A program made the position numbers and the translations under genes. DNA of 64,000 nt from Rhizobium sp. 007 (GTDB lineage: Bacteria > Pseudomonadota > Alphaproteobacteria > Rhizobiales > Rhizobiaceae), in contig NZ_CP064187.1 in NCBI RefSeq assembly GCF_015353075.1, forward strand, positions 248,001-312,000, read 5' to 3'. Positions 1 through 64,000 of this stretch are shown piece by piece (the first letter of the stretch is position 1; every line of letters begins with the position of its first letter). A model generated the notes under the pieces. It worked only from the letters and a program-made list of their open reading frames with translations. It was not told the origin of the DNA and did no database searches.

Positions 1-1050
1 CATCTTGAGGTCGGTGAGCGGCTCGATCCAGTCCGGTCTCGCGGCTATGAAGCCGCAACGGACAGAGGCAGAAAGCGTCTTGGAGAAGCTGCCGATATGG
101 ACCACACGCTCCAGCCCGTCGAACGCGGCGAGACGAGGAGCCGGCTCATCCTCGAGATCGGCGAAGATATCGTCTTCGATGATTGTCAGGCCGGCGCGCT
201 CGGCAAGCTTCAGCAGGCGGTGTGCCACAACAGGTGAACACGTCGCGCCTGTCGGGTTATGGATTGATGAGTTGGTGATGTAGAGCCGCGGCCGGTGCTC
301 ATCGATCGCCCGCTCGAATGCCTCGATATCCGGCCCGCTGGGCGTCATTGGAACGCCAATGGCGTTCGCCCGGTGAGCGCGCAACAGTGCATGGAAATTG
401 AAATAGCAGGGGTCGTCCACCAATACGCCATCACCTGGCTCGATCAGAAAGCGGCACAGAAGGTCGATCGCCTGCGTGCCCGACTCCGTAAGAATGATGT
501 GGTCGGGAGCTGCTGCAATGCCGCGCTCGCCCATGCGGCGCGAGAGCAGTTGCCTTAGCTGTGGCAGCCCAAGCGGCGTTCCATAATCTGCAAGTACCCG
601 CCCTTCGCCGCGGGAGATCGCGCGAAGCGCCTTCCGTATTGCTACCTGTGGCATCCAGCTTGCCGGCAGCCAGCCGCATCCGGGCTTCAGCAGTTCGGGC
701 GCGTCTTCCAGCGACTGTCGGTAGACCCACAATGGATCGATCGCCCGAGCGAGCTTCGGCCCGATCTCGGAAAGCGCAAGCGGCGCAAGCGGGCTCGAAA
801 CGTAGAAGCCGGAACCCGGCCGTGAGCGGATCAGGCCTTCGCCGGCCAGCCGTTCATAGGCTTCCACGACAGTCGAAGGCGAGACCTGCATCGTCTTGGC
901 GAAGGCGCGCACCGAGGGCAGGCGGGATCCCGGCACGAGCCCGCGAGCTGCGATCCGGCCGCGGATTTCCGCCATGACGCCTTCTATGCGCTTGCCGCCG
1001 CTCTCGCGCTTCGTCGACTGTTGATCCATCTGTACTGTATCCGTATCCAT
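1..1050 (-). CDS. MocR-family (GntR HTH + aminotransferase-like) regulator, C-terminus cut off
   Basis: The minus-strand frame is open from an ATG at 1050 to the window edge (350 codons, no stop reached). The first ~90 residues form a GntR-type winged helix (RIAARGLVPGSRLPSVRAF, then STVVEAYERL). The rest is a class I aminotransferase fold, with NPTGA and the PLP-lysine motif IGSFSKTLSASVR. This architecture defines MocR/PdxR-like regulators, which bind PLP or its amino acid adducts and control nearby metabolic or transport genes. It is divergent from the EamA permease at 1135, the usual target position. An internal ATG at codon 8 is an alternative start. The C-terminal part of the fold lies outside the window. 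Confidence 0.9.
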   Translation of the reverse strand, partial: MDTDTVQMDQQSTKRESGGKRIEGVMAEIRGRIAARGLVPGSRLPSVRAFAKTMQVSPSTVVEAYERLAGEGLIRSRPGSGFYVSSPLAPLALSEIGPKLARAIDPLWVYRQSLEDAPELLKPGCGWLPASWMPQVAIRKALRAISRGEGRVLADYGTPLGLPQLRQLLSRRMGERGIAAAPDHIILTESGTQAIDLLCRFLIEPGDGVLVDDPCYFNFHALLRAHRANAIGVPMTPSGPDIEAFERAIDEHRPRLYITNSSIHNPTGATCSPVVAHRLLKLAERAGLTIIEDDIFADLEDEPAPRLAAFDGLERVVHIGSFSKTLSASVRCGFIAARPDWIEPLTDLKM

Positions 1051-1134
1051 AACAGTTTGTTCTGATTGTATAGCACTGTCTCTGGCAGTTCCAGGCCTTG
1101 CGGTCGATAGCGATGAAAACGCAGGAGCATGGCG

Positions 1135-1995
1135 ATGGACCGGACAGGCGGCTGGATCAACGGTTTTCTGGGAGTGTTGATCTTCAGCGGATCGCTTCCG
1201 GCGACGCGCGTTGCGGTCGCAAATTTCGATCCGCTGTTCCTTACCGTCGCCCGCGCCGCGATCGCTGGCATACTTGCCTTATGCTTGCTGCTCGCCTTTC
1301 GCGAAAAGCGTCCTGGCCGCGCCGATCTTCTCTCGCTCCTTGTGGTGTCGCTGGGCGTAGTTATCGGCTTTCCGCTGCTCACCGCATTTGCGCTGAAGCA
1401 TATCACTTCGGCTCACTCGACAGTTTTCATCGGCCTTCTGCCACTGGCGACCGCCGTCTTTGGCGTGCTGCGCGGCGGCGAGCGCCCACGTCCGGTCTTC
1501 TGGCTGTTTTCCTGCCTCGGCAGCGCCATCGTCGCGGGCTTTGCACTGATGCGCGAGGATGCCGCATCCTCGGTCGGCGATCTCTTGATGCTCGCGGCGA
1601 TCATCGTCTGTGGGCTGGGATATGCGGAAGGGGGGCGGCTGTCGCGCAAGCTGGGCGGCTGGCAGGTTATTTCCTGGGCGCTCGTTCTCTCGCTGCCGGT
1701 CATGCTCGTGCTGTCACTCGTCGTCATGCCGCCGTCCTTCCCGGATGCAGCAAGCACGTCTTGGATCGGTCTTGCTTATGTCTCTCTCTTCAGCATGCTG
1801 ATCGGCTTCATATTCTGGTATCGCGGCCTTGCGCTCGGCGGTATCGCAGCCGTCGGCCAGCTGCAATTGCTGCAGCCCTTCTTCAGCCTGGCACTTGCGG
1901 CTGTGCTGCTTCATGAGAAGGTGAGCCCAAGCATGTTTGCCGTCACGCTGGCCGTCGTGGCCTGCGTTGCGGGCGCGAAGAAATTTGCGCGATAG
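1135..1995 (+). CDS. EamA/DMT-superfamily permease
   Basis: A hydrophobic protein of about 286 residues with roughly ten membrane segments arranged as two EamA repeats. The second repeat is marked by SLFSMLIGFIFWYRGLALGG and QLQLLQPFFSLALAA. This family exports amino acids and other small metabolites across the inner membrane. The ATG at 1135 was chosen over 1129 because AGGAG at 1123-1127 then sits 7 bases upstream. The gene is transcribed away from the MocR-type regulator across an ~85-bp shared promoter region, so that regulator probably controls it. The substrate is not predictable. Confidence 0.9.
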   Translation: MDRTGGWINGFLGVLIFSGSLPATRVAVANFDPLFLTVARAAIAGILALCLLLAFREKRPGRADLLSLLVVSLGVVIGFPLLTAFALKHITSAHSTVFIGLLPLATAVFGVLRGGERPRPVFWLFSCLGSAIVAGFALMREDAASSVGDLLMLAAIIVCGLGYAEGGRLSRKLGGWQVISWALVLSLPVMLVLSLVVMPPSFPDAASTSWIGLAYVSLFSMLIGFIFWYRGLALGGIAAVGQLQLLQPFFSLALAAVLLHEKVSPSMFAVTLAVVACVAGAKKFAR

Positions 1996-2042
1996 AGCAG
2001 CAGGCGGAACTACGGCTCCGCCTGAACCATCCGGCATCCCGC

Positions 2043-2519
2043 TTAGCCGCGGAATGCCGCTTCAAGCTTGGCGATATCGAGCTTGACCATCTGCAGCATG
2101 ACTTCGGTCATGCGTCGCGCCTTGGCCCGGTCCGGGTCGGCCATCATCTCGCCGAGCACGCGCGGCACGACCTGCCAGGAAAGCCCCCAGCGGTCCTTCA
2201 GCCAGCCGCATGCCTCCTCCACGCCGCCGTTCTGCAGGAAGCCATCCCAGAGCCGGTCGATCTCGGCCTGCGTCTCGCATGCGACGACGATCGAAAAGGA
2301 ATGATTGAGCGGATCGAGCGGCCCGGCCTCCAGCGCCGTGAACTCCTGATCGCCAAGCCTGAACTCGATCACCTTGCAGCTGCCCTCCGGCCCGCTCGGC
2401 GTATCCGCGGGAACCACGGTCGTGCGCCGGATGGAAGAATTAGGCACCATCGAGACATAAAATTCGACGGCTTCCTTTGCGTCCTTTTCGAACCAGATAT
2501 TCGTGCTGACCTTGGTCAT
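2043..2519 (-). CDS. PhnB-like VOC-fold protein
   Basis: A protein of 158 residues of the PhnB-like/3-demethylubiquinone-methyltransferase-like branch of the vicinal oxygen chelate fold. It opens with TNIWFEKDAKEAVEFYVSM. The middle has NHSFSIVVACETQAEIDRLW and the later part DRWGLSWQVVPRVL, both typical of the branch. Function in this family is mostly unknown; many members are small-molecule binding or antibiotic-resistance-like proteins. It stands alone, convergent with the EamA gene, and its start faces the acyl-CoA dehydrogenase promoter region. Confidence 0.85.
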   Translation of the reverse strand: MTKVSTNIWFEKDAKEAVEFYVSMVPNSSIRRTTVVPADTPSGPEGSCKVIEFRLGDQEFTALEAGPLDPLNHSFSIVVACETQAEIDRLWDGFLQNGGVEEACGWLKDRWGLSWQVVPRVLGEMMADPDRAKARRMTEVMLQMVKLDIAKLEAAFRG

Positions 2520-2633
2520 GGATAGTCTCCGCGTCTATTTGCTGACAATGGTTGACAGCCCAAGGACGTTTCAAGCGGAGGTCATCCGACAGGCGTAAAG
2601 ATTCTTTCCCACAAATTTGCCTGCATGCAAGAT

Positions 2634-2655
2634 TTGACGTTTACGCAAACGTCAA
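2634..2655. promoter_or_regulatory. Palindromic operator-like site upstream of the acyl-CoA dehydrogenase
   Basis: A 22-bp near-perfect inverted repeat with core GACGTTTACGCAAACGTC; 10 of 11 positions pair between halves. It lies 64 bp before the acyl-CoA dehydrogenase ATG. Sites of this general shape are known for MerR- and TetR-family regulators of fatty acid and branched-chain amino acid catabolism in proteobacteria (LiuR/FadP type). Assigning a particular regulator is inference. Confidence 0.6.
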
Positions 2656-2718
2656 TATTTTGTAAGAGACTCTCGAATGCCGGTCCCGTCCGGTTGCCGA
2701 ATTGGAGGAATTCGAACA

Positions 2719-4515
2719 ATGCCAGTCTACAAGGCTCCGGTGAATGATACGCTCTTCGTGCTGAACGACGTGCTGGGCATCGAGCGCTACAATAATCTGC
2801 CGGGTTTTGCCGATGCGACGCCGGATATGATCGAGGCCATTCTGGGCGAGGCGGCAAAGGTGGCAGAGGAAGTGCTCTTCCCGCTGAATTATTCCGGCGA
2901 TCAGGAAGGCTGCAGGCGGGCGGACGACGGCTCGGTCACGACGCCGAAGGGCTTCAGGGAAGCCTACAAGACCTATTGCGAAGGGGGCTGGATCGGTCTT
3001 GCCGTACCGGAGGAATTCGGCGGCCAGGGCCTTCCCTACACGCTGCATGCCGCAGTTGGCGAATATACCTCCGCGGCGAACATGTCGCTGATGATGTATC
3101 CGGGGCTGACGCAAGGCGCCATTGCGGCGATCGTCGTCCACGGGTCGGACGAGCAGAAGCAGGCCTATCTGCCAAAGATGGTTGCCGGCGAATGGTCGGG
3201 CACCATGAACCTCACCGAACCGCATTGCGGCACCGATCTCGGCCTGCTCCGCACCAAGGCCGTGCCGCAGGGTGACGGCAGCTACAAGATTTCCGGCCAG
3301 AAGATCTTCATCTCCGCCGGCGAGCACGACATGACGGACAATATCGTCCATCTGGTGCTCGCCCGCATCGAGGGTGCGCCGGAAGGCACCAAGGGCATCT
3401 CGCTCTTCATCGTGCCGAAGTTCTTGGTCAATGCCGACGGCACGTCGGGCGACCGCAACGCCGTCTCCTGCGGCGCGATCGAGCACAAGATGGGCATTCA
3501 CGGCAATGCCACCTGCGTCATGAATTACGACGAGGCGACCGGCTTCCTGATCGGCGCGGAAAACCGCGGCCTGAACGCCATGTTCGTGATGATGAACGAG
3601 GCTCGCCTCGGCGTCGGCCTACAGGGCCTCTCGATCTCGGAAATCGCCTATCAGAACGCCGTGAACTACGCCCGCGAGCGCATCCAGGGCCGTTCGCTCT
3701 CCGGCCCGAAGGCGCCGGACAAGAAGGCCGATCCGATCATCGTCCATCCGGATATCCGCCGCACGCTGATGACCATCCGCGCCTTCAACGAGGCCGGCCG
3801 TGCGTTTCTCCTCTGGACAGCGCTGAAATCCGACATCGCCCACCGCTCCGCGAGCGATGCCGAGCGCCAGACGGCGGATGACATCCTCGGCCTCGTCACC
3901 CCGATCCTCAAGGGCGTGATGACCGACAAGGGCTTCGATCACGCCGTCATGGCCCAGCAGATCTTCGGCGGTCACGGCTATATCGAAGAGCATGGCATGA
4001 GCCAGTACGTGCGCGACGCCCGCATCGCGATGATCTACGAAGGTGCCAACGGCATCCAGGCGCTCGATCTCGTCGGCCGCAAGCTGGGTCTCAACGGCGG
4101 CCGCGCCGTCATGGCGCTCTTCAAGGAGATCGGCGATTTCTGCGAGGAGAATCGCAACGACGAGAAGATGACCTTCTTCACCAAGAACCTGAAGAAGGGC
4201 TTGAACGACGTGCAGGCGGCGACCATGTGGTTCATGCAGCATGCGATGGCAAAGCCCGACAATGCCGGCGCCGGCTCGACGGATTACATGCATCTCTTCG
4301 GCCTCGTCGTTCTGGGCTATATGTGGGCGAAGATGGCGAAAGCCGCAGAGGATGGCCTGGCGAGCGGCGATTCGCCGCGCGAGAGCTATTTCAGGAACAA
4401 GCTTGTGACCGCCCGCTTCTTCATGGAGCGCATCATGCCGGAAACCGCGCTGCGCAAGGCCCGCATCGAGACAGGCGCCGAGACGATGATGACCTTGCCC
4501 GCCGAGGCGTTTTAA
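2719..4515 (+). CDS. Acyl-CoA dehydrogenase (DmdC/FadE-like, long form)
   Basis: Catalyses FAD-dependent alpha,beta-desaturation of an acyl-CoA, the first step of beta-oxidation. The 598-residue length and the N-terminus [19 protein letters not shown] match the long subfamily often annotated as 3-methylmercaptopropionyl-CoA dehydrogenase. Visible family blocks are [19 protein letters not shown] (FAD/substrate region) and [18 protein letters not shown], whose Glu is the expected catalytic base. The ATG at 2719 is preceded by GGAGG at 2704-2708, so the upstream in-frame ATG at 2677 is rejected. It leads a beta-oxidation set with the thiolase and the bifunctional enzyme downstream, and the palindrome at 2634 probably controls it. 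The exact acyl chain is unknown. Confidence 0.93.
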
Positions 4516-4519
4516 TTTG

Positions 4520-4690
4520 GGTTGCCCCTTCTCCCCGCCGGGGAGATGGTAGCCCGAAGGGCCGGACAAGGGAGCGCGCCTCAGGCGTGGCTTTCTTCTG
4601 GCTCCGGCTTTGCCGGAGACCCTTATCGCCTCGCTTTGTTCGATACTTCTCCCTGCTTGGGGGGAAGGGAAGACACGGAATTCAACGGCC
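4520..4690. repeat. Rhizobial-type intergenic repeat
   Basis: The ~200-bp gap between acyl-CoA dehydrogenase and thiolase is not coding. It contains short inverted segments such as CTTCTCCCCGCCGGGGAG and a later CTTCTCCCTGCTTGGGGGGAAG, plus CTCCGGCTTTGCCGGAG. Such GC-rich hairpin mosaics are common between rhizobial genes. It may form RNA hairpins within the fad transcript. Membership of a named repeat family was not checked. Confidence 0.6.
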
Positions 4691-4715
4691 ACCCGGCCGA
4701 TAGGGAGATGAGACA

Positions 4716-5924
<1,209 letters not shown>

Positions 5925-5959
5925 TCGCGGAAAGCTTTGGGGCGGCCTGCTCGCTTATG

Positions 5960-6034
5960 TCCGTCATCCTCGGGCTTGACCCGAGGATCCACCGCCTAAG
6001 GGCTGGATGGTCGGGTCAAGCCCGACCATGACGG
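5960..6034. repeat. Paired intergenic palindrome
   Basis: Two hairpins in the thiolase-fadB/J gap: CTCGGGCTTGACCCGAG and GGTCGGGTCAAGCCCGACC. They are flanked by GTCCGTCAT and ATGACGGA, which are themselves inverted, so the whole block can fold into one cruciform. This resembles the small palindromic elements scattered in rhizobial genomes. Confidence 0.7.
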
Positions 6035-6097
6035 AAAAGAAAGGGGCCGTACAAGGTCGCACTGCTGGAAGAGATTTCAAGGGAGAGGAGTCCCGCC

Positions 6098-8314
6098 ATG
6101 AATACCTACAAGAACTTCACCGTTAGAACCGACGCCGACGGCATTGCGCTCGTCACCTGGGATATGCCCGGCAAGTCCATGAACGTCTTCACCGAAGAGG
6201 TGATGGACGAGCTGAACGCCGTCGTCGACGCCACGGTTGCCGATACCGCCGTCAAGGGCGTCGTCATCACCTCCGGCAAGTCCACCTTCTCCGGCGGCGC
6301 GGACCTGTCGATGATCAAGTCGATGTTTACCCTCTACCAGCAGGAGAAGGCCGCAAACCCGCAGACCGCTGCGCAGAAACTCTTCGATCTCGTCGGTCGC
6401 ATGACCGGCCTCTTCCGCAAGCTCGAAACCTGCGGCAAGCCCTGGGTCTCGGCGATCAACGGCACCTGCATGGGCGGTGCCTTGGAAATGTCGCTCGCCT
6501 GCCATGGCCGCGTCGCCTCCAATGCCAAGTCGGTGAAGATCGCGCTGCCCGAGGTCAAGGTCGGCATCTTCCCGGGGGCCGGCGGCACGCAGCGCGTCGC
6601 GCGCCTGGCCGATGCCCAGTCCGCCCTGCAGATGATGACAACCGGCCAGTCGCTCTCTGCCTCCCGCGCCAAGGCCATGAATCTCGTGCATCAGGTGGTC
6701 GAGCCGGACCAGCTCATCCCGGCTGCCAAGCAGATGATCAAGGACGGCCTGAAGCCCGTCGCTCCTTGGGATGAGAAAGGCTTCAAGGCGCCCGGCGGCG
6801 GCATCTGGACGCCTGCCTCCGCACAGCTCTGGCCGGCCGCTCCCGCGATCCTGCGCCGCGAGACCGCCGGGAATTATCCGGGCGCGCTTGCCATCCTCAA
6901 ATGCGTCTATGAAGGCCTGCAGGTGCCTTTCGATACGGCACTGAAGATCGAGCAGCGCTATTTCACGCAGGTGCTGCAGACCACCGAAGCCTTTTCGATG
7001 ATCCGCTCGCTCTTCATCTCGATGCAGGAGCTTGGCAAGGGGGCCCGCCGCCCGGCAGGTGTGCCCAGGACCGACCTGAAGAAAGTCGGCGTCGTCGGCG
7101 CCGGCTTCATGGGCGCCTCGATCGCCTACGTTACGGCCGCCGCCGGTATCGACGTCATCCTGATCGATCGCGATATGGACGCGGCCAACAAGGGCAAGGC
7201 GACCGGCGAAGGCCTGGTGAAGGAGTCCATCGGTAAGGGACGTCTTATACAGGAAGAGGGTGCCGCCATCCTCTCCCGCATCACCCCGTCTGCCGATTAC
7301 GCCGACCTGAAGGACGCCAATCTCGTCATCGAAGCCGTCTTCGAAGATCGCGAGGTCAAGAAGGACGTCATCGAAGCCGTCGAGGAAGTGCTCCCTGAAG
7401 GCGCGATTTTCGCCTCCAACACCTCGACCCTGCCGATCACCGGCCTGGCGAAAAATTCCAAACGCCCGGAAAATTTCATCGGCATCCACTTCTTCTCGCC
7501 GGTGGAAAAGATGATGCTTACCGAAGTCATACTCGGCAAGGAAACCGGCGACAATACGCTCGCCGTGGCGCTGGATTATGTCGCCGCCATCAAGAAGACG
7601 CCGATCGTCGTCAACGACACCCGCGGTTTCTTCGTCAATCGCTGCGTGCTGCGCTACATGGCCGAAAGCTATGACATGCTCATCGAAGGCGTGCCGCCCG
7701 CGATGATCGAGAACGCCGCGAAGATGGCCGGCATGCCGGTCGGCCCCTTGGCGCTGAACGACGAGGTCGCCATCGACCTGTCGCTGAAGATCCTCAAGGC
7801 CACGGTAGCGGACCTGGGCGAAAAGGCGATCGACCCCCGCCACATGGAGCTCGTCTCCCGCATGGTGGAAAAGGAAGGCCGCTTCGGTCGCAAGAACTCC
7901 AAGGGCTTCTACGATTACCCTGCGAAGCCCGCCAAGAAGTCCCTCTGGCCCGAACTCAAGTCCTTCTACCCGCAGAAGAAGGCAGAGGGCGTGGACGTCA
8001 ACACCCTCAAGCAGCGCTTCCTGGTCACCATCGCGCTCGAAGCCGCCCGCACGGTCGAAGAAGGCATCGTCACCGACCCCCGCGAAGCCGACGTCGGCTC
8101 CATCCTCGGCTTCGGCTTCGCGCCGTATACTGGCGGCGCGCTCAGCTACATCGACGGCATGGGCGCCAAAAAGTTCGTGGAATTGTGCGAAACGTTAGCC
8201 GCTTCTTACGGATTGCATTTCAAGCCGACGTCGCTGCTGAAGGACATGGCCGCGAAGGGCGAGACGTTTTATGGCCGGTTTGATCCCTATGCAAAGGAGA
8301 AGGAGGTGGCGTGA
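6098..8314 (+). CDS. fadJ: Bifunctional enoyl-CoA hydratase / 3-hydroxyacyl-CoA dehydrogenase
   Basis: Carries the two middle steps of beta-oxidation. Residues ~1-290 are a crotonase domain (SGGADLSMIKSM and CMGGALEMSLACHGRVAS, oxyanion-hole region). From ~330 a Rossmann NAD-binding domain follows (VGVVGAGFMGASIAYV), with the dehydrogenase signature IGIHFFSPVEKMMLTEVI and a two-part C-terminal dehydrogenase domain (FFVNRCVLRYMAES, RFGRKNSKGFYDY). The 738-residue length is that of FadB/FadJ alpha subunits. It presumably forms the multienzyme complex with the upstream thiolase. FadB versus FadJ cannot be decided from sequence alone. Confidence 0.93.
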   Translation: MNTYKNFTVRTDADGIALVTWDMPGKSMNVFTEEVMDELNAVVDATVADTAVKGVVITSGKSTFSGGADLSMIKSMFTLYQQEKAANPQTAAQKLFDLVGRMTGLFRKLETCGKPWVSAINGTCMGGALEMSLACHGRVASNAKSVKIALPEVKVGIFPGAGGTQRVARLADAQSALQMMTTGQSLSASRAKAMNLVHQVVEPDQLIPAAKQMIKDGLKPVAPWDEKGFKAPGGGIWTPASAQLWPAAPAILRRETAGNYPGALAILKCVYEGLQVPFDTALKIEQRYFTQVLQTTEAFSMIRSLFISMQELGKGARRPAGVPRTDLKKVGVVGAGFMGASIAYVTAAAGIDVILIDRDMDAANKGKATGEGLVKESIGKGRLIQEEGAAILSRITPSADYADLKDANLVIEAVFEDREVKKDVIEAVEEVLPEGAIFASNTSTLPITGLAKNSKRPENFIGIHFFSPVEKMMLTEVILGKETGDNTLAVALDYVAAIKKTPIVVNDTRGFFVNRCVLRYMAESYDMLIEGVPPAMIENAAKMAGMPVGPLALNDEVAIDLSLKILKATVADLGEKAIDPRHMELVSRMVEKEGRFGRKNSKGFYDYPAKPAKKSLWPELKSFYPQKKAEGVDVNTLKQRFLVTIALEAARTVEEGIVTDPREADVGSILGFGFAPYTGGALSYIDGMGAKKFVELCETLAASYGLHFKPTSLLKDMAAKGETFYGRFDPYAKEKEVA

Positions 8315-8407
8315 GGCCGCCTCAATGGTTGTGTTTAGTTTGTTAAGCCTCAAGGTGACGGAGCAAGGGGCCACGCCCAGGGGCGCGCGCCTGCGCAGGA
8401 GATTTTC

Positions 8408-8785
8408 ATGGCCACTATCGCCGAAATCGTCGTCGAAGCTGAAACCCCCTCGCGCCTCGCCGCCTTCTGGGCGGCAATTCTCGATGGCTATCAGGTCCGT
8501 CCCTATGACGACGCCGAAATCAGCCGGCTGGCGAAGCGTGGGTTTACGCCGGAGACGGACCCGACCGTGATGGTGGACGGCCCCGGCCCGTCGCTCTGTT
8601 TCCAGCGCGTCCCGCTGCGCGATTACAGCAACAACCGGGTCCATCTGGATATTGCCGTCGATGATGTTCCAGCCGCAATCGAACGCATCACCGCGCTTGG
8701 CGGCAGCGTCCAGCGAAGGGAACCAGGCTATACGGTGATGAAGGACCCGCAGGGCAATCAGTTCTGCATCGTGCCTGCGAGATAA
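8408..8785 (+). CDS. Small VOC/glyoxalase-like protein
   Basis: A protein of 125 residues in a single glyoxalase/bleomycin-resistance fold. It shows the paired motifs MATIAEIVVEAETPSRLAAFW and NRVHLDIAVDDVPAAIERI, ending with KDPQGNQFCIV. An AGGAG box lies upstream of the ATG. The family is usually annotated as VOC protein with unknown substrate. It follows fadJ by 93 bp and could be co-transcribed, but nothing links it functionally to beta-oxidation. Confidence 0.85.
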   Translation: MATIAEIVVEAETPSRLAAFWAAILDGYQVRPYDDAEISRLAKRGFTPETDPTVMVDGPGPSLCFQRVPLRDYSNNRVHLDIAVDDVPAAIERITALGGSVQRREPGYTVMKDPQGNQFCIVPAR

Positions 8786-9286
8786 AACGAGCCTTCGGTC
8801 AAATTTCGCAACGCGCCGCGGCCGGCGAAGCTGTGTCTTCACGAACACGAGGCGAAGATGGAAATCCGGGTGAAATGATGTCTGGCCGATGCGCGCGATT
8901 TTGCGAGCTGGCTGGGCGACTGGCGCGATTGCCGCCTGCTGCAGGGGCCGCAGCAATATGAGGGGCCGCTTGCACCGTCATGCGTAGATCAGCAAAAGCC
9001 GTCTGCGCGATGCGGAGGATGAGGAAACCTTCGCATAAAGTGCCGGACGGGTGAGGAACGCCGATATCGTATGACTGCCCATAAGGAACGAAAATTGCGC
9101 ACCTTCTCGTTCCGTCTTGCACTGGAGACAATATTCGCGTAGAAGCCCGCACATCGATCTTGCTAGATGGACTTTGTTTCGGCCATTTGTGCCGTTCCTG
9201 GCGAACTTCCTCCAAAATCGGTCTTCATCGCGCGTTGGCTTTGGCCGGTGCGTTATCTTCTACGTACGATTTTAAAGGATATCGTC
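8786..9286. other. Gene-free stretch with repeat remnant and cspA leader
   Basis: No convincing gene is present. Around 8850-8960 one frame reads plausibly (ARDFASWLGDWRDCRLLQG) but lacks a proper start and breaks down, so it may be a gene remnant. Around 8970-9040 the sequence encodes in minus-strand translation a phrase (ILRIAQTAFADLRMT) that I recognise from rhizobial intergenic repeats. The last ~100 bases are probably the long untranslated leader typical of cold-shock genes. Confidence 0.5.
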
Positions 9287-9496
9287 ATGAACACAGGTAC
9301 CGTTAAGTGGTTCAACGCAACCAAGGGCTTCGGCTTCATTCAGCCGGATGACGGCGCAGCCGACGTTTTCGTCCACATCTCTGCTGTCGAGCGCGCCGGA
9401 ATGCGCGACCTCCAGGAAGGCCAGAAGCTTTCCTACGAGCTCGTTTCCGACAAGCGTTCGGGCAAGATGTCGGCAGACCGTCTTCAGGCGGCCTGA
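9287..9496 (+). CDS. cspA: Cold-shock protein (CspA family)
   Basis: A 69-residue single cold-shock domain with both RNA-binding motifs: [14 protein letters not shown] (RNP1) and [10 protein letters not shown] (RNP2). CspA-type proteins bind single-stranded RNA/DNA and act as RNA chaperones or antiterminators in the cytoplasm. The ATG at 9287 gives the standard [10 protein letters not shown] start. A long untranslated leader is likely upstream and an intrinsic terminator follows at 9571, so it is monocistronic. Rhizobia carry several paralogues; which one this is cannot be told. Confidence 0.95.
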
Positions 9497-9570
9497 GCCG
9501 CGCAGGCTTGAGAATATCATCTCCGGAACGTGACCACGGATGTACTGGCACGTTTCGTCGAGATGGCAGG

Positions 9571-9598
9571 AAGGTCGGGTTAGCCCGGCCTTTTTTCG
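9571..9598 (+). terminator. Intrinsic terminator after cspA
   Basis: GGTCGGG, loop TTAG, CCCGGCC (one G-T pair), then TTTTTT. It sits 75 bp past the cspA stop and just before the convergent kinase gene ends. Confidence 0.85.
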
Positions 9599-9620
9599 TT
9601 TGCGCCAAGCGTCTTGGATA

Positions 9621-12600
9621 TCACTCCGCCGCTGCTCGCTTCAGCCCGGAAATCTGCGTGATGAAGGCGCGAAGGGCGGCCGGGCGCACCGGCTTGTGCT
9701 GGATGGCGATGCCGTGGCGCTCCGCCTCCACCCTGACCTCCGGCGTCCTGTCGGCGGTCACCAGCAGCGCCGGGAGATCGGTCCCGAAGCACTCCCGCAA
9801 ATTCAGGATCGCGGAAATCCCCGTCCCGTCGCCGAGATGATAGTCCGCGATGATGAGATCGGGCGCGGGCTGACGCGTGTGGAAACCCGAAGCCGCGGCC
9901 AGGGAGTCGATAGCCTCCACCTCGCAACCCCAGCCGGAAATCAAGAGCCGCATGCCTTCGAGGATCTTCGGCTCGTTGTCGATGCAAAGAATCCTTAATC
10001 CCTTGAGCGGCTGCGGCAACCGATCGGTCGGCGCTGCGGAGGACGGTGCCGCGCCGGACCTGGAAACATCGAGTGGCATGACGATGCGGAAATCCGTGCC
10101 CTTGCCGTGCGTCGAATGCAGCTCGACCGGATGGTTGAGGACGCGGGCGATGCGGTCGACGATCGAAAGGCCGAGGCCGAGGCCGGAGGCCGTTTTCGCG
10201 CCTTCGTCGAGGCGCGCGAATTCCTTGAAGACGGTGCGGAATTTCGAGGGCGGAATGCCGATGCCGGAATCCATCACCTGGATCACCACCTGGTTTCCCC
10301 GCCGCCGGGCGCCGACCAGCACCTTGCCTGTCAACGTATATTTGATGGCGTTGGAAACAAGGTTCTGCACGAGGCGCCGCAGCAGGTTGGGATCGGAGCG
10401 GACCCGCAGCGATGTCGGCATCACGACGAGTTTCAGCTTCTTCGCCCGGGCAATCGGCGCAAAATCGGTCTCGATGCGCTCCAGCAGGCCGGCCAGCGGC
10501 ACGGATGTCAGGCGCGGCCGCATCGCACCCGTATCAAGCCGCGAGATGTCGAGAACGGCCCCCAGAATGGTTTCGACCGATTCCAGTGCAGAATCGATAT
10601 TGCGCACGATCGGCCCGTTTTCGGACTGTGCGATACGCTCGACGAGGGCGGAGGAGTAAAGCCGCGCCGCATTCAGCGGCTGCAGGATGTCGTGGCCGGC
10701 GGCGGCAAAGAAGCGGGTCTTGCCGATGTTCGCTTCATCGGCGGCCGCTCGCGCCTCGCCGAGTTCGCGGTTCACCCGCGTCAGCTCCGCCGTACGCTCG
10801 GCAACGCGCTGCTCCAGCGTCTCGTTTGCCTGCTTCAGCGCCTGGTCGGCCGCAACACGCTGGGTAATGTCGGTAAAGGTCGCCACGATGCCCTTGTCCG
10901 GCATAGCGTTGGACCGCACTTCGATGATCCGTTCGCCGCCGCCGAGAACGAGCGAGAAGGGTTTGTCGAGCGTCAGGAAATGCCGCACCGTCTGGCTGAG
11001 TTCGGCGGCTGGAACGTCACCGCGCTGGCTCAAGATCGCCACGATTTCCGAAAGCGGAAAGCCGACACGGCCGACATCCTCCGGCAGGTCGAGAAGCTGG
11101 CGGAAGCGCCGGTTCCAGATCGTCAGCTGGTTGGAGCTGTCGAAGACGGCAATGCCCTGGTCCATCTGCGAAAGCGCCGTCTGCAGCATGTCCTGGTTAT
11201 ACTGCAGCGCCTCGCTTGCCTGGTCGAGCAGCCATGCCGTGTCGGCGGAAGCGTCCTCGGTCTTCTGCAGGATCAGCGAAAGCACCAACCGCGCGGAGGA
11301 GGATCCGATGGCGCTGCCGAGCAGTTGTTCGGTGAAGTGGATGAGCGCCATGTCGGCCGGCTGGTCGTCCTCCAGCTTGCGCCCGGAATTCTGCTCGTAT
11401 GTCGCAAGCGATCGCTGCATGCGCTCTTCGCCGAGATAGCGCGAGATTGCCGTTTTCAGGTCGCCGACGCTGATGCGGGTCTTCCATCCGCGGGTCGCAA
11501 ATTGCGAGCGCGACTGCCCCTTCACGAAGATGCCTGCCTGGATGCGCTCCAGCGGACGGGCGTTGCGCGTCATCGAGCCGACGATGAAGAAGCCGGTATT
11601 GATAAGCAGGCTCATCGCTGTGGCGTTGACGAGCGGATCGGCATCGGCTGCAGCAAAAAGCGCCGTGCCCGGAAAGATGAAGCTGAGGAAGGCGGTCGCG
11701 ACATAGGAATAATCCGGCCCGCCGAGCGAAGGCAGAAAGAGCAGGTAGAACCAGATGACGAAACCCGACGTAAGGCCGAGAATGGCGCCGCGTGCATTCG
11801 CCCGCCGCCAGATAAGACCGCCGAAGAAGGCGGGTGCGATCTGTGCGATCGCGGCGAAGGACAAAAGGCCGATCGAGGCAAGGCCGGCCGTGCTGTCGGT
11901 CGAGCGGTAATAGGCATAGCCGAGCAGCAGGACGGCGAAGATCGCGCTGCGGCGGATGTTGAGCAGGCTTTTCGCGAAGTCATCGCGCTGGCCGGTGCGT
12001 CCGGCAAGCTTCCGGCGCAGGAAGATCGGCATGATGATGTCGTTCGACACCATGATCGAAAGCGCAACGGAATCGACGATGACCATTGCGGTCGCCGCCG
12101 AAAAGCCGCCGATGAAGGTGATCAGCGAAACGATCTGCATCTGCCCCGCAAGCGGCAGGGACAACACGTAAAAGTCGGCATTGCCTGCGCCGCCGAAGGT
12201 CAGCAGGCCGCCGATCGCCACCGGCAGCACGAAGAGATTGATGGCGATGAGATAGAGCGGAAAGAGATAGCCGGCGAGCCGCAGCTGTTTTGCCGAGCGG
12301 TTTTCGACGACGGTGACGTGAAACTGGCGCGGTAGCATGATGATCGCAATGGCCGACAGCAGTATCAGCGTGATCCAGCGGCTGATCGGCGTCTTGTAGT
12401 CGAGGGTTGCGTTGACCAACTGGTTGTCCACGCTTTTCCGCCAAAGGTCGGCAGGCCCATCGAACAGAAACCAGATGACGCAGATGCCGGCGGTCAGGAA
12501 GGCGACGAGCTTGACCAGCGATTCCATCGAAACGGCGAGGATCAGACCGTCCTGGTGCTCTGTCGCATCGGTATGCCGCGTGCCGAACATGACAGCGAAG

Positions 12601-13124
12601 CAGGCCAGCACCAGGGTTGCGATCAGCGGCAGATCGAGGAAGTAGAGGTTGCCGCTGCCGATGCCATAATCCGAAGGATTGACCATCGCGGTCACCGTGC
12701 TGCTGATCGCCTTCAGCTGCAGTGCGATATAAGGAATTGTGCCGATCAGCGAGATCAGCGCCACGATCGTTGCGACCGTGGGATTCTTCCCATAGCGGGC
12801 GGCGAGGAAGTCCGCGACGGAGGTAAGCTTTTCGGCCTTGGCAAGTTCGATGATCCGCCGCAGCACCGGCATGCCGAGCGTGAAGACGAGGATCGGGCCG
12901 ATATAGATCCCGGCAAATTCAAGGCCGCGCTGCGAGGCGAGCCCGACGCCGCCGAAATAGGTCCAGGAGGTGCAGTAGATCGCAAGGCTCAGCGCATAGA
13001 CGATCGGCCAGCCGCCGTCCGGTATGCCCAGCCTCTGGCTTCTACGGTCGCCATAGCTTGCGACCGCAAAGAGCAGCAGCAGATAGCCGAAGGCAAACGC
13101 GATGATGACCCAGCCTTGAAGCAT
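9621..13124 (-). CDS. Sodium:solute-symporter-like hybrid histidine kinase / response regulator
   Basis: A 1167-residue inner-membrane sensor. Residues ~1-490 form an SSF (PutP-like) domain with about 13 membrane segments. A PAS-like segment follows (QMDQGIAVFDSSNQLTIWNRR), then a coiled coil. The kinase core has the H-box FFAAAGHDILQPLNAARL, the N-box NLVSNAIKYT and G-boxes DSGIGIP and GLGLGLSIV. A C-terminal receiver domain has the phospho-acceptor Asp in IIADYHLGDGTG. Related PAS7/HisKA hybrids with SSF domains (CbrA/NahK-like) link nutrient sensing to metabolism. The start at 13124 is preferred over 13172 because GGAGGG lies just upstream. No separate regulator gene is adjacent. Confidence 0.92.
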   Translation of the reverse strand: MLQGWVIIAFAFGYLLLLFAVASYGDRRSQRLGIPDGGWPIVYALSLAIYCTSWTYFGGVGLASQRGLEFAGIYIGPILVFTLGMPVLRRIIELAKAEKLTSVADFLAARYGKNPTVATIVALISLIGTIPYIALQLKAISSTVTAMVNPSDYGIGSGNLYFLDLPLIATLVLACFAVMFGTRHTDATEHQDGLILAVSMESLVKLVAFLTAGICVIWFLFDGPADLWRKSVDNQLVNATLDYKTPISRWITLILLSAIAIIMLPRQFHVTVVENRSAKQLRLAGYLFPLYLIAINLFVLPVAIGGLLTFGGAGNADFYVLSLPLAGQMQIVSLITFIGGFSAATAMVIVDSVALSIMVSNDIIMPIFLRRKLAGRTGQRDDFAKSLLNIRRSAIFAVLLLGYAYYRSTDSTAGLASIGLLSFAAIAQIAPAFFGGLIWRRANARGAILGLTSGFVIWFYLLFLPSLGGPDYSYVATAFLSFIFPGTALFAAADADPLVNATAMSLLINTGFFIVGSMTRNARPLERIQAGIFVKGQSRSQFATRGWKTRISVGDLKTAISRYLGEERMQRSLATYEQNSGRKLEDDQPADMALIHFTEQLLGSAIGSSSARLVLSLILQKTEDASADTAWLLDQASEALQYNQDMLQTALSQMDQGIAVFDSSNQLTIWNRRFRQLLDLPEDVGRVGFPLSEIVAILSQRGDVPAAELSQTVRHFLTLDKPFSLVLGGGERIIEVRSNAMPDKGIVATFTDITQRVAADQALKQANETLEQRVAERTAELTRVNRELGEARAAADEANIGKTRFFAAAGHDILQPLNAARLYSSALVERIAQSENGPIVRNIDSALESVETILGAVLDISRLDTGAMRPRLTSVPLAGLLERIETDFAPIARAKKLKLVVMPTSLRVRSDPNLLRRLVQNLVSNAIKYTLTGKVLVGARRRGNQVVIQVMDSGIGIPPSKFRTVFKEFARLDEGAKTASGLGLGLSIVDRIARVLNHPVELHSTHGKGTDFRIVMPLDVSRSGAAPSSAAPTDRLPQPLKGLRILCIDNEPKILEGMRLLISGWGCEVEAIDSLAAASGFHTRQPAPDLIIADYHLGDGTGISAILNLRECFGTDLPALLVTADRTPEVRVEAERHGIAIQHKPVRPAALRAFITQISGLKRAAAE

Positions 13125-13341
13125 CGACCCTCCACCGGCGCGCCATCCGCCGGTTCTCCCAAAAGACATCAAGACTAAGGGAAATCGTCTGTCTTGGAAA
13201 TTGCGATGATCTAGGCATTAAGTCCAAGGCGCAGGAAGGTCCTGGTTGTTTCAAAATTTGCAATTGAATAATCAATCAAGAGATGTAGCTAATAAAAACA
13301 ACGGACTGTCCGTGAGAGCGCATCAGAGGGAGGCAGATCGG

Positions 13342-13776
13342 ATGCTCAATGAATTCAAGGCCTTTATCGCCCGAGGCAACGTCATGGACCTTGCCGTCGG
13401 CGTCATCATCGGCGGTGCTTTTGGCGGCATCGTCAAATCGCTGGTCGACGATATCATCATGCCGATCGTCGGTGCCCTTTTCGGTGGTTTCGATTTTTCC
13501 AACTACTTCTTCGGTCTTTCGTCTGCGGTCAACGCGCCGACGCTTGCCGCAGCCCGCGCGCAGGGTGCTGTCTTCGCCTATGGCAATTTCATCACCGTGG
13601 TCATCAATTTCCTGATCCTTGCCTGGATCATCTTCCTGATGATCAAGGGCGTGAATATGCTGCGCAGGCAGGTCGAGCGCAACGAGCAAAAGGCAGCGGA
13701 AGAGGCGCCGCCGCCGGCCGATGTCGCGCTCCTCACGGAAATCCGCGATCTGCTGGCCAGGCGTCCGGCGGTCTGA
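13342..13776 (+). CDS. mscL: Large-conductance mechanosensitive channel
   Basis: Homopentameric inner-membrane channel that releases solutes on hypo-osmotic shock. It is 144 residues with the family start [20 protein letters not shown], the pore-lining TM1 ([20 protein letters not shown]), a periplasmic loop, TM2 ([20 protein letters not shown]) and a charged cytoplasmic tail. The ATG at 13342 is preceded by AGGGAGG; upstream in-frame starts lack a ribosome site. It is divergent from the hybrid kinase. Confidence 0.96.
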
Positions 13777-13898
13777 TCAAGGCATCGCAGCCCCGTATTT
13801 TGCGAGGTTGATTCATAACGAAAATCGATACGGCATCACGCATTCTCATGGGATTTGCGCCCGGTTTTGTTTTATGAAAGCGAAAACCGGAGATCTGC

Positions 13899-15065
13899 AT
13901 GTCGATTATGAACAGCCTCAGCCCGCGCGCCGTTTCGGCGCCAGAAAGCGGGATCGTCGAAGTCGTCAATTATGCCCGGGGCCGCGATGGCCTGCTGCCG
14001 CTCTGGGTCGGCGAGGGCGATCTTCCGACACCGGATTTTATCAGCCGGGCGGCAATGGACGCGCTGGCAGCGGGAGAGACCTTCTATACCTGGCAGCGCG
14101 GCATTCCGGAGCTTCGTCAGGCACTATCTGACTATTACGCCCGGCATTTCGGCATCAGCCTGCCGGCGGAGCATTTCTATGTCACCGGCTCAGGCATGCA
14201 GGCGATCCAGATTGCGGTGCAGGCATTGACGTCGCCGGGCGACGAAATGGTCTATCTGACGCCCGCCTGGCCGAATATCGCCGCTGCGCTGGAAATTGCC
14301 GGTGCCCGCTCCGTCGGGGTTGAGCTTCAGTTCGAGGGCGGCAAATGGGCGGTCGATCTCGATCGCATCGAAGCAGCAATCACCCCGAAGACAAGAGCGC
14401 TGTTCATCAATACGCCATCCAATCCGACAGGGTGGACCGCAACGAAGAGGGATCTCGCGGACATCCTTGAACTTGCCCGCAAGCGCGATCTCTGGATCAT
14501 GGCGGATGAAATTTACGCCCGATATTTCTACGCCGGCACCCGTGCGCCTTCTTTCCTTGATATCATGGTACCGGGCGACAAGGTCATGTTCGTCAATTCC
14601 TTCTCGAAGAACTGGTCGATGACCGGCTGGCGTGTCGGCTGGATCGTGGCGCCACCGGAAACCGGGCAGGTGCTTGAAAACCTGATCCAATATTCGACCT
14701 CGGGCGTTGCGCAATTCATGCAGAAGGGTGCGGTGGCAGCCCTCAACGAGGGCGATGGGTTTGTCGAGGCCAATATCCAGAAGGCGGCTCTTTCGCGCGA
14801 CATCCTCTGCGATGCGCTGATTGCCACAAACCGCGTCGAGACGTTGAAGCCGGACGGTGCGCTCTACGCCTTTTTGAAGATCGACGGCGTCACCGACAGC
14901 CGCAAAGCAGCGCTGGATATCGTCGACAAGACGGGCGTCGGCCTGGCGCCCGGAACCGCCTTCGGCGCAGGCGGCGAGCTTTTCCTGCGAGCCTGTTTCC
15001 TGCGCGATCCGCTACAGGTCAAGGCAGCAGCCGACAAGCTCTGCGATTACATTCTGAAACTTTGA
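13899..15065 (+). CDS. Class I/II PLP-dependent aminotransferase
   Basis: A 388-residue fold-type I aminotransferase of the AspC/AatA-like group. It shows the substrate-binding NTPSNPTGW, the PLP-phenol contact MADEIYARYFY, and the Schiff-base lysine in FVNSFSKNWSMTGWRVGW. It transfers amino groups between an amino acid and a 2-oxo acid in the cytosol. It is transcribed alone and followed by an intrinsic terminator, so context does not fix the substrate. Confidence 0.92.
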   Translation: MSIMNSLSPRAVSAPESGIVEVVNYARGRDGLLPLWVGEGDLPTPDFISRAAMDALAAGETFYTWQRGIPELRQALSDYYARHFGISLPAEHFYVTGSGMQAIQIAVQALTSPGDEMVYLTPAWPNIAAALEIAGARSVGVELQFEGGKWAVDLDRIEAAITPKTRALFINTPSNPTGWTATKRDLADILELARKRDLWIMADEIYARYFYAGTRAPSFLDIMVPGDKVMFVNSFSKNWSMTGWRVGWIVAPPETGQVLENLIQYSTSGVAQFMQKGAVAALNEGDGFVEANIQKAALSRDILCDALIATNRVETLKPDGALYAFLKIDGVTDSRKAALDIVDKTGVGLAPGTAFGAGGELFLRACFLRDPLQVKAAADKLCDYILKL

Positions 15066-15071
15066 CGCTCA

Positions 15072-15101
15072 AGGCCCGGCCGTCGCAGCCGGACCCTTTT
15101 T
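15072..15101 (+). terminator. Intrinsic terminator after the aminotransferase
   Basis: GGCCCGGC, loop CGTCGCA, GCCGGACC (one mismatch or wobble), then TTTTT, starting a few bases after the stop codon. Confidence 0.8.
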
Positions 15102-15267
15102 GACGTCAGAAACGGTGGTTCGCTAAAATTGTAGCAAAGCCGGAAATCAGCCTCTAACCACAGCAGCAAACTTACCGGTTCAAAGGCGTCCGAACGGGTG
15201 CCTGATAAGAAGATCTGAAAGGAAAAACCGCGTCAGATGCCCTGTCCGATTAAACAGGGAACGGGAC

Positions 15268-16302
15268 ATGGCAATTTTGGTGACAGGCGGCGCCGGCTAC
15301 ATCGGCAGTCACATGGTTTGGGCACTGCTCGATGCAGGCGAGAACGTCGTCGTGCTCGATAGCCTTTCCACCGGCTTTCGCTGGGCGGTCGCGCCTGCTG
15401 CGCGCTTCTACTTGGGGGATATCGCCGATGCCGAGGTCCTGAAGACGATCTTCATCGAGAACGACATCGAGGCGATCATCCATTTTGCGGGCTCCGCGGT
15501 CGTTCCGGCTTCGGTTGCCGATCCGCTTTCCTATTACGACAACAATTCCGGCAAGACGCGTGCGCTCCTGAGCGCGGCGATCGCTGCCGGTGTGCGCCAT
15601 TTCGTCTTCTCGTCGACGGCGGCGGTCTACGGCCCGCAGAAGACTTCCGGTCCGGTCAAGGAAACAGCGCCGCTCAACCCGGAAAATCCTTATGGCCAGT
15701 CGAAGCTGATGACGGAGCTCATGCTGCGCGACGCTGCTGCGGCCTATGATTTCGACTATGTGGCGCTCCGCTACTTCAACGTTGCAGGTGCCGATCCGCA
15801 CGGCCGCGCCGGACAATCCACGAGCGGCGCGACGCACCTCATCAAGGTCGCCTGCGAGGCAGCCCTCGGCAAGCGCGACAGCGTGCATGTCTACGGCATC
15901 GACTATCCGACGCATGACGGCACCGGCGTGCGCGACTATATCCATGTCACTGACCTTGCCGAGGCTCATCTCAAGGCGCTGCAGCATCTGCGCAAGGGCA
16001 AGGGATCGTTGGTCGCGAATTGTGGCTATGGTTCCGGCTATACGGTGCTCGACGTGCTGAACATGGTGGTGCGCCTGCACGGCTACGCGTTCAAGATTCA
16101 TATGGCGCCACGCCGCCCGGGCGATGCCGCAAGTGTCGTCGCCGACGCCACCTTGGCGCATCGCGTGCTGGACTGGACGCCGAAATACGATTCCCTGGAG
16201 ACGATCGTTCGCAGCGCACTGGACTGGGAGCTGGCGCTGATCAACCGCAGGGTCGGGGAGCTGCAGGGAGTGCACCGCGCCCTTGCCGCGGCTTCCTTCT
16301 AA
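15268..16302 (+). CDS. galE: UDP-glucose 4-epimerase
   Basis: Interconverts UDP-glucose and UDP-galactose using tightly bound NAD. The 344-residue extended SDR has the Rossmann motif VTGGAGYIGSH, the catalytic Ser in FSSTAAVYG, the YGQSK dyad, and the GalE-typical ALRYFNVAGADP and VRDYIHVTDLA blocks. In rhizobia this enzyme (GalE/ExoB) supplies UDP-galactose for exopolysaccharide and LPS. It stands alone here, with a small CCCTGT/ACAGGG hairpin just before the start codon. Confidence 0.95.
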   Translation: MAILVTGGAGYIGSHMVWALLDAGENVVVLDSLSTGFRWAVAPAARFYLGDIADAEVLKTIFIENDIEAIIHFAGSAVVPASVADPLSYYDNNSGKTRALLSAAIAAGVRHFVFSSTAAVYGPQKTSGPVKETAPLNPENPYGQSKLMTELMLRDAAAAYDFDYVALRYFNVAGADPHGRAGQSTSGATHLIKVACEAALGKRDSVHVYGIDYPTHDGTGVRDYIHVTDLAEAHLKALQHLRKGKGSLVANCGYGSGYTVLDVLNMVVRLHGYAFKIHMAPRRPGDAASVVADATLAHRVLDWTPKYDSLETIVRSALDWELALINRRVGELQGVHRALAAASF

Positions 16303-16396
16303 ACGCGATCACGTCTGTTTTTTGACGCAAAGTCCACTGGAACGAAGCGCTTCCTCTGTTTATTGATGGGAGGTCAATCGAGGGTGGACGGCGGAC

Positions 16397-17458
16397 ATGC
16401 AGAACAATCACGAACGGGAAGTCATTATCGAACGACGCGGCACGGCGGGGATCATCCGCCTCAATCGGCCGAAGGCGCTGAACAGCCTGACGCTCGGCAT
16501 GGTGCGCATGATCGACGCGGCGCTCGACGAATTCGCCTATGATGACGGCGTTGCAAGCGTGGTGGTGACGGGTGAGGGCGACCGCGGCTTCTGCGCCGGC
16601 GGCGATATCCGTGCACTTCACGAAAGCGGGCGCTCGGGTTCTGAGCTTGCGGAGACCTTCTGGCGCGAGGAGTTCACCCTCAACCACCGCATCGCAAGCT
16701 ACGCTAAACCCTATGTCGCCCTGATGGATGGTATCACCATGGGCGGTGGCGTCGGCCTTTCCGCGCATGGGCGGCACCGCATCGTGACGGAGCGGACGAG
16801 GCTTGCGATGCCGGAAACCGGCATCGGCTATTTCCCGGATGTCGGAGCGACCTGGCTGCTGCCGCGCATGCCCGGCGAGACGGGAACATGGGCAGGATTG
16901 ACCGGCCAGGAGCTGAATGCGGCGGATGCTATCTATGCCGGCCTTGCCGATTTTGAGATCCCGTCGTCGCGGCTGCCGGATGTCATCGACGCGTTGGCTC
17001 GGCTGCCGGTCGGGTCATCGCCGGTAGCTTGCGAGGCTCTGCTGAAGCATGTTGCCGGCAAGGCGACCGAAAGCCGCCTGCAGGTCGTTCGGCCGTTGAT
17101 CGACCATGCCTTCTGTTTCGATCGCGTCGAAGAGGTTCTGGAAGCGCTCGCCGCTGACGAAGGCGAATTCGCCGCCAAGACACGGAAGACCCTGCAGATG
17201 CGCTCGCCGACGAGCCTGAAATTGACTCTGCGTCTGCTGAGGGAAGGACGGCAGAGCGTCAATCTCGCCGCCTGCCTGAACCGTGAGTTAGGGGCCTGTA
17301 TGCAGATATTGAAATCCGCGGATTTTTATGAGGGCGTGCGGGCGGCGGTGGTCGACAAGGATCGAAATCCGAAATGGTCGCCTTCGACCATCGAGGCGGT
17401 AAACGCAGAGGTGCTCGCGCCGTTCTTCAAACCGGCCGATCGCCCTCTTGCCCTCTAG
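16397..17458 (+). CDS. 3-hydroxyisobutyryl-CoA hydrolase-type crotonase
   Basis: A 353-residue crotonase-fold protein of the HIBYL-CoA hydrolase group, a step of valine catabolism. Family blocks are LNRPKALNSLTLGMV, GEGDRGFCAGGDIRAL, DGITMGGGVGLSAHG and PETGIGYFPDVGATWLL. The long C-terminal extension beyond ~260 residues separates it from simple enoyl-CoA hydratases. Its stop codon overlaps the convergent helicase stop in the shared CTAG at 17455-17458. Confidence 0.9.
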   Translation: MQNNHEREVIIERRGTAGIIRLNRPKALNSLTLGMVRMIDAALDEFAYDDGVASVVVTGEGDRGFCAGGDIRALHESGRSGSELAETFWREEFTLNHRIASYAKPYVALMDGITMGGGVGLSAHGRHRIVTERTRLAMPETGIGYFPDVGATWLLPRMPGETGTWAGLTGQELNAADAIYAGLADFEIPSSRLPDVIDALARLPVGSSPVACEALLKHVAGKATESRLQVVRPLIDHAFCFDRVEEVLEALAADEGEFAAKTRKTLQMRSPTSLKLTLRLLREGRQSVNLAACLNRELGACMQILKSADFYEGVRAAVVDKDRNPKWSPSTIEAVNAEVLAPFFKPADRPLAL

Positions 17459-19515
17459 CGCCACATTCCGCGCATGCGGGCGCCGACATCGATGCGGACT
17501 TGGCGCGCCTGTTGCGCGGAGGCGCTTTCGCTCTTGACCTGCGGCCAGCCGCAGACCTCGAAAAATTGCAGCAACGTCGCCGGGATGAAGCGGGTGCGCG
17601 AGGCATAGACGTGCCGGTCGCCCTGCGCATTCTGCCCGTGCGTGAAGAAGCGCTGCGGGACGACGAGATCGAGATTGTCCCTAGCGCGCGTCATCGCGAC
17701 ATAAAGCAGGCGCCGCTCCTCCTCTATTTCCGCGCTGGTGCCAACGCCGAGATCCGACGGAATGCAGCCGTCGACAACGTTCAACATGAAGACCTTGGTC
17801 CACTCCTGACCCTTGGCCGAATGGATTGTCGAGAGGATCAGATAGTCCTCGTCGAGCAACGGCACGCCCGCCTGGTCGCTGGTCGCATCAGGCGGATCGA
17901 GCGTCAGTTCGGTCAGGAAGCGTTCGCGCGACGGATAGCCGCCGGCGATTTGCTCGAGCTGCAGGAGATCGGCCTGACGAGTTGCGGCATCCTCGTGCAG
18001 CCGCTCGAGATGCGGCTGATACCATTCTCGGACCAGGCCGATTTCGGCGGGCCAGCCGGCTTTCCCGGATCTCAGCTCCTGCATGACCGAAACGAAGGAG
18101 GTCCAATCCTCGCCGGCGCGCGGCGGGGCGGGCATGTCCGCGAGGGCCTGCAAGGGACTTGGATCCTCCGCCATCTGGTCGAGTGCCCGCTGGGCCGTCG
18201 AAGGTCCGACGCCCGGCAGGATCTGCATCAGCCGGAAGCCGGCGACCCGGTCGCGCGGATTGAGCGCAAAGCGCAGGACGGCCAGCATGTCCTTGACATG
18301 CGCGCTGTCGAGAAATTTCAGGCCGCCGAATTTCACGAAGGGAATGTTGCGGCGGGTGAGCTCGACTTCCAGCGCGCCGCTGTGGTGCGAGGCGCGGAAA
18401 AGCACCGCCTGGTTCTTCAGCCGCGTGCCCTCTTCGCGGTTTTCCAGCACCTTGTCGGCAACATACCGGGCCTGGTCGGCCTCGTCGCGCACCGTGACGA
18501 GGCGCGGGCGCTCGCCCGATTGCCGCTCCGTCCATAGGTTCTTGGTGAAGCGCTCCGAGGCAAGATCAATGACGGCATTGGCCGCGGCGAGAATGGGTTG
18601 CGTCGAACGATAGTTGCGATCGAGCGTGACAATATCGGCCGGCGGGCTGAATGAGGCTGGGAAATCGAGGATGTTGCGGACTGTGGCGGCGCGGAAGGAA
18701 TAGATCGACTGCGCATCGTCCCCGACGACGGTCAGCCCCTGTCCCTCAGGCTTCAAAGCAAGCAGGATGGAGGCTTGCAGGCGGTTCGTATCCTGATATT
18801 CGTCGACGAGCACATGATCGAAGCGGCCGCCGATATCCTCGGCGATCAGCGGTTCGGCAACCATCTGCGCCCAGTAGAGGAGCAGGTCGTCATAGTCGAG
18901 GACGTTCTGGGTCTGCTTGGCCTCGACATAGGCGGCGAAAAGTTCGCGGAGCTGCTTTTCCCATGCGGCACACCAGGGGAAGGCGTTACGCAGGACCAGG
19001 GGCAGTTCCGTCTGCGAATTCACGGCCCGTGAATAAATCGCAAGGCAGGTACCCTTGGTCGGGAAGCGGCTCTCCATTTTCGAGAAGCCGAGATCGTGAC
19101 GAACGAGGTTCATCAGATCGGCGCTGTCTTCCCGGTCATGGATGGTGAAGGTGGGGTCAACCCCGATCTGCTCGGCATAATCGCGAAGCAGCCGCGCGCC
19201 GATCCCATGGAAGGTACCGCTCCAGGCCAGCGCATCGGCCATGATGCCGGAATTCCTGCCAAGAACCTCAGCGCAAATCCGCTCGACGCGGCGCGCCATC
19301 TCAAAGGCCGCCCGGCGGGAGAAGGTCATCAGCAGGATGCGGCGCGGATCCGCACCCTTGACGATCAGATGCGCAACGCGGTGCGCCAGCGTATTGGTCT
19401 TGCCGGAACCCGCGCCGGCGATCACCAGAAGCGGACCTGCAACTTGGCTACCGCCGGCAAGCGTGCCGTGTTCGACTGCCATGCGCTGCTGTGGATTGAG
19501 CTTTTCGAGATACAT
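17455..19515 (-). CDS. UvrD/Rep-family ATP-dependent DNA helicase
   Basis: A 686-residue superfamily 1A helicase with 3'-5' polarity expected. All motifs are visible: I (AGAGSGKTNTLAHR), II (VDEYQDTN), III (GDDAQSIYSFRAA), IV (LDRNYRSTQPI), V (STIHSAKGQEW) and VI (LLYVAMTRARDNL). It is a little shorter than E. coli UvrD (~720) and probably a second, Rep/PcrA-like helicase rather than the repair UvrD itself. Start MYLEKLNPQQRMAV is standard. The 3' end overlaps the convergent hydrolase gene. Confidence 0.93.
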   Translation of the reverse strand: MYLEKLNPQQRMAVEHGTLAGGSQVAGPLLVIAGAGSGKTNTLAHRVAHLIVKGADPRRILLMTFSRRAAFEMARRVERICAEVLGRNSGIMADALAWSGTFHGIGARLLRDYAEQIGVDPTFTIHDREDSADLMNLVRHDLGFSKMESRFPTKGTCLAIYSRAVNSQTELPLVLRNAFPWCAAWEKQLRELFAAYVEAKQTQNVLDYDDLLLYWAQMVAEPLIAEDIGGRFDHVLVDEYQDTNRLQASILLALKPEGQGLTVVGDDAQSIYSFRAATVRNILDFPASFSPPADIVTLDRNYRSTQPILAAANAVIDLASERFTKNLWTERQSGERPRLVTVRDEADQARYVADKVLENREEGTRLKNQAVLFRASHHSGALEVELTRRNIPFVKFGGLKFLDSAHVKDMLAVLRFALNPRDRVAGFRLMQILPGVGPSTAQRALDQMAEDPSPLQALADMPAPPRAGEDWTSFVSVMQELRSGKAGWPAEIGLVREWYQPHLERLHEDAATRQADLLQLEQIAGGYPSRERFLTELTLDPPDATSDQAGVPLLDEDYLILSTIHSAKGQEWTKVFMLNVVDGCIPSDLGVGTSAEIEEERRLLYVAMTRARDNLDLVVPQRFFTHGQNAQGDRHVYASRTRFIPATLLQFFEVCGWPQVKSESASAQQARQVRIDVGARMRGMWR

Positions 19516-19610
19516 CCAGCCATCCGGTTGGCGCCCGCACGCAATGACGGCGCGGACAGATTAGGCGTTCCTTGAATGTTCTCGATAATGATTCCTGTCA
19601 AGCGCAAGCT

Positions 19611-19874
19611 TTAGTGAACGGCGGACACCACTTCCTGCCGCATGAGTTTCAAGCTCCGATCTGGCTGGAGAATGTAGGTTTCCCGCACCCGGTTGCCGCT
19701 TGAATTGAAGAAATTGTTGTAAACGGCGCTGCCGACGGGTGATTTTGTCAGTTTGGTTCGCGGCTGCCCGCCATAGGTCAAGCTGCCGGGAATGGGCGTG
19801 GGCTCCGATGCGCCGGAGGATGTGCAGGCGCACAGCATGACCGCCGCGAGAATTGCCGAAATGATCACTTTCAT
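19611..19874 (-). CDS. Small predicted lipoprotein
   Basis: An 87-residue protein with a signal peptide MKVIISAILAAVMLCACTSS and a plausible lipobox ending in Cys, followed by a short polar domain (YNNFFNSSGNRVRETYILQ). The ATG at 19874 has GGGGTGG upstream, so the longer frame from 19913 is rejected. It is probably anchored in the outer or inner membrane. No functional family recognised. Confidence 0.65.
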   Translation of the reverse strand: MKVIISAILAAVMLCACTSSGASEPTPIPGSLTYGGQPRTKLTKSPVGSAVYNNFFNSSGNRVRETYILQPDRSLKLMRQEVVSAVH

Positions 19875-20034
19875 TGAACCACCCCGGCTGTCGATCCGTT
19901 GCATATGGGCCACCTGCTACCGAACGCCAAGGGTGGTTTCAAAGACAATGCTTGATTGCCCATCAGCTTGGCGTGCCGTTATGCAACGGAAAACCGCTTT
20001 GGAGCGTCAAAGCCACTGCTGCGGTGGCGACCGG

Positions 20035-20172
20035 TCAGTTCGGTTCTGGCTGCTGGATCGTCTTCGGTGGCGTGTCGTCATTTCCCCCGCCCTTGTCGAA
20101 AGGTTTGACCACCAGGATACTGAGAATCGAGGCGATCATCGCTGCAATAATGACAAGCATCAGTGTTCTCAT
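20035..20172 (-). CDS. Tiny single-span membrane protein
   Basis: A 45-residue frame: MRTLMLVIIAAMIASILSIL forms one hydrophobic helix, then VVKPFDKGGG and a polar tail rich in Asp, Pro and Gln. The ribosome site is weak. The organisation (one helix plus short soluble tail) fits small rhizobial membrane proteins, but there is no direct evidence of expression. Confidence 0.45.
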   Translation of the reverse strand: MRTLMLVIIAAMIASILSILVVKPFDKGGGNDDTPPKTIQQPEPN

Positions 20173-20334
20173 GGAAATTTCTACTTCGGATAACGTGATT
20201 TGGGACGATTCAATTAAACTTTTTCAAGCGAAAGAAAAGTTCCAAAAGATTCTCGCGAGAATGCGCAAGAAAAAGTGGGAACAAAAACTGCATCTCACGT
20301 GTTTGATCGTCTGAATTCAACGCCGGAGACTGTT

Positions 20335-20595
20335 ATGAGGACGACATTCCGTCTGGGCGCTGCCGCCCTTCTTGTTGCATCCGCCGCATTTGCCACACCT
20401 GCATCCGCCTCACTCAAAACCGATATCGATTATTATTCGGCATTGCCGCAGGATCAGATTGCGCTCAATGAATATACCGCCGCGCCTGCCTGTGAGCCGG
20501 CCGACGCGCATTATCTGCCATCCTTCATCCGTGCTCCGGACGGCACCATCATCGGCGTCGGCTATCTCGAGATAGAAAGCGACAGCAACTGCTGA
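20335..20595 (+). CDS. Small secreted protein of unknown function
   Basis: An 86-residue protein with a clean Sec signal peptide (MRTTFRLGAAALLVASAAFA, cleavage near ASA-SLK). The short mature domain has two cysteines, the first in AAPACEPAD and the other at the C-terminal end (SNC), which may form a disulfide in the periplasm. The ATG at 20335 is preferred because it begins the signal peptide. No family recognised; probably monocistronic. Confidence 0.65.
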   Translation: MRTTFRLGAAALLVASAAFATPASASLKTDIDYYSALPQDQIALNEYTAAPACEPADAHYLPSFIRAPDGTIIGVGYLEIESDSNC

Positions 20596-20829
20596 AAGCA
20601 GACTATGGGGATTCTGCCCGGACAAGGCTCGCCTGCGCATGGCTGAGGGAACGAGCCTCTGACCAATCATGATGGCTGCGGTATTTCATGGGTAGCCAGC
20701 GCTCGCGTGCAACGCCTTTGGAAACGGGTTTCCAGCCTATCCTGCTTCAACAGTTAAATGAAAATGAACAACCATGCCTAAACGGCACAGGGCAGCAATT
20801 CCGATTACAGTCGGCCCTTTGGGCACCCG

Positions 20830-21072
20830 TCAGTGCAGCTTCAGCTTGGCTTCTTCCGCCGCCGCCAGAAACTCGGCGCGGGCCTCCTCGGCGGTCTTGC
20901 GTCCATCGAGCGCCGCGCGGCAGGCACTGCGGGCCTTAAGATAACGAAGCCCGCGGTTTGCGGGCCAAAGATCGGTAAGACATTTCAATGCATCGAACGG
21001 GCCGTTCACGGTTCGCGCATCGGCGTTTTCGAAGCCGACTTTGACCGGATTTCCCCATCTTTCCGTTGCCAT
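20830..21072 (-). CDS. DUF982 family protein
   Basis: An 80-residue protein matching the DUF982 pattern seen in many rhizobial paralogues: W(G)NPVKVGF near the start, LWPANRGLRYLKARSACRAAL in the middle, and AEFLAAAEEA at the end. The ATG at 21072 has GGAGG upstream, and the upstream extension of the frame is rejected. Function unknown; the family is almost confined to Rhizobiales. Confidence 0.8.
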   Translation of the reverse strand: MATERWGNPVKVGFENADARTVNGPFDALKCLTDLWPANRGLRYLKARSACRAALDGRKTAEEARAEFLAAAEEAKLKLH

Positions 21073-21325
21073 AGGCGTATTCCTCCAGTGTTTACGCCAA
21101 AACGCGCATCCAGCCCGTTGCGTTCCCCTTACAAGGACCGTGCACACGGATATATTAGCGGGATATTTGTCGCCGGCAATCGGGTTGATCGGCAGATGCG
21201 CAAGATGCGACGGAGGATTGAATTTTTTGGCAGAAATGATGCCGGCGAGCCGGTCACACCTGCCAGGTGACCGCTCGCTCTTTGCAGTCAGGGCGCTCTT
21301 AAAGCCAGATGGACGTCTCGCGACC

Positions 21326-21664
21326 TTATCGAGGAAGTGGCGGGCAGCCGAGCCCGGAGGTCCCGGTTGCCGCGTCGTCCTGCTGCCCCGTTGCATTCGT
21401 GCAGTCAGGCGATAACGGGATCGCGGGGTTGACGCCGCTTGGGTTGATCGTGCTGCCGCTCCTGTTCAGATCGACGGCACCGGAATTGATCGTGCTGTTG
21501 GTGATGCCGGGATCCGTGCGGGTCGTGCCCGAGCCGGTATTGTTGGGAGTGGGAGCTATCGTGGTTCCGCCACCGGACCCTCCTTGGGTGCCGGTCGATT
21601 GTGCGAGAGCAGTGGTTGCGACGGCAACCGCCACGATCGAACTCGCGATAAAACGAATAAACAT
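21326..21664 (-). CDS. Low-complexity secreted protein
   Basis: A 112-residue protein with a signal peptide (MFIRFIASSIVAVAVATTALA, cut after ALA) and a Gly/Thr/Ser/Asn-rich mature region with no hydrophobic core. A C-terminal part has two cysteines. GGAGG lies upstream of the ATG at 21664; the longer frame to 21772 is rejected. Probably periplasmic and intrinsically disordered; function unknown. Confidence 0.55.
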   Translation of the reverse strand: MFIRFIASSIVAVAVATTALAQSTGTQGGSGGGTTIAPTPNNTGSGTTRTDPGITNSTINSGAVDLNRSGSTINPSGVNPAIPLSPDCTNATGQQDDAATGTSGLGCPPLPR

Positions 21665-21796
21665 GAGGGCATCCTCCATTGTCTGTTCATAGAACCGCAG
21701 TCCGCGGGAGATGGTTCGATCACAAGGAGTTGAGCGAAAGCTGTGACCACGCATCACCATGAGACGAATCACGAAAATGGCTCTTTACCGGAAAAC

Positions 21797-21871
21797 TGGT
21801 GCTGCCGAGTGGGATTGAACCACCGACCTCACCCTTACCAAGGGTGTGCTCTACCACTGAGCTACGGCAGC
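21797..21871 (-). tRNA. tRNA-Thr (anticodon GGT)
   Basis: A 75-base cloverleaf including encoded CCA. The acceptor GCTGCCG pairs with CGGCAGC. The D-arm has TAGCTCAGTGGTAGAGC, the anticodon stem-loop is ACCCTTGGTAAGGGT with anticodon GGT, and the T-arm is GGTTCAATCC. Confidence 0.97.
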
Positions 21872-22023
21872 AGGACCAGGACGCATGAGCCGGACGGCTG
21901 CATTGCGTGAACGGGGGGCCTATTGCCACAGCTTCTTGATAAGCGCAAGCCGCAAATTCCAACTTCGCATGTATTAAGGCCAAGGCCCTTTTTGCGTGAG
22001 GCGGAATCCGCTAAACATCAAGC

Positions 22024-22218
22024 ATGGACGACAAGATCGAAAATGCCGCAAAGGGCCGCAAGGCGGTGATCGAAGAACAGGCGAAACTGCGCCGCGAACG
22101 CGCTGCCGAAAAGCTTCGCGAAAATCTCGCCCGCCGCAAACAGCAGACACGGGCGCGCCGCTCCGGCCAGGCGGACGAGACAAATGGGCTTCCTGCCGCA
22201 AAAATGGACGAATCGTAA
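22024..22218 (+). CDS. Small charged hypothetical protein upstream of murA
   Basis: A 64-residue, highly basic and helical protein (EEQAKLRRERAAEKLRENLARRKQQTR), probably a coiled-coil or nucleic-acid-associated peptide. It ends 106 bp before murA in the same direction. No strong ribosome site is visible and no domain is recognised. Confidence 0.55.
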   Translation: MDDKIENAAKGRKAVIEEQAKLRRERAAEKLRENLARRKQQTRARRSGQADETNGLPAAKMDES

Positions 22219-22323
22219 TGTTCGTTTCACGGCGAATTGAAGCGTGCCCGGAATTCGTCTAAAGACCCCCATCCCTTTTAAAGGCAGAACTTTCAGAAAG
22301 GCGGGCACAGCCCGTAAGCCCAT

Positions 22324-23616
22324 ATGGATCGTATCAGAATTGTCGGCGGTAATGAGCTCAATGGCATCATTCCGATTTCCGGCGCCAAGAATGCTGCCTT
22401 GCCGCTGATGATCGCCTCGCTTTTGACCAGCGATACCTTGACGCTCGAAAACGTCCCTCATCTGGCAGATGTCGAACTTTTGATGCGCATCCTCGGCAAT
22501 CATGGTGTCGACGTTGCCGTCAACGGCCGCCGCGAGCGCCAGGAAGACTCCTATGCACGCACGATCCACTTCACCTGCCGCACCATCGTCGATACGACCG
22601 CGCCCTATGAGCTGGTCTCGAAGATGCGCGCTTCCTTCTGGGTCATCGGACCGCTGCTCGCGCGCGAAGGCCACTGCCGCGTCTCTTTGCCGGGCGGCTG
22701 CGCCATCGGCACGCGTCCGGTGGATCTCTTTCTCGAAGGACTTGCAGCGCTCGGCGCAAACCTCGAAATCGACAGCGGCTATATCAACGCGACGGCGCCG
22801 AACGGAGGCCTGATCGGCACGCGCTACACTTTCCCGAAAGTTTCCGTCGGTGCGACCCATGTAATGATGATGGCGGCAACGCTCGCCCGGGGCACCACGG
22901 TCATCGGCAATGCCGCCCGCGAACCGGAAGTCGTCGACCTCGCCAACTGCCTGAACGCCATGGGCGCGAAGATTTCCGGCCAGGGCACCTCGACGATCAC
23001 CATCGAAGGCGTGCAGTCGCTTTCCGGCGCGCGCCACCGCGTCCTGCCGGACCGCATCGAGACCGGCACCTATGCCATGGCCGTCGCGATGACCGGTGGC
23101 GACGTCGTTCTGGAAAACACCGATGCAGCTCTGCTCGAAACGGCATTCGAGACCCTCCGCCGTGCCGGTGCGGAAATCTCGCCGACCAACAACGGCGTGC
23201 GCGTCAGGCGCAATGGTGCCGGCATCAGGCCGGTCGATGTCGTGACCGATCCGTTCCCCGGCTTCCCGACGGATCTGCAGGCGCAGTTCATGGCACTGAT
23301 GACGCGCTCCTCCGGCATTTCGCATGTGACGGAAACCATCTTCGAAAACCGCTTCATGCATGTGCAGGAGCTTGCCCGCCTCGGCGCGAAGATTTCGCTT
23401 TCCGGCCAGACGGCGAAGATCGAGGGCGTGCCGCGGCTGAAGGGCGCTCCGGTGATGGCAACGGACCTTCGTGCTTCCGTTTCGCTGGTGATCGCCGGTC
23501 TTGCCGCCGAAGGCGAGACCATGGTGTCGCGCGTCTATCACCTCGATCGCGGCTTCGAGCGGCTGGAAGAAAAGCTCACCCGCTGCGGCGCGATCGTCGA
23601 GCGCGTCAGCGAATAG
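22324..23616 (+). CDS. murA: UDP-N-acetylglucosamine 1-carboxyvinyltransferase
   Basis: Commits UDP-GlcNAc to peptidoglycan synthesis by enolpyruvyl transfer from PEP in the cytosol. The 430-residue length is typical. Key residues seen are Lys22 in SGAKNAALP and the fosfomycin-target Cys126 in [14 protein letters not shown]. The C-terminal [19 protein letters not shown] block is family-specific. It is followed by a hairpin terminator and then DUF2948 and hisD, the standard rhizobial order. Confidence 0.97.
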
Positions 23617-23618
23617 GC

Positions 23619-23641
23619 AAGGGCGGTTCTACGCCCTTTAT
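23619..23641 (+). terminator. Probable terminator after murA
   Basis: AAGGGCG, loop GTTCTA, CGCCCTT, then TATT, starting just after the murA stop. The short T-run makes it moderate. Confidence 0.55.
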
Positions 23642-23733
23642 TCCGGTTGCGCATTTAGCCGCGGCATCCTATTTCCCTTGTCGAACGCATCGCCATCCCG
23701 GCGGTGCGCGATGGACCCAGGGGTTTTGCCTGC

Positions 23734-24171
23734 ATGACCGATTTGAAGCTTCTTGCGCTCGATAGCGAAGACCTTTCCGTGGTCTCCGCCCATATGCAGG
23801 ACAGCGTCTTCAAGGTCGGGGACATGGCCTGGTCGCCGCGGGACGGACAGTTTTCGATAGCCGCCAACCGCTTTGTCTGGGAAGATGCCCTCAACAAGCG
23901 CAAGGGCTTTGAGCGCCACCGGGCGGTGCTGATCTTCAAGCGCGTTCTGGCCGTCCGCTCCACCGGGATCGACCGCGAGCGGCGGGACGATGTACTGTCC
24001 CTGCTGTCCGTCGGCTTCGAACAGAAGGGCGAGGGGCCGGATGGCACGATCGAGCTGACGCTTGCCGGCGCCGCCGAGATCGTCCTCGACGTCGAATGCA
24101 TCGAAGTGCAGCTTGCGGATATCGGTGGGGCATGGGAAACCGCCTCCAAGCCCCGCCACCCCGGTGCGTGA
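23734..24171 (+). CDS. DUF2948 family protein
   Basis: A 145-residue cytosolic protein with the family blocks LLALDSEDLSVVSAHMQDSV and LSVGFEQ, then DGTIELTLAGAAEIVLDVECIE. It is conserved next to hisD in Rhizobiales. The ATG at 23734 (MTDLKLLALD) is preferred over 23704. Function unknown. Confidence 0.85.
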   Translation: MTDLKLLALDSEDLSVVSAHMQDSVFKVGDMAWSPRDGQFSIAANRFVWEDALNKRKGFERHRAVLIFKRVLAVRSTGIDRERRDDVLSLLSVGFEQKGEGPDGTIELTLAGAAEIVLDVECIEVQLADIGGAWETASKPRHPGA

Positions 24172-24208
24172 AGACGTCCCCGTGTCGAATTGAGAAGGAA
24201 TATCTGCG

Positions 24209-25507
24209 TTGGCAATCTGGCTGGATCAGACATCGGACGGTTTCGAGCAGCGCTTCGCCGCGTTTTTGACAACCAAGCGTGAAGTTTCAGAAGACGTGAA
24301 CGCGGCCGTGCGCACGATCATCGACGACGTGCGCGCCCGCGGTGATGAAGCGCTCGCCGAATATTGCAAGAAATTCGACGGCATCGATTTTGCCGATGTG
24401 CCGATGCGCGTGACCGAAGCGGAAATCGATGCCGCGGTGGAAGCAGTGCCTTCCGAAGTGCTCGGCGCGCTGAAGGTTGCGGCTGTCCGTATCGAATCCC
24501 ATCATCGCCGCCAGCTGCCGAAGGACGATATCTACGAGGACGCCATGGGCGTCGGGCTCGGCTCGCGCTGGACGGCGATCGAGGCAGTCGGCCTCTACGT
24601 GCCGGGCGGCACAGCAAGCTATCCGAGCTCGGTGCTGATGAATGCGGTGCCGGCAAAGGTCGCAGGCGTCGAGCGCATCGTCATTGCGGTGCCGGCAACG
24701 GGCGGTGAGGTCAATCCGGCCGTACTTGCTGCGGCCAAGCTTGCCGGTGTTTCGGAGATCTACCGTGTCAGCGGTGCGCAGGCTATTGCCGCGCTCGCCT
24801 ACGGCACGGAGACGATCGCACCGGTCGCAAAGATCACCGGCCCGGGCAACGCCTATGTTGCCGCCGCCAAGCGCCAGGTCTTCGGCACGGTCGGCATCGA
24901 CATGATCGCCGGCCCGTCGGAAGTGCTGGTAATCGCAGACAAGGATAACAACCCGGACTGGATCGCCGCCGACCTTCTGGCCCAGGCCGAACATGATGCA
25001 AGTGCCCAGGCGATCCTGGTCACCGATAACGCCGAATTCGGCAAGGCCGTGGAAGTCGCCGTCGAGCGGCAGCTGAAGACTTTGAACCGTGCGGAAACCG
25101 CCGCCCGCAGCTGGCGGGATTTCGGTGCGGTCATCCTGGTGAAGGACCTGAAGGATGCGATACCGCTTGCCAACCGCATCGCGGCCGAGCATCTGGAGCT
25201 CGCGGTTGCCGATCCGGATGCGCTGCTCGACGGAATCCGCAATGCCGGCGCGATCTTCATCGGCGCCCATACGCCGGAAGTGATCGGCGATTATGTCGGC
25301 GGCTCGAACCATGTCCTGCCAACCGCGCGCTCTGCCCGCTTCTCCTCCGGCCTTTCCGTGCTCGACTTCGTCAAGCGCACCTCGATCCTCCGGCTCGGTC
25401 CGCAGCAGCTTCGCGATCTCGGTCCGGCGGCGATCGCCCTCGCGGTCTGCGAAGGCCTCGACGCCCATGCGCGATCGGTCGCGATCCGTCTCAATCTCGA
25501 AAGGTGA
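24209..25507 (+). CDS. hisD: Histidinol dehydrogenase
   Basis: Catalyses the last two NAD-dependent steps of histidine synthesis, histidinol to histidine. It is 432 residues with the family block YVPGGTASYPSSVLMNAVPAK and SGAQAIAALAYGT. Zinc ligands lie around LAQAEHDASAQA, and the catalytic Glu-His pair is in AAEHLELAV. Translation starts at TTG 24209 with AAGGA upstream. It is 3 bp from the next gene, suggesting coupling. Confidence 0.97.
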   Translation: MAIWLDQTSDGFEQRFAAFLTTKREVSEDVNAAVRTIIDDVRARGDEALAEYCKKFDGIDFADVPMRVTEAEIDAAVEAVPSEVLGALKVAAVRIESHHRRQLPKDDIYEDAMGVGLGSRWTAIEAVGLYVPGGTASYPSSVLMNAVPAKVAGVERIVIAVPATGGEVNPAVLAAAKLAGVSEIYRVSGAQAIAALAYGTETIAPVAKITGPGNAYVAAAKRQVFGTVGIDMIAGPSEVLVIADKDNNPDWIAADLLAQAEHDASAQAILVTDNAEFGKAVEVAVERQLKTLNRAETAARSWRDFGAVILVKDLKDAIPLANRIAAEHLELAVADPDALLDGIRNAGAIFIGAHTPEVIGDYVGGSNHVLPTARSARFSSGLSVLDFVKRTSILRLGPQQLRDLGPAAIALAVCEGLDAHARSVAIRLNLER

Positions 25508-25510
25508 GGC

Positions 25511-25984
25511 ATGGCGAAGGGCGACTTCCGGCTCTCAGATATCGTCCTTGACGATACGATCGGCCGTTCGACGCCTGATGTCGAGCACGAGCGCGCCGTC
25601 GCGATCTTCGATCTCATCGAGGAAAACAGCTTCGAGCCAGTCGGCCACAGCGGCGGACCCTACCGGCTGAAGATTTCGCTGGTCGATTCCAAGCTCGTCT
25701 TTGCGATCACCACGGAAGACGGACGGAATGTTGCGACCCATATCCTGTCACTGACCCCCTTCCGCCGGCTCGTGAAGGACTATTTCATGATCTGCGAAAG
25801 CTATTACGAGGCGATCCGCTCTGCCTCGCCAAGCCGCATCGAGGCGATCGATATGGGACGGCGCGGCATCCACAACGAGGGCTCGCAGACATTGAAGGAC
25901 CGGCTTGCCGGCAAGATCGAGGTCGATTTCGACACAGCGCGCCGCATCTTCACGCTCGTCTGCGTGCTCTACTGGCGCGGATGA
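25511..25984 (+). CDS. UPF0262 family protein
   Basis: A 157-residue protein of the alphaproteobacterial UPF0262 family ([30 protein letters not shown], and near the end [16 protein letters not shown]). Its role is unknown. It lies between hisD (3 bp upstream) and the phosphatase-like gene, which it overlaps by 4 bp (ATGA), so the three are one operon. Confidence 0.9.
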
Positions 25985-26466
25985 CGGCGATGGCGCCGGC
26001 TCCGACCACGGCAGAAGGAAAGGCGCCCGGCGCGATTCTCTTCATGTGCGGGTTGAACGCCATCCGCTCGCCGATCGCCGAAGTGATCGCCCGTAGCATC
26101 CTGCCCAGGAATACCTATATACGTTCCGCAGGCGTTCGCGCCGGCGAGCGCGACCCCTTTGTCGACGTCGTGCTCGATGAAATCGGCCTTTCGCTCGGGC
26201 GTCGCCAGCCGCAGACGCTTGACGAACTCGAGGATGACTACTTCGATCTGATCATCACGCTCTCGCCACAGGCCCATCACGCCGCACTGGAACTGACGCG
26301 GTCGAGCGCCGTCGACGTAATCTATTGGCCGACGATGGATCCGACGGTCACAACCGGGACCCGCGAGCAGATTCTGGACGCCTACCGTGAGGTGCGTGAT
26401 CACCTTGAGATGCTCATCGAAACACGCCTCGTCAGGAGAAATGGCATCGCCGCTCAATCGGCGTGA
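25981..26466 (+). CDS. Low-molecular-weight phosphatase / arsenate reductase-like protein
   Basis: A 161-residue protein with the Cys-X5-Arg loop ([14 protein letters not shown]) after a short N-terminal extension. The late Asp-Pro motif ([10 protein letters not shown]) corresponds to the general-acid loop of low-molecular-weight protein tyrosine phosphatases. Substrate unknown; arsenate reductase activity is possible but there are no ars genes nearby. ATGA overlap with UPF0262 indicates translational coupling. Confidence 0.85.
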
Positions 26467-26585
26467 AACAAAAGGAAGAAAGCCCGATCAACAAGGTTCA
26501 CAAATGACCCCTGATTGTGTAGTTTCCGCGAAAATTTTAAGGCGGCCAATGCCGTCATCTCAACCGACAGGAAGAAAACCTTTAT

Positions 26586-26804
26586 ATGCCTAAAGAAGAA
26601 GTCCTCGAATTCCCGGGTATTGTGACCGAACTTCTGCCGAACGCGACCTTTCGTGTGAAGCTCGAAAACGAGCACGAAATCATCGCCCACACGGCGGGCC
26701 GCATGCGCAAGAACCGTATCCGCGTTCTCGCCGGCGACAAGGTTCTTGTGGAAATGACGCCTTACGATCTCACGAAGGGCCGCATCACCTATCGTTTCAA
26801 ATAG
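26586..26804 (+). CDS. infA: Translation initiation factor IF-1
   Basis: A 72-residue OB-fold protein ([20 protein letters not shown], then [19 protein letters not shown] and [11 protein letters not shown]). It binds the ribosomal A site during initiation. Full length with no anomalies. A small hairpin follows before maf. Confidence 0.97.
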
Positions 26805-26813
26805 GCTTGGCCC

Positions 26814-26835
26814 GGAAGCCTAAAGGGCTTCCGTT
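26814..26835 (+). terminator. Hairpin between infA and maf
   Basis: GGAAGCC, loop TAAAG, GGCTTCC, then GTTTCC. The T-run is poor, so it may only attenuate or protect the infA mRNA. Confidence 0.35.
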
Positions 26836-26850
26836 TCCGGTCGAGGGTCC

Positions 26851-27471
26851 ATGGCGCTCACATACAAGCTCATTCTGGCTTCCGGCTCGCCGCGCCGTGT
26901 CGACCTGCTCAACCAGGCAGGCATCGAGCCCTCGCGCCTGATGCCGATGGATATCGACGAGACGCCGAGGAAATCCGAGCATCCCCGTTCGCTTGCCCGG
27001 CGCCTTTCGACGGAAAAGGCCGAAGCGGCCCTTGCCGCGATCAAGAGCGACATGGCCTGGAAGGGCAGCTATATCCTTGCTGCCGACACTGTGGTTGCTG
27101 TCGGCCGCCGCATTCTCGGCAAGGCCGAGTTTGCCGACGAGGCTTCCGCCTCGCTGCATCTGCTTTCCGGCCGCAGCCACTGGGTCTATACCGGCGTCTG
27201 CCTGGTGACGCCCGACCGCAAGATCCGCCAGAAGATCGCCGAGACGAAAGTGCGCTTCAAGCGGCTTTCCGGTTTCGAGATCGAGAACTATCTTGCCTCT
27301 GGCCAGTGGCGCGGCAAGGCGGGTGCCTATGGCATCCAGGGGCTGGCCGGCAGCTTCGTGCAGAAAATGGTGGGCTCCTATACCAATGTCGTCGGCCTGC
27401 CGCTTTATGAAACAATCCTGCTGCTGACCGGCGAAGGCTTCGACGTGCATAGCCGGTGGCCTGAGGGCTGA
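26851..27471 (+). CDS. maf: Maf-like nucleoside triphosphate pyrophosphatase
   Basis: A 206-residue house-cleaning pyrophosphatase that removes dTTP/UTP analogues or modified nucleotides in the cytosol. The signature [12 protein letters not shown] is at the start, then [17 protein letters not shown] and [16 protein letters not shown]. It sits between infA and yacG as in other rhizobia. The exact nucleotide preference (YhdE versus YceF type) cannot be assigned from sequence alone. Confidence 0.92.
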
Positions 27472-27489
27472 GCCCGGAGGAAGATCACC

Positions 27490-27699
27490 GTGCCCGAAGA
27501 GAATAAAAACACCGCCAAGGTCGAACCGCTTCGCAAGACGCGCCCTTGCCCGGAATGCGGCAAGCCCTCGCATCGCGATCACTACCCTTTCTGTTCGAAC
27601 CGGTGCCGCGAGGTCGACCTCTCCCGCTGGCTGAACGGCGCCTATGCCATTCCGGTTGCCGAAGACGAGAAGAAGGCGGACTACGACGACGAAAAGTAG
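27490..27699 (+). CDS. yacG: DNA gyrase inhibitor / zinc-binding protein YacG
   Basis: A 69-residue zinc-binding protein with the ligands CPECGKPS and FCSNRCREVDLSRWLNG. E. coli YacG inhibits gyrase by binding GyrB. The GTG start at 27490 has GGAGG upstream. It closes the infA-maf-yacG run, 180 bp before tRNA-Phe. Confidence 0.92.
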   Translation: MPEENKNTAKVEPLRKTRPCPECGKPSHRDHYPFCSNRCREVDLSRWLNGAYAIPVAEDEKKADYDDEK

Positions 27700-27779
27700 C
27701 GAAAATCCACAGCGAACCCCTTCAATTTGCTTGTGAATCCGCAAAATGTCCCCGGTTGGCAAAAAACTGTCATTTGCTG

Positions 27780-27807
27780 CTTGCCATGGCCGGACAAGAT
27801 GCTATAA
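27780..27807 (+). promoter_or_regulatory. Likely sigma-70 promoter of tRNA-Phe
   Basis: CTTGCC, 16-base spacer, CTATAA, about 70 bp upstream of the tRNA. This fits the rhizobial housekeeping consensus (CTTGAC-N17-CTATAT). Confidence 0.55.
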
Positions 27808-27878
27808 CCCCGCTCGCTTCCGGGGCGAACCAAGGCCCCGCACTTCTTTCAACGAAGAATGTTCTGCGAAGCACGGAT

Positions 27879-27954
27879 GCCCAGATAGCTCAGTTGGTAG
27901 AGCAGCGGATTGAAAATCCGCGTGTCGCTGGTTCGATTCCGGCTCTGGGCACCA
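27879..27954 (+). tRNA. tRNA-Phe (anticodon GAA), island insertion target
   Basis: A 76-base cloverleaf with CCA. The acceptor GCCCAGA pairs with TCTGGGC. The D-arm is TAGCTCAGTTGGTAGAGC, the anticodon arm GGATTGAAAATCC has GAA, and the T-arm is GGTTCGATTCC. The gene is intact because the island restored its 3' half. Confidence 0.98.
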
Positions 27955-27979
27955 TAAAAATCCAACGAATTCAATTGGA
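27905..27979. repeat. attL: 75-bp attachment-site repeat
   Basis: This copy spans the 3' half of tRNA-Phe from the anticodon stem plus 25 bp downstream (through CAATTGGA). It is identical, base for base, to 45698-45772, and sequence diverges immediately beyond on both sides. Confidence 0.97.
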
Positions 27980-28010
27980 TAGAAAAACGGAGCCGAAACG
28001 CTTCCGCCTC

Positions 28011-28030
28011 CATGTGGCATTCATGTGGCA
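28011..28030 (+). promoter_or_regulatory. Paired arm-type integrase site near attL
   Basis: CATGTGGCA occurs twice with an 11-bp period (28011 and 28022). The same spacing recurs at 45526-45545 near attR and at 33079 and 34994 inside the island. Paired short direct repeats near att cores are the usual arm-type binding sites of tyrosine integrases. An inverted relative (CATGTGCCAC) follows at about 28043. Confidence 0.6.
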
Positions 28031-28052
28031 ATCCGCCCACGCCATGTGCCAC

Positions 28053-29291
28053 CTAACCCAGTAAATTCGCTAGTCTTTCAGACCTTTGCTGCCTGCGCTT
28101 GTCCGACTCTTCGTCAACGAACAAGTGCCCATACAAATCGTAGGTAATCTTAATGTCCGAGTGCCCCATTTCACTTTGGACCTCTTTGGGATTGGCGTTG
28201 TCCGCTATGAGCATCGAGGCATGGAAGTGGCGGAGGAGATGGAAATTATAGAGCGGCTCCACAAGGGGTTTGCCGTCGTCGTCCCTCTGGATATCGCCAT
28301 TCCTATCGAGGAGGGGGTTGGTTAGGCCGAGGCTGATTTGCAGTGGCTTCCATGCTCGATTGTAGATGTTGGGAAGGCTCATAGGTTCGCCAGACTTGGT
28401 GGCGAAGACGAGCGCATGCCCTCCGGCCTCAAGCTTCCACTGCTTGAGCATTTGCAGGAGGCTGGCTGGAACTGGAATGCTTCTATAGCCCGCGTCAGAC
28501 TTTGTGACTTCTGCCACATCGCCGTTTTCATCGGCTCTTTGCCTTACATGGATTTTTCCTGCGTCGAAATCGACCGCCGCCCATGGCAGGCCTCGAACTT
28601 CAGACGCTCGCATGCCGGTATGGATCGCCGTGGCGATGATGGCCCGATACCGCCTCCATGCCTTAGCTCTTTGGACGTTCGGCTGAGCGCCGAGGGTGTC
28701 GAGTTCGGCCAGGATCAGGCGGATATGCTCCAAGGCTGGAACCTTTGCCTTTGTGATATCGCGCTTGTCCTTGCCTATGGAAACTTCACGGGCGACGTTT
28801 ACCGCGACCTTCTGTTGCGTCACCGCCTCGTTCAGGAGGCCTTTCAGCGAGGTCATGACCTTCCTTGCCAGGGAGCGGCTATGGCCCGCTAGGAGCTTCG
28901 CCTTGAAGTCGAGGATAACGGCCTGCGTTAGATCGCAGAGCTTCAGGTGGCCCAAGGGCGGCACGATATAGAGGTCTTTATGGTAGTTGTACTGACGGAG
29001 GGTCGAAGCTTCGGCGGGGCCCCTTTCTCCCCGGCCAACGGTCACAGCCGTAATCCAGATATCAGCCATATCCGATACCGTGATGGACTGGCTATCGGGC
29101 ACATGCGTCTTTTCCCGAACGCCTTTGACATTATCCTCCCACCAAGCTGTTGCCTCCCTTTTTGTGGGAAAGTTCTTGTGGCGACGACGCATTTTCTTCG
29201 TCTCGGGGTCATAGGCGAAATAATCGACTTCCCATGCTTCGCGCGGTTCGCCTTTTGACGTGATCCATTTCCTTTTGTGAACTTTGGACAT
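28053..29291 (-). CDS. int: Tyrosine-recombinase integrase
   Basis: An approximately 412-residue phage-type integrase. It has an arm-binding N-terminal domain, a core-binding SAM-like domain (~65-165), and a catalytic domain with Arg in HTGMRASEVRGL, the HxxR box FHLLRHFHAS, His in MGHSDIKITYD, and the nucleophile Tyr in the following helix. It ends 73 bp from attL and reads toward it, the classical position for tRNA-targeted islands. The ATG at 29291 (MSKVHKRKW) gives a family-like start; ATG at 29309 is an alternative. The catalytic residues look intact, so excision may still be possible. Confidence 0.93.
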   Translation of the reverse strand: MSKVHKRKWITSKGEPREAWEVDYFAYDPETKKMRRRHKNFPTKREATAWWEDNVKGVREKTHVPDSQSITVSDMADIWITAVTVGRGERGPAEASTLRQYNYHKDLYIVPPLGHLKLCDLTQAVILDFKAKLLAGHSRSLARKVMTSLKGLLNEAVTQQKVAVNVAREVSIGKDKRDITKAKVPALEHIRLILAELDTLGAQPNVQRAKAWRRYRAIIATAIHTGMRASEVRGLPWAAVDFDAGKIHVRQRADENGDVAEVTKSDAGYRSIPVPASLLQMLKQWKLEAGGHALVFATKSGEPMSLPNIYNRAWKPLQISLGLTNPLLDRNGDIQRDDDGKPLVEPLYNFHLLRHFHASMLIADNANPKEVQSEMGHSDIKITYDLYGHLFVDEESDKRRQQRSERLANLLG

Positions 29292-29894
29292 GGTTTCAGC
29301 GCTCCCCATCAATCAATTTTAAGAGCTTTGTTCCGTCTTCGAGACGGACGCACCGCACCGTATACATCCTCGTATCCTCCATTCCTTCGTGTGGCATGGA
29401 TTATATCCGGGGGATATCCGCTTGTCGCTGATTATTTAGCTCTATCTAAAATAATGGGGTGCCTTGGGACCCTCGGACCTTGACTGCTTGCGGGGCGGGT
29501 CGCTCCTTCGGTCGCTGCGCTCCGGCCCCCTATGGGGGCCTCGCTTGCTCAACGCTAGCCCGCCCGCTCGCCGTCAACCCCTGCGGGGTACGGTCCTACC
29601 CAAGAGCACCCCCAAGTCTCGGCGCGCGGCGACATCCGATTGGTTCAAATGAACCGCCGAAACTCAATCCAAATGACGCATGGTGTCTGCACTGAGTGCA
29701 AACTTGTAACCATGATTCAGAGCGGCGATCAATTCATCCCACATGAAAAACCAGCAAATTATGGGTATACCACTAAAACGATATATTCATACCACATGCA
29801 AACCCATGGTTGCAATCGATTCGAAAAGGCGCATACTGAACCTAATAACAAAACCGCAAGAAGTGAGTGCTCAAACAAAGAAAGGCAATGCCAA
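29292..29894. other. Non-coding stretch upstream of integrase
   Basis: Contains the divergent control region between the integrase and the replication module. It includes GGATATCC-type palindromes around 29408-29420, the structured element at 29463-29604, and an AT-rich part (29640-29890) with short frames but no supported gene. An open frame runs from ~29670 into the next gene, but its N-terminal part has no ribosome site. Confidence 0.5.
29463..29604 (+). ncRNA. Structured element A (candidate RNA or cis element)
   Basis: A 142-bp block closed by CTTGGGACC at the start and GGTCCTACCCAAG at the end, with a nested TTGAC / GTCAA pair and internal GC-rich hairpins (CCTTCGGTCGCTGCGC; GGCCCCCTATGGGGGCC). 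A diverged copy lies at 32600-32739 in the opposite orientation with the same length and closing stems. Whether it is transcribed is unknown. Confidence 0.45.
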
Positions 29895-30152
29895 ATGACC
29901 AAAAATCAAGCGAAATCAAGAGGTTCCAAGCGACCTGCGCTAGCCGATGAAGTGGCGCAGTTCATCCTCGTAGTCAATGAGGACGACGTTGGAGAATTTC
30001 TTGCTGGTCTCCCGCACGAGCTAATCAAACGCTGCCATGTTCAAAGCTTTCACCGAGTTGAATATGACCCGGATGAAGATGACGCTGAAAGTGCGGGATA
30101 TGACGAAATAATCTTCGAAGACAAAGACGACGAAGTCGAACTCAAACTCTAA
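29895..30152 (+). CDS. Acidic hypothetical protein
   Basis: An 85-residue protein: a basic N-terminus (MTKNQAKSRGSKRPALADE), a middle QFILVVNEDDVGEFLAGLP, and a very acidic C-terminal third rich in Asp/Glu. The internal ATG at 29895 with AAAGG upstream is preferred over the longer frame. The acidic tail suggests protein-protein or DNA-mimic binding, which is inference. No family recognised. Confidence 0.5.
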   Translation: MTKNQAKSRGSKRPALADEVAQFILVVNEDDVGEFLAGLPHELIKRCHVQSFHRVEYDPDEDDAESAGYDEIIFEDKDDEVELKL

Positions 30153-30220
30153 AACCCAACCGTTGCCTGCCCCACCGCGAATGGTGTGGTTAGTAAGCCT
30201 TAACTTACGGAGAACCCCAA

Positions 30221-30445
30221 ATGAACATCGCCGCACTGCAACAAGTCGTTACTGACCCGGATATCGTTTGGGGAGCAGACGAGATTGGCCGCGTGATCGG
30301 CCTCGATCCCGGCAACAAGTCCAATCGCCGTAAGACGTTCTACGTGCTGGAAACGCGAGAACTGAATGGCATTCCGGTCAAGAAGGTCGGGCGCACTTAT
30401 ATCGCCAGCCGCACAGCTTTGCTGGAATGGGCGAAGGGAAAGTGA
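30221..30445 (+). CDS. Excisionase/AlpA-like helix-turn-helix protein
   Basis: A 74-residue protein with a winged-helix/excisionase pattern: WGADEIGRVIGLDPGNKSNRR as the HTH, then GIPVKKVGRTYIASRTALLEW as the wing that reads out DNA, the arrangement seen in AlpA/Xis-like proteins. GGAG precedes the ATG. It is well placed to direct excision or regulate the replication genes. Either a recombination directionality factor or a repressor is possible. Confidence 0.7.
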   Translation: MNIAALQQVVTDPDIVWGADEIGRVIGLDPGNKSNRRKTFYVLETRELNGIPVKKVGRTYIASRTALLEWAKGK

Positions 30446-30449
30446 CGGC

Positions 30450-30614
30450 ATGAAAAAAGCCCCCAGTGCTGAAGCTGAGGCTACAAGCCAGTGCATGGAG
30501 GAGCATCTCAGCGAGCCGGTAGCGCATGCTCTGCTGACAATCCTGTTCGAGGCGAATTCAAGCAGCCGCACCGCCGCCCTGCCGTCAAAAGCATGGTGCG
30601 TAAGTCCAAGCTAA
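30450..30614 (+). CDS. Small hypothetical protein
   Basis: A 54-residue frame starting 4 bp after the excisionase-like stop with AGGGAAAG upstream (MKKAPSAEAEATSQCMEEHL, then HALLTILFEANSSS). Position and ribosome site support it, but no family is recognised and it could be spurious. Confidence 0.4.
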   Translation: MKKAPSAEAEATSQCMEEHLSEPVAHALLTILFEANSSSRTAALPSKAWCVSPS

Positions 30615-30640
30615 CGCAATAGCAATCCGGAGAACCGACC

Positions 30641-30961
30641 ATGAGTACCATCGAAGAATACCGCGAATACGTCGTCCCTGCCCATGACAACTACTGCGTG
30701 GTGGAGCCTGTTTGGACCGGCGACACAGTCAGCAAGGTCTTCAACATGCCGGTCATCGCATGGCTCATCCAGACCGATGGCGATGGCGGGTATCGATGTG
30801 CGGACCCTGTCCCGATCACCGTAAACGGAACGCGCCGCGACCGCTTCGTCTACAACGAATTATCGCAACGATACGCGCTCCCCGGATCACCGATCAGGTT
30901 CGAAGGTACGCAACAAGTGAAGGATTGGTACACGGACGGAAATATCGGCAAGACCGAATAA
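30641..30961 (+). CDS. Hypothetical protein in replication module
   Basis: A 106-residue soluble protein (MSTIEEYREYVVPAHDNYCV, then MPVIAWLIQTDGDGGYRCADPV and FEGTQQVKDWY). GGAG is upstream of the ATG and codon use looks real. No domain recognised. It lies between the excisionase-like gene and the RepA-like ATPase, in the same direction, so it is probably part of the same transcript. Confidence 0.6.
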   Translation: MSTIEEYREYVVPAHDNYCVVEPVWTGDTVSKVFNMPVIAWLIQTDGDGGYRCADPVPITVNGTRRDRFVYNELSQRYALPGSPIRFEGTQQVKDWYTDGNIGKTE

Positions 30962-31053
30962 CCGCACCAATGCCGCGCCCACAAGCGCGGCGGAGGGGCG
31001 GGAACAAAAGCGAGGCAAGGCAAGGGGCGATCCCGCCCAAAAGCAATGTCGAA

Positions 31054-31176
31054 ATGAACGATCTACAGAAGGCAATCGTGACCGACACTGAAGAGTTTCT
31101 TGAGTGGAGGGAGCAGCTTGTCAAGAAGTACGAATATCGACCGCTGCGGGTCCGCCTTCGGTCGGTCCTGACCTGA
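31054..31176 (+). CDS. Possible 40-residue leader peptide
   Basis: A short frame (MNDLQKAIVTDTEEFLEWRE to VLT) ending inside the hairpin region upstream of the RepA-like gene. It has no clear ribosome site. If translated it could couple to folding of the leader at 31144-31248. Low support. Confidence 0.25.
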   Translation: MNDLQKAIVTDTEEFLEWREQLVKKYEYRPLRVRLRSVLT

Positions 31177-31248
31177 GAGCTTAGCTCCCTCTTTCGGTCA
31201 GATCCCGCGAGGAATGGTCCTGACCCCGCAGTCCCCGTGGGACTTTTT
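31144..31248 (+). promoter_or_regulatory. Hairpin leader with terminator before the RepA-like gene
   Basis: CTGCGGG at 31144 can pair with CCCGCAG at 31225-31231, enclosing CTTTCGGTCAG-type hairpins. It is followed directly by GTCCC-CGT-GGGAC-TTTTT (31231-31248), an intrinsic terminator 30 bp before the RepA-like start codon. The closing bases of the two structures touch, as expected for mutually exclusive folds in attenuation of replication genes. Confidence 0.5.
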
Positions 31249-31277
31249 GCCAACCACCTGAGCAAGAGACCGGCGAC

Positions 31278-32441
31278 ATGGCTAATAGCACAAACCCTCA
31301 TGAAAAACAGCCTCAGAAGGCCACCACGCGAATTCGAGGCAATGGCCGGTCTATGACATCATCCGACGCCTCGAACGCGGGTCAGCGGGCAACGTCGGGC
31401 CGCGAGCGATTTACATTCGAATGGTTTAACGATTTCGAGGATGAGAGCCTGATCAAGGAATGGCTCATAGACGATGCATTTGGCAAGGGCGAGTTCACGA
31501 CCATCTACGGAAAACCCGGAGCAGGTAAGTCAGTCATCGTGACCGATATGGCCTGCCATGTGGCGGCTGGCATGCCTTGGCATGGCAAGGGAGTGAAGCA
31601 GGGCTTCGTGGTCTACGTCGCCGCTGAGAGGAAGGATTTGACCAAGCGGCGCATGCGCGCTTTTCAGATACACCATGACCTGAAGGGTTTCGTGCCGCTC
31701 GCCGTCGTCGGCGGTCGAAAGATCAATCTGTTAGACAGCAAAGTTGCCGAGCAACTGGCAACCGAGATTAACGAGGCCGCGAGCGAGAAGGGTCTGACCC
31801 CTGCTTGGATCATCATCGACACGCTGAGCCGCACCTTCGGCGGCGGCAACCAGAACGACAGCCAGGATATGGCAAAATTCATACAATCCTGCGACCAAAT
31901 CACCCACGCGGTGACCGGCAGCCCGCACGTCACGGTCATCCACCATACCGGCCAAGCAGACGGCAGCCGGGGCAAGGGCGCGATTGATCTTGACGCTTCT
32001 GTGGACGCGAGTTTTCTGGTCAAGCAGTTGGGCAACAACTGTTTCGAGGTGGAATGCGACGGTTCCAACGATCTGGCAGAAATGAAAGTGCGCTTTGCAC
32101 TTGAGAGCGTGGTGATCACGACGGACAAGCAGGGGAAGGACGTTCCGGCTCCTGTGGTTGTTCCCATGGAGGGCGACGACGCGACCGGCGATAAACAGGA
32201 ACTGACCAAATCCGAAGACAGCGCCCTGAATATCCTTCATCGCCAGATCGAACAGCGCGACGGCGAATGCTCCGAACAAAAGTGGCGGCAGGCTTGCTAT
32301 ACGGAATGGAAGGCAGGGGAGGTGCCGCCGCCGACATTTGAAGCCCAAAAGAAGCGTTTCGACCGAGCCAAGAAGGGGCTTGACGGAAAGGGACAATTGA
32401 CGCTTCGCGATGGCATGTACGTCTTGGCGAAGAATGCCTGA
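31278..32441 (+). CDS. RepA-like hexameric helicase/AAA-25 ATPase
   Basis: A 387-residue RecA-fold ATPase. Walker A GKPGAGKS is at residues 78-85, VVYVAAERKDLTKRR follows, Walker B WIIID is at 177-181, and the sensor HVTVIHHTGQ comes after it. This matches RepA/DnaB-like replicative helicases found in phage, satellites and IncQ-type plasmids. A C-terminal winged-helix-like tail binds DNA in relatives. The hexamer cluster at 32461-32571 directly downstream looks like its origin. It probably drives replication of the excised island, with host primase/polymerase supplied. Confidence 0.82.
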   Translation: MANSTNPHEKQPQKATTRIRGNGRSMTSSDASNAGQRATSGRERFTFEWFNDFEDESLIKEWLIDDAFGKGEFTTIYGKPGAGKSVIVTDMACHVAAGMPWHGKGVKQGFVVYVAAERKDLTKRRMRAFQIHHDLKGFVPLAVVGGRKINLLDSKVAEQLATEINEAASEKGLTPAWIIIDTLSRTFGGGNQNDSQDMAKFIQSCDQITHAVTGSPHVTVIHHTGQADGSRGKGAIDLDASVDASFLVKQLGNNCFEVECDGSNDLAEMKVRFALESVVITTDKQGKDVPAPVVVPMEGDDATGDKQELTKSEDSALNILHRQIEQRDGECSEQKWRQACYTEWKAGEVPPPTFEAQKKRFDRAKKGLDGKGQLTLRDGMYVLAKNA

Positions 32442-32460
32442 TTTCCAGTCTTTTCCGGCA

Positions 32461-32571
32461 GGGACAGCTACAGGGACATAGGGACACATCTATAGATGTG
32501 TGTCCCTAATGTCCCTTTCAGTATGCTCAGGTACAAAAGAGACAATGTCCCTAGTTTGTCCCCGATGTCCC
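32461..32571. other. Iteron-like cluster, candidate replication origin
   Basis: Eight copies of GGGACA or its complement TGTCCC occur in 111 bp: GGGACA at 32461, 32473 and 32481, then TGTCCC at 32501, 32510, 32546, 32557 and 32566. The change in orientation centres on the perfect palindrome ACACATCTATAGATGTGT (32484-32501), and the inner copies build a long hairpin (32473-32515). It starts 20 bp after the RepA-like stop. The hairpin could instead or also be that gene's terminator. Confidence 0.5.
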
Positions 32572-32599
32572 GCCACCAAAACAAAGGCCGAGCGACGAT

Positions 32600-32739
32600 C
32601 TTGGGGAGGTCCGTACCGCAGGTTGACGGCTCCGAGGAGGGGCATAAGCTTAGCGGAGCCAGCCGACCGTTAGGGCGGCGGCGCAGCGACCGAAGGGAAG
32701 CGCCCTGTGAAGGGCAGTCAAGGACCGAAGGGTCCCAAG
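32600..32739 (-). ncRNA. Structured element B, inverted relative of element A
   Basis: Read on the minus strand it starts CTTGGGACCC, continues GGTCCTTGACTGC and CTTCGGTCGCTGCGC, then GCCGTCAACC, and ends TACGGACCTCCCCAAG. The same ordered blocks appear in element A with different sequence between them. The closing stem and the TTGAC/GTCAA pair are kept. The two copies flank the replication module in opposite orientations. Confidence 0.45.
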
Positions 32740-33019
32740 CCGGCGCGAATACAGAGAAGGCACACAAGTATAGGTTGCAGTAGTTCCAGATCGCGAAAAG
32801 TGTGAGAACGGCTATATGCCCCCCTGTGGTGTGATCGAGGCGACCCACCCCGGCCTTGGTAAAAATGAAGCTTGGGATGCCCCGGAAAATGGCTCCCAAA
32901 AAAAGACCGTGGGCATGTGTGCCTAATGATTTCAACCCTCTGACCATTTGACGCCGACGTACCGCCGAGGGCGGTCGTGATAGGCTAGGAGGGTGTGGGT
33001 GTCGAATAGCTATCGATCA

Positions 33020-33160
33020 GCGGATAGCCGATCTGCGAGTCGAATTCTAAGTTATTGTTTTATGGCCGTTCTTTGGAGCATGTAGCATCCATTTGGCAAG
33101 AGCTACAGCTTGATTTTACTCCTGCCCTTGGGTTTCCAACGTACATCAGGGGGATTTCAG
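33020..33160 (+). repeat. Degenerate att-like block 1
   Basis: Begins GCGGAT...ATCTGCGAGTC and carries the paired 9-mers CATGTAGCA (33079) and CATTTGGCA (33090) at an 11-bp period, then a CCAACGTACAT segment. A diverged copy with the same spacing (core to 9-mers 59 bp) is at 34935-35060, on the far side of the cyclase gene. Confidence 0.5.
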
Positions 33161-33418
33161 GTTCATTCATCAGGGCGGCAAACACTTGAAACATATAGCA
33201 CCAGAAGATAATCGCGTCAGAGTCTCGGGGGTGCGGTATCACACCGCTGCGTCGTGCTCTTCGAGGCCGGCCGAGAGAGAGTGCGCTAGGCTCAAGGTGT
33301 GGTCTTGGCAACGAACCGTCTCGGCTTCGTCGTCCCCGGAACTGTGCGTGATTCGGTCGCAGGAGCCGATTCGTGCTACACTGCGGGCCAGCCGACCTGG
33401 CCACCTGTGTTCGAGAAT

Positions 33419-34801
33419 ATGACCAAAGTAACCGCTTTACCCGACGGAGTGGATTTCGACGTGGCCGCTGATGAGACCTTGCTTGAGGCGGCTCTCAGAT
33501 CGGGTGTGCCATTTGCCCACGCATGTGGCGGCCGGGCGAAATGCTCGACATGCCGCGTTTGGGTTCTCGATGGCCTGGAGGCTTGCCCGGGCCGAAATCC
33601 GGATGAAACCTTGATGGCGGACCGGTTGAGATTGACGGATGAGGTTCGGCTGGCCTGTCAGCTTAGGCCGGAAGGCGAGCTTCGCGTCCGACGCCTGGTG
33701 TTGGACGAAACCGATATGATAATGACCAGCCAACTTTGCAGTTCTGCTGGGACGCGTTCTGGCGAGTCAAAGCGTGTTGCAGTCTTCTTTAGCGATATCG
33801 CCGATTTCACGGCGCTGTCGGAGCGCCTTTCGCCCTATGACGTTATGTATCTGCTGAACCGCTACTTCGCCCAGGTCGGTGACATTATCGAGCAGAATGG
33901 CGGTTTCATCGACAAAATTCTCGGCGATGGGCTCATGGCAATATTCGGCGTCGACGACCAGCCTGACGCTCCAATCCGCTCCGTGAACGCCGCGCTTCAG
34001 ACCCTTGCCACAGTTGATCGTTTGAAGCCGTTCTTTGCCTCGATGTATGGCATCAGTTTCGATATTCGTATTGGCCTCAACTATGGCGAAGCCGTCATCG
34101 GCACATTGGGTTTTGCTGGACACGAACGTCTCACGGTAATCGGCGACGTGGTGAATCTGGCCAGCCGGATCGAGGCCGCCAACAAAGATGCCGGTACGCG
34201 GCTGCTAATATCCGAGGCTCTCCGCGACCAGATCGCCGACCAGGTGGAAGTCGCGGACTTCGTCAGGGTACGCCTTCGCGGTACCGGCGAGCGCACAAGC
34301 CTGTTCGAAATCATCAGGCTGAAGCCCGAAATCGACGCCAAGCTGAATGCCAAAGGGCCTCGCGAAACCATCCGTCACGGCGGCAGGAACTGGGTTCGCG
34401 CTTTTGCCGAAGACGAGCTGCAGCCCCACGAACGCCGGATTCTCGATTTTGAAGATTACGATATCGTCGTCGTTCGCGGATCCGACAGCTATTGCGCCTT
34501 CAACAATGCCTGCCCGCATCTTCATCTGCCGCTCTTCGAACGCCGAAGTTCCGCTCAGGTCGAAAAGCTGAAGCTCCCACACATGGAGAGCACGATCACC
34601 GGAGATCTTGGCTTGGTCTGCCGCTGGCATCAGAGTTGTTTCGACCTGTTTACTGGCGAAATCAGGCAGTGGGCGCAGTTGCAGCAGGATGGTACTGCGC
34701 CGGGCTATGAACAGTCGGGTGACATTTCGAAAAACCGCGAAAAGCTGATCGTATACCCCTGCCGAACGCAGGACGGCTTTGTGTGGATCGGGCTCGAGTG
34801 A
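33419..34801 (+). CDS. Ferredoxin-adenylate/guanylate cyclase-Rieske fusion protein
   Basis: A 460-residue three-domain protein. Residues 1-95 are a plant-type 2Fe-2S ferredoxin (Cys36, Cys42, Cys45, Cys80). Residues ~118-300 are a class III cyclase: metal-binding Asp126 in FFSDIADF and Asp170 in KILGDGLMAIFG, with NLASR (Asn246, Arg250) for the transition state; Lys166 suggests ATP as substrate. Residues ~325-460 are Rieske-like, with Cys365-His367 and Cys401-His404. Cyclic nucleotide output gated by two iron-sulfur clusters is implied. The start at 33419 begins the ferredoxin domain; GTG at 33299 would add 40 odd residues. The gene is more GC-rich than its flanks and is bracketed by att-like blocks, so it is probably a captured host-type gene. 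Confidence 0.85.
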   Translation: MTKVTALPDGVDFDVAADETLLEAALRSGVPFAHACGGRAKCSTCRVWVLDGLEACPGRNPDETLMADRLRLTDEVRLACQLRPEGELRVRRLVLDETDMIMTSQLCSSAGTRSGESKRVAVFFSDIADFTALSERLSPYDVMYLLNRYFAQVGDIIEQNGGFIDKILGDGLMAIFGVDDQPDAPIRSVNAALQTLATVDRLKPFFASMYGISFDIRIGLNYGEAVIGTLGFAGHERLTVIGDVVNLASRIEAANKDAGTRLLISEALRDQIADQVEVADFVRVRLRGTGERTSLFEIIRLKPEIDAKLNAKGPRETIRHGGRNWVRAFAEDELQPHERRILDFEDYDIVVVRGSDSYCAFNNACPHLHLPLFERRSSAQVEKLKLPHMESTITGDLGLVCRWHQSCFDLFTGEIRQWAQLQQDGTAPGYEQSGDISKNREKLIVYPCRTQDGFVWIGLE

Positions 34802-34934
34802 AGACGACGGTCCGATATTCCAGTTTTTTCCGTCGCGATCCGGTTCAAAGAGCCTTCAACAGAATTTTTGGGGAGGACCTGCGTTGATGGGCATGTGTCA
34901 GGCACGGTTCCCGCGCGGGCTACGGCCTAGACAA

Positions 34935-35060
34935 GCGGATTACCTATCTGCGAGTCACGACTTAAGTGGTTGTTTCAGAAAAGACATTTCTGGCATGTGA
35001 CACTCATGTGGCAATTTTCAACCCTTATTTCGCCGGTCTCCAACCCACATGGTGCAGTCC
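34935..35060 (+). repeat. Degenerate att-like block 2
   Basis: Starts GCGGATTACCTATCTGCGAGTC, then CATGTGACA (34994) and CATGTGGCA (35005) at an 11-bp period, and later TCCAACCCACAT. It matches block 1 in order and spacing. The GCGGATT...ATCTGCG start resembles the anticodon stem of the island's own att core, but it is not a functional tRNA. Confidence 0.5.
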
Positions 35061-35268
35061 AGTCGCTAACACGATAAATCTTGATACTCAGGTCCACGGT
35101 TCCGGCTTGCAGTTCTGCTCGTGCCAGATTTATTCGGGAGCGATAGGCTTCGGCTTCATCTTGCTGACTTCCGAGCTAAAATATTTCCAGCGCGCAGGAG
35201 CCTAACCGGTTTCTCAAAACGCTTGAAATCAGGCAGTCCAATGACGTACCCGACCTGTGACATTTGGA

Positions 35269-35474
35269 ATCGGAATTGGAAGATAAGGGTTGTAACGCCT
35301 TGTTTTCAATATAGCGGGTGAGGCGATGCGCTATAACTGTGCTACCATTGCGCACTCTCCGACACGCCAAATTAGCTCAGCACCCACGAGCAAAAATGAC
35401 CTGAAAAATGGCCGCAAAGTTATCTGTCATCGGAATTGGAAGCCTAGGATTGTAAGCACTTGATTTCAAAGCGC
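35269..35474 (+). repeat. Two direct copies of a 46-bp repeat
   Basis: ATCGGAATTGGAAG...TTGTAA...CTTG(T/A)TTTCAA...GCG occurs at 35269-35314 and 35429-35474, 160 bp apart with a few substitutions. The second copy ends 20 bp before the insertion sequence. Origin unknown; they could be target-site relics of earlier insertions. Confidence 0.45.
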
Positions 35475-35512
35475 CGAAAACCGCGTTGTGCTGGTGACCT
35501 GCCACTGAAGTT

Positions 35513-36442
35513 TCATCCAGCGGCGATTAGAGCCCCGGCGGTTTTGAATACGCCAAGTGGCGCGGTGGTAGCAACCGGCGGAAACGCGAAGCTTTCATCT
35601 TGCGCAGCGTTTCCGCCGGTTGCGGCGATGGTCCCGGCATAGCTTGCCGGGGTCTGGTATCCGAGCGATGAATGGGGCCGGAAATGGTTATAATCTTCGG
35701 CCCATTCGGCGATGGCGCTGCGAGCATGGTCGAGGCCGAAGAACAGGCTCTCGTCGAGCAGCTCGTCGCGCATCCGGCCGTTGAAGCTCTCGACATATCC
35801 GTTCTGCATCGGTTTACCCGGCGCGATGTAGTGCCACTCCACCTTGTGATCCTTCGACCAGGCAAGGATGGCATTCGAGGTGAGTTCGGTGCCATTGTCG
35901 GAGACAATCATGTCAGGCTTGCCACGCCGCTCGATCAGCGTTGTCAGTTCGCGGGCAACACGACGGCCGGAGATCGAGGTGTCCGGGATCGCTGCCAGGC
36001 ATTCGCGCGTCACGTCATCGACGACATTGAGAACGCGAAAGCGTCTGCCGCAGGCAAACTGGTCATGCACGAAGTCCAGTGACCAGCGGGCATTGGCCCT
36101 CGCTTCGACCAGGATCGGTGCACGCGTGCCGACAGCACGGCGTCTGGCTTTCCGCTTGCGAACGGATAGCCCTTCCTCGCGATACAGCCGATAGATGCGG
36201 TTGACCCCGGACGGCTCTCCGTCCCGCCGAAGCAGGATGAACAACCGTTTATAACCGAAGCGTCGCCGCTCATTGGCCAACTCGCGTAGCTTTGCTCGCA
36301 ATTCGATCTCCGGCGGTCGGCAGGACCGATAGCGGATCGTCTTGCGGTCGGCGGAGATGATCTGGCAGGCCCGCCGTTCCGAAAGACCCATGACGGCCTT
36401 CAGATGCGTGACGGCTTCACGCTTGGCGGCGGGCCCTACCAT
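35513..36442 (-). CDS. IS3-family transposase OrfB (DDE integrase core)
   Basis: A 309-residue frame carrying the rve integrase core. A helical HTH_21 region comes first ([21 protein letters not shown]). The DDE triad follows: Asp in [10 protein letters not shown], Asp in MIVSDNGTE, and Glu in [13 protein letters not shown]. Production of the full OrfAB transposase should need a -1 shift at the run of seven A residues at the OrfA end (36442-36448). The C-terminal tail repeats a Gly-Gly-Asn segment near the element end. No disabling mutation is visible. Confidence 0.92.
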
Positions 36443-36702
36443 TTTTTTGATAGAAGCTCGCGGAGTGCGGCTGCATCCAGCATCTGCTCCGCCAGCAGCT
36501 TCTTCAGCCTGCCGTTCTTGTCCTCAAGCGCCTTCAGCCGCTTCGCCTCGGAGACCTCCATGCCGCCGTATTTGGCTTTCCAGTTATAAAGCGTCGCTTC
36601 TGAAATTCCGTGCTTCCGGCAAAGGTCGGCCGCCTTCGCGCCAGCTTCCTGCTCCTTCAGCACCGCAATAATCTGCTCTTCCGTAAATCTCTGCTTCTTC
36701 AT
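36436..36702 (-). CDS. IS3-family transposase OrfA (helix-turn-helix)
   Basis: An 88-residue DNA-binding subunit, [21 protein letters not shown], with the [23 protein letters not shown] and a leucine-zipper-like end ([20 protein letters not shown]). It overlaps OrfB by 7 bp, with a slippery A7 run just before its stop. It provides recognition of the inverted repeats. Confidence 0.93.
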
Positions 36703-36842
36703 TCGTCCGTCCTTTAATAGGCCGGAACTCTAATCCATTCTGGAGGAAATTACCCGTGGCAGGTCACTGGATCTGCGCTACTTTTGTGCCTTTCAGAGAT
36801 GCCGGATTGTCTCTATGCGCTTCGGCAGAAATGCGTTTTTGT

Positions 36843-37625
36843 TTACGACATATAGAGCGGGGAGCGATCCCCATTAGCAGATAGCCACCGCCGGTAGCCG
36901 TCGATGGACGGACCGCCGAGGTTAATCGTATACTCCTCCCCGAATATGCAGATGATTGCATAAATCTCGTTCTCATCTGTTACCAGAAGCGAATATTCGT
37001 GCAGGACTTGGTAGACCGATTGATCCTCTGAAAAAATCGCCTCTTCGTCATATATACGTCGGCGACTCATCGGCCAGTTTTCCGGCGAATCTCCACGTCT
37101 AACAAACCGTCGAATGAGTTTCAGCTCTTCGGAAGCTATAATCTGACCTACGGTGATATCCCCTTCCATGGCCTTTTCGATGTAAACTTCCACGCCTATT
37201 TTCGCGATGAAGCGAGCAAGCAAACGGTCGTCGATAGGCATTGACAGTGGAACAAGAAACGTGCCTCGGTTTAAGCCCATCAAAGCTCTTACGAACCGGG
37301 CATCATCCTTTTCATGCCAAGCCCCAACGGATGTTCCTTCATCAGGCGAGGTGCGTAGGGCAATGGGTGCGCCCGCTTGCGCGAAGATTCCGTACTGAAA
37401 TGGGATAATGCCTCGTTTGTTCGCAATGCCTTGACGACTTCGAAGATTTTGGAAATTTATCGAGGACAGAACGGGCTCTTCGATTTTTGATGCGAAATAG
37501 TTATTGCATTTGTCGCAAACTATTCCCCGTTTGAGGATGTGTTCTTTGTTCCCAAGGGATTCGGGAATAATGTGTTCGACACTACGAGATTTGCTCGCAT
37601 CATGCTCGCAAAAGACGCACCACAT
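36843..37625 (-). CDS. HNH-family endonuclease-like protein
   Basis: A 260-residue protein. The first ~50 residues are a zinc-bound HNH-type domain: Cys3-X2-Cys6, then VEHIIPESLGN with the His of the nuclease site, and Cys37-X2-Cys40-Asn41. The remaining ~200 residues (IPFQYGIFAQAGAPIALRTS, then WPMSRRRIYDEEAIFSEDQ) have no recognised domain and may sense or bind a target. Its 5' end overlaps the ASCH gene by 26 bp, so it is translated from the same transcript as ASCH and GNAT-PIN. Nuclease activity is inferred from the motif. Confidence 0.75.
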   Translation of the reverse strand: MWCVFCEHDASKSRSVEHIIPESLGNKEHILKRGIVCDKCNNYFASKIEEPVLSSINFQNLRSRQGIANKRGIIPFQYGIFAQAGAPIALRTSPDEGTSVGAWHEKDDARFVRALMGLNRGTFLVPLSMPIDDRLLARFIAKIGVEVYIEKAMEGDITVGQIIASEELKLIRRFVRRGDSPENWPMSRRRIYDEEAIFSEDQSVYQVLHEYSLLVTDENEIYAIICIFGEEYTINLGGPSIDGYRRWLSANGDRSPLYMS

Positions 37626-38073
37626 TGTTCACTTGTTCCTCTTCAAAATTACTTATCTGAAGGAGGCGTTGGGCCTCCAACGCTGTAATACGGCAAAGCA
37701 CCTGTGGTGGGTGGAAGCCCTTCCTCCAAACTCGCAATTGTTCGATGTCGATCGGTTGGATACGTTGCACCTTTGAGAGCCGGATTCCGATGGCTTCTCG
37801 CGCTCCATCAAAGTAGCGATCAAACTCGTTGCGGCTAATTGCCGTGCGATCGGAATAGGTTTCCCACATGGCGTGGGGAGTACCCCGAAAAATGGTATCG
37901 ATGACCGCGATTCCGACGATCGACGCGACGGGGCGCGTCGCATAAATCCAGAGACGTGCGCCTACCTCTATCGGGGGAATGCGGCGGCGAAGTTCGACTG
38001 TTTTTTTGCCAGCTAAGATGGCCTCTGCAAAAGGCGGCCGGATCGATATGATTGCTTCATTGAATTTTGCCAT
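37600..38073 (-). CDS. ASCH/PUA-like domain protein
   Basis: A 157-residue protein with a classical ASCH domain in its first ~110 residues: ISIRPPFAEAILAGKKTVELRRR, then GARLWIYATRPVASIVGIAVID. ASCH domains bind RNA or modified nucleobases; the E. coli member YqfB hydrolyses N4-acetylcytidine. The start at 38073 (MAKFNEAII) lies 17 bp inside the end of the GNAT-PIN gene, and its 3' end overlaps the HNH gene. Translational coupling of all three is clear from the overlaps; the biochemical role is inference. Confidence 0.8.
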   Translation of the reverse strand: MAKFNEAIISIRPPFAEAILAGKKTVELRRRIPPIEVGARLWIYATRPVASIVGIAVIDTIFRGTPHAMWETYSDRTAISRNEFDRYFDGAREAIGIRLSKVQRIQPIDIEQLRVWRKGFHPPQVLCRITALEAQRLLQISNFEEEQVNNVVRLLRA

Positions 38074-40255
38074 TAGACCACCCGTAAGTGAGAATGGAGT
38101 CGATCTTCTCACTTGAAAGCGAGACAGCGGATACAAGGTTCGTGGGGCCGACCGCATCGAAGCGTTTCAGTGTATCGAACGGCACGGGCGCAGGAAACAC
38201 CATCAGGTTATCGAAAGTCGTCAGCAAAACATTGCCACTTACAGAGAATCCATCGGCATTATCAATGACCAATCGTTTGTCCGATTTGCGATTCAGCTGT
38301 GATTTTGGAACCACAATCGAGTTGACGATTCGAGCAACGGCCACAGCGGCCCCTCTTCCGTTCTTCTTGCCCTTTGACTCATAAAAGATGATCGGAGCGC
38401 CAACGCGCATTTTTTTGGAGGCTTGGGGCGAATTGACATAGCCGCGCAGGGAGAGGAATGCCGCATCGCGGTTGGCGATGAAAGCTAAACTTGGCTGGAC
38501 CGCCGTTCCTAACAACTCGTCGGCGTATGCTCGCGTAATGGGAACGATCACACCCTCTCGACCTGGCCAGACCAATAGCGTCGGGCCAAGGAGGTCTTCC
38601 AAAACAGTCGAACCGATCCGCACCTTTGTCCCCGCGGGGGTCTGGATTTCGATATCGTTGCCGGTTGACGTGATCGGCAAAGTATCCGGCAAAATAAGTC
38701 CCGTTCGCCGGCGCACTTGTTGAACTACGGCAAACCATGTGCTTGCAGAACAGGGCCTGCCAATCGCAATTTTCGAAAAGTTGGGCGAATTTCCATGCCG
38801 CTGAAATCCGCGTGCCATGGCCAGTTTGTTAACAATCGACTGCCCGCCGAGATGAATCAATTCGATTGGGATCGGCGCTTTTCGGCTTGAAGTGCGTATT
38901 AATGTGTTCAGCAGGTGATCCGTGAAGAGCTCGGCGTCATGGTGTTCGTGCCGGACATGCACGATCATGCGTGCGACAGGATCTACCCCTTTGGGGACTT
39001 GAACAACCCCGGCCGCCATGACACGTCCATCACATCGGATTGCTTCGCGTTGGATGAACTCCACTGGCGTATCCGGTTTGGCAAATTCCGAAATGACCGA
39101 AGTAGGTACACCCATTTCAGTGAGGTAGGCTGACAACTCCGCATTATCTATTGGGCCCAGTTCAAACCCATCGCCATGCAAAGCGACCAAGGGCGAGCTA
39201 AGGGGCTCTGGCAAAAGATCTAAAACTTCTTCAACCGTCGCTATATCGATACCAAACGTCGATAGAAGTTCATTACGCGCATTCAGGATGGGACCATCTC
39301 GGGTGATAAATGCCGCAGCGCGCGAAATGGCGGCATGAGCAAGATGCTTTGCGTCGCTCTTGGCCTGCTGTGTGCCGACCCCTTTTGCGTTCCGCTGTAC
39401 GAATACGATGTCGTAGATCTGATCTGCCACTTTGCCCAACGTAGAGGTATCGGGTGTAGGTAGCCTTGGAAGCTGTAGTGCCATCTGAAGAATAGGATCC
39501 GCAGAAGGGGTATTGGAAGTCCTCCGAAGCTCCGAGACAAACTCATCCGCTATTGCAAGACGAATTGTATGACCGAGAGCTTCACCGAACAGGCGGCGCG
39601 CGAACTCTGACTGATCCCGTTGCCTTACGAGATCGAAATACACATTCAAGTCGAACGCGAAAACCGGAACTTCTCCGGGATTGCGATGGCGAATTCCTAG
39701 GTAGGTTTGTGAGCTTGCCTGAGCCGCAGCGAAAGAAAAGAGATTATCTGTATCGAGTTGACGTGAATGCACGATGATCTTGCGTCCACGGGCTTTTCCT
39801 CCGGCTCGTTGAAGCACGGGTTGAAAGCCATTCTTCGTGTAGAAGGCGAGCGCATGCGAAAGATCGGACGCGATGTCCGCTCGGATAGACAGGAAGCCGA
39901 CGCGCTCAAGTTCCGACACCAGGGCTTTAAGGAGAGATGACGCCACTCCCACTTTTCGAAACGCACTGACTACCGCGACCTGCTGTACTTTTGCGTTAGG
40001 GAACACTCCACTGTGAAGAAGATACCCTGCGAAGCTGCGAGATCCACAATCATTTACGACAGCGGCAATCAAGCGGCCACGCCCGATCGCATCCTCAAAA
40101 GCCTTGGCAGGAAGAAATCCAAGGGCATTGTCTTTTTCAGAATCAGCGAGCGTGCGAATTTCTGGCAAAAGCGACGTCAGCGCCGCAGTCTCGCGCTCTA
40201 TGACGACAACGGGTTGTTTCACCCCCAATCCCCAACTCAGCCGCTGTGAATGCAT
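38057..40255 (-). CDS. GNAT acetyltransferase-PIN nuclease-PUA-like multidomain protein
   Basis: A 732-residue protein. Residues ~15-165 are a GNAT acetyltransferase with the acetyl-CoA loop RKVGVASSLLKAL (Arg100-Gly103-Ala105) and a C-terminal DLSHALAFYTKNGFQPV. Residues ~197-340 fit a PIN RNase, with acidic residues Asp202 (FAFDLNVYFDL), Glu238, Asp301 and Asp320 (FITRDGPIL). Residues ~375-510 look like a second, degenerate GNAT fold (GFQRHG). Residues ~615-690 contain a PUA/ASCH-like strand pattern (VGAPIIFYESKGKKNGRG, then AVARIVNS). It heads an overlapping operon with ASCH and HNH genes. RNA modification coupled to cleavage is a plausible but unproven role. Confidence 0.72.
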   Translation of the reverse strand: MHSQRLSWGLGVKQPVVVIERETAALTSLLPEIRTLADSEKDNALGFLPAKAFEDAIGRGRLIAAVVNDCGSRSFAGYLLHSGVFPNAKVQQVAVVSAFRKVGVASSLLKALVSELERVGFLSIRADIASDLSHALAFYTKNGFQPVLQRAGGKARGRKIIVHSRQLDTDNLFSFAAAQASSQTYLGIRHRNPGEVPVFAFDLNVYFDLVRQRDQSEFARRLFGEALGHTIRLAIADEFVSELRRTSNTPSADPILQMALQLPRLPTPDTSTLGKVADQIYDIVFVQRNAKGVGTQQAKSDAKHLAHAAISRAAAFITRDGPILNARNELLSTFGIDIATVEEVLDLLPEPLSSPLVALHGDGFELGPIDNAELSAYLTEMGVPTSVISEFAKPDTPVEFIQREAIRCDGRVMAAGVVQVPKGVDPVARMIVHVRHEHHDAELFTDHLLNTLIRTSSRKAPIPIELIHLGGQSIVNKLAMARGFQRHGNSPNFSKIAIGRPCSASTWFAVVQQVRRRTGLILPDTLPITSTGNDIEIQTPAGTKVRIGSTVLEDLLGPTLLVWPGREGVIVPITRAYADELLGTAVQPSLAFIANRDAAFLSLRGYVNSPQASKKMRVGAPIIFYESKGKKNGRGAAVAVARIVNSIVVPKSQLNRKSDKRLVIDNADGFSVSGNVLLTTFDNLMVFPAPVPFDTLKRFDAVGPTNLVSAVSLSSEKIDSILTYGWSNGKIQ

Positions 40256-40415
40256 CCGAAGCAGCCAGCTGGTAAAGTCCGTTCTAAGAATGCTGCGGCA
40301 ATATTCTGCATATTCTAAATACCCACGAATCAGATCCGCGCGTCGTCCGCGCCCCTATTCAGTTTCACCATAATGGTGCCGAATGGGAAAGGCGCGATTG
40401 GTCGATTGCCGGGCA

Positions 40416-40970
40416 TTATAGTGGCTGTAGATCGAGGATCGACGTCCATCCCCGTACAACATTCTCGATGATGCTTCTCAAAGAGCGTGCTACCCCTTGT
40501 GTTGGAACAATTACTTTCACGCCGAAATCAATGTTGAGCTCCGTATTCTCGATTTCGACGCACTCCGAGATCGCCAATACACGGCCACGTTTTTCGACGT
40601 GAACGATGTGTTTGGCAGTGAGCTCGGCGTGCTTCACCGCATCTGCTACCTCTCCAAGAATTTTAGAATCGTTGGGGCGAGCGGACCCGTCGGCTGTCTT
40701 GGTGCTGTCGGCCAAAAGTTTTCTAGCTTGACCTAGGTTGGCTATTCCCATCGAGGTCATTGCGCCACGCTCGACCGCAACGTCTGTGAAGTGATGAAGG
40801 AGGATTGAAGCGCACATCGCCGTCCGAAGTGTCTCATAGCCCGTTTCGTAGACATGTTGAGCGTCCGCGTCTTTTGCTGATGCGGCCAATTGCTCTTCAA
40901 ATCTGAAGTATTCCCTGACGGTTGATAAAACCACTCGTTCCCAGTGTGTCTTCAGGACAATACTACCCAA
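40416..40970 (-). CDS. Unknown protein between GNAT-PIN and MmeI-like genes
   Basis: A 184-residue, mostly helical protein. An N-terminal helical part (THWERVVLSTVREYFRFEEQ, then YETLRTAMCASILLHHFTDV) is followed by DAVKHAELTAKHI, which may be a DxxKH-like helical motif, and a beta-rich C-terminus. The start is a TTG at 40970 with GGGGGCG upstream. It lies 160 bp before the GNAT-PIN gene and 82 bp after the MmeI-like gene, same strand. I do not recognise a family. Confidence 0.6.
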   Translation of the reverse strand: MGSIVLKTHWERVVLSTVREYFRFEEQLAASAKDADAQHVYETGYETLRTAMCASILLHHFTDVAVERGAMTSMGIANLGQARKLLADSTKTADGSARPNDSKILGEVADAVKHAELTAKHIVHVEKRGRVLAISECVEIENTELNIDFGVKVIVPTQGVARSLRSIIENVVRGWTSILDLQPL

Positions 40971-41052
40971 TGGTCGCCCCCTGAGTGAACAGCTTGGTGA
41001 TATTCGGCAATTTCCCTCGCCACCGGGTGAGACGCATTTAGGAATGGACGCA

Positions 41053-43902
41053 CTAGGCGGCCGACTTTAGGCGCCGCCGGACTTTGGAGACGTCAACCGT
41101 TGTCAGCATCGGCAAGACCATTTTTTCGTAAAGTTCAAACAGGTGCTCTGCCCGTTCACGCTCCGAATTGAAAGGTTCACTGCGATACAATCGATCAACA
41201 GCTATATCCAGTTTTTTGTGGGCTTGGCGAAGGCTCTTGGGCATCGCATCGGGATCGTAAAGTTGAGCTAACGAGCTGTTTGGATATTTAGATCTTGCAT
41301 TAATAACTTCATTTGCAAGTTTTTCGACATTTTCCTTCGCTTTCGGGGCAGCGTGAGGCCAAGGGAAAGTATTGTAAACAATACCGCTTGAGTATTGGAA
41401 ACGACTTTCAAGCCGCCCTCCGATATTCGCGAGCCACGACTTGTGCATCTGTGATGATAGCACTCCGAACATAAACAGCGAAGGCTGCTGAACAATCTTA
41501 AGCTTATTACTAGGTACACTCGGGGGAGTAATCCACCCCAGCGGTACATACTCGCGCTTTTCGGAGCTTACCTCTGGAAAAGCTAAGAAGGGTTCGGTTG
41601 GTATTACGGTTACGTGGAAAGCCGATGGACTATCTGCAAGCATCGTTGCCGATTGCCCCGGCGGCTTAAGCTCACCGTTTTGCCTTCTTTTATGCCTGAT
41701 CTCGCCCTTCCGGTAGCTTCTGACAAGGTCGAGCCGCTTCTTTATCGTCTTTGCTTTTTTTATTGGCATCGCTTTCTCATCATCTGATGGCGCCGATTGA
41801 TCAAGTGTTAACAGCCATCGATGATTGCCATACAAGAATTCTTCTCCTCCAATGTACGGGTGGAGATAATGCGCGGCCTCGGGGCACGCCGCTAGTAATT
41901 CCTGACGCTCCTCTTCGGTGTCACATATCAGGTAACCGCCATCGATTGGCTTGGTACCAATGATTTGCTTTGGCAAACCGTTCAGCGGACGCGACGTTTC
42001 CGAAACGACCCGATGCCGATCATTAAGATCGGACGCGTCGAAAAGATAGGCAGTGAGGGCTTTGTGGTTACTTTCCGTGGGGTCGCCCATAACCGACGGG
42101 TAACTAAACAGCCTTTTTACAGGCGGCTCGTTCGTTGACTTAGCCAGGCCAATGATAACGACGTGTACTCGCGCTGCGCCGCTTGCCTCTGATGTCCAGG
42201 CGAATGTTCTGTGAGCAAAAGAGATTTCAAGCTTAAAACGTTTGAATAGTATGGGCCATAGCTGCGCTACCTGCTCGCCCTGCGTGATCGAATTGGTGGA
42301 AACGAACGCAATGTCGGCACTGCCATTCTGAACGTACTCGCCAGCCTTAATGAACCAAGCGCTTACATAATCCAGCGTCCCACCGCTTCCTCCAAGCTTG
42401 GCTAGGTCGCGTACCTGCTTGCGTTGATGTGAACTCTGGTTTTTGGATCCGATAAAAGGTGGGTTCCCAAGAACGTAGCTGCATTCCAGGGGCGAGATTA
42501 GATTATGCCAATCGGTTTCAAGGGCATCAGCATTCAAAATGCGTGGTGATTTATTCAGCGGTATTCTCGTGAAGGTCTTACCGAACTCGTAGCTAAGCTG
42601 GTTGTTCATAATGTGGTCCATCATCCACATCGCAACCGCTGCAATTCGCGCAGGGAATTCCTCCAACTCGATGCCGTAAAACTGATCTACATCGATCTTC
42701 GAAAGCACAGTGACGTCGAGCTCTAGCTGTCCCTCTGGATAAAGCGCCTGCAAGACTTCGATTTCGATCAATCTAAGCTCACGGTACGCAATAATAAGGA
42801 AGTTGCCGCAGCCGCATGCAGGGTCGAAGAATTTTAGTTTTCCGAGCCTCGACCAGAACTTTTGAAGTTCAGCTGCTCGATTTCGCTTGAGCTCCTTTAT
42901 GCGCTTCAGATCCCTTCTTAGGTCGTCAAGAAATAGAGGCCCGATAAGCTTTAGGATGTTCTTTTCTGATGTATAATGCGCACCAAGCCTTCGACGTTCA
43001 CCGCTAAGCATGACTGATTGGAAAAGAGAACCAAAAATTGCCGGCGATACCTTTTCCCATTTGAACGCGCTCGCGTCCAGCAGCGTCTGACGGATTTTAC
43101 TGTCGAAAGACGGTATCTTGAGTGTTTCCTTGAAAAGCTCACCGTTAATGTAGGGAAACTGCGCAAGTTGCTCATCCAGATTAGAATGACGTTCTTCTTC
43201 CTTGGTGTTTAAGACCTGAAACAGTTCATTAATCTGCCCGCCGAGACCGGTACCGTCTTCATTGGTATTTTCATGAAGCCATGCACGAAATATACCGGTT
43301 TCGAAGATACCTGTCGCGTCGGCAAATAAGCAAAATAACAATCGGACCAGAAATTTCTCAAGATCGTGGCCGCGATATCCCGTTGCTTCGAGTGCATCAT
43401 GAACCGCACCCATAAGGCGCGATGCGGCTATGTTTGCTTCAGGTTGATCCTGATAGCTTTTTTTCTTACCGCCAGCGATGAAGTCGAAAAGCTCAACCTT
43501 TTTTGGGAACTCTTCGAGCTTGAATTTCCATTCGCCCCCTTCGTCAAGGTCATACAATTCGAAACTTTGGAAATCGCTCAAAAGAATGTATCTAGGATAT
43601 TCACTTTCTTTTAGACCAGAAAAATATTCATGGGCTTGCGATTTAGCTTTGGTTAGATTTTTCCCGGCACTTTTTTGTTCTATAAGAAGTACTCCCGGCC
43701 AGAGAAGGTCAATGTAGCCTGACTTCTTATCAAGCTTTTGCACGTGTTGTTCGAAGTTTGCTACTCTTCGACGCTTAATGCCAAAAACTTTGAAAAAATC
43801 ATTGTAAAAGCTGTGGGTTTCGCCTTTTTCGTAGTTAGCGTCTTTCCAGTCTCTTGCAAAGCCTGATGCTCTAACCCGTATCTCATTCCAAGAAAGTCTC
43901 AT
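41053..43902 (-). CDS. MmeI-like single-chain restriction-modification enzyme (type IIL)
   Basis: A 949-residue protein of the MmeI family (MmeI itself is ~919). A PD-(D/E)XK nuclease site Asp65-X9-Glu75-X-Lys77 is seen in YIDLLWPGVLLIEQKSAG. A helical connector covers ~155-345. The adenine methyltransferase has motif I at FFDPACGCGNFLI (360-370) and motif IV NPPF (480-483). A C-terminal target-recognition region carries specificity. One chain cuts and modifies DNA, so no partner gene is needed. Translation is set at ATG 43902 (MRLSWNEIRVRASG); the longer frame to 43971 is rejected. Base use is more AT-rich than the host, consistent with acquisition. The recognised sequence cannot be deduced here. 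Confidence 0.85.
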   Translation of the reverse strand: MRLSWNEIRVRASGFARDWKDANYEKGETHSFYNDFFKVFGIKRRRVANFEQHVQKLDKKSGYIDLLWPGVLLIEQKSAGKNLTKAKSQAHEYFSGLKESEYPRYILLSDFQSFELYDLDEGGEWKFKLEEFPKKVELFDFIAGGKKKSYQDQPEANIAASRLMGAVHDALEATGYRGHDLEKFLVRLLFCLFADATGIFETGIFRAWLHENTNEDGTGLGGQINELFQVLNTKEEERHSNLDEQLAQFPYINGELFKETLKIPSFDSKIRQTLLDASAFKWEKVSPAIFGSLFQSVMLSGERRRLGAHYTSEKNILKLIGPLFLDDLRRDLKRIKELKRNRAAELQKFWSRLGKLKFFDPACGCGNFLIIAYRELRLIEIEVLQALYPEGQLELDVTVLSKIDVDQFYGIELEEFPARIAAVAMWMMDHIMNNQLSYEFGKTFTRIPLNKSPRILNADALETDWHNLISPLECSYVLGNPPFIGSKNQSSHQRKQVRDLAKLGGSGGTLDYVSAWFIKAGEYVQNGSADIAFVSTNSITQGEQVAQLWPILFKRFKLEISFAHRTFAWTSEASGAARVHVVIIGLAKSTNEPPVKRLFSYPSVMGDPTESNHKALTAYLFDASDLNDRHRVVSETSRPLNGLPKQIIGTKPIDGGYLICDTEEERQELLAACPEAAHYLHPYIGGEEFLYGNHRWLLTLDQSAPSDDEKAMPIKKAKTIKKRLDLVRSYRKGEIRHKRRQNGELKPPGQSATMLADSPSAFHVTVIPTEPFLAFPEVSSEKREYVPLGWITPPSVPSNKLKIVQQPSLFMFGVLSSQMHKSWLANIGGRLESRFQYSSGIVYNTFPWPHAAPKAKENVEKLANEVINARSKYPNSSLAQLYDPDAMPKSLRQAHKKLDIAVDRLYRSEPFNSERERAEHLFELYEKMVLPMLTTVDVSKVRRRLKSAA

Positions 43903-44120
43903 GATATAGCCCTGATGCCCTGAAAGTGACGCTAACCTAGGTCGGAAAAGGTGAATTTTTTGGAACTTCAACCAACGATATTTAGCCTTTGATCGAGCGC
44001 TATAGCACGCTTTCGGGGCGCGTAGTTTTGTGATGGTTGAAATATCACAAAATTTGCAATTTGTGACATCCGGGCTCTTCGCTCATTTCGCAAGGTCCGC
44101 AACATCTCGCCTCGATATGC

Positions 44121-44612
44121 GTGCGGCTGATTGCTGCATTCGAGGAACAACGTCACCGCCAGATATGCAAGTTAAGCCCGTCGAGAATATCAGCGAGGGA
44201 ATGGATACTCCGCGTCACCGCTCCGATTGTCGGTGCCTGCGTAGTGATTGCGTGTTGGGCGGGGTACGTGGAGTTGTCGGAAGTCCCACCTTATATTGTG
44301 CCGGGGCCGGAGACCGTCGCTATGGCACTTGTAAACGATTGGTCCATACTGGGACCGGCGCTTTGGGTAACTGCCCAAAACTACATCTGTGGCGCTGCTC
44401 CTCGCTGTGGTGGGAGGGGATGCGCGGCGGTGGTATTGGCACAATCTCGATGGATTGAGACGTTGTTGTCGCCGGTCATGGTAACATTGCAGGTAACGCC
44501 GATCGTCGCGATTGCGCCGCTGATCCTGAGCTACGCGCAGACACCGTGGATTGCGCAGTTGATATGTGCGTTTCTTGTGACGTTCTTCCCAATCATTCTG
44601 AATACGCTGTAA
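44121..44612 (+). pseudogene. Decayed ABC transporter permease (SsuC/TauC-like)
   Basis: Translation gives a recognisable BPD-transporter start (VPPYIVPGPETVAMALVNDW) and membrane segments (VTPIVAIAPLILSY, LICAFLVTFFPIILNTL). In the middle the frame runs through an abnormal Arg/Cys-rich stretch (CGAAPRCGGRGCAAVV) where the conserved helix should be. The protein stops after ~163 residues, about 100 short. The ATP-binding and substrate-binding partners are absent. A remnant. Confidence 0.7.
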
Positions 44613-44721
44613 GGCTTGAAAAGCACTGAACGCCCATCAAGGTGGAAGCGTACCCACCTCTGGGGCTTTGGCTAAGTTCGCCTCCGACCGCTAAAGCCCT
44701 TGGCCCCCAAAAGATGCCCGC

Positions 44722-44979
44722 TTAACTGGCCCTCTTCTTCCTCCCTGTCCCCCTCCTCTTCCCAGTCCGTATCACCGACCGAGTAATTGGCACACCTCCA
44801 AACCCCGTCAGCATTCCCACAACTGGCAACATCGCCACCCACTGTTCTGGCCTAAGTGCCGACGCCAATATATCCCCCTCCAAAGCCTTCGATATGGCTG
44901 CATTCTCGTCCCTCTGACGCGACATCCTATAGTCATGAACATAACCATTCGGAGGGCGTGTCGGCCTAATCCTTGGCAT
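44722..44979 (-). CDS. Small hypothetical protein near attR
   Basis: An 85-residue basic protein: MPRIRPTRPPNGYVHDYRMS, a short hydrophobic segment (QWVAMLPVVGMLTGFGG), and a strongly basic tail. It overlaps the HTH gene upstream by 14 bp. It may be a phage-like accessory protein; function unknown. Confidence 0.45.
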   Translation of the reverse strand: MPRIRPTRPPNGYVHDYRMSRQRDENAAISKALEGDILASALRPEQWVAMLPVVGMLTGFGGVPITRSVIRTGKRRGTGRKKRAS

Positions 44980-45313
44980 CGAACTCCTCCAAAATCTTCA
45001 CGACGTCCTCACGATCAATCTGGTCCGCCAACTGCCTAGCCCTCGCCAAGTGGTCGGGCGTGGGTGGCACCTGCATCCGTGCGGCTCCGCAATACGGGTC
45101 TAATGCATTGCGAGACATGATCCAGTCTTCAATCAGCCCAACAGTTGTAAACCACACCCCGGCTCGGTTCCGAGCGACAGGGAAGCCCTCTTCCAGCCTC
45201 CATCTGGCGAGGGTCTGGCGAGTGACGCCAAAAAACGCAGCGATGCGATCCAGCCCCATCACTATCGGGCTTCCGACCTCCTGCATGCGAGCGTGGTTTA
45301 TTCTGCGTGTCAT
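44966..45313 (-). CDS. Helix-turn-helix protein resembling phage Nu1/terminase small subunit
   Basis: An approximately 115-residue protein with an N-terminal HTH (GLDRIAAFFGVTRQTLARWRLEEG, then FPVARNRAGVWFTTVGLIEDW) as in Nu1-like terminase small subunits and MerR-like regulators. The C-terminal helical part (HLARARQLADQIDREDVVKILE) may mediate oligomers. The ATG at 45313 is preferred; GTG at 45328 is possible. It could mark the island as a phage satellite, or simply be a regulator. Confidence 0.6.
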   Translation of the reverse strand: MTRRINHARMQEVGSPIVMGLDRIAAFFGVTRQTLARWRLEEGFPVARNRAGVWFTTVGLIEDWIMSRNALDPYCGAARMQVPPTPDHLARARQLADQIDREDVVKILEEFDAKD

Positions 45314-45455
45314 AGCTTTGTTAACCACTTACCAAGGGCGTCCGGCACCTTGGACCGGCGGCTTCGACCGGCATAGTGTATTATATTAGATGCTGCGTAA
45401 CTATCCACCAGCAACACAGCCCAGCTGCGAAAAGCCCCTCTTTCGCAGGCACAAG

Positions 45456-45492
45456 AAGCCCCTCGCTAGTTCCAACCTAGTGGGGCTTTTTT
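45456..45492 (+). terminator. Intrinsic terminator near attR
   Basis: AAGCCCCTCGCTAG, loop TTCCAAC, CTAGTGGGGCTT, then TTTTT. No gene of the same direction ends immediately upstream, so it may insulate the island or end an unannotated RNA. Confidence 0.65.
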
Positions 45493-45525
45493 CTATGTGG
45501 GATATAAGGGTTTCATTAGTGACAG

Positions 45526-45545
45526 CATGCGGCACTCATGTGGCA
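45526..45545 (+). promoter_or_regulatory. Paired arm-type integrase site near attR
   Basis: CATGCGGCA (45526) and CATGTGGCA (45537), 11-bp period, mirroring the attL pair. Confidence 0.6.
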
Positions 45546-45697
45546 TGGAGCCAACCGGACTGGTTGGGACACCATTGTAATTGTTGGGATAATTTGCGAC
45601 TGATTGTCAGTCATTCCCACATGCGAAATTAGCGATCAAGTGGATAAAAAGTGTTATGTATCAAATACTTATAGGAAATATGGCCGTGCCATCAAAG

Positions 45698-45772
45698 GCG
45701 GATTGAAAATCCGCGTGTCGCTGGTTCGATTCCGGCTCTGGGCACCATAAAAATCCAACGAATTCAATTGGA
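45698..45772. repeat. attR: 75-bp attachment-site repeat
   Basis: Exact copy of 27905-27979. Only the 3' half of the tRNA is present here (no acceptor 5' strand or D-arm), so it is not a second tRNA gene. Confidence 0.97.
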
Positions 45773-45842
45773 GGGGTGATCGTGCAGTTGTTCTGCGGCC
45801 GGGGGCACGATGACGTGAGCCCGTGCGGCAGAGCCTCCCTGC

Positions 45843-46028
45843 TTAGAGCCTGATTGAAGGTGCCTTAGGGTTCAGCGAATTGGCCAGATCAACGGCCATC
45901 CCATGGTCCAGCTTACCGAGGACAATGCCGTTCACGTTGGCTGTCCTGCCGGTGTGCATGTCGAAGACGGACCACTGGTCGCCCTGAACCTTCTTCGCGG
46001 TGAAGCGTGGGTTGATTTGAAATCTCAT
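45843..46028 (-). CDS. Small rhizobial protein, intact copy of a local family
   Basis: A 61-residue protein (MRFQINPRFTAKKVQGDQ, then WSVFDMHTGRTANVNG and LDHGMAVDLANSLN). GAGGA precedes the ATG at 46028. Related sequence recurs three more times to 47015 in damaged form. The pattern W-x-V-x-D-x-x-T-G with a later DLAN motif matches small Rhizobium-specific proteins of unknown role. Confidence 0.6.
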   Translation of the reverse strand: MRFQINPRFTAKKVQGDQWSVFDMHTGRTANVNGIVLGKLDHGMAVDLANSLNPKAPSIRL

Positions 46029-46118
46029 TGTTCCTCACCTTATTTGTTTCGTTCGAGGGGAACATAAGAGCTCTCATCGACCTGTTACCCCGGTGAATGC
46101 ATAGCTGCCATTCAGGGG

Positions 46119-46481
46119 TCAGATCGAGGGTGGCTGAAGACGGATGTCGAAGCGTCTGATCAGGCCGTTCTCTATCCGAAAAATATGGCCGCCCATCTCG
46201 TCGAACAGCAAGTTGCCCTTGAGGTCGCGCGCGGTCAGGTGGACCTCGACATCGGTCGTTCCATCCGCACCGATCGAGAAGCCGACCGGCTCCGCGTGGG
46301 AGTCGATCGTCGCCCATTGTCGCGTCCAATAGTCGCGAACGCCATCGTGTCCGTAGACATGCCCGCCCTCCAAGCCGTTGGCCCACACGACATCTCGGTG
46401 CAAGAACGCCAGCACCGCTTCCATGTCGCGGGCGTTGAAACGGTCGTAAAGGTGCTCAAGAAGTTCTGTGTCGCTGGTCAT
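46119..46481 (-). CDS. SnoaL/NTF2-like protein
   Basis: A 120-residue cone-shaped NTF2-fold protein: LLEHLYDRFNARDMEAVLAFL, HRDVVWANGLEGG, and HIFRIENGLIRRFDIRLQ. Members bind or act on small molecules such as ketosteroids and polyketides. The ATG at 46481 has GGAGCG upstream. An upstream in-frame extension belongs to the neighbouring small family. Confidence 0.85.
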   Translation of the reverse strand: MTSDTELLEHLYDRFNARDMEAVLAFLHRDVVWANGLEGGHVYGHDGVRDYWTRQWATIDSHAEPVGFSIGADGTTDVEVHLTARDLKGNLLFDEMGGHIFRIENGLIRRFDIRLQPPSI

Positions 46482-46682
46482 CGCGCGCTCCTGAACTGCC
46501 CCGAAGGGCAAGGGTAAGCTCGTCGAGCGGCTCGGGCAAGTCTGGGCCGGGACCGGAATTTCAAACTGAAACACCACAGAATCCCCATCCACCGCAGCGG
46601 CCAGTCCGGTGAACACCTCGTACACCCTCCAGCAACCGTCAGGGTTCTTAACGCGACCCCGGAATGTTTGATAAAGCCTCAA
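46482..46682 (-). pseudogene. Second, N-terminal copy of the local small-protein family
   Basis: From a TTG at 46682 the frame reads VKNPDGCWRVYEVFTGLAAA, clearly the same pattern as the intact copy. It then diverges (PVPAQTCPSRSTSLPLPF) and runs in frame into the SnoaL-like gene. It lacks the C-terminal motif and is probably a truncated remnant. Confidence 0.5.
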
Positions 46683-46868
46683 TGTCAGCAGGAACCGAAT
46701 GATCCATTGTCACGGCATCCACAATGTCCATGGCGGTGGCCTCATCAAGGCGCTTCAGGTCACCGTATGATCGACGACAGCGACTTCGCCGGTCTCCGTA
46801 TCGAGGATCGACCAGGTGCCTTCCTCCTCGTGTCTGGCGGTATACTGAGGGCAAATCGGAAATATCAT
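46648..46868 (-). pseudogene. Third copy of the local small-protein family, frameshifted
   Basis: The start reads MIFPICPQYTARHEEEGTWS then ILDTETGEVAVVDHTVT and hits a stop. One frame over, LKRLDEATAMDIVDAVTMDH continues the family pattern to 46648. One base change restores the frame, so this is a recent frameshift. Confidence 0.6.
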
Positions 46869-46989
46869 TCTGCGATCCCTACAGTTAGCGTTGAGGACGC
46901 CCGCCTCCCTCCTTACAGATCCGCCTTCGGTGCTGGTCTTCCGCTTTTCCTCGACGTTGAGGATAATCACAAGATCATTGGCAACATCG

Positions 46990-47172
46990 TGGGGTAACCG
47001 ATTGAGATCCACCCCGTGCAGCGGCGTTGATCGCTCTTGCTGCGTCTGCAGCACTGCCGATTGCGACCGTTCCTATCGCCTGCTCGGTCGATGGATCAAT
47101 GACTTCGAGCCTCCTTAGAATCTCGGGTTCGATCCAGTCACCGTCGATATAGAACCTGTGAGCGTTCTTCAT
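46990..47172 (-). pseudogene. Aldehyde dehydrogenase N-terminal stub
   Basis: MKNAHRFYIDGDWIEP and VIDPSTEQAIGTVAIGSAAD are the first ~53 residues of an aldehyde dehydrogenase. Homology breaks near 47013, where it joins the C-terminal fragment of another small-family copy (DVANDLVIILN). The rest of the enzyme is missing. Confidence 0.75.
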
Positions 47173-47328
47173 GGGATCCCTGAATGTTTGGCAGTTGACT
47201 GTACTGGCGGATAATCGAACGTTTCCGGGCCATTCATGATCGTGGAGAAGAGGCTGGTTTGACCATTGACGCGTCACACGAGACGCTTTTTCGCTGCGGC
47301 CCAGTCTAAAATGTGAAGGCGTCACCGC

Positions 47329-48654
47329 TCAGAAATCAGCCACTTTCCCCCAGGCAGATTTTAAGAAGCGGTCTGGATGGTAGGGCCGAGGATCGACGAT
47401 CGGCTCACCGCCTGTGACGATATCGGCAATCAGGTGACCCGCGCCCGGCCCGATGCCGAAACCGTGACCGCTGAAGCCGGCGGCCAAGATGAAGCCGGGA
47501 ACGCTCGCTATTTCGCCGATCCCCGGCACCCCATCGGGGGTGCTGTCGACATAGCCTGCCCAGGCGGCAGCAATCTTGGTGTTCTTCAAAGCAGGCAACA
47601 ATCCGAGGGCGCGCGAATGGGTAATGCGAATGGTCCGTTTATCGATGGCCGGATCGAGGATGCGCATGCGCTCCATCGGCGTGGGCGCGTCCAGCCGCCA
47701 GCGTGCCAGTGTCTCATGTCCAGAGCGAATTCCCTGCAATCCACCCGGCGCTAGGCTGCGCCAGCGCCGGACGAACATTGGCAGGAACTGCGGCGCGAAG
47801 CGGAATTGTTGCGGCGTCAGATCGACGCGGCCGCCGCCGCTGATTGCCAGGGTATAGCCGCCGTCGCGGCGACGGGTGGCAGAAACGGCCGTCGTATGTA
47901 GCGCGTCTGGCAGGCCAGTGGCGCCAGGTGAGACGGAAAGGATCGAAGAGCGGACAGAGGCTTGGGGAAAGCGGACGCCAAGTTGATGGCAGAACGAGGA
48001 GGCCCAGGCACCGCCGGCAAGGACCGCGATTTTAGTGCGAATTGTGCCATGTTCGGTGACAACGCCGCAGACTCGACCACCTTCGGTCTCGAGACCGCGG
48101 GCGGCACAGGATTGGTGGACCGTTCCTCCGAGCTTCAAGAGCGCGGCCGCGACGGCCGGTGCTGCGGACGCCGGATCGGCGGTGCCGTCGGTCGGCGAAA
48201 AGACACCACCCTTCCAAGTCCTGCCGGTCGCGCGGCCGCGCTCCGTCGCCGCGGCACTGTCGAGCATATGTGTTGTGACCCCGGTGGTGCAGGCGAAGTC
48301 GCGCCAGCGCGCCCAGCCGGCCAGTTCCTCGTCATTGTTGCTCAAATAGAAGAGCCCGCAGCGGCGAAAGCCCGTGTCCTCTCCCGTTTCGGCGGCAAAG
48401 CTCTCCCAGAGGTCGAGGCTCTTTGTTGCCATGGGCAGTTCGCGAGCGTCGCGGTTTTGCTGGCGGCACCAGCCCCAGTTGCGGCTCGATTGTTCCGCCC
48501 CGATCCGACCTTTTTCGACGAGCGCTACCTTCAACCCGCGCTGGGCCAGATAATAGGCCGCAAAGACACCGACGATGCCGCCGCCGATGATCACCGCGTC
48601 GGCAGCAGCGGGCAGCTCCGTAGATGTAGCGACAAATTTCAGCGGTGCAGGCAT
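47329..48654 (-). CDS. DadA-like FAD-dependent amine/amino acid oxidoreductase
   Basis: A 441-residue member of the glycine/D-amino acid oxidase (DAO) family. The dinucleotide-binding motif is DAVIIGGGIVGVFAAYYLAQRG near residue 20. SSRNWGWCRQQNRD follows, typical of DAO/PuuB-like enzymes, and the C-terminal FAD site is YVDSTPDGVPGIG, then GFSGHGFGIGPGAG. It oxidises an amino acid or secondary amine and passes electrons to FAD. It is divergent from the Lrp/AsnC regulator at 48889, the usual dadA/lrp-type arrangement. Substrate not determined. Confidence 0.88.
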   Translation of the reverse strand: MPAPLKFVATSTELPAAADAVIIGGGIVGVFAAYYLAQRGLKVALVEKGRIGAEQSSRNWGWCRQQNRDARELPMATKSLDLWESFAAETGEDTGFRRCGLFYLSNNDEELAGWARWRDFACTTGVTTHMLDSAAATERGRATGRTWKGGVFSPTDGTADPASAAPAVAAALLKLGGTVHQSCAARGLETEGGRVCGVVTEHGTIRTKIAVLAGGAWASSFCHQLGVRFPQASVRSSILSVSPGATGLPDALHTTAVSATRRRDGGYTLAISGGGRVDLTPQQFRFAPQFLPMFVRRWRSLAPGGLQGIRSGHETLARWRLDAPTPMERMRILDPAIDKRTIRITHSRALGLLPALKNTKIAAAWAGYVDSTPDGVPGIGEIASVPGFILAAGFSGHGFGIGPGAGHLIADIVTGGEPIVDPRPYHPDRFLKSAWGKVADF

Positions 48655-48888
48655 GGCATGGTCTCCGTTTCGAATCCAGTCTAGCGGTTTCTTTGCCCCA
48701 GCGTTGCCGGACTTCGGGCGATGGCAGCAGAAAATTCTGTCTTGTCAAATGTGCTCAGACCTTTGTGCTTGAACACCTGAGGCAGAATGAATCGACAGAC
48801 ACGTTCTATGTGTTAGGTTCAGCGAAAGGTGTCCGCAGCAGAATCTACTGCGCCATTGGCTGAGGTAGAGGATCCGAAAAGGTGGCCC

Positions 48889-49365
48889 ATGAAGCTAGAC
48901 AGGATTGACATCAAGATTCTCTACGAACTGCAGAAGAACGGACGCATCACCAATGTGGAGCTTGCCGAGCTTGTTGCTCTCTCGCCGAGCCCCTGCCTGA
49001 TGCGGGTGAAGAAGCTCCAGTCGGAGGGTTACATCGGAGGCTACGCTGCGCAGATCAATGTCGGCAAGCTGGGTCAGACGCTTACCGTATTCACTGAGAT
49101 CACGCTGAAGAACCACCGGCAGGTAGATTTTGCCCGGTTTCTCGCCGCGATCGAGAAAATTGATAATGTGATCGAGTGCCACCTGGTATCTGGCGGGTAC
49201 GATTATCTGCTGAAATTCGTGACTGCCGGAATCGGCGAGTATCAAACTATCATGGAACGCCTCACCGACATGGACGTCGGCATCGACAAATATTTCAGCT
49301 TCGTCGTTTTGAAGTCGCCGATCGTAAAGGCGCACATGCCACTGACCAGCCTGTTTCCGACGTAA
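48889..49365 (+). CDS. Lrp/AsnC-family transcriptional regulator
   Basis: A 158-residue DNA-binding regulator. The HTH is LDRIDIKILYELQKNGRITN, then ELVALSPSPCLMRVKKLQSEG. The RAM ligand domain has NVIECHLVSGGYDYLLKF and TDMDVGIDKYFSFVVLK. It binds an amino acid and probably regulates the divergent oxidoreductase and perhaps the adjacent convergent transporter operon. The ATG at 48889 is preferred over 48829 by ribosome site and family start. Confidence 0.92.
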   Translation: MKLDRIDIKILYELQKNGRITNVELAELVALSPSPCLMRVKKLQSEGYIGGYAAQINVGKLGQTLTVFTEITLKNHRQVDFARFLAAIEKIDNVIECHLVSGGYDYLLKFVTAGIGEYQTIMERLTDMDVGIDKYFSFVVLKSPIVKAHMPLTSLFPT

Positions 49366-49427
49366 GGCTGTATCTTGCTTTCCGTATGCTCTCCATATCA
49401 CCCTGATTGAACACGAACGCCGTCGCC

Positions 49428-51086
49428 TCAGCGCCGGCAATAGGCCCGAACCAACTCCGCGTCCTGCTCGAGTCCGTCGAGCCAGGCGGGGTCGAGCTTC
49501 GGCACCGAGGAAAAGAGCAATTGCGAATAGGGGTGGTGCGGAGTCTTGACCTCGGCCGGAGTGATTTCCTCGACCTTTCTGCCGCCATACATCACAACGA
49601 TCTCGTCGCAGATCGCCTCGACAACGGACAGGTCGTGGCTGATGAAAATGTAGGAGAGTCCGAGCTCGCGTTGCAATTCCTTGAGGAGGTCGATGACCGC
49701 GGCGGCGACAACAGTATCGAGTGCCGAGGTAATCTCGTCGCAAAGGATCAACTTCGGATCAGCGGCCAATGCGCGGGCAAAGTTCACGCGCTGCTTTTGA
49801 CCGCCGGAAAGCTCTCCCGGGCGCCGGTGGCGCAGATTGCGCGGCAGGCGCACCATATCGAGCAATTGGTCGATGCGGGTGCTCCGCGCCTTTCTGTCCA
49901 TGCCATGGTAAAAGACGAGAGGTCGGTCAAGGATGTCCTCGACGGACTTTGTGGGATTGAGCGCGGTGTCAGCATATTGGAAGACGATTTGCATCTGGCG
50001 CAGTTGGTCGCGCGAGCGCTCGCGTGCGTTGCGATCAAGTTCCTTGCCATCGAAGACGATCTTGCCGACGGCGGCCGGCAAGATGCCGGCTATGGCGCGG
50101 GCGAGCGTCGACTTCCCGCAACCGGATTCGCCGATGATGCCGAGGTTACGACCCTTCTCCACCTTGAGGCTCACATGCTCCACGGCGCGCACGAGCGGCA
50201 GCCCGTCGCTCTGACGCTGGCCGTAACCGGCAACAAGGTCATCGATCCTTAGAAGCGGAACGGGCAGAGCCTCCGAAGGATTGACAGGCCCGCGCGCCTT
50301 CGGCTCGAACGCGGCGAGCAACTCCTGCGTATAGGGATGTTTCGCAGCGCTGAGGATTTCCTCGGTCGTTCCGGTCTCCTGCGTCTCGCCGCCTTTCAGA
50401 ACGACGATGCGGTCGGCAATCTGGGCGACGACAGCAAGGTCGTGCGAGACATAGACCCCAGCGATCCCGCCCTTCTTCATGACGGCCTTGAAGGCGCGCA
50501 GCACCTCGATCTGCGTGGTAACGTCGAGTGCCGTCGTCGGCTCGTCGAAGATGACGAGCTTGGGGTCGCCGATCAGGGCCATGGCGGCTGCTAGGCGCTG
50601 CAACTGCCCGCCGGAAACCTGATGCGGATAGCGGCTGCCGATCGTCTCCGGCTCGGGCAACGACAGTGCGCGGAAGAGCTCGACGGCATGGATGCGAGCG
50701 TCGTCCGGAGACATGAGGCCATGGATGCGAGTGACCTCTATGACCTGGTCCATGATGGTGGCGGCAGGGTTAAAGGCGGCGGCAGCCGATTGCGGTACGT
50801 AAGCGACCTCGGTGCCGCGTATCCTGGCGCGCTGCTTTTCCGTGAGCGCGACCAAGTTCTTGCCGGCGACTGAAACAGTGCCACCCGAAATGCGACAGCC
50901 TGGGCGCGCGTGACCCATCAACGTCAATGCAATCGTGGTCTTTCCCGAACCGCTTTCCCCGATCAGGGCGACTATTTCGCCTTCAGCGATTGTCAGGCTG
51001 ACGCCCTTGATGATTTCGACGCGGCGTCCGGAATCGGTGGTTGCTTCGACCTTCAGGTCACAGATTTCGACGAGATTGGTCATCAT
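49428..51086 (-). CDS. Dipeptide-type ABC transporter, fused double ATP-binding protein
   Basis: A 552-residue protein with two ABC ATPase domains in tandem (DppD-DppF fusion). Domain 1 has Walker A GESGSGKTT, signature VSGGQLQRL and Walker B LVIFDEPTTALD. Domain 2 has GESGCGKST, LSGGQKQRV and LILCDEITSALD. Each domain has the oppF-like linker. It powers import through the two permeases encoded upstream. The ATGA overlap with DppC (51083-51086) shows coupled translation. Confidence 0.94.
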   Translation of the reverse strand: MMTNLVEICDLKVEATTDSGRRVEIIKGVSLTIAEGEIVALIGESGSGKTTIALTLMGHARPGCRISGGTVSVAGKNLVALTEKQRARIRGTEVAYVPQSAAAAFNPAATIMDQVIEVTRIHGLMSPDDARIHAVELFRALSLPEPETIGSRYPHQVSGGQLQRLAAAMALIGDPKLVIFDEPTTALDVTTQIEVLRAFKAVMKKGGIAGVYVSHDLAVVAQIADRIVVLKGGETQETGTTEEILSAAKHPYTQELLAAFEPKARGPVNPSEALPVPLLRIDDLVAGYGQRQSDGLPLVRAVEHVSLKVEKGRNLGIIGESGCGKSTLARAIAGILPAAVGKIVFDGKELDRNARERSRDQLRQMQIVFQYADTALNPTKSVEDILDRPLVFYHGMDRKARSTRIDQLLDMVRLPRNLRHRRPGELSGGQKQRVNFARALAADPKLILCDEITSALDTVVAAAVIDLLKELQRELGLSYIFISHDLSVVEAICDEIVVMYGGRKVEEITPAEVKTPHHPYSQLLFSSVPKLDPAWLDGLEQDAELVRAYCRR

Positions 51087-51949
51087 TCGCTCCGATCTCG
51101 GATCTTCTGCGGGAGGTTGTCTATCAGCAGATTGACGCTGATCGTGAGGCTGGCGATCGCAAGCGACGGGAACATGACGGCCGGTGCGCCGAAAGGCAGG
51201 CCGCCGATATTCTCGCGGACAAGTGCGCCCCAGTCGGCATAGGGCGGCTGAACACCGAGGCCGAGGAATGACAGGCCGGATAAAAGCAACACGATGAATA
51301 CGAAACGAAGGCCCAGATCAGCGAGCACGGGCCCGACGATGTTGGGTAGAATTTCGGATCGAATGAGATAGAGGGTGCTCTCCCCACGGATACGCGCGAC
51401 GGTGATGAAGTCCATCGCGTTAATATTGACGGCAAGTGCGCGAGCGAAGCGGTAGGATCCAGGAATGTAGATGACCGACAGCGTCAAAATCAGCACCGGG
51501 ATCGAGGAGCCGACGGCAGCAACGACCACAAGCCCGAAGAGCTTGCTTGGTATGGAGTTCAGCGCGTCGAGGAAGCGGCTTAAGATCGTATCAATCCAGC
51601 CTCCAGTGACGGCGGCGATCATGCCAAGAACCACGCCGCTGAAACAGGCAATCGTCACGGCTGCAAGCGAGATGCCGACGGTATAGCGCGCGCCCATCAG
51701 GATTCGCGAGAGCATATCGCGGCCGAGATAGTCGGAGCCGAACCAAAGATCCCGGCTCATCGGGCCGAAATAGTCGATATCAATGATTTCACCGACCGGG
51801 TAGGGGATCACGAGCGGCGCGAAGATGGCAACGAGCGCCCAGGACAGGATGATCGCAAGGCCAATCATGCCCACGACGTTGAAGCGATAGCCAAACCGGA
51901 TTCCAAATTTCCGGGTGGGTGTCGACGTGCTTGAAGTCGTCATTGTCAT
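51083..51949 (-). CDS. Dipeptide-type ABC permease (DppC-like)
   Basis: A 288-residue inner-membrane permease. The N-terminal arm has a first helix (FNVVGMIGLAIILSWALVAI), and FGSDYLGRDMLSRILMGARY is the DppC/OppC block. The EAA-type coupling loop is ITVARIRGESTLYLIRSEILPN. It pairs with the DppB-like protein to form the channel. It overlaps both neighbours by 4 bp. Confidence 0.94.
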   Translation of the reverse strand: MTMTTSSTSTPTRKFGIRFGYRFNVVGMIGLAIILSWALVAIFAPLVIPYPVGEIIDIDYFGPMSRDLWFGSDYLGRDMLSRILMGARYTVGISLAAVTIACFSGVVLGMIAAVTGGWIDTILSRFLDALNSIPSKLFGLVVVAAVGSSIPVLILTLSVIYIPGSYRFARALAVNINAMDFITVARIRGESTLYLIRSEILPNIVGPVLADLGLRFVFIVLLLSGLSFLGLGVQPPYADWGALVRENIGGLPFGAPAVMFPSLAIASLTISVNLLIDNLPQKIRDRSE

Positions 51950-52896
51950 CGGAGCCTCGGATTGGAAAGAATGGCGATGATGTCGGCAGCCGTGATCAGG
52001 ATTAGGTAGCCGAGACAGAAGATCATCGCGCAGCTTTGGATCAGCGGTAGGTCGCGGGTGGCGACGGCGTCGACCATGAGCTTGGCAATCCCGGGATAGT
52101 TGAAAATCGTCTCGACGATGATCACGCCACCCAGCAGATATGAAAGCGAGAGCGCAACGGCATTAACGATCGGCCCCAGCGCATTGGGCAGCGCGTGACG
52201 AAAGACAATGCGCGGTCGGGAGGCCCCCTTGAGTAGCGCCATCTCAACATAAGGCGTGTTGAGCGTTTCGATGACTGCAGCGCGCGTCATCCTTATCATC
52301 TGCGCCGAGACGACGAAGGTCAGCGTGATCACCGGCATGGCATAGACTCTCAGCATATCGCTCAAGCTGTGGACCTCGTTGGCGAAAGAGAGCGCCGGCA
52401 GCCACTTCAGGTAGACGGCGAAGATCAGCACGGCGGAGGTCGCGACCATGAATTCTGGGACGGAGATTACGCCTATCGTCAAAATGGTGACAATCCGGTC
52501 ATAGAGCGAGCCGCGCAGCATGGCAGCGGTGATTCCGAGCGTCAGCGCGATCGGGACCGAGAACAGGGCGGTCACGCCGGCAAGCTTCATGGTGTTGATG
52601 AAACGCCCGGCAATAAGATCGGCAATGGGCATGTCGTTGGCATAGGAGGTGCCGAGATCGCCATGCAGGAGGCCGACAATCCAGCGCAGGAAACGGAAGA
52701 GCGCCGGTTCGTCGAGGTGCATCGCGGTGCGCAGACCGGCGACGGCCTCGGGTGTGGCAGCCTGGCCGAGAAGGATGGTTGCCGTGTCGCCCGGCAGCAG
52801 TGTCGTCGCGAAGAACACTGCGAAGGAAACGATCAGCAATGTGACCACGGCAATGAGCAATCTGCCAAGGACAAGCGATAGGACCGGGTTTTTCAC
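51946..52896 (-). CDS. Dipeptide-type ABC permease (DppB-like)
   Basis: A 316-residue inner-membrane permease. It opens with LGRLLIAVVTLLIVSFAVFF and DTATILLGQAATPEAV (DppB N-terminal block). The coupling loop is YVEMALLKGASRPRIVFRHALPN. It starts 92 bp after the substrate-binding protein gene. It belongs to the SBP-permease-permease-ATPase operon. Confidence 0.94.
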   Translation of the reverse strand: MKNPVLSLVLGRLLIAVVTLLIVSFAVFFATTLLPGDTATILLGQAATPEAVAGLRTAMHLDEPALFRFLRWIVGLLHGDLGTSYANDMPIADLIAGRFINTMKLAGVTALFSVPIALTLGITAAMLRGSLYDRIVTILTIGVISVPEFMVATSAVLIFAVYLKWLPALSFANEVHSLSDMLRVYAMPVITLTFVVSAQMIRMTRAAVIETLNTPYVEMALLKGASRPRIVFRHALPNALGPIVNAVALSLSYLLGGVIIVETIFNYPGIAKLMVDAVATRDLPLIQSCAMIFCLGYLILITAADIIAILSNPRLR

Positions 52897-52988
52897 ACGC
52901 GTTCCCTTTCAGCGTTCGAGATGGTGTTCCGCATCCAAAGATGCCCGGGGCTGCGCCAGTGCGGAGAGCCCCGTGGCCAGTTGCTTCG

Positions 52989-54599
52989 TCAGGCTTCAAG
53001 CCAGACGTATTCGGCAAAGGCATAGCCCATCTGGCCGCCCAGCGGGTTCGCTTCCAGGCCTTTGAGTTTGGCCGTGGTGGCATCGACGTTCGAAATATAA
53101 GCCGGAATGATCGTGCCAGCTTCTTGGGCGACCATAACCTGCATGTCGTTGTAGATGGCCTTTCTCCTGTCCTGGTCGAGCGAACCGCGCGCCTCGATCA
53201 GCATCTTGTCGAACTTCTCGGACTTGTACTGGCTCTCGTTCCACGGCGCTTCGGAAGCGTAGAGCAGCGAGAACAGGATGTCCGGTGTCGGGCGCGGATT
53301 AATGTTGCCGAAATGGACGGGGGCCTTCAGCCAATAATTGTCCCAATAACCGTCGGACGGAACGCGCTGGACGTCAAGCTTCATGCCGATTTCGGCACCG
53401 GCCGCCTGGATGATCATCGCCATGTCGATTGAGGAGGTCGCTGCGTCGGAGGCGATCACCGGGATGGACTGACCCAGAACGCCGGCCTTTTCGAAATGGA
53501 ACTTGGCCTTTTCGGGATCGAATGCGCGCGCCTTTAGGTCTGCATTATGATAAAAGTTCGCGGGCGACACCGGCTGGTCGTTGCCGACCTCAGCCAACCC
53601 CCGGAGCGCCGACTTGACGATCTGCTCGCGGTTGACGAGAGACTTCATGCCTTCGATGAAGTCCCGCTTGCTGCCAGGCTCCATGTCGAGCCGTATGTTG
53701 AGATCGGTGTAGTTGCCGGAAGTCGTCTTCGACAGCACGAAAGCGTCCCCCTGCGTCTCGACCAAGCGCATCGAGCGTGGATTGATCGAGGCGGCAAGAT
53801 GAATGTCACCCGAAAGCAGTGCGTTGACGCGTGCATTGTCGTCGCTGATGGCAAAATACTCGAAGGAGTCGACGTTCGGCCCCGACTTCCAGTAGTTCTT
53901 GTTCTTGACCCCGATCGACCGCACGCCGGGCTCGAAGGCTTCCTTGACGAAGGCGCCGGTGCCGTTTGCCTTCGAGAAATCGGTGGTGCCGTCGGCGACG
54001 ATCATGAAGTGGTGCATCGATAGGATGGTCGGCAGGTCCGCGTTCGCATCGGCGAGGGTGATCTCGACGGTCTGTTTGTCGACTGCCTTGAAGCCCGTCA
54101 TTTGGGCGGCGATTTTCGCGACCTTCGAACCGACCGCCGGGTCGAGATGGCGCTTCAGCGAAAAGATGACGTCCTCTGCCGTCAGCGGCTTGCCGTCGTG
54201 GAAAGTAACGCCGCTCTTGAGCTTGACGGTCCAGGTTTTTGCATCCTTGGATTCGATTGCTTCCGCAAGCTCCATTTGTGGGACGCCTGCCTGGTTGAGG
54301 AAGGTGAGGCGATTGTAAAAGGAGCAGCAACGGACATAGTCCGTCGAAAGCGATGCCTTGGCCGGGTCGAGCGTATCGGCGGTCGACGACGACCATCCCG
54401 CCGCCTTCAGCGCGCCGCCGGAAACCGGCGTGGCGGCGACCGCCCGCGAGGCGCGACCGAGGATGAGGCCGCCCGCCGACATCGCCACACCGCCGGCCAG
54501 CATCATGTGAAGCAATTCTCGACGCGTCGCGCCACGGCGGATGGCATTTTCGACCATCGTGTCGTCGGATGTGGTCCAGTTTGTGATCTTGTCGTTCAT
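52989..54599 (-). CDS. ABC transporter substrate-binding protein (family 5, Tat-exported)
   Basis: A 536-residue extracytoplasmic binding protein. It carries a twin-arginine signal (GATRRELLHMMLAGGVAMSA, cleaved near AVA-ATP). The mature protein has the SBP_bac_5 pattern (FSLKRHLDPAVGSKVAKIAA, then LLSGDIHLAASINPRS). It delivers an oligopeptide, opine or amine-type ligand to the DppBC permeases. The start at 54599 begins the signal; the longer frame is rejected. Tat export is unusual for the family but recurs in rhizobia. Confidence 0.92.
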   Translation of the reverse strand: MNDKITNWTTSDDTMVENAIRRGATRRELLHMMLAGGVAMSAGGLILGRASRAVAATPVSGGALKAAGWSSSTADTLDPAKASLSTDYVRCCSFYNRLTFLNQAGVPQMELAEAIESKDAKTWTVKLKSGVTFHDGKPLTAEDVIFSLKRHLDPAVGSKVAKIAAQMTGFKAVDKQTVEITLADANADLPTILSMHHFMIVADGTTDFSKANGTGAFVKEAFEPGVRSIGVKNKNYWKSGPNVDSFEYFAISDDNARVNALLSGDIHLAASINPRSMRLVETQGDAFVLSKTTSGNYTDLNIRLDMEPGSKRDFIEGMKSLVNREQIVKSALRGLAEVGNDQPVSPANFYHNADLKARAFDPEKAKFHFEKAGVLGQSIPVIASDAATSSIDMAMIIQAAGAEIGMKLDVQRVPSDGYWDNYWLKAPVHFGNINPRPTPDILFSLLYASEAPWNESQYKSEKFDKMLIEARGSLDQDRRKAIYNDMQVMVAQEAGTIIPAYISNVDATTAKLKGLEANPLGGQMGYAFAEYVWLEA

Positions 54600-54672
54600 G
54601 GCATTCCCCTTTTCGTGGTTTGATTGGCAGGTCTTTTTCTTGGTGCGGAGTTCAGTCTCGCGTTCAAGATCC

Positions 54673-55389
54673 TCATTCACCCCGCGCAGCGGCCACTGCG
54701 TTGGCGAGGCCGGCCATGGAGGTGAAGTGGTAGTCGGGCTCGGTGAATTTGGCCGGCTCAATGGTGCCGCCATATCCTTTCTGTCCGTGGCGTCGCTCGA
54801 TCCAACAATTACTGATCCCTAGCTCCCGCGAAATCCCGATATCGTGGTACTGGCTTTGGGCAACATGCAGGATTTCGTGCTTTGAACTTCCTTCAGAGGC
54901 TACGAAGTCGAAAACATTCTCGAAGAAGGCGGGGTCGGGCTTTTCAGTGCCAGTGTCATCGGCGGTAAAGGCGGCGTAAAACGGGCTTCCCAGTTCCTTG
55001 GCGAAGAAATCGAAGGCCCAACGACGTGCATTGGTCATGGCCACCAGGCGGTAGTCCTTGCCGAGCTGTGCCAGTGCTTCGGCGCTGTCGCTAAAGGCTT
55101 TCCAGCGTTTTGCGGAATCGCGCAGCCGCTCGCCGTATTTCCGCTCGACCGGCAGGCCGAGCTTTGGCGCGATCGCCAGATAGACGCGAACGAGATCATC
55201 CGGGAAGAGGTCGGCATCCCTGGAGTAGCGCGCTGCTCGGTAAAGGCTCAGCGCCTCTTCACCGTCGATGGCGACGCCCCCGTCAGCGGCGATGCCGGCG
55301 AGACACTCCGTAAGACCGCCCTCGAAATCAATCAGCGTGCCGACGACATCGAAGGTCAGATACTTGAAGTCTGGAAGGCTCTTGCGCAT
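54673..55389 (-). CDS. HAD-superfamily hydrolase (haloacid dehalogenase type II-like)
   Basis: A 238-residue HAD protein. Motif I is LTFDVVGTLIDF (nucleophile Asp), motif II VAMTNARRW, motif III Lys in GTEKPDPAFF, and motif IV HVAQSQYHDIGIS. It lacks the SSN-x-W-D motif of true L-2-haloacid dehalogenases, so dehalogenation is doubtful. It lies between aminotransferase and transporter genes in one operon, so it may act on a phosphate or other ester in the pathway. The ATG at 55389 has GGGGA upstream. Confidence 0.85.
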   Translation of the reverse strand: MRKSLPDFKYLTFDVVGTLIDFEGGLTECLAGIAADGGVAIDGEEALSLYRAARYSRDADLFPDDLVRVYLAIAPKLGLPVERKYGERLRDSAKRWKAFSDSAEALAQLGKDYRLVAMTNARRWAFDFFAKELGSPFYAAFTADDTGTEKPDPAFFENVFDFVASEGSSKHEILHVAQSQYHDIGISRELGISNCWIERRHGQKGYGGTIEPAKFTEPDYHFTSMAGLANAVAAARGE

Positions 55390-55627
55390 TTGCAAATCCC
55401 CAGTTCTCGGCCTTCCAAGGGAGGGCCGGCTACGTGAAGAAGGATATTCTGTTCCCTGGCGGGATGATGTTCCCGCTCTTGGTGAAAAAGGCACATGCTC
55501 CTGGGATCCGGCCTTTTTCTGGAATTGAGTTTGGCAGCTGTCCCAAACCAGAGTCTCCGAAATTACGCCGCTGCGCGGCACAAAATACCGAAGATGACGG
55601 TTCCGCGACATTTTACGATCGGCATTC

Positions 55628-57007
55628 TCAGCCCATAAGGGCGCGCCGGACATCGGTGTCCGCGAGCGTCTCGTCGAGCGTCTGCCGCGTGCGTTCGACG
55701 ATTGCGTCGATTTCCGCTTCCGTGCAGCAGAGCGGGGGGGCGTAGCCGAGCACGCCATGGGTGAAGGCGCGGATGACGAGACCGTTGTTCCAGGCACGGT
55801 CAAAGATGCGGCGTGCCGGCTCGGCGTCAGCCGGCAAGGGTGTCTTGCGCTCTTTGTCGACGACGAGCTCGACGGCAGCCAGCATCCCGCGGCCGCGGAC
55901 ATCGCCGACGAGGGGATGATCCTTCAGGCTCTCAAGCCCGGCCATCAGGCGCGCTCCTGCCTTCCGGCCGTTTTCGAGCAGGCCGCCCTCGTAGAGCCGC
56001 AGAACCTCAAGGCCGACGGCGGCGCTGACGGGATGGGCCGAATAGGTATAGCCATGCCCGACAGCAGACGTGCCGGCGCCGTCGGCGATCGTCTGGTAGA
56101 CATGTTCGGACATGAAGAGGGCACCCATCGGCACGTAGCCGGAGGTGAGGCCTTTGGCGACCGTCAGGAAGTCCGGCACGATTTCGTCCTCTGAGCAGGC
56201 AAACAGCGGGCCGGTGCGGCCGAAGGCGGTGATGACTTCATCGGCGACAAAGAGGATATCGAGATCGCGGCAGAGGTCGCGCATCGCCTTCATCCAGCCT
56301 CTGGGTGGCACGAGCACGCCGCCCGAGCCCTGGATCGGTTCGGCATAGAATGCCGCAACGCGATCGGCGCCGCCCAACTCTTCGATCTTCTGTTTCAATG
56401 CGGCAACAGAGGCAGCGATGATGGCCTCAGGGTTAGGGCCGGCGGGGTTTCGATAAGCATAGTGGGAGGGAATCTTGTGCTGCCAGTCGAAGGGCAGGCC
56501 GAAACCGGCATGAAAGGCTGGCAGGGCCGTCAGGCCGGCTCCAACTGTCGAGGAGCCGTGATAGCCCTGTTCGACTGAGATGAACTGGTCTTTCCCGGGC
56601 CGTCCGCGCGCATTCCAATAGTAGCGGATGAAACGGATCGTGCTGTCGACGGCATCCGAACCGCCGAGCGTGAAATAGACATGGTTGAGGTCGCCTGGCG
56701 CGCGCTCGGCGAGTTCGGCAGCGAGCCGGATTGCCGGCTCGGAGCCGAGGCCGAAATAGGCGGTCGCGTAAGGAAGCTCCCGCATCTGCCTTGCCGCGGC
56801 CTCGACGATGCTGTCATGGCCATAGCCCGCATTGACGCACCACAGGCCGGCAAAGCCGTCGATCAATTGCTTGCCGCTCGCATCGGTGACGGTTGCGCCG
56901 GAGGCGGATGCGAGAACCCGCACGCCCAGATTTTCGTGGCTGCGATAGGAGGCGACCGGATGAACGAGGTGCGCGCGGTCGAGTTCGATCAGGGAATTGC
57001 TAAACAT
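55628..57007 (-). CDS. Class III (omega) aminotransferase
   Basis: A 459-residue PLP enzyme of the putrescine/beta-alanine:pyruvate type. N-terminal YRSHENLGVRVLASASGATV and DGFAGLWCVNAGYGHD are followed by the PLP-Asp in FVADEVITAFGRTG and the Schiff-base Lys in LTVAKGLTSGYVPMGAL. It moves a terminal amino group to pyruvate or 2-oxoglutarate, giving an aldehyde for the dehydrogenases encoded nearby. It starts 13 bp after the GNAT gene ends, so it is co-transcribed. Confidence 0.92.
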   Translation of the reverse strand: MFSNSLIELDRAHLVHPVASYRSHENLGVRVLASASGATVTDASGKQLIDGFAGLWCVNAGYGHDSIVEAAARQMRELPYATAYFGLGSEPAIRLAAELAERAPGDLNHVYFTLGGSDAVDSTIRFIRYYWNARGRPGKDQFISVEQGYHGSSTVGAGLTALPAFHAGFGLPFDWQHKIPSHYAYRNPAGPNPEAIIAASVAALKQKIEELGGADRVAAFYAEPIQGSGGVLVPPRGWMKAMRDLCRDLDILFVADEVITAFGRTGPLFACSEDEIVPDFLTVAKGLTSGYVPMGALFMSEHVYQTIADGAGTSAVGHGYTYSAHPVSAAVGLEVLRLYEGGLLENGRKAGARLMAGLESLKDHPLVGDVRGRGMLAAVELVVDKERKTPLPADAEPARRIFDRAWNNGLVIRAFTHGVLGYAPPLCCTEAEIDAIVERTRQTLDETLADTDVRRALMG

Positions 57008-57020
57008 GACGGTCTCCAGG

Positions 57021-57857
57021 TCAGCCTAGGGCTTGGTTGGCGAGGGCAAAAGTGGCGGCAGCACGATCTGCGAGGTGGTGGATCTGCGGCTTGGCCATGG
57101 CGATGCCGCCGCCGACGTGGGCGAGGCCTAGTTCCACGAGCCAGGGCGAAAGGTTGCTGTCATCGGTAGTGTCGACCCTGAGGAAGCGTCCCGGTCGCTT
57201 CGCAATGAAATGTCTGACGAGTGCTTTGGCATCGGTGAGACTGGCGGCGACGACGGGGCCAATCACTTCTCCGCGGCCGAAGGTGCGAAGTGCTGCGTAA
57301 CCGGAAACGCGGCCGTCTCGACGGATGACGGCGAACTCGCCAACCCCGGCGACATAGCTGATGAGCCGCTCACGATCGGCGCCGAAAGCGACACGGTCCA
57401 GTTCGGCGATCGCAGGAAGGTCGGTGGCGGCCGCGTCCTGGGTTTCCGTTGGCACGGCGATCTCTCCGACAATGCCTTGGTGCTGCATGACGATGCCGAT
57501 CTCACAAAAGCCAAGCTTTTTGTAGAGAGGCAGGCCTTCGGCCGTCGCCACGAGCCTCAGCGGCCTGTCTGCCGCGATCTGGAATGCAGCGTCCATGAGC
57601 CTGCGGCCAAGACCGCGGCCGCGCATCGCCTCGTTGACGATAACCATGTTGATTGTCGCACACTCCGCCCGATATGGCGTCATGAGCACGGTGCCGACGA
57701 CCTGTCCGTTCTCGACCGCTACGAGCCCTTCGCTGAGCGCCAGTGCCATCTGCCAGTCTTCCGGCCGGTGCGGCCAGCCTGCCTGCCGAGAGAGGTTGAC
57801 GGCAGCCCCAAGGTGTTCGGGGCCGAACGTCACAAGGTCGATCTGACTTGCTTGCAT
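57021..57857 (-). CDS. Two-domain GNAT acetyltransferase
   Basis: A 278-residue protein. Residues ~1-130 form a GNAT domain with the acetyl-CoA loop MRGRGLGRRLMDAAF and a C-terminal EGLPLYKKLGFCE. The second half (GYAALRTFGRGEVIGPVVAA) is the GNAT-like domain found in members such as those linked to polyamine or amino acid detoxification. It is the first gene of the seven-gene minus-strand operon. It may acetylate the imported amine. The ATG at 57857 has AAGGA upstream. Confidence 0.85.
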   Translation of the reverse strand: MQASQIDLVTFGPEHLGAAVNLSRQAGWPHRPEDWQMALALSEGLVAVENGQVVGTVLMTPYRAECATINMVIVNEAMRGRGLGRRLMDAAFQIAADRPLRLVATAEGLPLYKKLGFCEIGIVMQHQGIVGEIAVPTETQDAAATDLPAIAELDRVAFGADRERLISYVAGVGEFAVIRRDGRVSGYAALRTFGRGEVIGPVVAASLTDAKALVRHFIAKRPGRFLRVDTTDDSNLSPWLVELGLAHVGGGIAMAKPQIHHLADRAAATFALANQALG

Positions 57858-58170
57858 TGGAATGTCCTTCGTTTCTGCTCGCAAGTGTGAGGCAGTGTCG
57901 GCCGGAAGATCGTCTGAAGGACACGGCCCGGACGGTATCTTATGGCTTTGCAGCCGCATGCCGCCGCATCTTATGCTGGCTGGGACACGCGCGAGAGATG
58001 CGTTGTCCCAGAAGAGAGCGCAAACCGCACCCAAGGCGCACAACCTTCTGCCAAAGCCGGCTTTGGATACGAAAGAATCTGCTTTGATCGTTCGGATTTC
58101 AGTCGAGCTGCAGGATCAAGCTGGGCCTATGATGGCTGCAGATGAAACCGCCACAGTTTAGGATCAGGTC
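57858..58170. promoter_or_regulatory. Divergent promoter region
   Basis: A 313-bp gap between the minus-strand operon (GNAT first) and the plus-strand HAD/oxidase pair. Only short shadow frames are present. It must contain both promoters; no clear operator palindrome was found. Confidence 0.5.
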
Positions 58171-58839
58171 ATGACTCACTTCCGCCCGAAATACATCACC
58201 TTCGACTGCTACGGCACGCTGACCAACTTCCAGATGGCGGAAGCGGCGCGCGATCTTTACGGCGAAGAGCTCGACGAGCCGCACATGGCTGAGTTCATCA
58301 AGAACTTTGCCGCCTACCGTCTCGACGAGATCCTCGGCGATTGGAAACCGTACAACGAGGTGGTTCACAATTCGCTTGAGCGGACCTGCAAGCGCAACGG
58401 CATAAAATTCCACGAGGCAGCCGCGCAGATGGTCTACGAGCGCGTGCCGACCTGGGGGCCGCATCCGGATGTACCGGAAGGTCTTGCCAGGGTTGCCAAG
58501 GAAATTCCGCTGGTCATCCTTTCCAACGCGATGAATTCACAGATCATGTCGAATGTCGAAAAGCTCGGCGCACCATTTCATGCCGTCTATACCGCCGAGC
58601 AGGCGCAATCCTACAAGCCACGCTTCAAGGGCTTCGAATACATGCTTGATATGCTGGGCTGCGGGCCTGAGGACATTCTTCACTGCTCGTCCTCATTCCG
58701 CTACGACCTGATGTCGGCGCACGATCTCGGTATCAGGAACAAGGTTTGGGTCAATCGCGGCCACGAGCCAGCCAACCCCTATTACGGCTATGTCGAAATC
58801 CCGGATATCTCGGGCCTGCCTGGCGTCGTCGGGCTCTGA
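58171..58839 (+). CDS. HAD-superfamily hydrolase (haloacid dehalogenase type II-like), second copy
   Basis: A 222-residue HAD protein. Motif I is YITFDCYGTLTNFQ, motif II VILSNAMNSQ, and the Lys is in SYKPRFKGFEYM. The later HCSSSFRYDLMSAHDLG replaces the dehalogenase SSN-x-W-D motif. It differs clearly from the HAD gene at 54673, so the two are not a recent duplication. It overlaps in function with neither yet; it is followed 7 bp on by the oxidase. Confidence 0.85.
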   Translation: MTHFRPKYITFDCYGTLTNFQMAEAARDLYGEELDEPHMAEFIKNFAAYRLDEILGDWKPYNEVVHNSLERTCKRNGIKFHEAAAQMVYERVPTWGPHPDVPEGLARVAKEIPLVILSNAMNSQIMSNVEKLGAPFHAVYTAEQAQSYKPRFKGFEYMLDMLGCGPEDILHCSSSFRYDLMSAHDLGIRNKVWVNRGHEPANPYYGYVEIPDISGLPGVVGL

Positions 58840-58846
58840 CGGGGAC

Positions 58847-60127
58847 ATGGCGATGAAGTTCAAATCCTACTGGCACGACACGGCGCCCACCTTTCAAGGC
58901 GCCGTGCAAGGCCCTGTCGAGGGACATTATGACGTCGCCGTCATCGGCGCCGGCTTCACCGGGCTTGCCGCGGCGCGCCACCTTGCGAAAGCGGGCGCCA
59001 AGGTCGTGGTGCTGGAGGCGGAACGGATTGGCTGGGGGGCATCAGGACGCAATGGCGGACACCTCAATAACGGCCTTGCTCACAGTTTCCTGTCCGCCAA
59101 GGCTGCACTCGGCGTGGAGCGGGCCGTCGCACTCTATAAGGCGTTCGACGATTCCATCGACACGATCGAGGCGATTGTCGCCGAGGAGGGGATCCACTGC
59201 GACTTCCGTCGCGCGGGAAAACTGAAGCTCGCGTCCAAGCCGCAGCATTTCGATGCCATTGCCCGCAATTTCGAGGCTGTCCACGCCGAGGTTGATCCGG
59301 ACACGGCACTTCTGACTGCGGCTGATCTCAAGGGTGAAATCGGCTCGCCTTTTCATGGCGCCATGCTGTCGAAAAAGAGCGCGATGATGCATATGGGACG
59401 CTATGTCGTGGGGCTTGCCGATGCCGCCGCTCGCCATGGCGCGATCACCTTCGAAAAGGCAGCGGTGACCGATCATCGGCAGGGTAACGGACGGCACAGC
59501 CTGACGACGGCTCGGGGGACAGTGACGGCCGATCACGTTCTCGTGGCGACAGGTGCTTACTCGCCTCCGATCTTCGGCTACTTCCGCCGCAGGATCGTTT
59601 CGGTCGGCAGCTTCATTATCGCCACGCGCCCGCTGACCGATGCCGAAATTGCAGCGACGATGCCTGGAAACCGGACCTGCGTGACGTCGATGAATATCGG
59701 CAACTATTTCCGGCTGGCGCCCGATAAACGGCTGATCTTCGGCGGCCGCGCGCGGTTTTCGGCGACATCCGACCAGAGTTCGGATGCAAAGAGCGGAGAA
59801 ATCCTCCAGGCGAACCTGCTTCAGATTTTTCCACAACTTTCGGGCGTTGAGATCGACTATTGCTGGGGCGGGCTCGTCGATATGACCAAGGACCGTTATC
59901 CGCGTGCCGGTTACGTCGATGGTGTCTGGTTCGCCATGGGCTATTCCGGCCACGGGGCACAGCTGTCCACGCATCTCGGCATGATCATGGCCGACGCCAT
60001 CCTCGGCAAGGCTGATCGCAACCCGATCAAGGGCCTCGACTGGCCAGCCGTTCCTGGCCACTTCGGCAAACCCTGGTTCCTGCCGTTGGTCGGCCTGTAC
60101 TACAAGACGCTGGACCGGTTTCAATAG
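58847..60127 (+). CDS. PuuB-like FAD oxidoreductase
   Basis: A 426-residue DAO-family flavoprotein of the gamma-glutamylputrescine oxidase type. The FAD motif is YDVAVIGAGFTGLAAARHLAK, then WGASGRNGGHLNNG and, at the C-terminus, DYCWGGLVDMTKDRYPRAG and MGYSGHGAQLSTHLG. It oxidises a secondary or primary amine to an aldehyde or imine. It is co-transcribed with the HAD gene 7 bp upstream. An intrinsic terminator follows. Substrate probably related to the transporter and aminotransferase nearby, but unproven. Confidence 0.9.
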   Translation: MAMKFKSYWHDTAPTFQGAVQGPVEGHYDVAVIGAGFTGLAAARHLAKAGAKVVVLEAERIGWGASGRNGGHLNNGLAHSFLSAKAALGVERAVALYKAFDDSIDTIEAIVAEEGIHCDFRRAGKLKLASKPQHFDAIARNFEAVHAEVDPDTALLTAADLKGEIGSPFHGAMLSKKSAMMHMGRYVVGLADAAARHGAITFEKAAVTDHRQGNGRHSLTTARGTVTADHVLVATGAYSPPIFGYFRRRIVSVGSFIIATRPLTDAEIAATMPGNRTCVTSMNIGNYFRLAPDKRLIFGGRARFSATSDQSSDAKSGEILQANLLQIFPQLSGVEIDYCWGGLVDMTKDRYPRAGYVDGVWFAMGYSGHGAQLSTHLGMIMADAILGKADRNPIKGLDWPAVPGHFGKPWFLPLVGLYYKTLDRFQ

Positions 60128-60167
60128 CAAAGATCAGCGAGAAACGAGAAGGTGCATTCTAAGTTAG

Positions 60168-60197
60168 CTGCGGATTCATAGGAATCCACGCAGTTTT
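60168..60197 (+). terminator. Intrinsic terminator after the oxidase
   Basis: CTGCGGATTC, loop ATAG, GAATCCACGCAG (short bulge), then TTTTCG. Confidence 0.65.
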
Positions 60198-60229
60198 CGT
60201 AGCATCCGCCGACCTTCTGTCGCTAGGAC

Positions 60230-60619
60230 TTACTCGACGCGCAGCACCAGGCCGGTCGCATCGGTGACGAAGGTGCCTTTGGTTTGGTCAAGCATCACCA
60301 GGGCATTGCCAAACGGATCACGAACGACGGCGCAACGGCCGATCGGGATGTCGAACGGCTTCTTGATGATCGTGCCGCCCGCTTCGACGAAGCGCTCCAG
60401 CGCGGCGTCGACACTGTCCACAAGTAGGTCCACCTCGGGACCCAGATCGGTATGCAGGACAAGCTCCGTGTCCGTTCCTGGCATTCCCAACCCAGCTGCC
60501 TCTGGCGATCTCCAGAGAAGCGGATGCCCAAGGGCTTCGGAGTAGAACCCCAGAGCGGCGTCCAGGTCCGCCACCTTGAGCATCACGCAATCGATCTTGT
60601 GGAACAGTGGTCCGCTCAT
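60230..60619 (-). CDS. VOC-family protein
   Basis: A 129-residue glyoxalase-fold protein: IDCVMLKVADLDAALGFYSE, then LWRSPEAAGLGMPGTDTEL, LLVDSVDAALERFVEAGGT, and VRDPFGNALVMLD. Its ATG at 60619 overlaps the stop of the zinc-ribbon gene (ATGA), so it is translationally coupled. Function is unassigned. Confidence 0.85.
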   Translation of the reverse strand: MSGPLFHKIDCVMLKVADLDAALGFYSEALGHPLLWRSPEAAGLGMPGTDTELVLHTDLGPEVDLLVDSVDAALERFVEAGGTIIKKPFDIPIGRCAVVRDPFGNALVMLDQTKGTFVTDATGLVLRVE

Positions 60620-60954
60620 AGCACTTCCGGCGTATGTGGTGGGTTCGGCAGATAGGTATGGATGAGCGTGTCGAACAGCTCGCAGCCGAGGACTTCACCA
60701 TCCTCGGTGAATCTGCTGCGGCATCGACAGCGCTGGCGGCCGTTCCCGTCGCGGCCGTGCTTCACGACATCGGTATGGCCGCAAAAGGAACACCTGCGGT
60801 TCTCGAGCACCATCTGGGTCCGGCGTTCGATGGAAATGTCACCGAGTCGAGCACGAGCCAAGCGCCGCAGCAGTTCGGAAAGGTCGAGGCTTTGCGCCGG
60901 ATCAAGTTGCTCCGCCACGCTCGCCTTCAGCCTCTCGACCTCCAGATCGTCCAT
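60616..60954 (-). CDS. Zinc-ribbon protein, probable truncated transposase
   Basis: A 112-residue protein. A helical N-terminus (LDPAQSLDLSELLRRLARAR) precedes a zinc ribbon, NRRCSFCGHTDVVKHGRDGN, then QRCRCRSRFTEDGEVLG. The CxxCG...GxQRCRC layout is that of IS1/IS1595-type transposase N-termini. The catalytic domain is absent; the frame ends in 20 unrelated residues and abuts the VOC gene. A remnant is likely, though a small regulatory protein is possible. Confidence 0.55.
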   Translation of the reverse strand: MDDLEVERLKASVAEQLDPAQSLDLSELLRRLARARLGDISIERRTQMVLENRRCSFCGHTDVVKHGRDGNGRQRCRCRSRFTEDGEVLGCELFDTLIHTYLPNPPHTPEVL

Positions 60955-61106
60955 TTTGCCGCTCCAAAAGCGGCCGCAACACTACGCTCCAGCCCGTTCC
61001 GGAGCAACCGAATCGGCTGAATCCACAGCTACGCAAATTGCGTCAATGAGACAGGGCGCCAGGCTGAGTTCACCGGCGCCCGTCTCCATTCGCTCTCACC
61101 GGTTGG

Positions 61107-62564
61107 TCAGGCGAGCCCGCCGATGTGAAAGCTTTTCATTTCGAGATATTCCTCGATGCCGCATTGCGCGCCCTCCCGGCCAAGGCCGGACTGTTTGACG
61201 CCGCCGAAGGGAGCGACCTCGGTCGAAATGGCCCCTGTATTCAGGCCGATCATGCCGAATTCGAGTGCTTCGCCGACACGCCAGGAGCGTTTCAGGCTCT
61301 CTGTGTAGAAATAGGCCGCAAGGCCGAAAGGCGTGGCGTTGGCAATGACGATTGCCTCTTCCTCGCTGTCGAAACGGAAAAGCGGGGCAACAGGTCCGAA
61401 GGTCTCTTCGCTGGCAAGCTGCATGTCTGTCGTCGCACCGCCAAGCACCATAGGTGCGGCATATTGATCGCCTGCCGGCATGGAGCCCGCGGTGGTGAGG
61501 ATCTTTGCTCCCTTTTTTACCGCATCGTCCACGTGACGATTGATCTTCTCGATCGCCGCCTTGTTGATCATCGGCCCGATATCCGTGCCGGCATCCGTGC
61601 CGGCCCCAACCTTCATGGCCGATACGCGCGCGCAAAGTTTGGCGGCAAAGGCCTCGTAGACACCCGACTGGACGAGAAGGCGGTTGGCGCAGACGCAGGT
61701 CTGCCCGCCATTGCGGAATTTCGATGCGATTGCGCCTTCCACGGCAAGATCGAGATCGGCATCGTCAAAGATGATGAAGGGCGCATTGCCGCCGAGTTCG
61801 AGGCTGAGCCGCTTGACGCTGTCGGCTGCGCCGCGCATCAGCAGCGAGCCGACGCGGGTCGAGCCGGTGAAAGAGATCTTGCGGACGGTCTGGTTCGCCA
61901 TCAGTTCGTCGCCGATGGCGGCCGGCATGCCTGTGACGATATTGATCACGCCCTTGGGGATGCCGGCGCGCTCAGCCAGGACCCCAAGGGCTAGTGCCGA
62001 ATAGGGGGTCAGGTCCGATGGCTTGACGACGACCGTGCAGCCTGCGGCGAGCGCCGGCCCCACCTTGCGGGTGATCATCGCATTGGGAAAATTCCACGGC
62101 GTGATGATCGCCGACACGCCGACAGGCTCCTTCAGAACGACGATCCGTCGGTCGGCCGTCGGGGAGGGAATGGTCGTTCCGCCGATGCGGCGCGCCTCCT
62201 CGGAGAACCATTTGATGAACGAGGCGCCGTAGCGGATTTCGCCGCGCGCCTCCGTGAGCGGCTTGCCCTGCTCCCGGGTGAGGATCAGCGCCAGATCCTC
62301 GATATTTTCGAGCATCAGATCGTGCCAGGCCTCCAGCAACGCGGCACGCTCGGCATTGGTCTTTGCGCGCCACGGACCAAAGGCCTTTTCCGCCGCGGTG
62401 ATTGCCGCCCTCGTATCGGCTCCGTCCATGTCGGGCACCGTGCCCAGCACATGCTGCGTCGCCGGGTCGATCACCTCGATCGTGCACCCGGCTGCCGCCC
62501 CGCGCCATTCACCGTCGATCAGCCCTTTTTGGCGAAGCAGGCTGCTATCTTTCAATCCGTTCAT
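61107..62564 (-). CDS. gabD: NAD(P)-dependent succinate-semialdehyde dehydrogenase
   Basis: A 485-residue aldehyde dehydrogenase of the SSADH type. The Glu is in LELGGNAPFIIFDDADLD and the catalytic Cys in FRNGGQTCVCANRLLVQ. ITPWNFPNAMITRKVGPALA and the end PFGGVKQSGLGREGA are GabD-typical. It converts succinate semialdehyde to succinate, the natural exit of omega-amine breakdown. The ATG at 62564 is preferred (GAGG upstream) over 62579. GabD versus other semialdehyde preference is by similarity only. Confidence 0.88.
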   Translation of the reverse strand: MNGLKDSSLLRQKGLIDGEWRGAAAGCTIEVIDPATQHVLGTVPDMDGADTRAAITAAEKAFGPWRAKTNAERAALLEAWHDLMLENIEDLALILTREQGKPLTEARGEIRYGASFIKWFSEEARRIGGTTIPSPTADRRIVVLKEPVGVSAIITPWNFPNAMITRKVGPALAAGCTVVVKPSDLTPYSALALGVLAERAGIPKGVINIVTGMPAAIGDELMANQTVRKISFTGSTRVGSLLMRGAADSVKRLSLELGGNAPFIIFDDADLDLAVEGAIASKFRNGGQTCVCANRLLVQSGVYEAFAAKLCARVSAMKVGAGTDAGTDIGPMINKAAIEKINRHVDDAVKKGAKILTTAGSMPAGDQYAAPMVLGGATTDMQLASEETFGPVAPLFRFDSEEEAIVIANATPFGLAAYFYTESLKRSWRVGEALEFGMIGLNTGAISTEVAPFGGVKQSGLGREGAQCGIEEYLEMKSFHIGGLA

Positions 62565-62641
62565 TCCATCCTCTTTCATCAGAGCATTCCGTTTCTACAA
62601 TTCCGATCGCAAAGCCGCTGCGTACTTTTGCTGGAATTGCT

Positions 62642-63685
62642 CTAGTCGAGTGCCGAAAGCACCGATGCCGTGATCGCGTCCGTCTTGTCCTTGCCAGGAA
62701 CTGCGCCGATGCCGCGTGCCGTCGTCGTCCCGATTGCGGCCATCACCTTTCCGGCGGCAGCCGTTTCTCCGAGATGGTCCAGCATCATCGCGCCTGACCA
62801 GATGGCGGCGATCGGATTGGCGATGCCGAGATCAGCGATATCGGGCGCGGAGCCGTGGACGGGTTCGAACATGGATGGCGCTGAGCGATCGGGATTGATA
62901 TTGGCGGAGGCTGCGAAACCGAGTCCGCCCTGGATGGCGGCGCCAAGGTCGGTCAGGATATCTCCGAACAGGTTGGAGGCGACCACGACGTCGAGGCTTT
63001 CCGGCGCCATGACCATGCGGGCGGCCATGGCGTCGATATGGTAGCTGGTCACCTCGACATCGGGATATTCGGCGGAAAGCCTCTGGGTGATCTCGTCCCA
63101 GAAGACCATCGAATACTTCTGCGCGTTGGACTTCGTCACCGAGGCGAGCTTGCCGCGTCGCGCACGCGCTTGCTCAAAGCCGAAACGCAGGATGCGCTCA
63201 ACCCCCTTGCGGGTGAAAATCGAGGTCTCGACCGCCACCTCACTGTCGGTACCCTGATGGACGCGGCCACCGGCGCCGGAATACTCACCCTCGGTGTTTT
63301 CGCGGATGCAGAGAATGTCGAAGGCGTCCGCCTTCAGCGGACCTTGAACGCCCGGCAGCAGCCGGTGCGGGCGGATGTTGGCATATTGGACGAAGGCCTT
63401 GCGGATGGGCAGGAGAAGCCCGTGTAGCGAGACCGAATCCGGCACTTTCGCCGGCCAGCCGACCGCGCCGAGCAGGATGGCATCGAAGGATCTGAGCGTT
63501 TCGATGCCGTCGGCGGGCATCATGCTGCCGTTCTCCAGATAGAAGTCGCAGGACCAGGGATAGCTGGTTGCATCAAGAGAAAATCCGTTCGGGCGCGCCG
63601 TCTTTTCGAGCACGGCCCAGGCTGCTTCCGTCACGTCGCGGCCGATTCCGTCTCCGGGCAGAAGGGCGATCTTGTAGGTTTTCAT
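62642..63685 (-). CDS. Tartrate/isopropylmalate-type dehydrogenase
   Basis: A 347-residue beta-decarboxylating dehydrogenase. The N-terminal LLPGDGIGRDVTEAA, the IRENTEGEYSGAGGR box, and the metal-binding FGDILTDLGAAIQGGLGFAA are those of the tartrate/D-malate subgroup. The EPVHGSAPDIADLGIANP signature is intact. It oxidises a hydroxy-dicarboxylate with NAD and Mn/Mg. It lies between two aldehyde dehydrogenase genes in one direction. Confidence 0.88.
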   Translation of the reverse strand: MKTYKIALLPGDGIGRDVTEAAWAVLEKTARPNGFSLDATSYPWSCDFYLENGSMMPADGIETLRSFDAILLGAVGWPAKVPDSVSLHGLLLPIRKAFVQYANIRPHRLLPGVQGPLKADAFDILCIRENTEGEYSGAGGRVHQGTDSEVAVETSIFTRKGVERILRFGFEQARARRGKLASVTKSNAQKYSMVFWDEITQRLSAEYPDVEVTSYHIDAMAARMVMAPESLDVVVASNLFGDILTDLGAAIQGGLGFAASANINPDRSAPSMFEPVHGSAPDIADLGIANPIAAIWSGAMMLDHLGETAAAGKVMAAIGTTTARGIGAVPGKDKTDAITASVLSALD

Positions 63686-63694
63686 CGCAGGTCC

Positions 63695-64000
63695 TTACAG
63701 GCTGATGAGCACGCTTTTGCTCTTGCGGTTGGCAAGATAGGCTTCGCGGCCGAGATCTTTGCCGATGCCGGACTGCTTGTAGCCGCCGGTCGGCAGTATG
63801 TGGTCGCGTGAGCGACTGAAACGGTTAACCCAGACAGTGCCCGCCTGCAGGCGGCGGGTGAGCCGGATCGCTCGGGAAAGATCGCGAGTGAAGAGTCCGG
63901 CCGCAAGTCCATAGGTTGGGTGATCGGCCAGCGTCAACGCCTCCTCCTCGTCGGCAAAGGTCTGTAGGGTGAGGACGGGTCCGAAGATTTCTTCGCTGAC
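63695..64000 (-). CDS. Aldehyde dehydrogenase, partial (C-terminal part)
   Basis: The last 102 codons of an aldehyde dehydrogenase, cut by the window end: EEIFGPVLTLQTFADEEEAL, then LADHPTYGLAAGLFTRDLSR and PTGGYKQSGIGKDLGREA. It starts before base 64000 on the minus strand and ends 9 bp before the tartrate-type dehydrogenase gene begins. It probably handles another aldehyde of the same pathway. Confidence 0.9.
   Translation of the reverse strand, partial: VSEEIFGPVLTLQTFADEEEALTLADHPTYGLAAGLFTRDLSRAIRLTRRLQAGTVWVNRFSRSRDHILPTGGYKQSGIGKDLGREAYLANRKSKSVLISL

Follow-up and report, generated by a model that had tools for sequence, protein, structure and literature searches.

Operons that pair a (PIN)-GNAT-EVE protein with an ASCH protein were predicted to be toxin-antitoxin or defence systems by Bell et al. 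(2020; PMC7641849), who point to Iyer et al. for an earlier description. In the available text of that paper, ASCH is described as nearly always present, an AAA_17 ATPase as optional but "often" present, and none of these modules as characterised. The PADLOC collection includes models for the same family (candidate system PDC-M11, with PDC-M11A and PDC-M11B). In the current study, a locus of this kind was analysed in Rhizobium sp. 007. The window, i.e. the whole stretch under analysis, spans 64,000 nt (NZ_CP064187.1, positions 248,001 to 312,000), and all coordinates given here are counted within it.

Three genes of the window lie on the minus strand and overlap end to end, by 17 bp and 26 bp. 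They encode a GNAT-PIN-GNAT-EVE protein (38057..40222), an ASCH protein of 157 aa (37600..38073, Pfam 8.3e-7) and an HNH_5 zinc nuclease of 260 aa (36843..37625, Pfam 2.2e-12). The frame of the first gene is open from an ATG at 40255 (732 aa), and the likely start is a GTG at 40222 (721 aa). Judged from its sequence, the trio represents a variant of a gene pair for which a defence or toxin-antitoxin role in bacteria has already been predicted. This variant has a second GNAT domain fused onto the large protein and an optional extra nuclease gene, and it lies on a mobile island. The overlaps named in the original prediction were borne out, as was its reading of the products as GNAT, PIN, degenerate GNAT-like, PUA-like, ASCH and HNH, which agrees with Pfam, profile alignment and motif counts. 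Its statement that no named system has this combination fails for the core, which is covered by Bell et al. and by PDC-M11A/B. Neither the additional GNAT at the N-terminus nor an HNH partner is part of the family description in the available text of PMC7641849. A wholly undescribed system is ruled out by the same two sources.

The locus almost certainly belongs to the (PIN)-GNAT-EVE/ASCH family, in a long form. A profile of canonical PIN-GNAT-EVE proteins aligned end to end with residues 199-724 of the large protein (96.8%, E 2.4e-10), and the order PIN-GNAT-EVE was recovered by this alignment and by Pfam counts over the members. Like the operons described in the available text of Bell et al. 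(PMC7641849), the window combines these domains with an ASCH partner and a nearby restriction gene; it differs from their canonical form in the extra N-terminal GNAT, the decayed middle GNAT and the optional HNH. Homology between long-form and canonical proteins is remote (13-19% identity). The window ASCH matched PDC-M11B at 1.9e-27, and the EVE end of the large protein matched PDC-M11A at E 0.0019, the protein being too divergent for a clear M11A match. PDLC04421 gave no match in the window's own genome at E 0.001. A defence or toxin-antitoxin role is probable; of the features of a toxin-antitoxin system, the locus shows the pairing and the overlap of genes. The more specific proposal, that the trio is a toxin-antitoxin-like anti-phage module which stops translation, carried as a long-form member on a tRNA-Phe island, is the leading explanation but falls a little short of an even chance.

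The comparison covered 25 long loci (the window, L010-L026, L035, L057, L086, L087, L088, L090 and L125) and 26 canonical loci (L056, L060, L075-L084, L091 and L111-L123). L027, cut by a contig end, and L089, the same record as L021, were left out of the long set, and the cut-off L085 and L124 out of the canonical set. L020 and L025 have shortened large genes and served for neighbour counts only, L082-L084 encode a shorter protein, GNAT-EVE lacking PIN (349-352 aa), and the large gene of L117 is split across two frames. L115 is identical to L116 over the module, leaving 50 distinct loci. The canonical loci from the PDLC04421 search were the three strong matches out of 36 genomes with any match. 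An ASCH partner was adjacent or fused in every readable locus (51/51, window included). An AAA_17 gene, sought with a profile from four canonical loci, lay beside 18 of the 26 canonical loci and none of the 25 long ones, window included.

The N-terminal GNAT (residues 15-175; 39731..40213, minus strand, as for all domains of this protein) had RimI/Ard1 acetyltransferases as top matches. These share its fold and motif A, kept here as R100-x-x-G103-x-A105 together with Tyr139, but the window domain is part of a four-domain protein. A fold search with the whole model listed GNATs alone, nearly all over residues 15-175, and was uninformative on the remaining parts. The PIN domain (about residues 196-350; 39206..39670) carries the tetrad Asp202, Glu238, Asp301 and Asp320, each found in 113 of 113 sequences. 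Among 54 members, 37 had a PIN_3 match and 19 a PIN match in Pfam, the window's own protein matching neither. The middle GNAT (about residues 360-500; 38756..39178) was supported by the order of secondary structure in the model and by alignment to the canonical GNAT. It is degenerate: the two acetyl-CoA loop glycines, invariant in the canonical GNAT (9/9), are mostly missing across the 113 sequences (position 442 glycine in 22/113, position 445 in 3/113). A GNAT next to EVE that keeps its glycine loop, a criterion of this analysis outside the written family definition, was not found here. The C-terminal EVE/PUA-like domain (about residues 565-732; 38060..38563) matched EVE at E 0.01, and 30 of the 54 members had an EVE match in Pfam.

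These two GNAT domains bear on a proposal by Iyer et al. for canonical members, as reported in the available text of PMC7641849, in which the GNAT marks host DNA by base acetylation, the readers check the mark and the nucleases cut unmarked DNA. Restriction neighbours and the HNH nuclease of some loci are consistent with it, but the N-terminal GNAT is nearest to protein N-terminal acetyltransferases, the GNAT common with canonical members is the decayed one, and PIN is left without explanation, which makes DNA marking quite improbable here.

In the PDB, the ASCH family profile matched ZmASCH of Zymomonas mobilis (5GUS at 3.6e-43; 5GUS, 5GUQ, 5Y6B and 5Y6C together spanning 3.6e-43 to 4.1e-42), a protein of the same ASCH subfamily. 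The available text of PMC5615036 reports that ZmASCH binds nucleic acid and weakly cuts single-stranded RNA, and its authors suggested control of RNA amount. The ASCH half of the family can now be linked to a protein whose structure has been solved and for which RNA cutting is documented. Tyr47 and Gln127 are common to both proteins, whereas in the window Lys53 is replaced by Ala and Ser128 by Val. Of the mutation-tested residues (Tyr47, Lys53 and Ser128), only Tyr47 is thus kept (1/3), which counts against the translation-stopping module. In the PDB, ZmASCH is entered under the name helix-turn-helix domain-containing protein. The N4-acetylcytidine amidohydrolase YqfB of E. coli shares the ASCH fold with the window protein. 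YqfB was not among the PDB matches of the profile, and identity as a YqfB-like deacylase is unsupported; its catalytic Thr would presumably fall at Glu27, which is invariant in the window's ASCH family. In two loci (L079 and L086) ASCH is fused onto the large protein, suggesting that the two proteins are in contact.

In the original prediction the HNH gene is the third member of the operon, and a nuclease would be fired after RNA had been marked and cut or a modification state checked. The trio does recur, in identical order and with the same overlaps in L010 and differently arranged in L018, L019, L026, L056, L057, L060, L077 and L091, and, with the domain reading borne out as well, it passed the check set beforehand, by which a lack of PIN or GNAT folds, or genes almost never found together, would have ended the system idea. 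A fixed three-gene system was nevertheless ruled out because the HNH is optional: it was present in 10 loci (long: window, L010, L018, L019, L026 and L057; canonical: L056, L060, L077 and L091) and missing from 41 of the 51. Leaving out the window as starting point and the four loci found through the HNH (L056, L057, L060 and L091) gave 5/46, and excluding seven loci in which one flank is shorter than 1 kb (L012, L016, L086, L117, L120, L123 and L125) gave 5/39. L018, L019 and L026, all from Bradyrhizobium, are closely related and do not count as independent cases.

It is possible, though the balance leans against it, that the HNH is an unrelated passenger, islands being collectors of defence nuclease genes, and that its overlap with ASCH is incidental. 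Its absence from most loci is in keeping with this, as is the finding of the same family next to phage-replication, type III and Septu-like genes. Of 30 plasmid records that contain a canonical relative, just 2 have an HNH (L056 and L060, the overlap with the HNH list and the only two whose neighbours were read), none of the seven HNH loci on viral contigs was paired with the system, and none of 14 readable system loci on viral contigs had an HNH. However, searches from the HNH side placed it within the system in 3/3 class-genome matches at E 1e-20, including that of the window itself, and in 3/8 plasmid records. Four arrangements relative to the system were seen, the 26-bp overlap is kept in L010, and HNH and large-protein identities were correlated (r 0.76 for 7 dereplicated loci; 0.16% of permutations gave a value at least as high). 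With the long form comes a recurrent nuclease partner that PADLOC did not match with confidence: the window HNH matched PtuB at E 0.0017, and the HNHs of L018 and L038 nothing at 0.001.

Established directly are the domains, the kept active-site residues, the constant ASCH with its two fusions, the decayed middle GNAT and the mobile island. In the proposed translation-stopping module, EVE and ASCH would hold an RNA, most likely a tRNA, with ASCH binding the large protein and restraining or aiming it. PIN would cut this RNA while the N-terminal GNAT would acetylate a charged tRNA at its amino group, or else some other amine of the RNA or protein that is bound. Translation would be stopped through this action on tRNA or other RNA, and the HNH, where present, may form a second layer that cuts DNA. 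RNA as the target is an even call, and DNA cutting by the HNH is put forward tentatively; tRNA in particular is a doubtful guess, because RimI-like folds acetylate many amines. In favour of this module count the end-to-end alignment with canonical proteins, the constant and sometimes fused ASCH, the kept PIN tetrad and N-terminal GNAT motif, the RimI/Ard1 matches, the link of ASCH to ZmASCH, the restriction neighbours, the island setting and the absence of a full-length copy from the 36 congeners searched. The rarity of the HNH, and the lack of any viral-contig locus pairing it with the system, weigh against this module.

PIN domains act mostly on RNA, and the HNH is separate and usually missing; both points argue against modification-sensing restriction, in which EVE and ASCH would recognise modified bases of phage DNA and recruit PIN and HNH to cut it, the GNAT marking or tuning the response. 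In EVE-HNH type IV modification-dependent restriction, reader and nuclease form one protein, which is not the arrangement found here. According to the available texts, modified bases are read by EVE relatives, and the same is predicted for ASCH ones (PMC7641849, PMC11037411); a defence glycosylase whose model shows an ASCH-type fold is active against T-even phages (PMC13160076). Moreover, restriction genes adjoin some HNH family members (L107 and L108). Restriction by modification sensing is, on these grounds, unlikely.

A bolder version of the module, decidedly unlikely as it stands, is a remodelled immune complex in which, as the ancestral GNAT decayed to a scaffold, fusion brought in a new amine acetyltransferase, with the HNH a swappable DNA-cutting add-on common to distant versions. 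Gain of one GNAT during decay of the other would mean that acetylation was needed and re-supplied, and a single reader pair (EVE and ASCH) would fire both an RNA attack (PIN and GNAT) and a DNA attack (HNH). For this family of predicted defence genes, the long form makes it possible to separate two questions that the canonical form cannot, namely which GNAT is the active one chemically and whether PIN depends on it.

At E 1e-20 the large protein was found in 3/397 genomes of the order and 4/385 of the class (own genome in both), and no full-length copy was found in the 36 congeners searched. This rare and patchy distribution, and the location on an island, argue against housekeeping or stress RNA turnover, which is very improbable even though ASCH and PUA domains have roles in RNA metabolism and the suggestion for ZmASCH in the available text of PMC5615036 points the same way. 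Annotated phages gave no tblastn match with the large protein or the HNH, and the reading as a phage gene was rejected, although viral contigs hold 14 canonical loci and one long locus (an earlier single-sequence scan gave a GNAT-level match alone). PADLOC analysis of ten other neighbour proteins from nine long loci returned two clear restriction genes, two weak matches to other candidates and nothing for six, a tally that counts against the translation-stopping module. Clear restriction genes adjoin the system in the window, L014 and L023.

In the window this neighbour is a separate MmeI-like type IIG restriction enzyme (41053..43971, minus strand) with all five MmeI Pfam domains and a PADLOC match to PDLC03598 (1106 bits), as foreseen in the original prediction, which had also placed it in an island. 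A hypothetical protein gene (40416..40970, minus strand), with no Pfam, PADLOC or NCBIfam match, separates it from the trio. All lie within a 17.9-kb tRNA-Phe island with a tyrosine integrase gene (28053..29312, minus strand; Phage_integrase 4.6e-19), bounded by perfect 75-bp repeats on the plus strand at 27905..27979 and 45698..45772. The left repeat takes in the 3' part of tRNA-Phe (27879-27954) and continues for 25 bp past it. In the empty-site test the left flank was conserved in 12/12 congeners, with alignments stopping at the end of tRNA-Phe. The right flank was not syntenic (weak scattered matches in 6/12 congeners), so the right boundary is drawn from the repeat alone. Just downstream of the HNH gene, the island also carries IS3-like transposase genes (35513..36702, minus strand; rve/rve_3 and HTH_Tnp_1).

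The three genes lie on the minus strand and overlap by 17 bp (large gene/ASCH) and 26 bp (ASCH/HNH), and both lengths recur unchanged in a Mesorhizobium hawassense locus (L010). The large gene, which encodes a GNAT-PIN-GNAT-EVE protein, forms an ORF of 732 aa (38057-40255). Because most close homologues are 718-722 aa long and their alignment begins at residue ~11-12, GTG 40222 is suggested as its start codon. The ASCH gene is best read from ATG 38073 to 37600, and the HNH gene occupies 36843-37625.

According to the original prediction, no named system has this combination, but its core is already present in Bell et al. 2020 (PMC7641849, available portion) and in the candidate-defence models PDC-M11 of PADLOC. 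A profile built from nine canonical PIN-GNAT-EVE proteins matched residues 199-724 of the large protein end to end (96.8%, E 2.4e-10); the EVE end of that protein matched PDC-M11A (E 0.0019) and the ASCH gene PDC-M11B (E 1.9e-27). In that portion of Bell et al. 2020, ASCH occurs in nearly every canonical operon, an AAA_17 ATPase often, with type I restriction adjoining, and toxin-antitoxin and defence roles are predicted; HNH appears there only as an EVE-HNH fusion. Given the profile alignment, this description and the PDC-M11 matches, the core is judged to be already known, as a prediction, and the long form (with an extra N-terminal GNAT) to be a divergent branch, that is, a divergent version of a family whose roles so far rest on prediction. 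It shares with canonical loci the PIN-GNAT-EVE order and the ASCH partner, but the AAA_17 ATPase gene, present in 18 of 26 canonical loci, was found in none of the 25 long ones.

Neighbourhoods were counted in these 51 loci, the window included. The original prediction treated the three genes as one system; this holds for the large gene and ASCH, which adjoin or are fused in 51/51 loci, but HNH was present in only 10/51. Excluding the window and loci found through HNH left 5/46, or 5/39 once loci flanked by less than 1 kb on either side were also dropped. ASCH is fused to the end of the large protein in long locus L086 (7246-9803) and canonical locus L079 (1234-3150). A single protein in L078 (9181-10158) matched both ASCH and ATPase profiles and is likely a fusion of both partners. 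HNH took four kinds of position: downstream on the same strand (window, L010, L077, L091), upstream and divergent (L018, L019, L026), on the far side of the ATPase and convergent (L056, L060), and upstream on the same strand (L057, a Prevotella record whose large protein is a remote long form, 17-19% identical to other long ones).

Searched from its own side with an HNH profile (E 1e-20), HNH matched in 3/367 class-sample genomes, all three within this system, the window's own being one. Eight plasmid records carried it (five covering at least 80% of the protein), three within this system against a chance expectation of 0.004 (8 x 32 / 72,556 records, simple arithmetic ignoring replicon size and redundancy). 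None of seven viral-contig copies lay within it. Viral neighbours included P2-type GPA replication genes (L105, L108), a possible cargo slot, with Mrr also near in L108, a type III restriction enzyme (L107) and an integrase (L106); neighbours tested in L104 and L109 had no match. Plasmid copies L058 and L059 adjoin an ATPase pair; that of L058, the one submitted to PADLOC, was called Septu-like PDC-M01. In view of these counts and mixed neighbours, HNH is a nuclease found generally in mobile and defence regions; its preference for this system is clear but incomplete. In L056 (Rhizobium sp. WSM4643), an annotated DUF262/HNH protein (4194-5876; PADLOC Orf5/HEC-06 match) adjoins HNH.

HNH and large-protein identities correlated across seven dereplicated loci (r 0.76, reached in 0.16% of permutations). 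The L091 HNH (partial, contig end) was 45-51% identical to those of alphaproteobacterial long loci, and less so to canonical L056 (41%), L077 (38%) and L060 (33%) and long L057 (33%), suggesting that HNH has been exchanged between versions.

The domains, kept sites, large gene/ASCH pairing and mobility were observed, and the operon was confirmed; the interpretation as an undescribed system was borne out only in part, the core being known as a prediction. Acetylation is likely needed, since the GNAT common to canonical members has decayed while a second, motif-intact GNAT is present. Tentatively, we favor an RNA or tRNA target: charged tRNA would be acetylated, PIN would cleave, ASCH would restrain and HNH would cut DNA. 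The ASCH profile matched PDB 5gus, 5guq, 5y6c and 5y6b (E 3.6e-43 to 4.1e-42), deposits of a Zymomonas protein which, in the available part of its description, binds nucleic acid and weakly cuts single-stranded RNA in vitro with magnesium (PMC5615036). Its Tyr47 is kept in the window's ASCH, but Lys53 and Ser128 are not. Sensing of modified DNA is rather unlikely; marking of DNA is more doubtful still. Acetylation of a DNA base was proposed by Iyer et al., as relayed in the available part of Bell et al. 2020 (PMC7641849).

The island setting and MmeI-like gene of the original prediction were both seen. The two copies of a perfect 75-bp direct repeat of tRNA-Phe (27905-27979 and 45698-45772), with a tyrosine integrase gene adjoining the left copy, bound an integrative island in tRNA-Phe (27905-45772, ~17.9 kb) containing the trio, the MmeI-like enzyme, an IS3-like element and, between trio and MmeI-like gene, a hypothetical protein (40416-40970, minus) without a match in the family search. 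The island's left flank was conserved in 12/12 congeners; its right flank was not. Full-length copies of the large protein were found in 0/36 congeners and GNAT-level matches in 3/36; at E 1e-20, matches occurred in 3/397 order-sample and 4/385 class-sample genomes, own included. An AAA_25 ATPase (31278-32441, plus) is perhaps a RepA-like gene of the island. Also within the island, a single chain (33299-34801, plus) joins a 2Fe-2S (Fer2) domain, an adenylate/guanylate cyclase domain and a Rieske domain, an unexpected combination to meet among defence genes.
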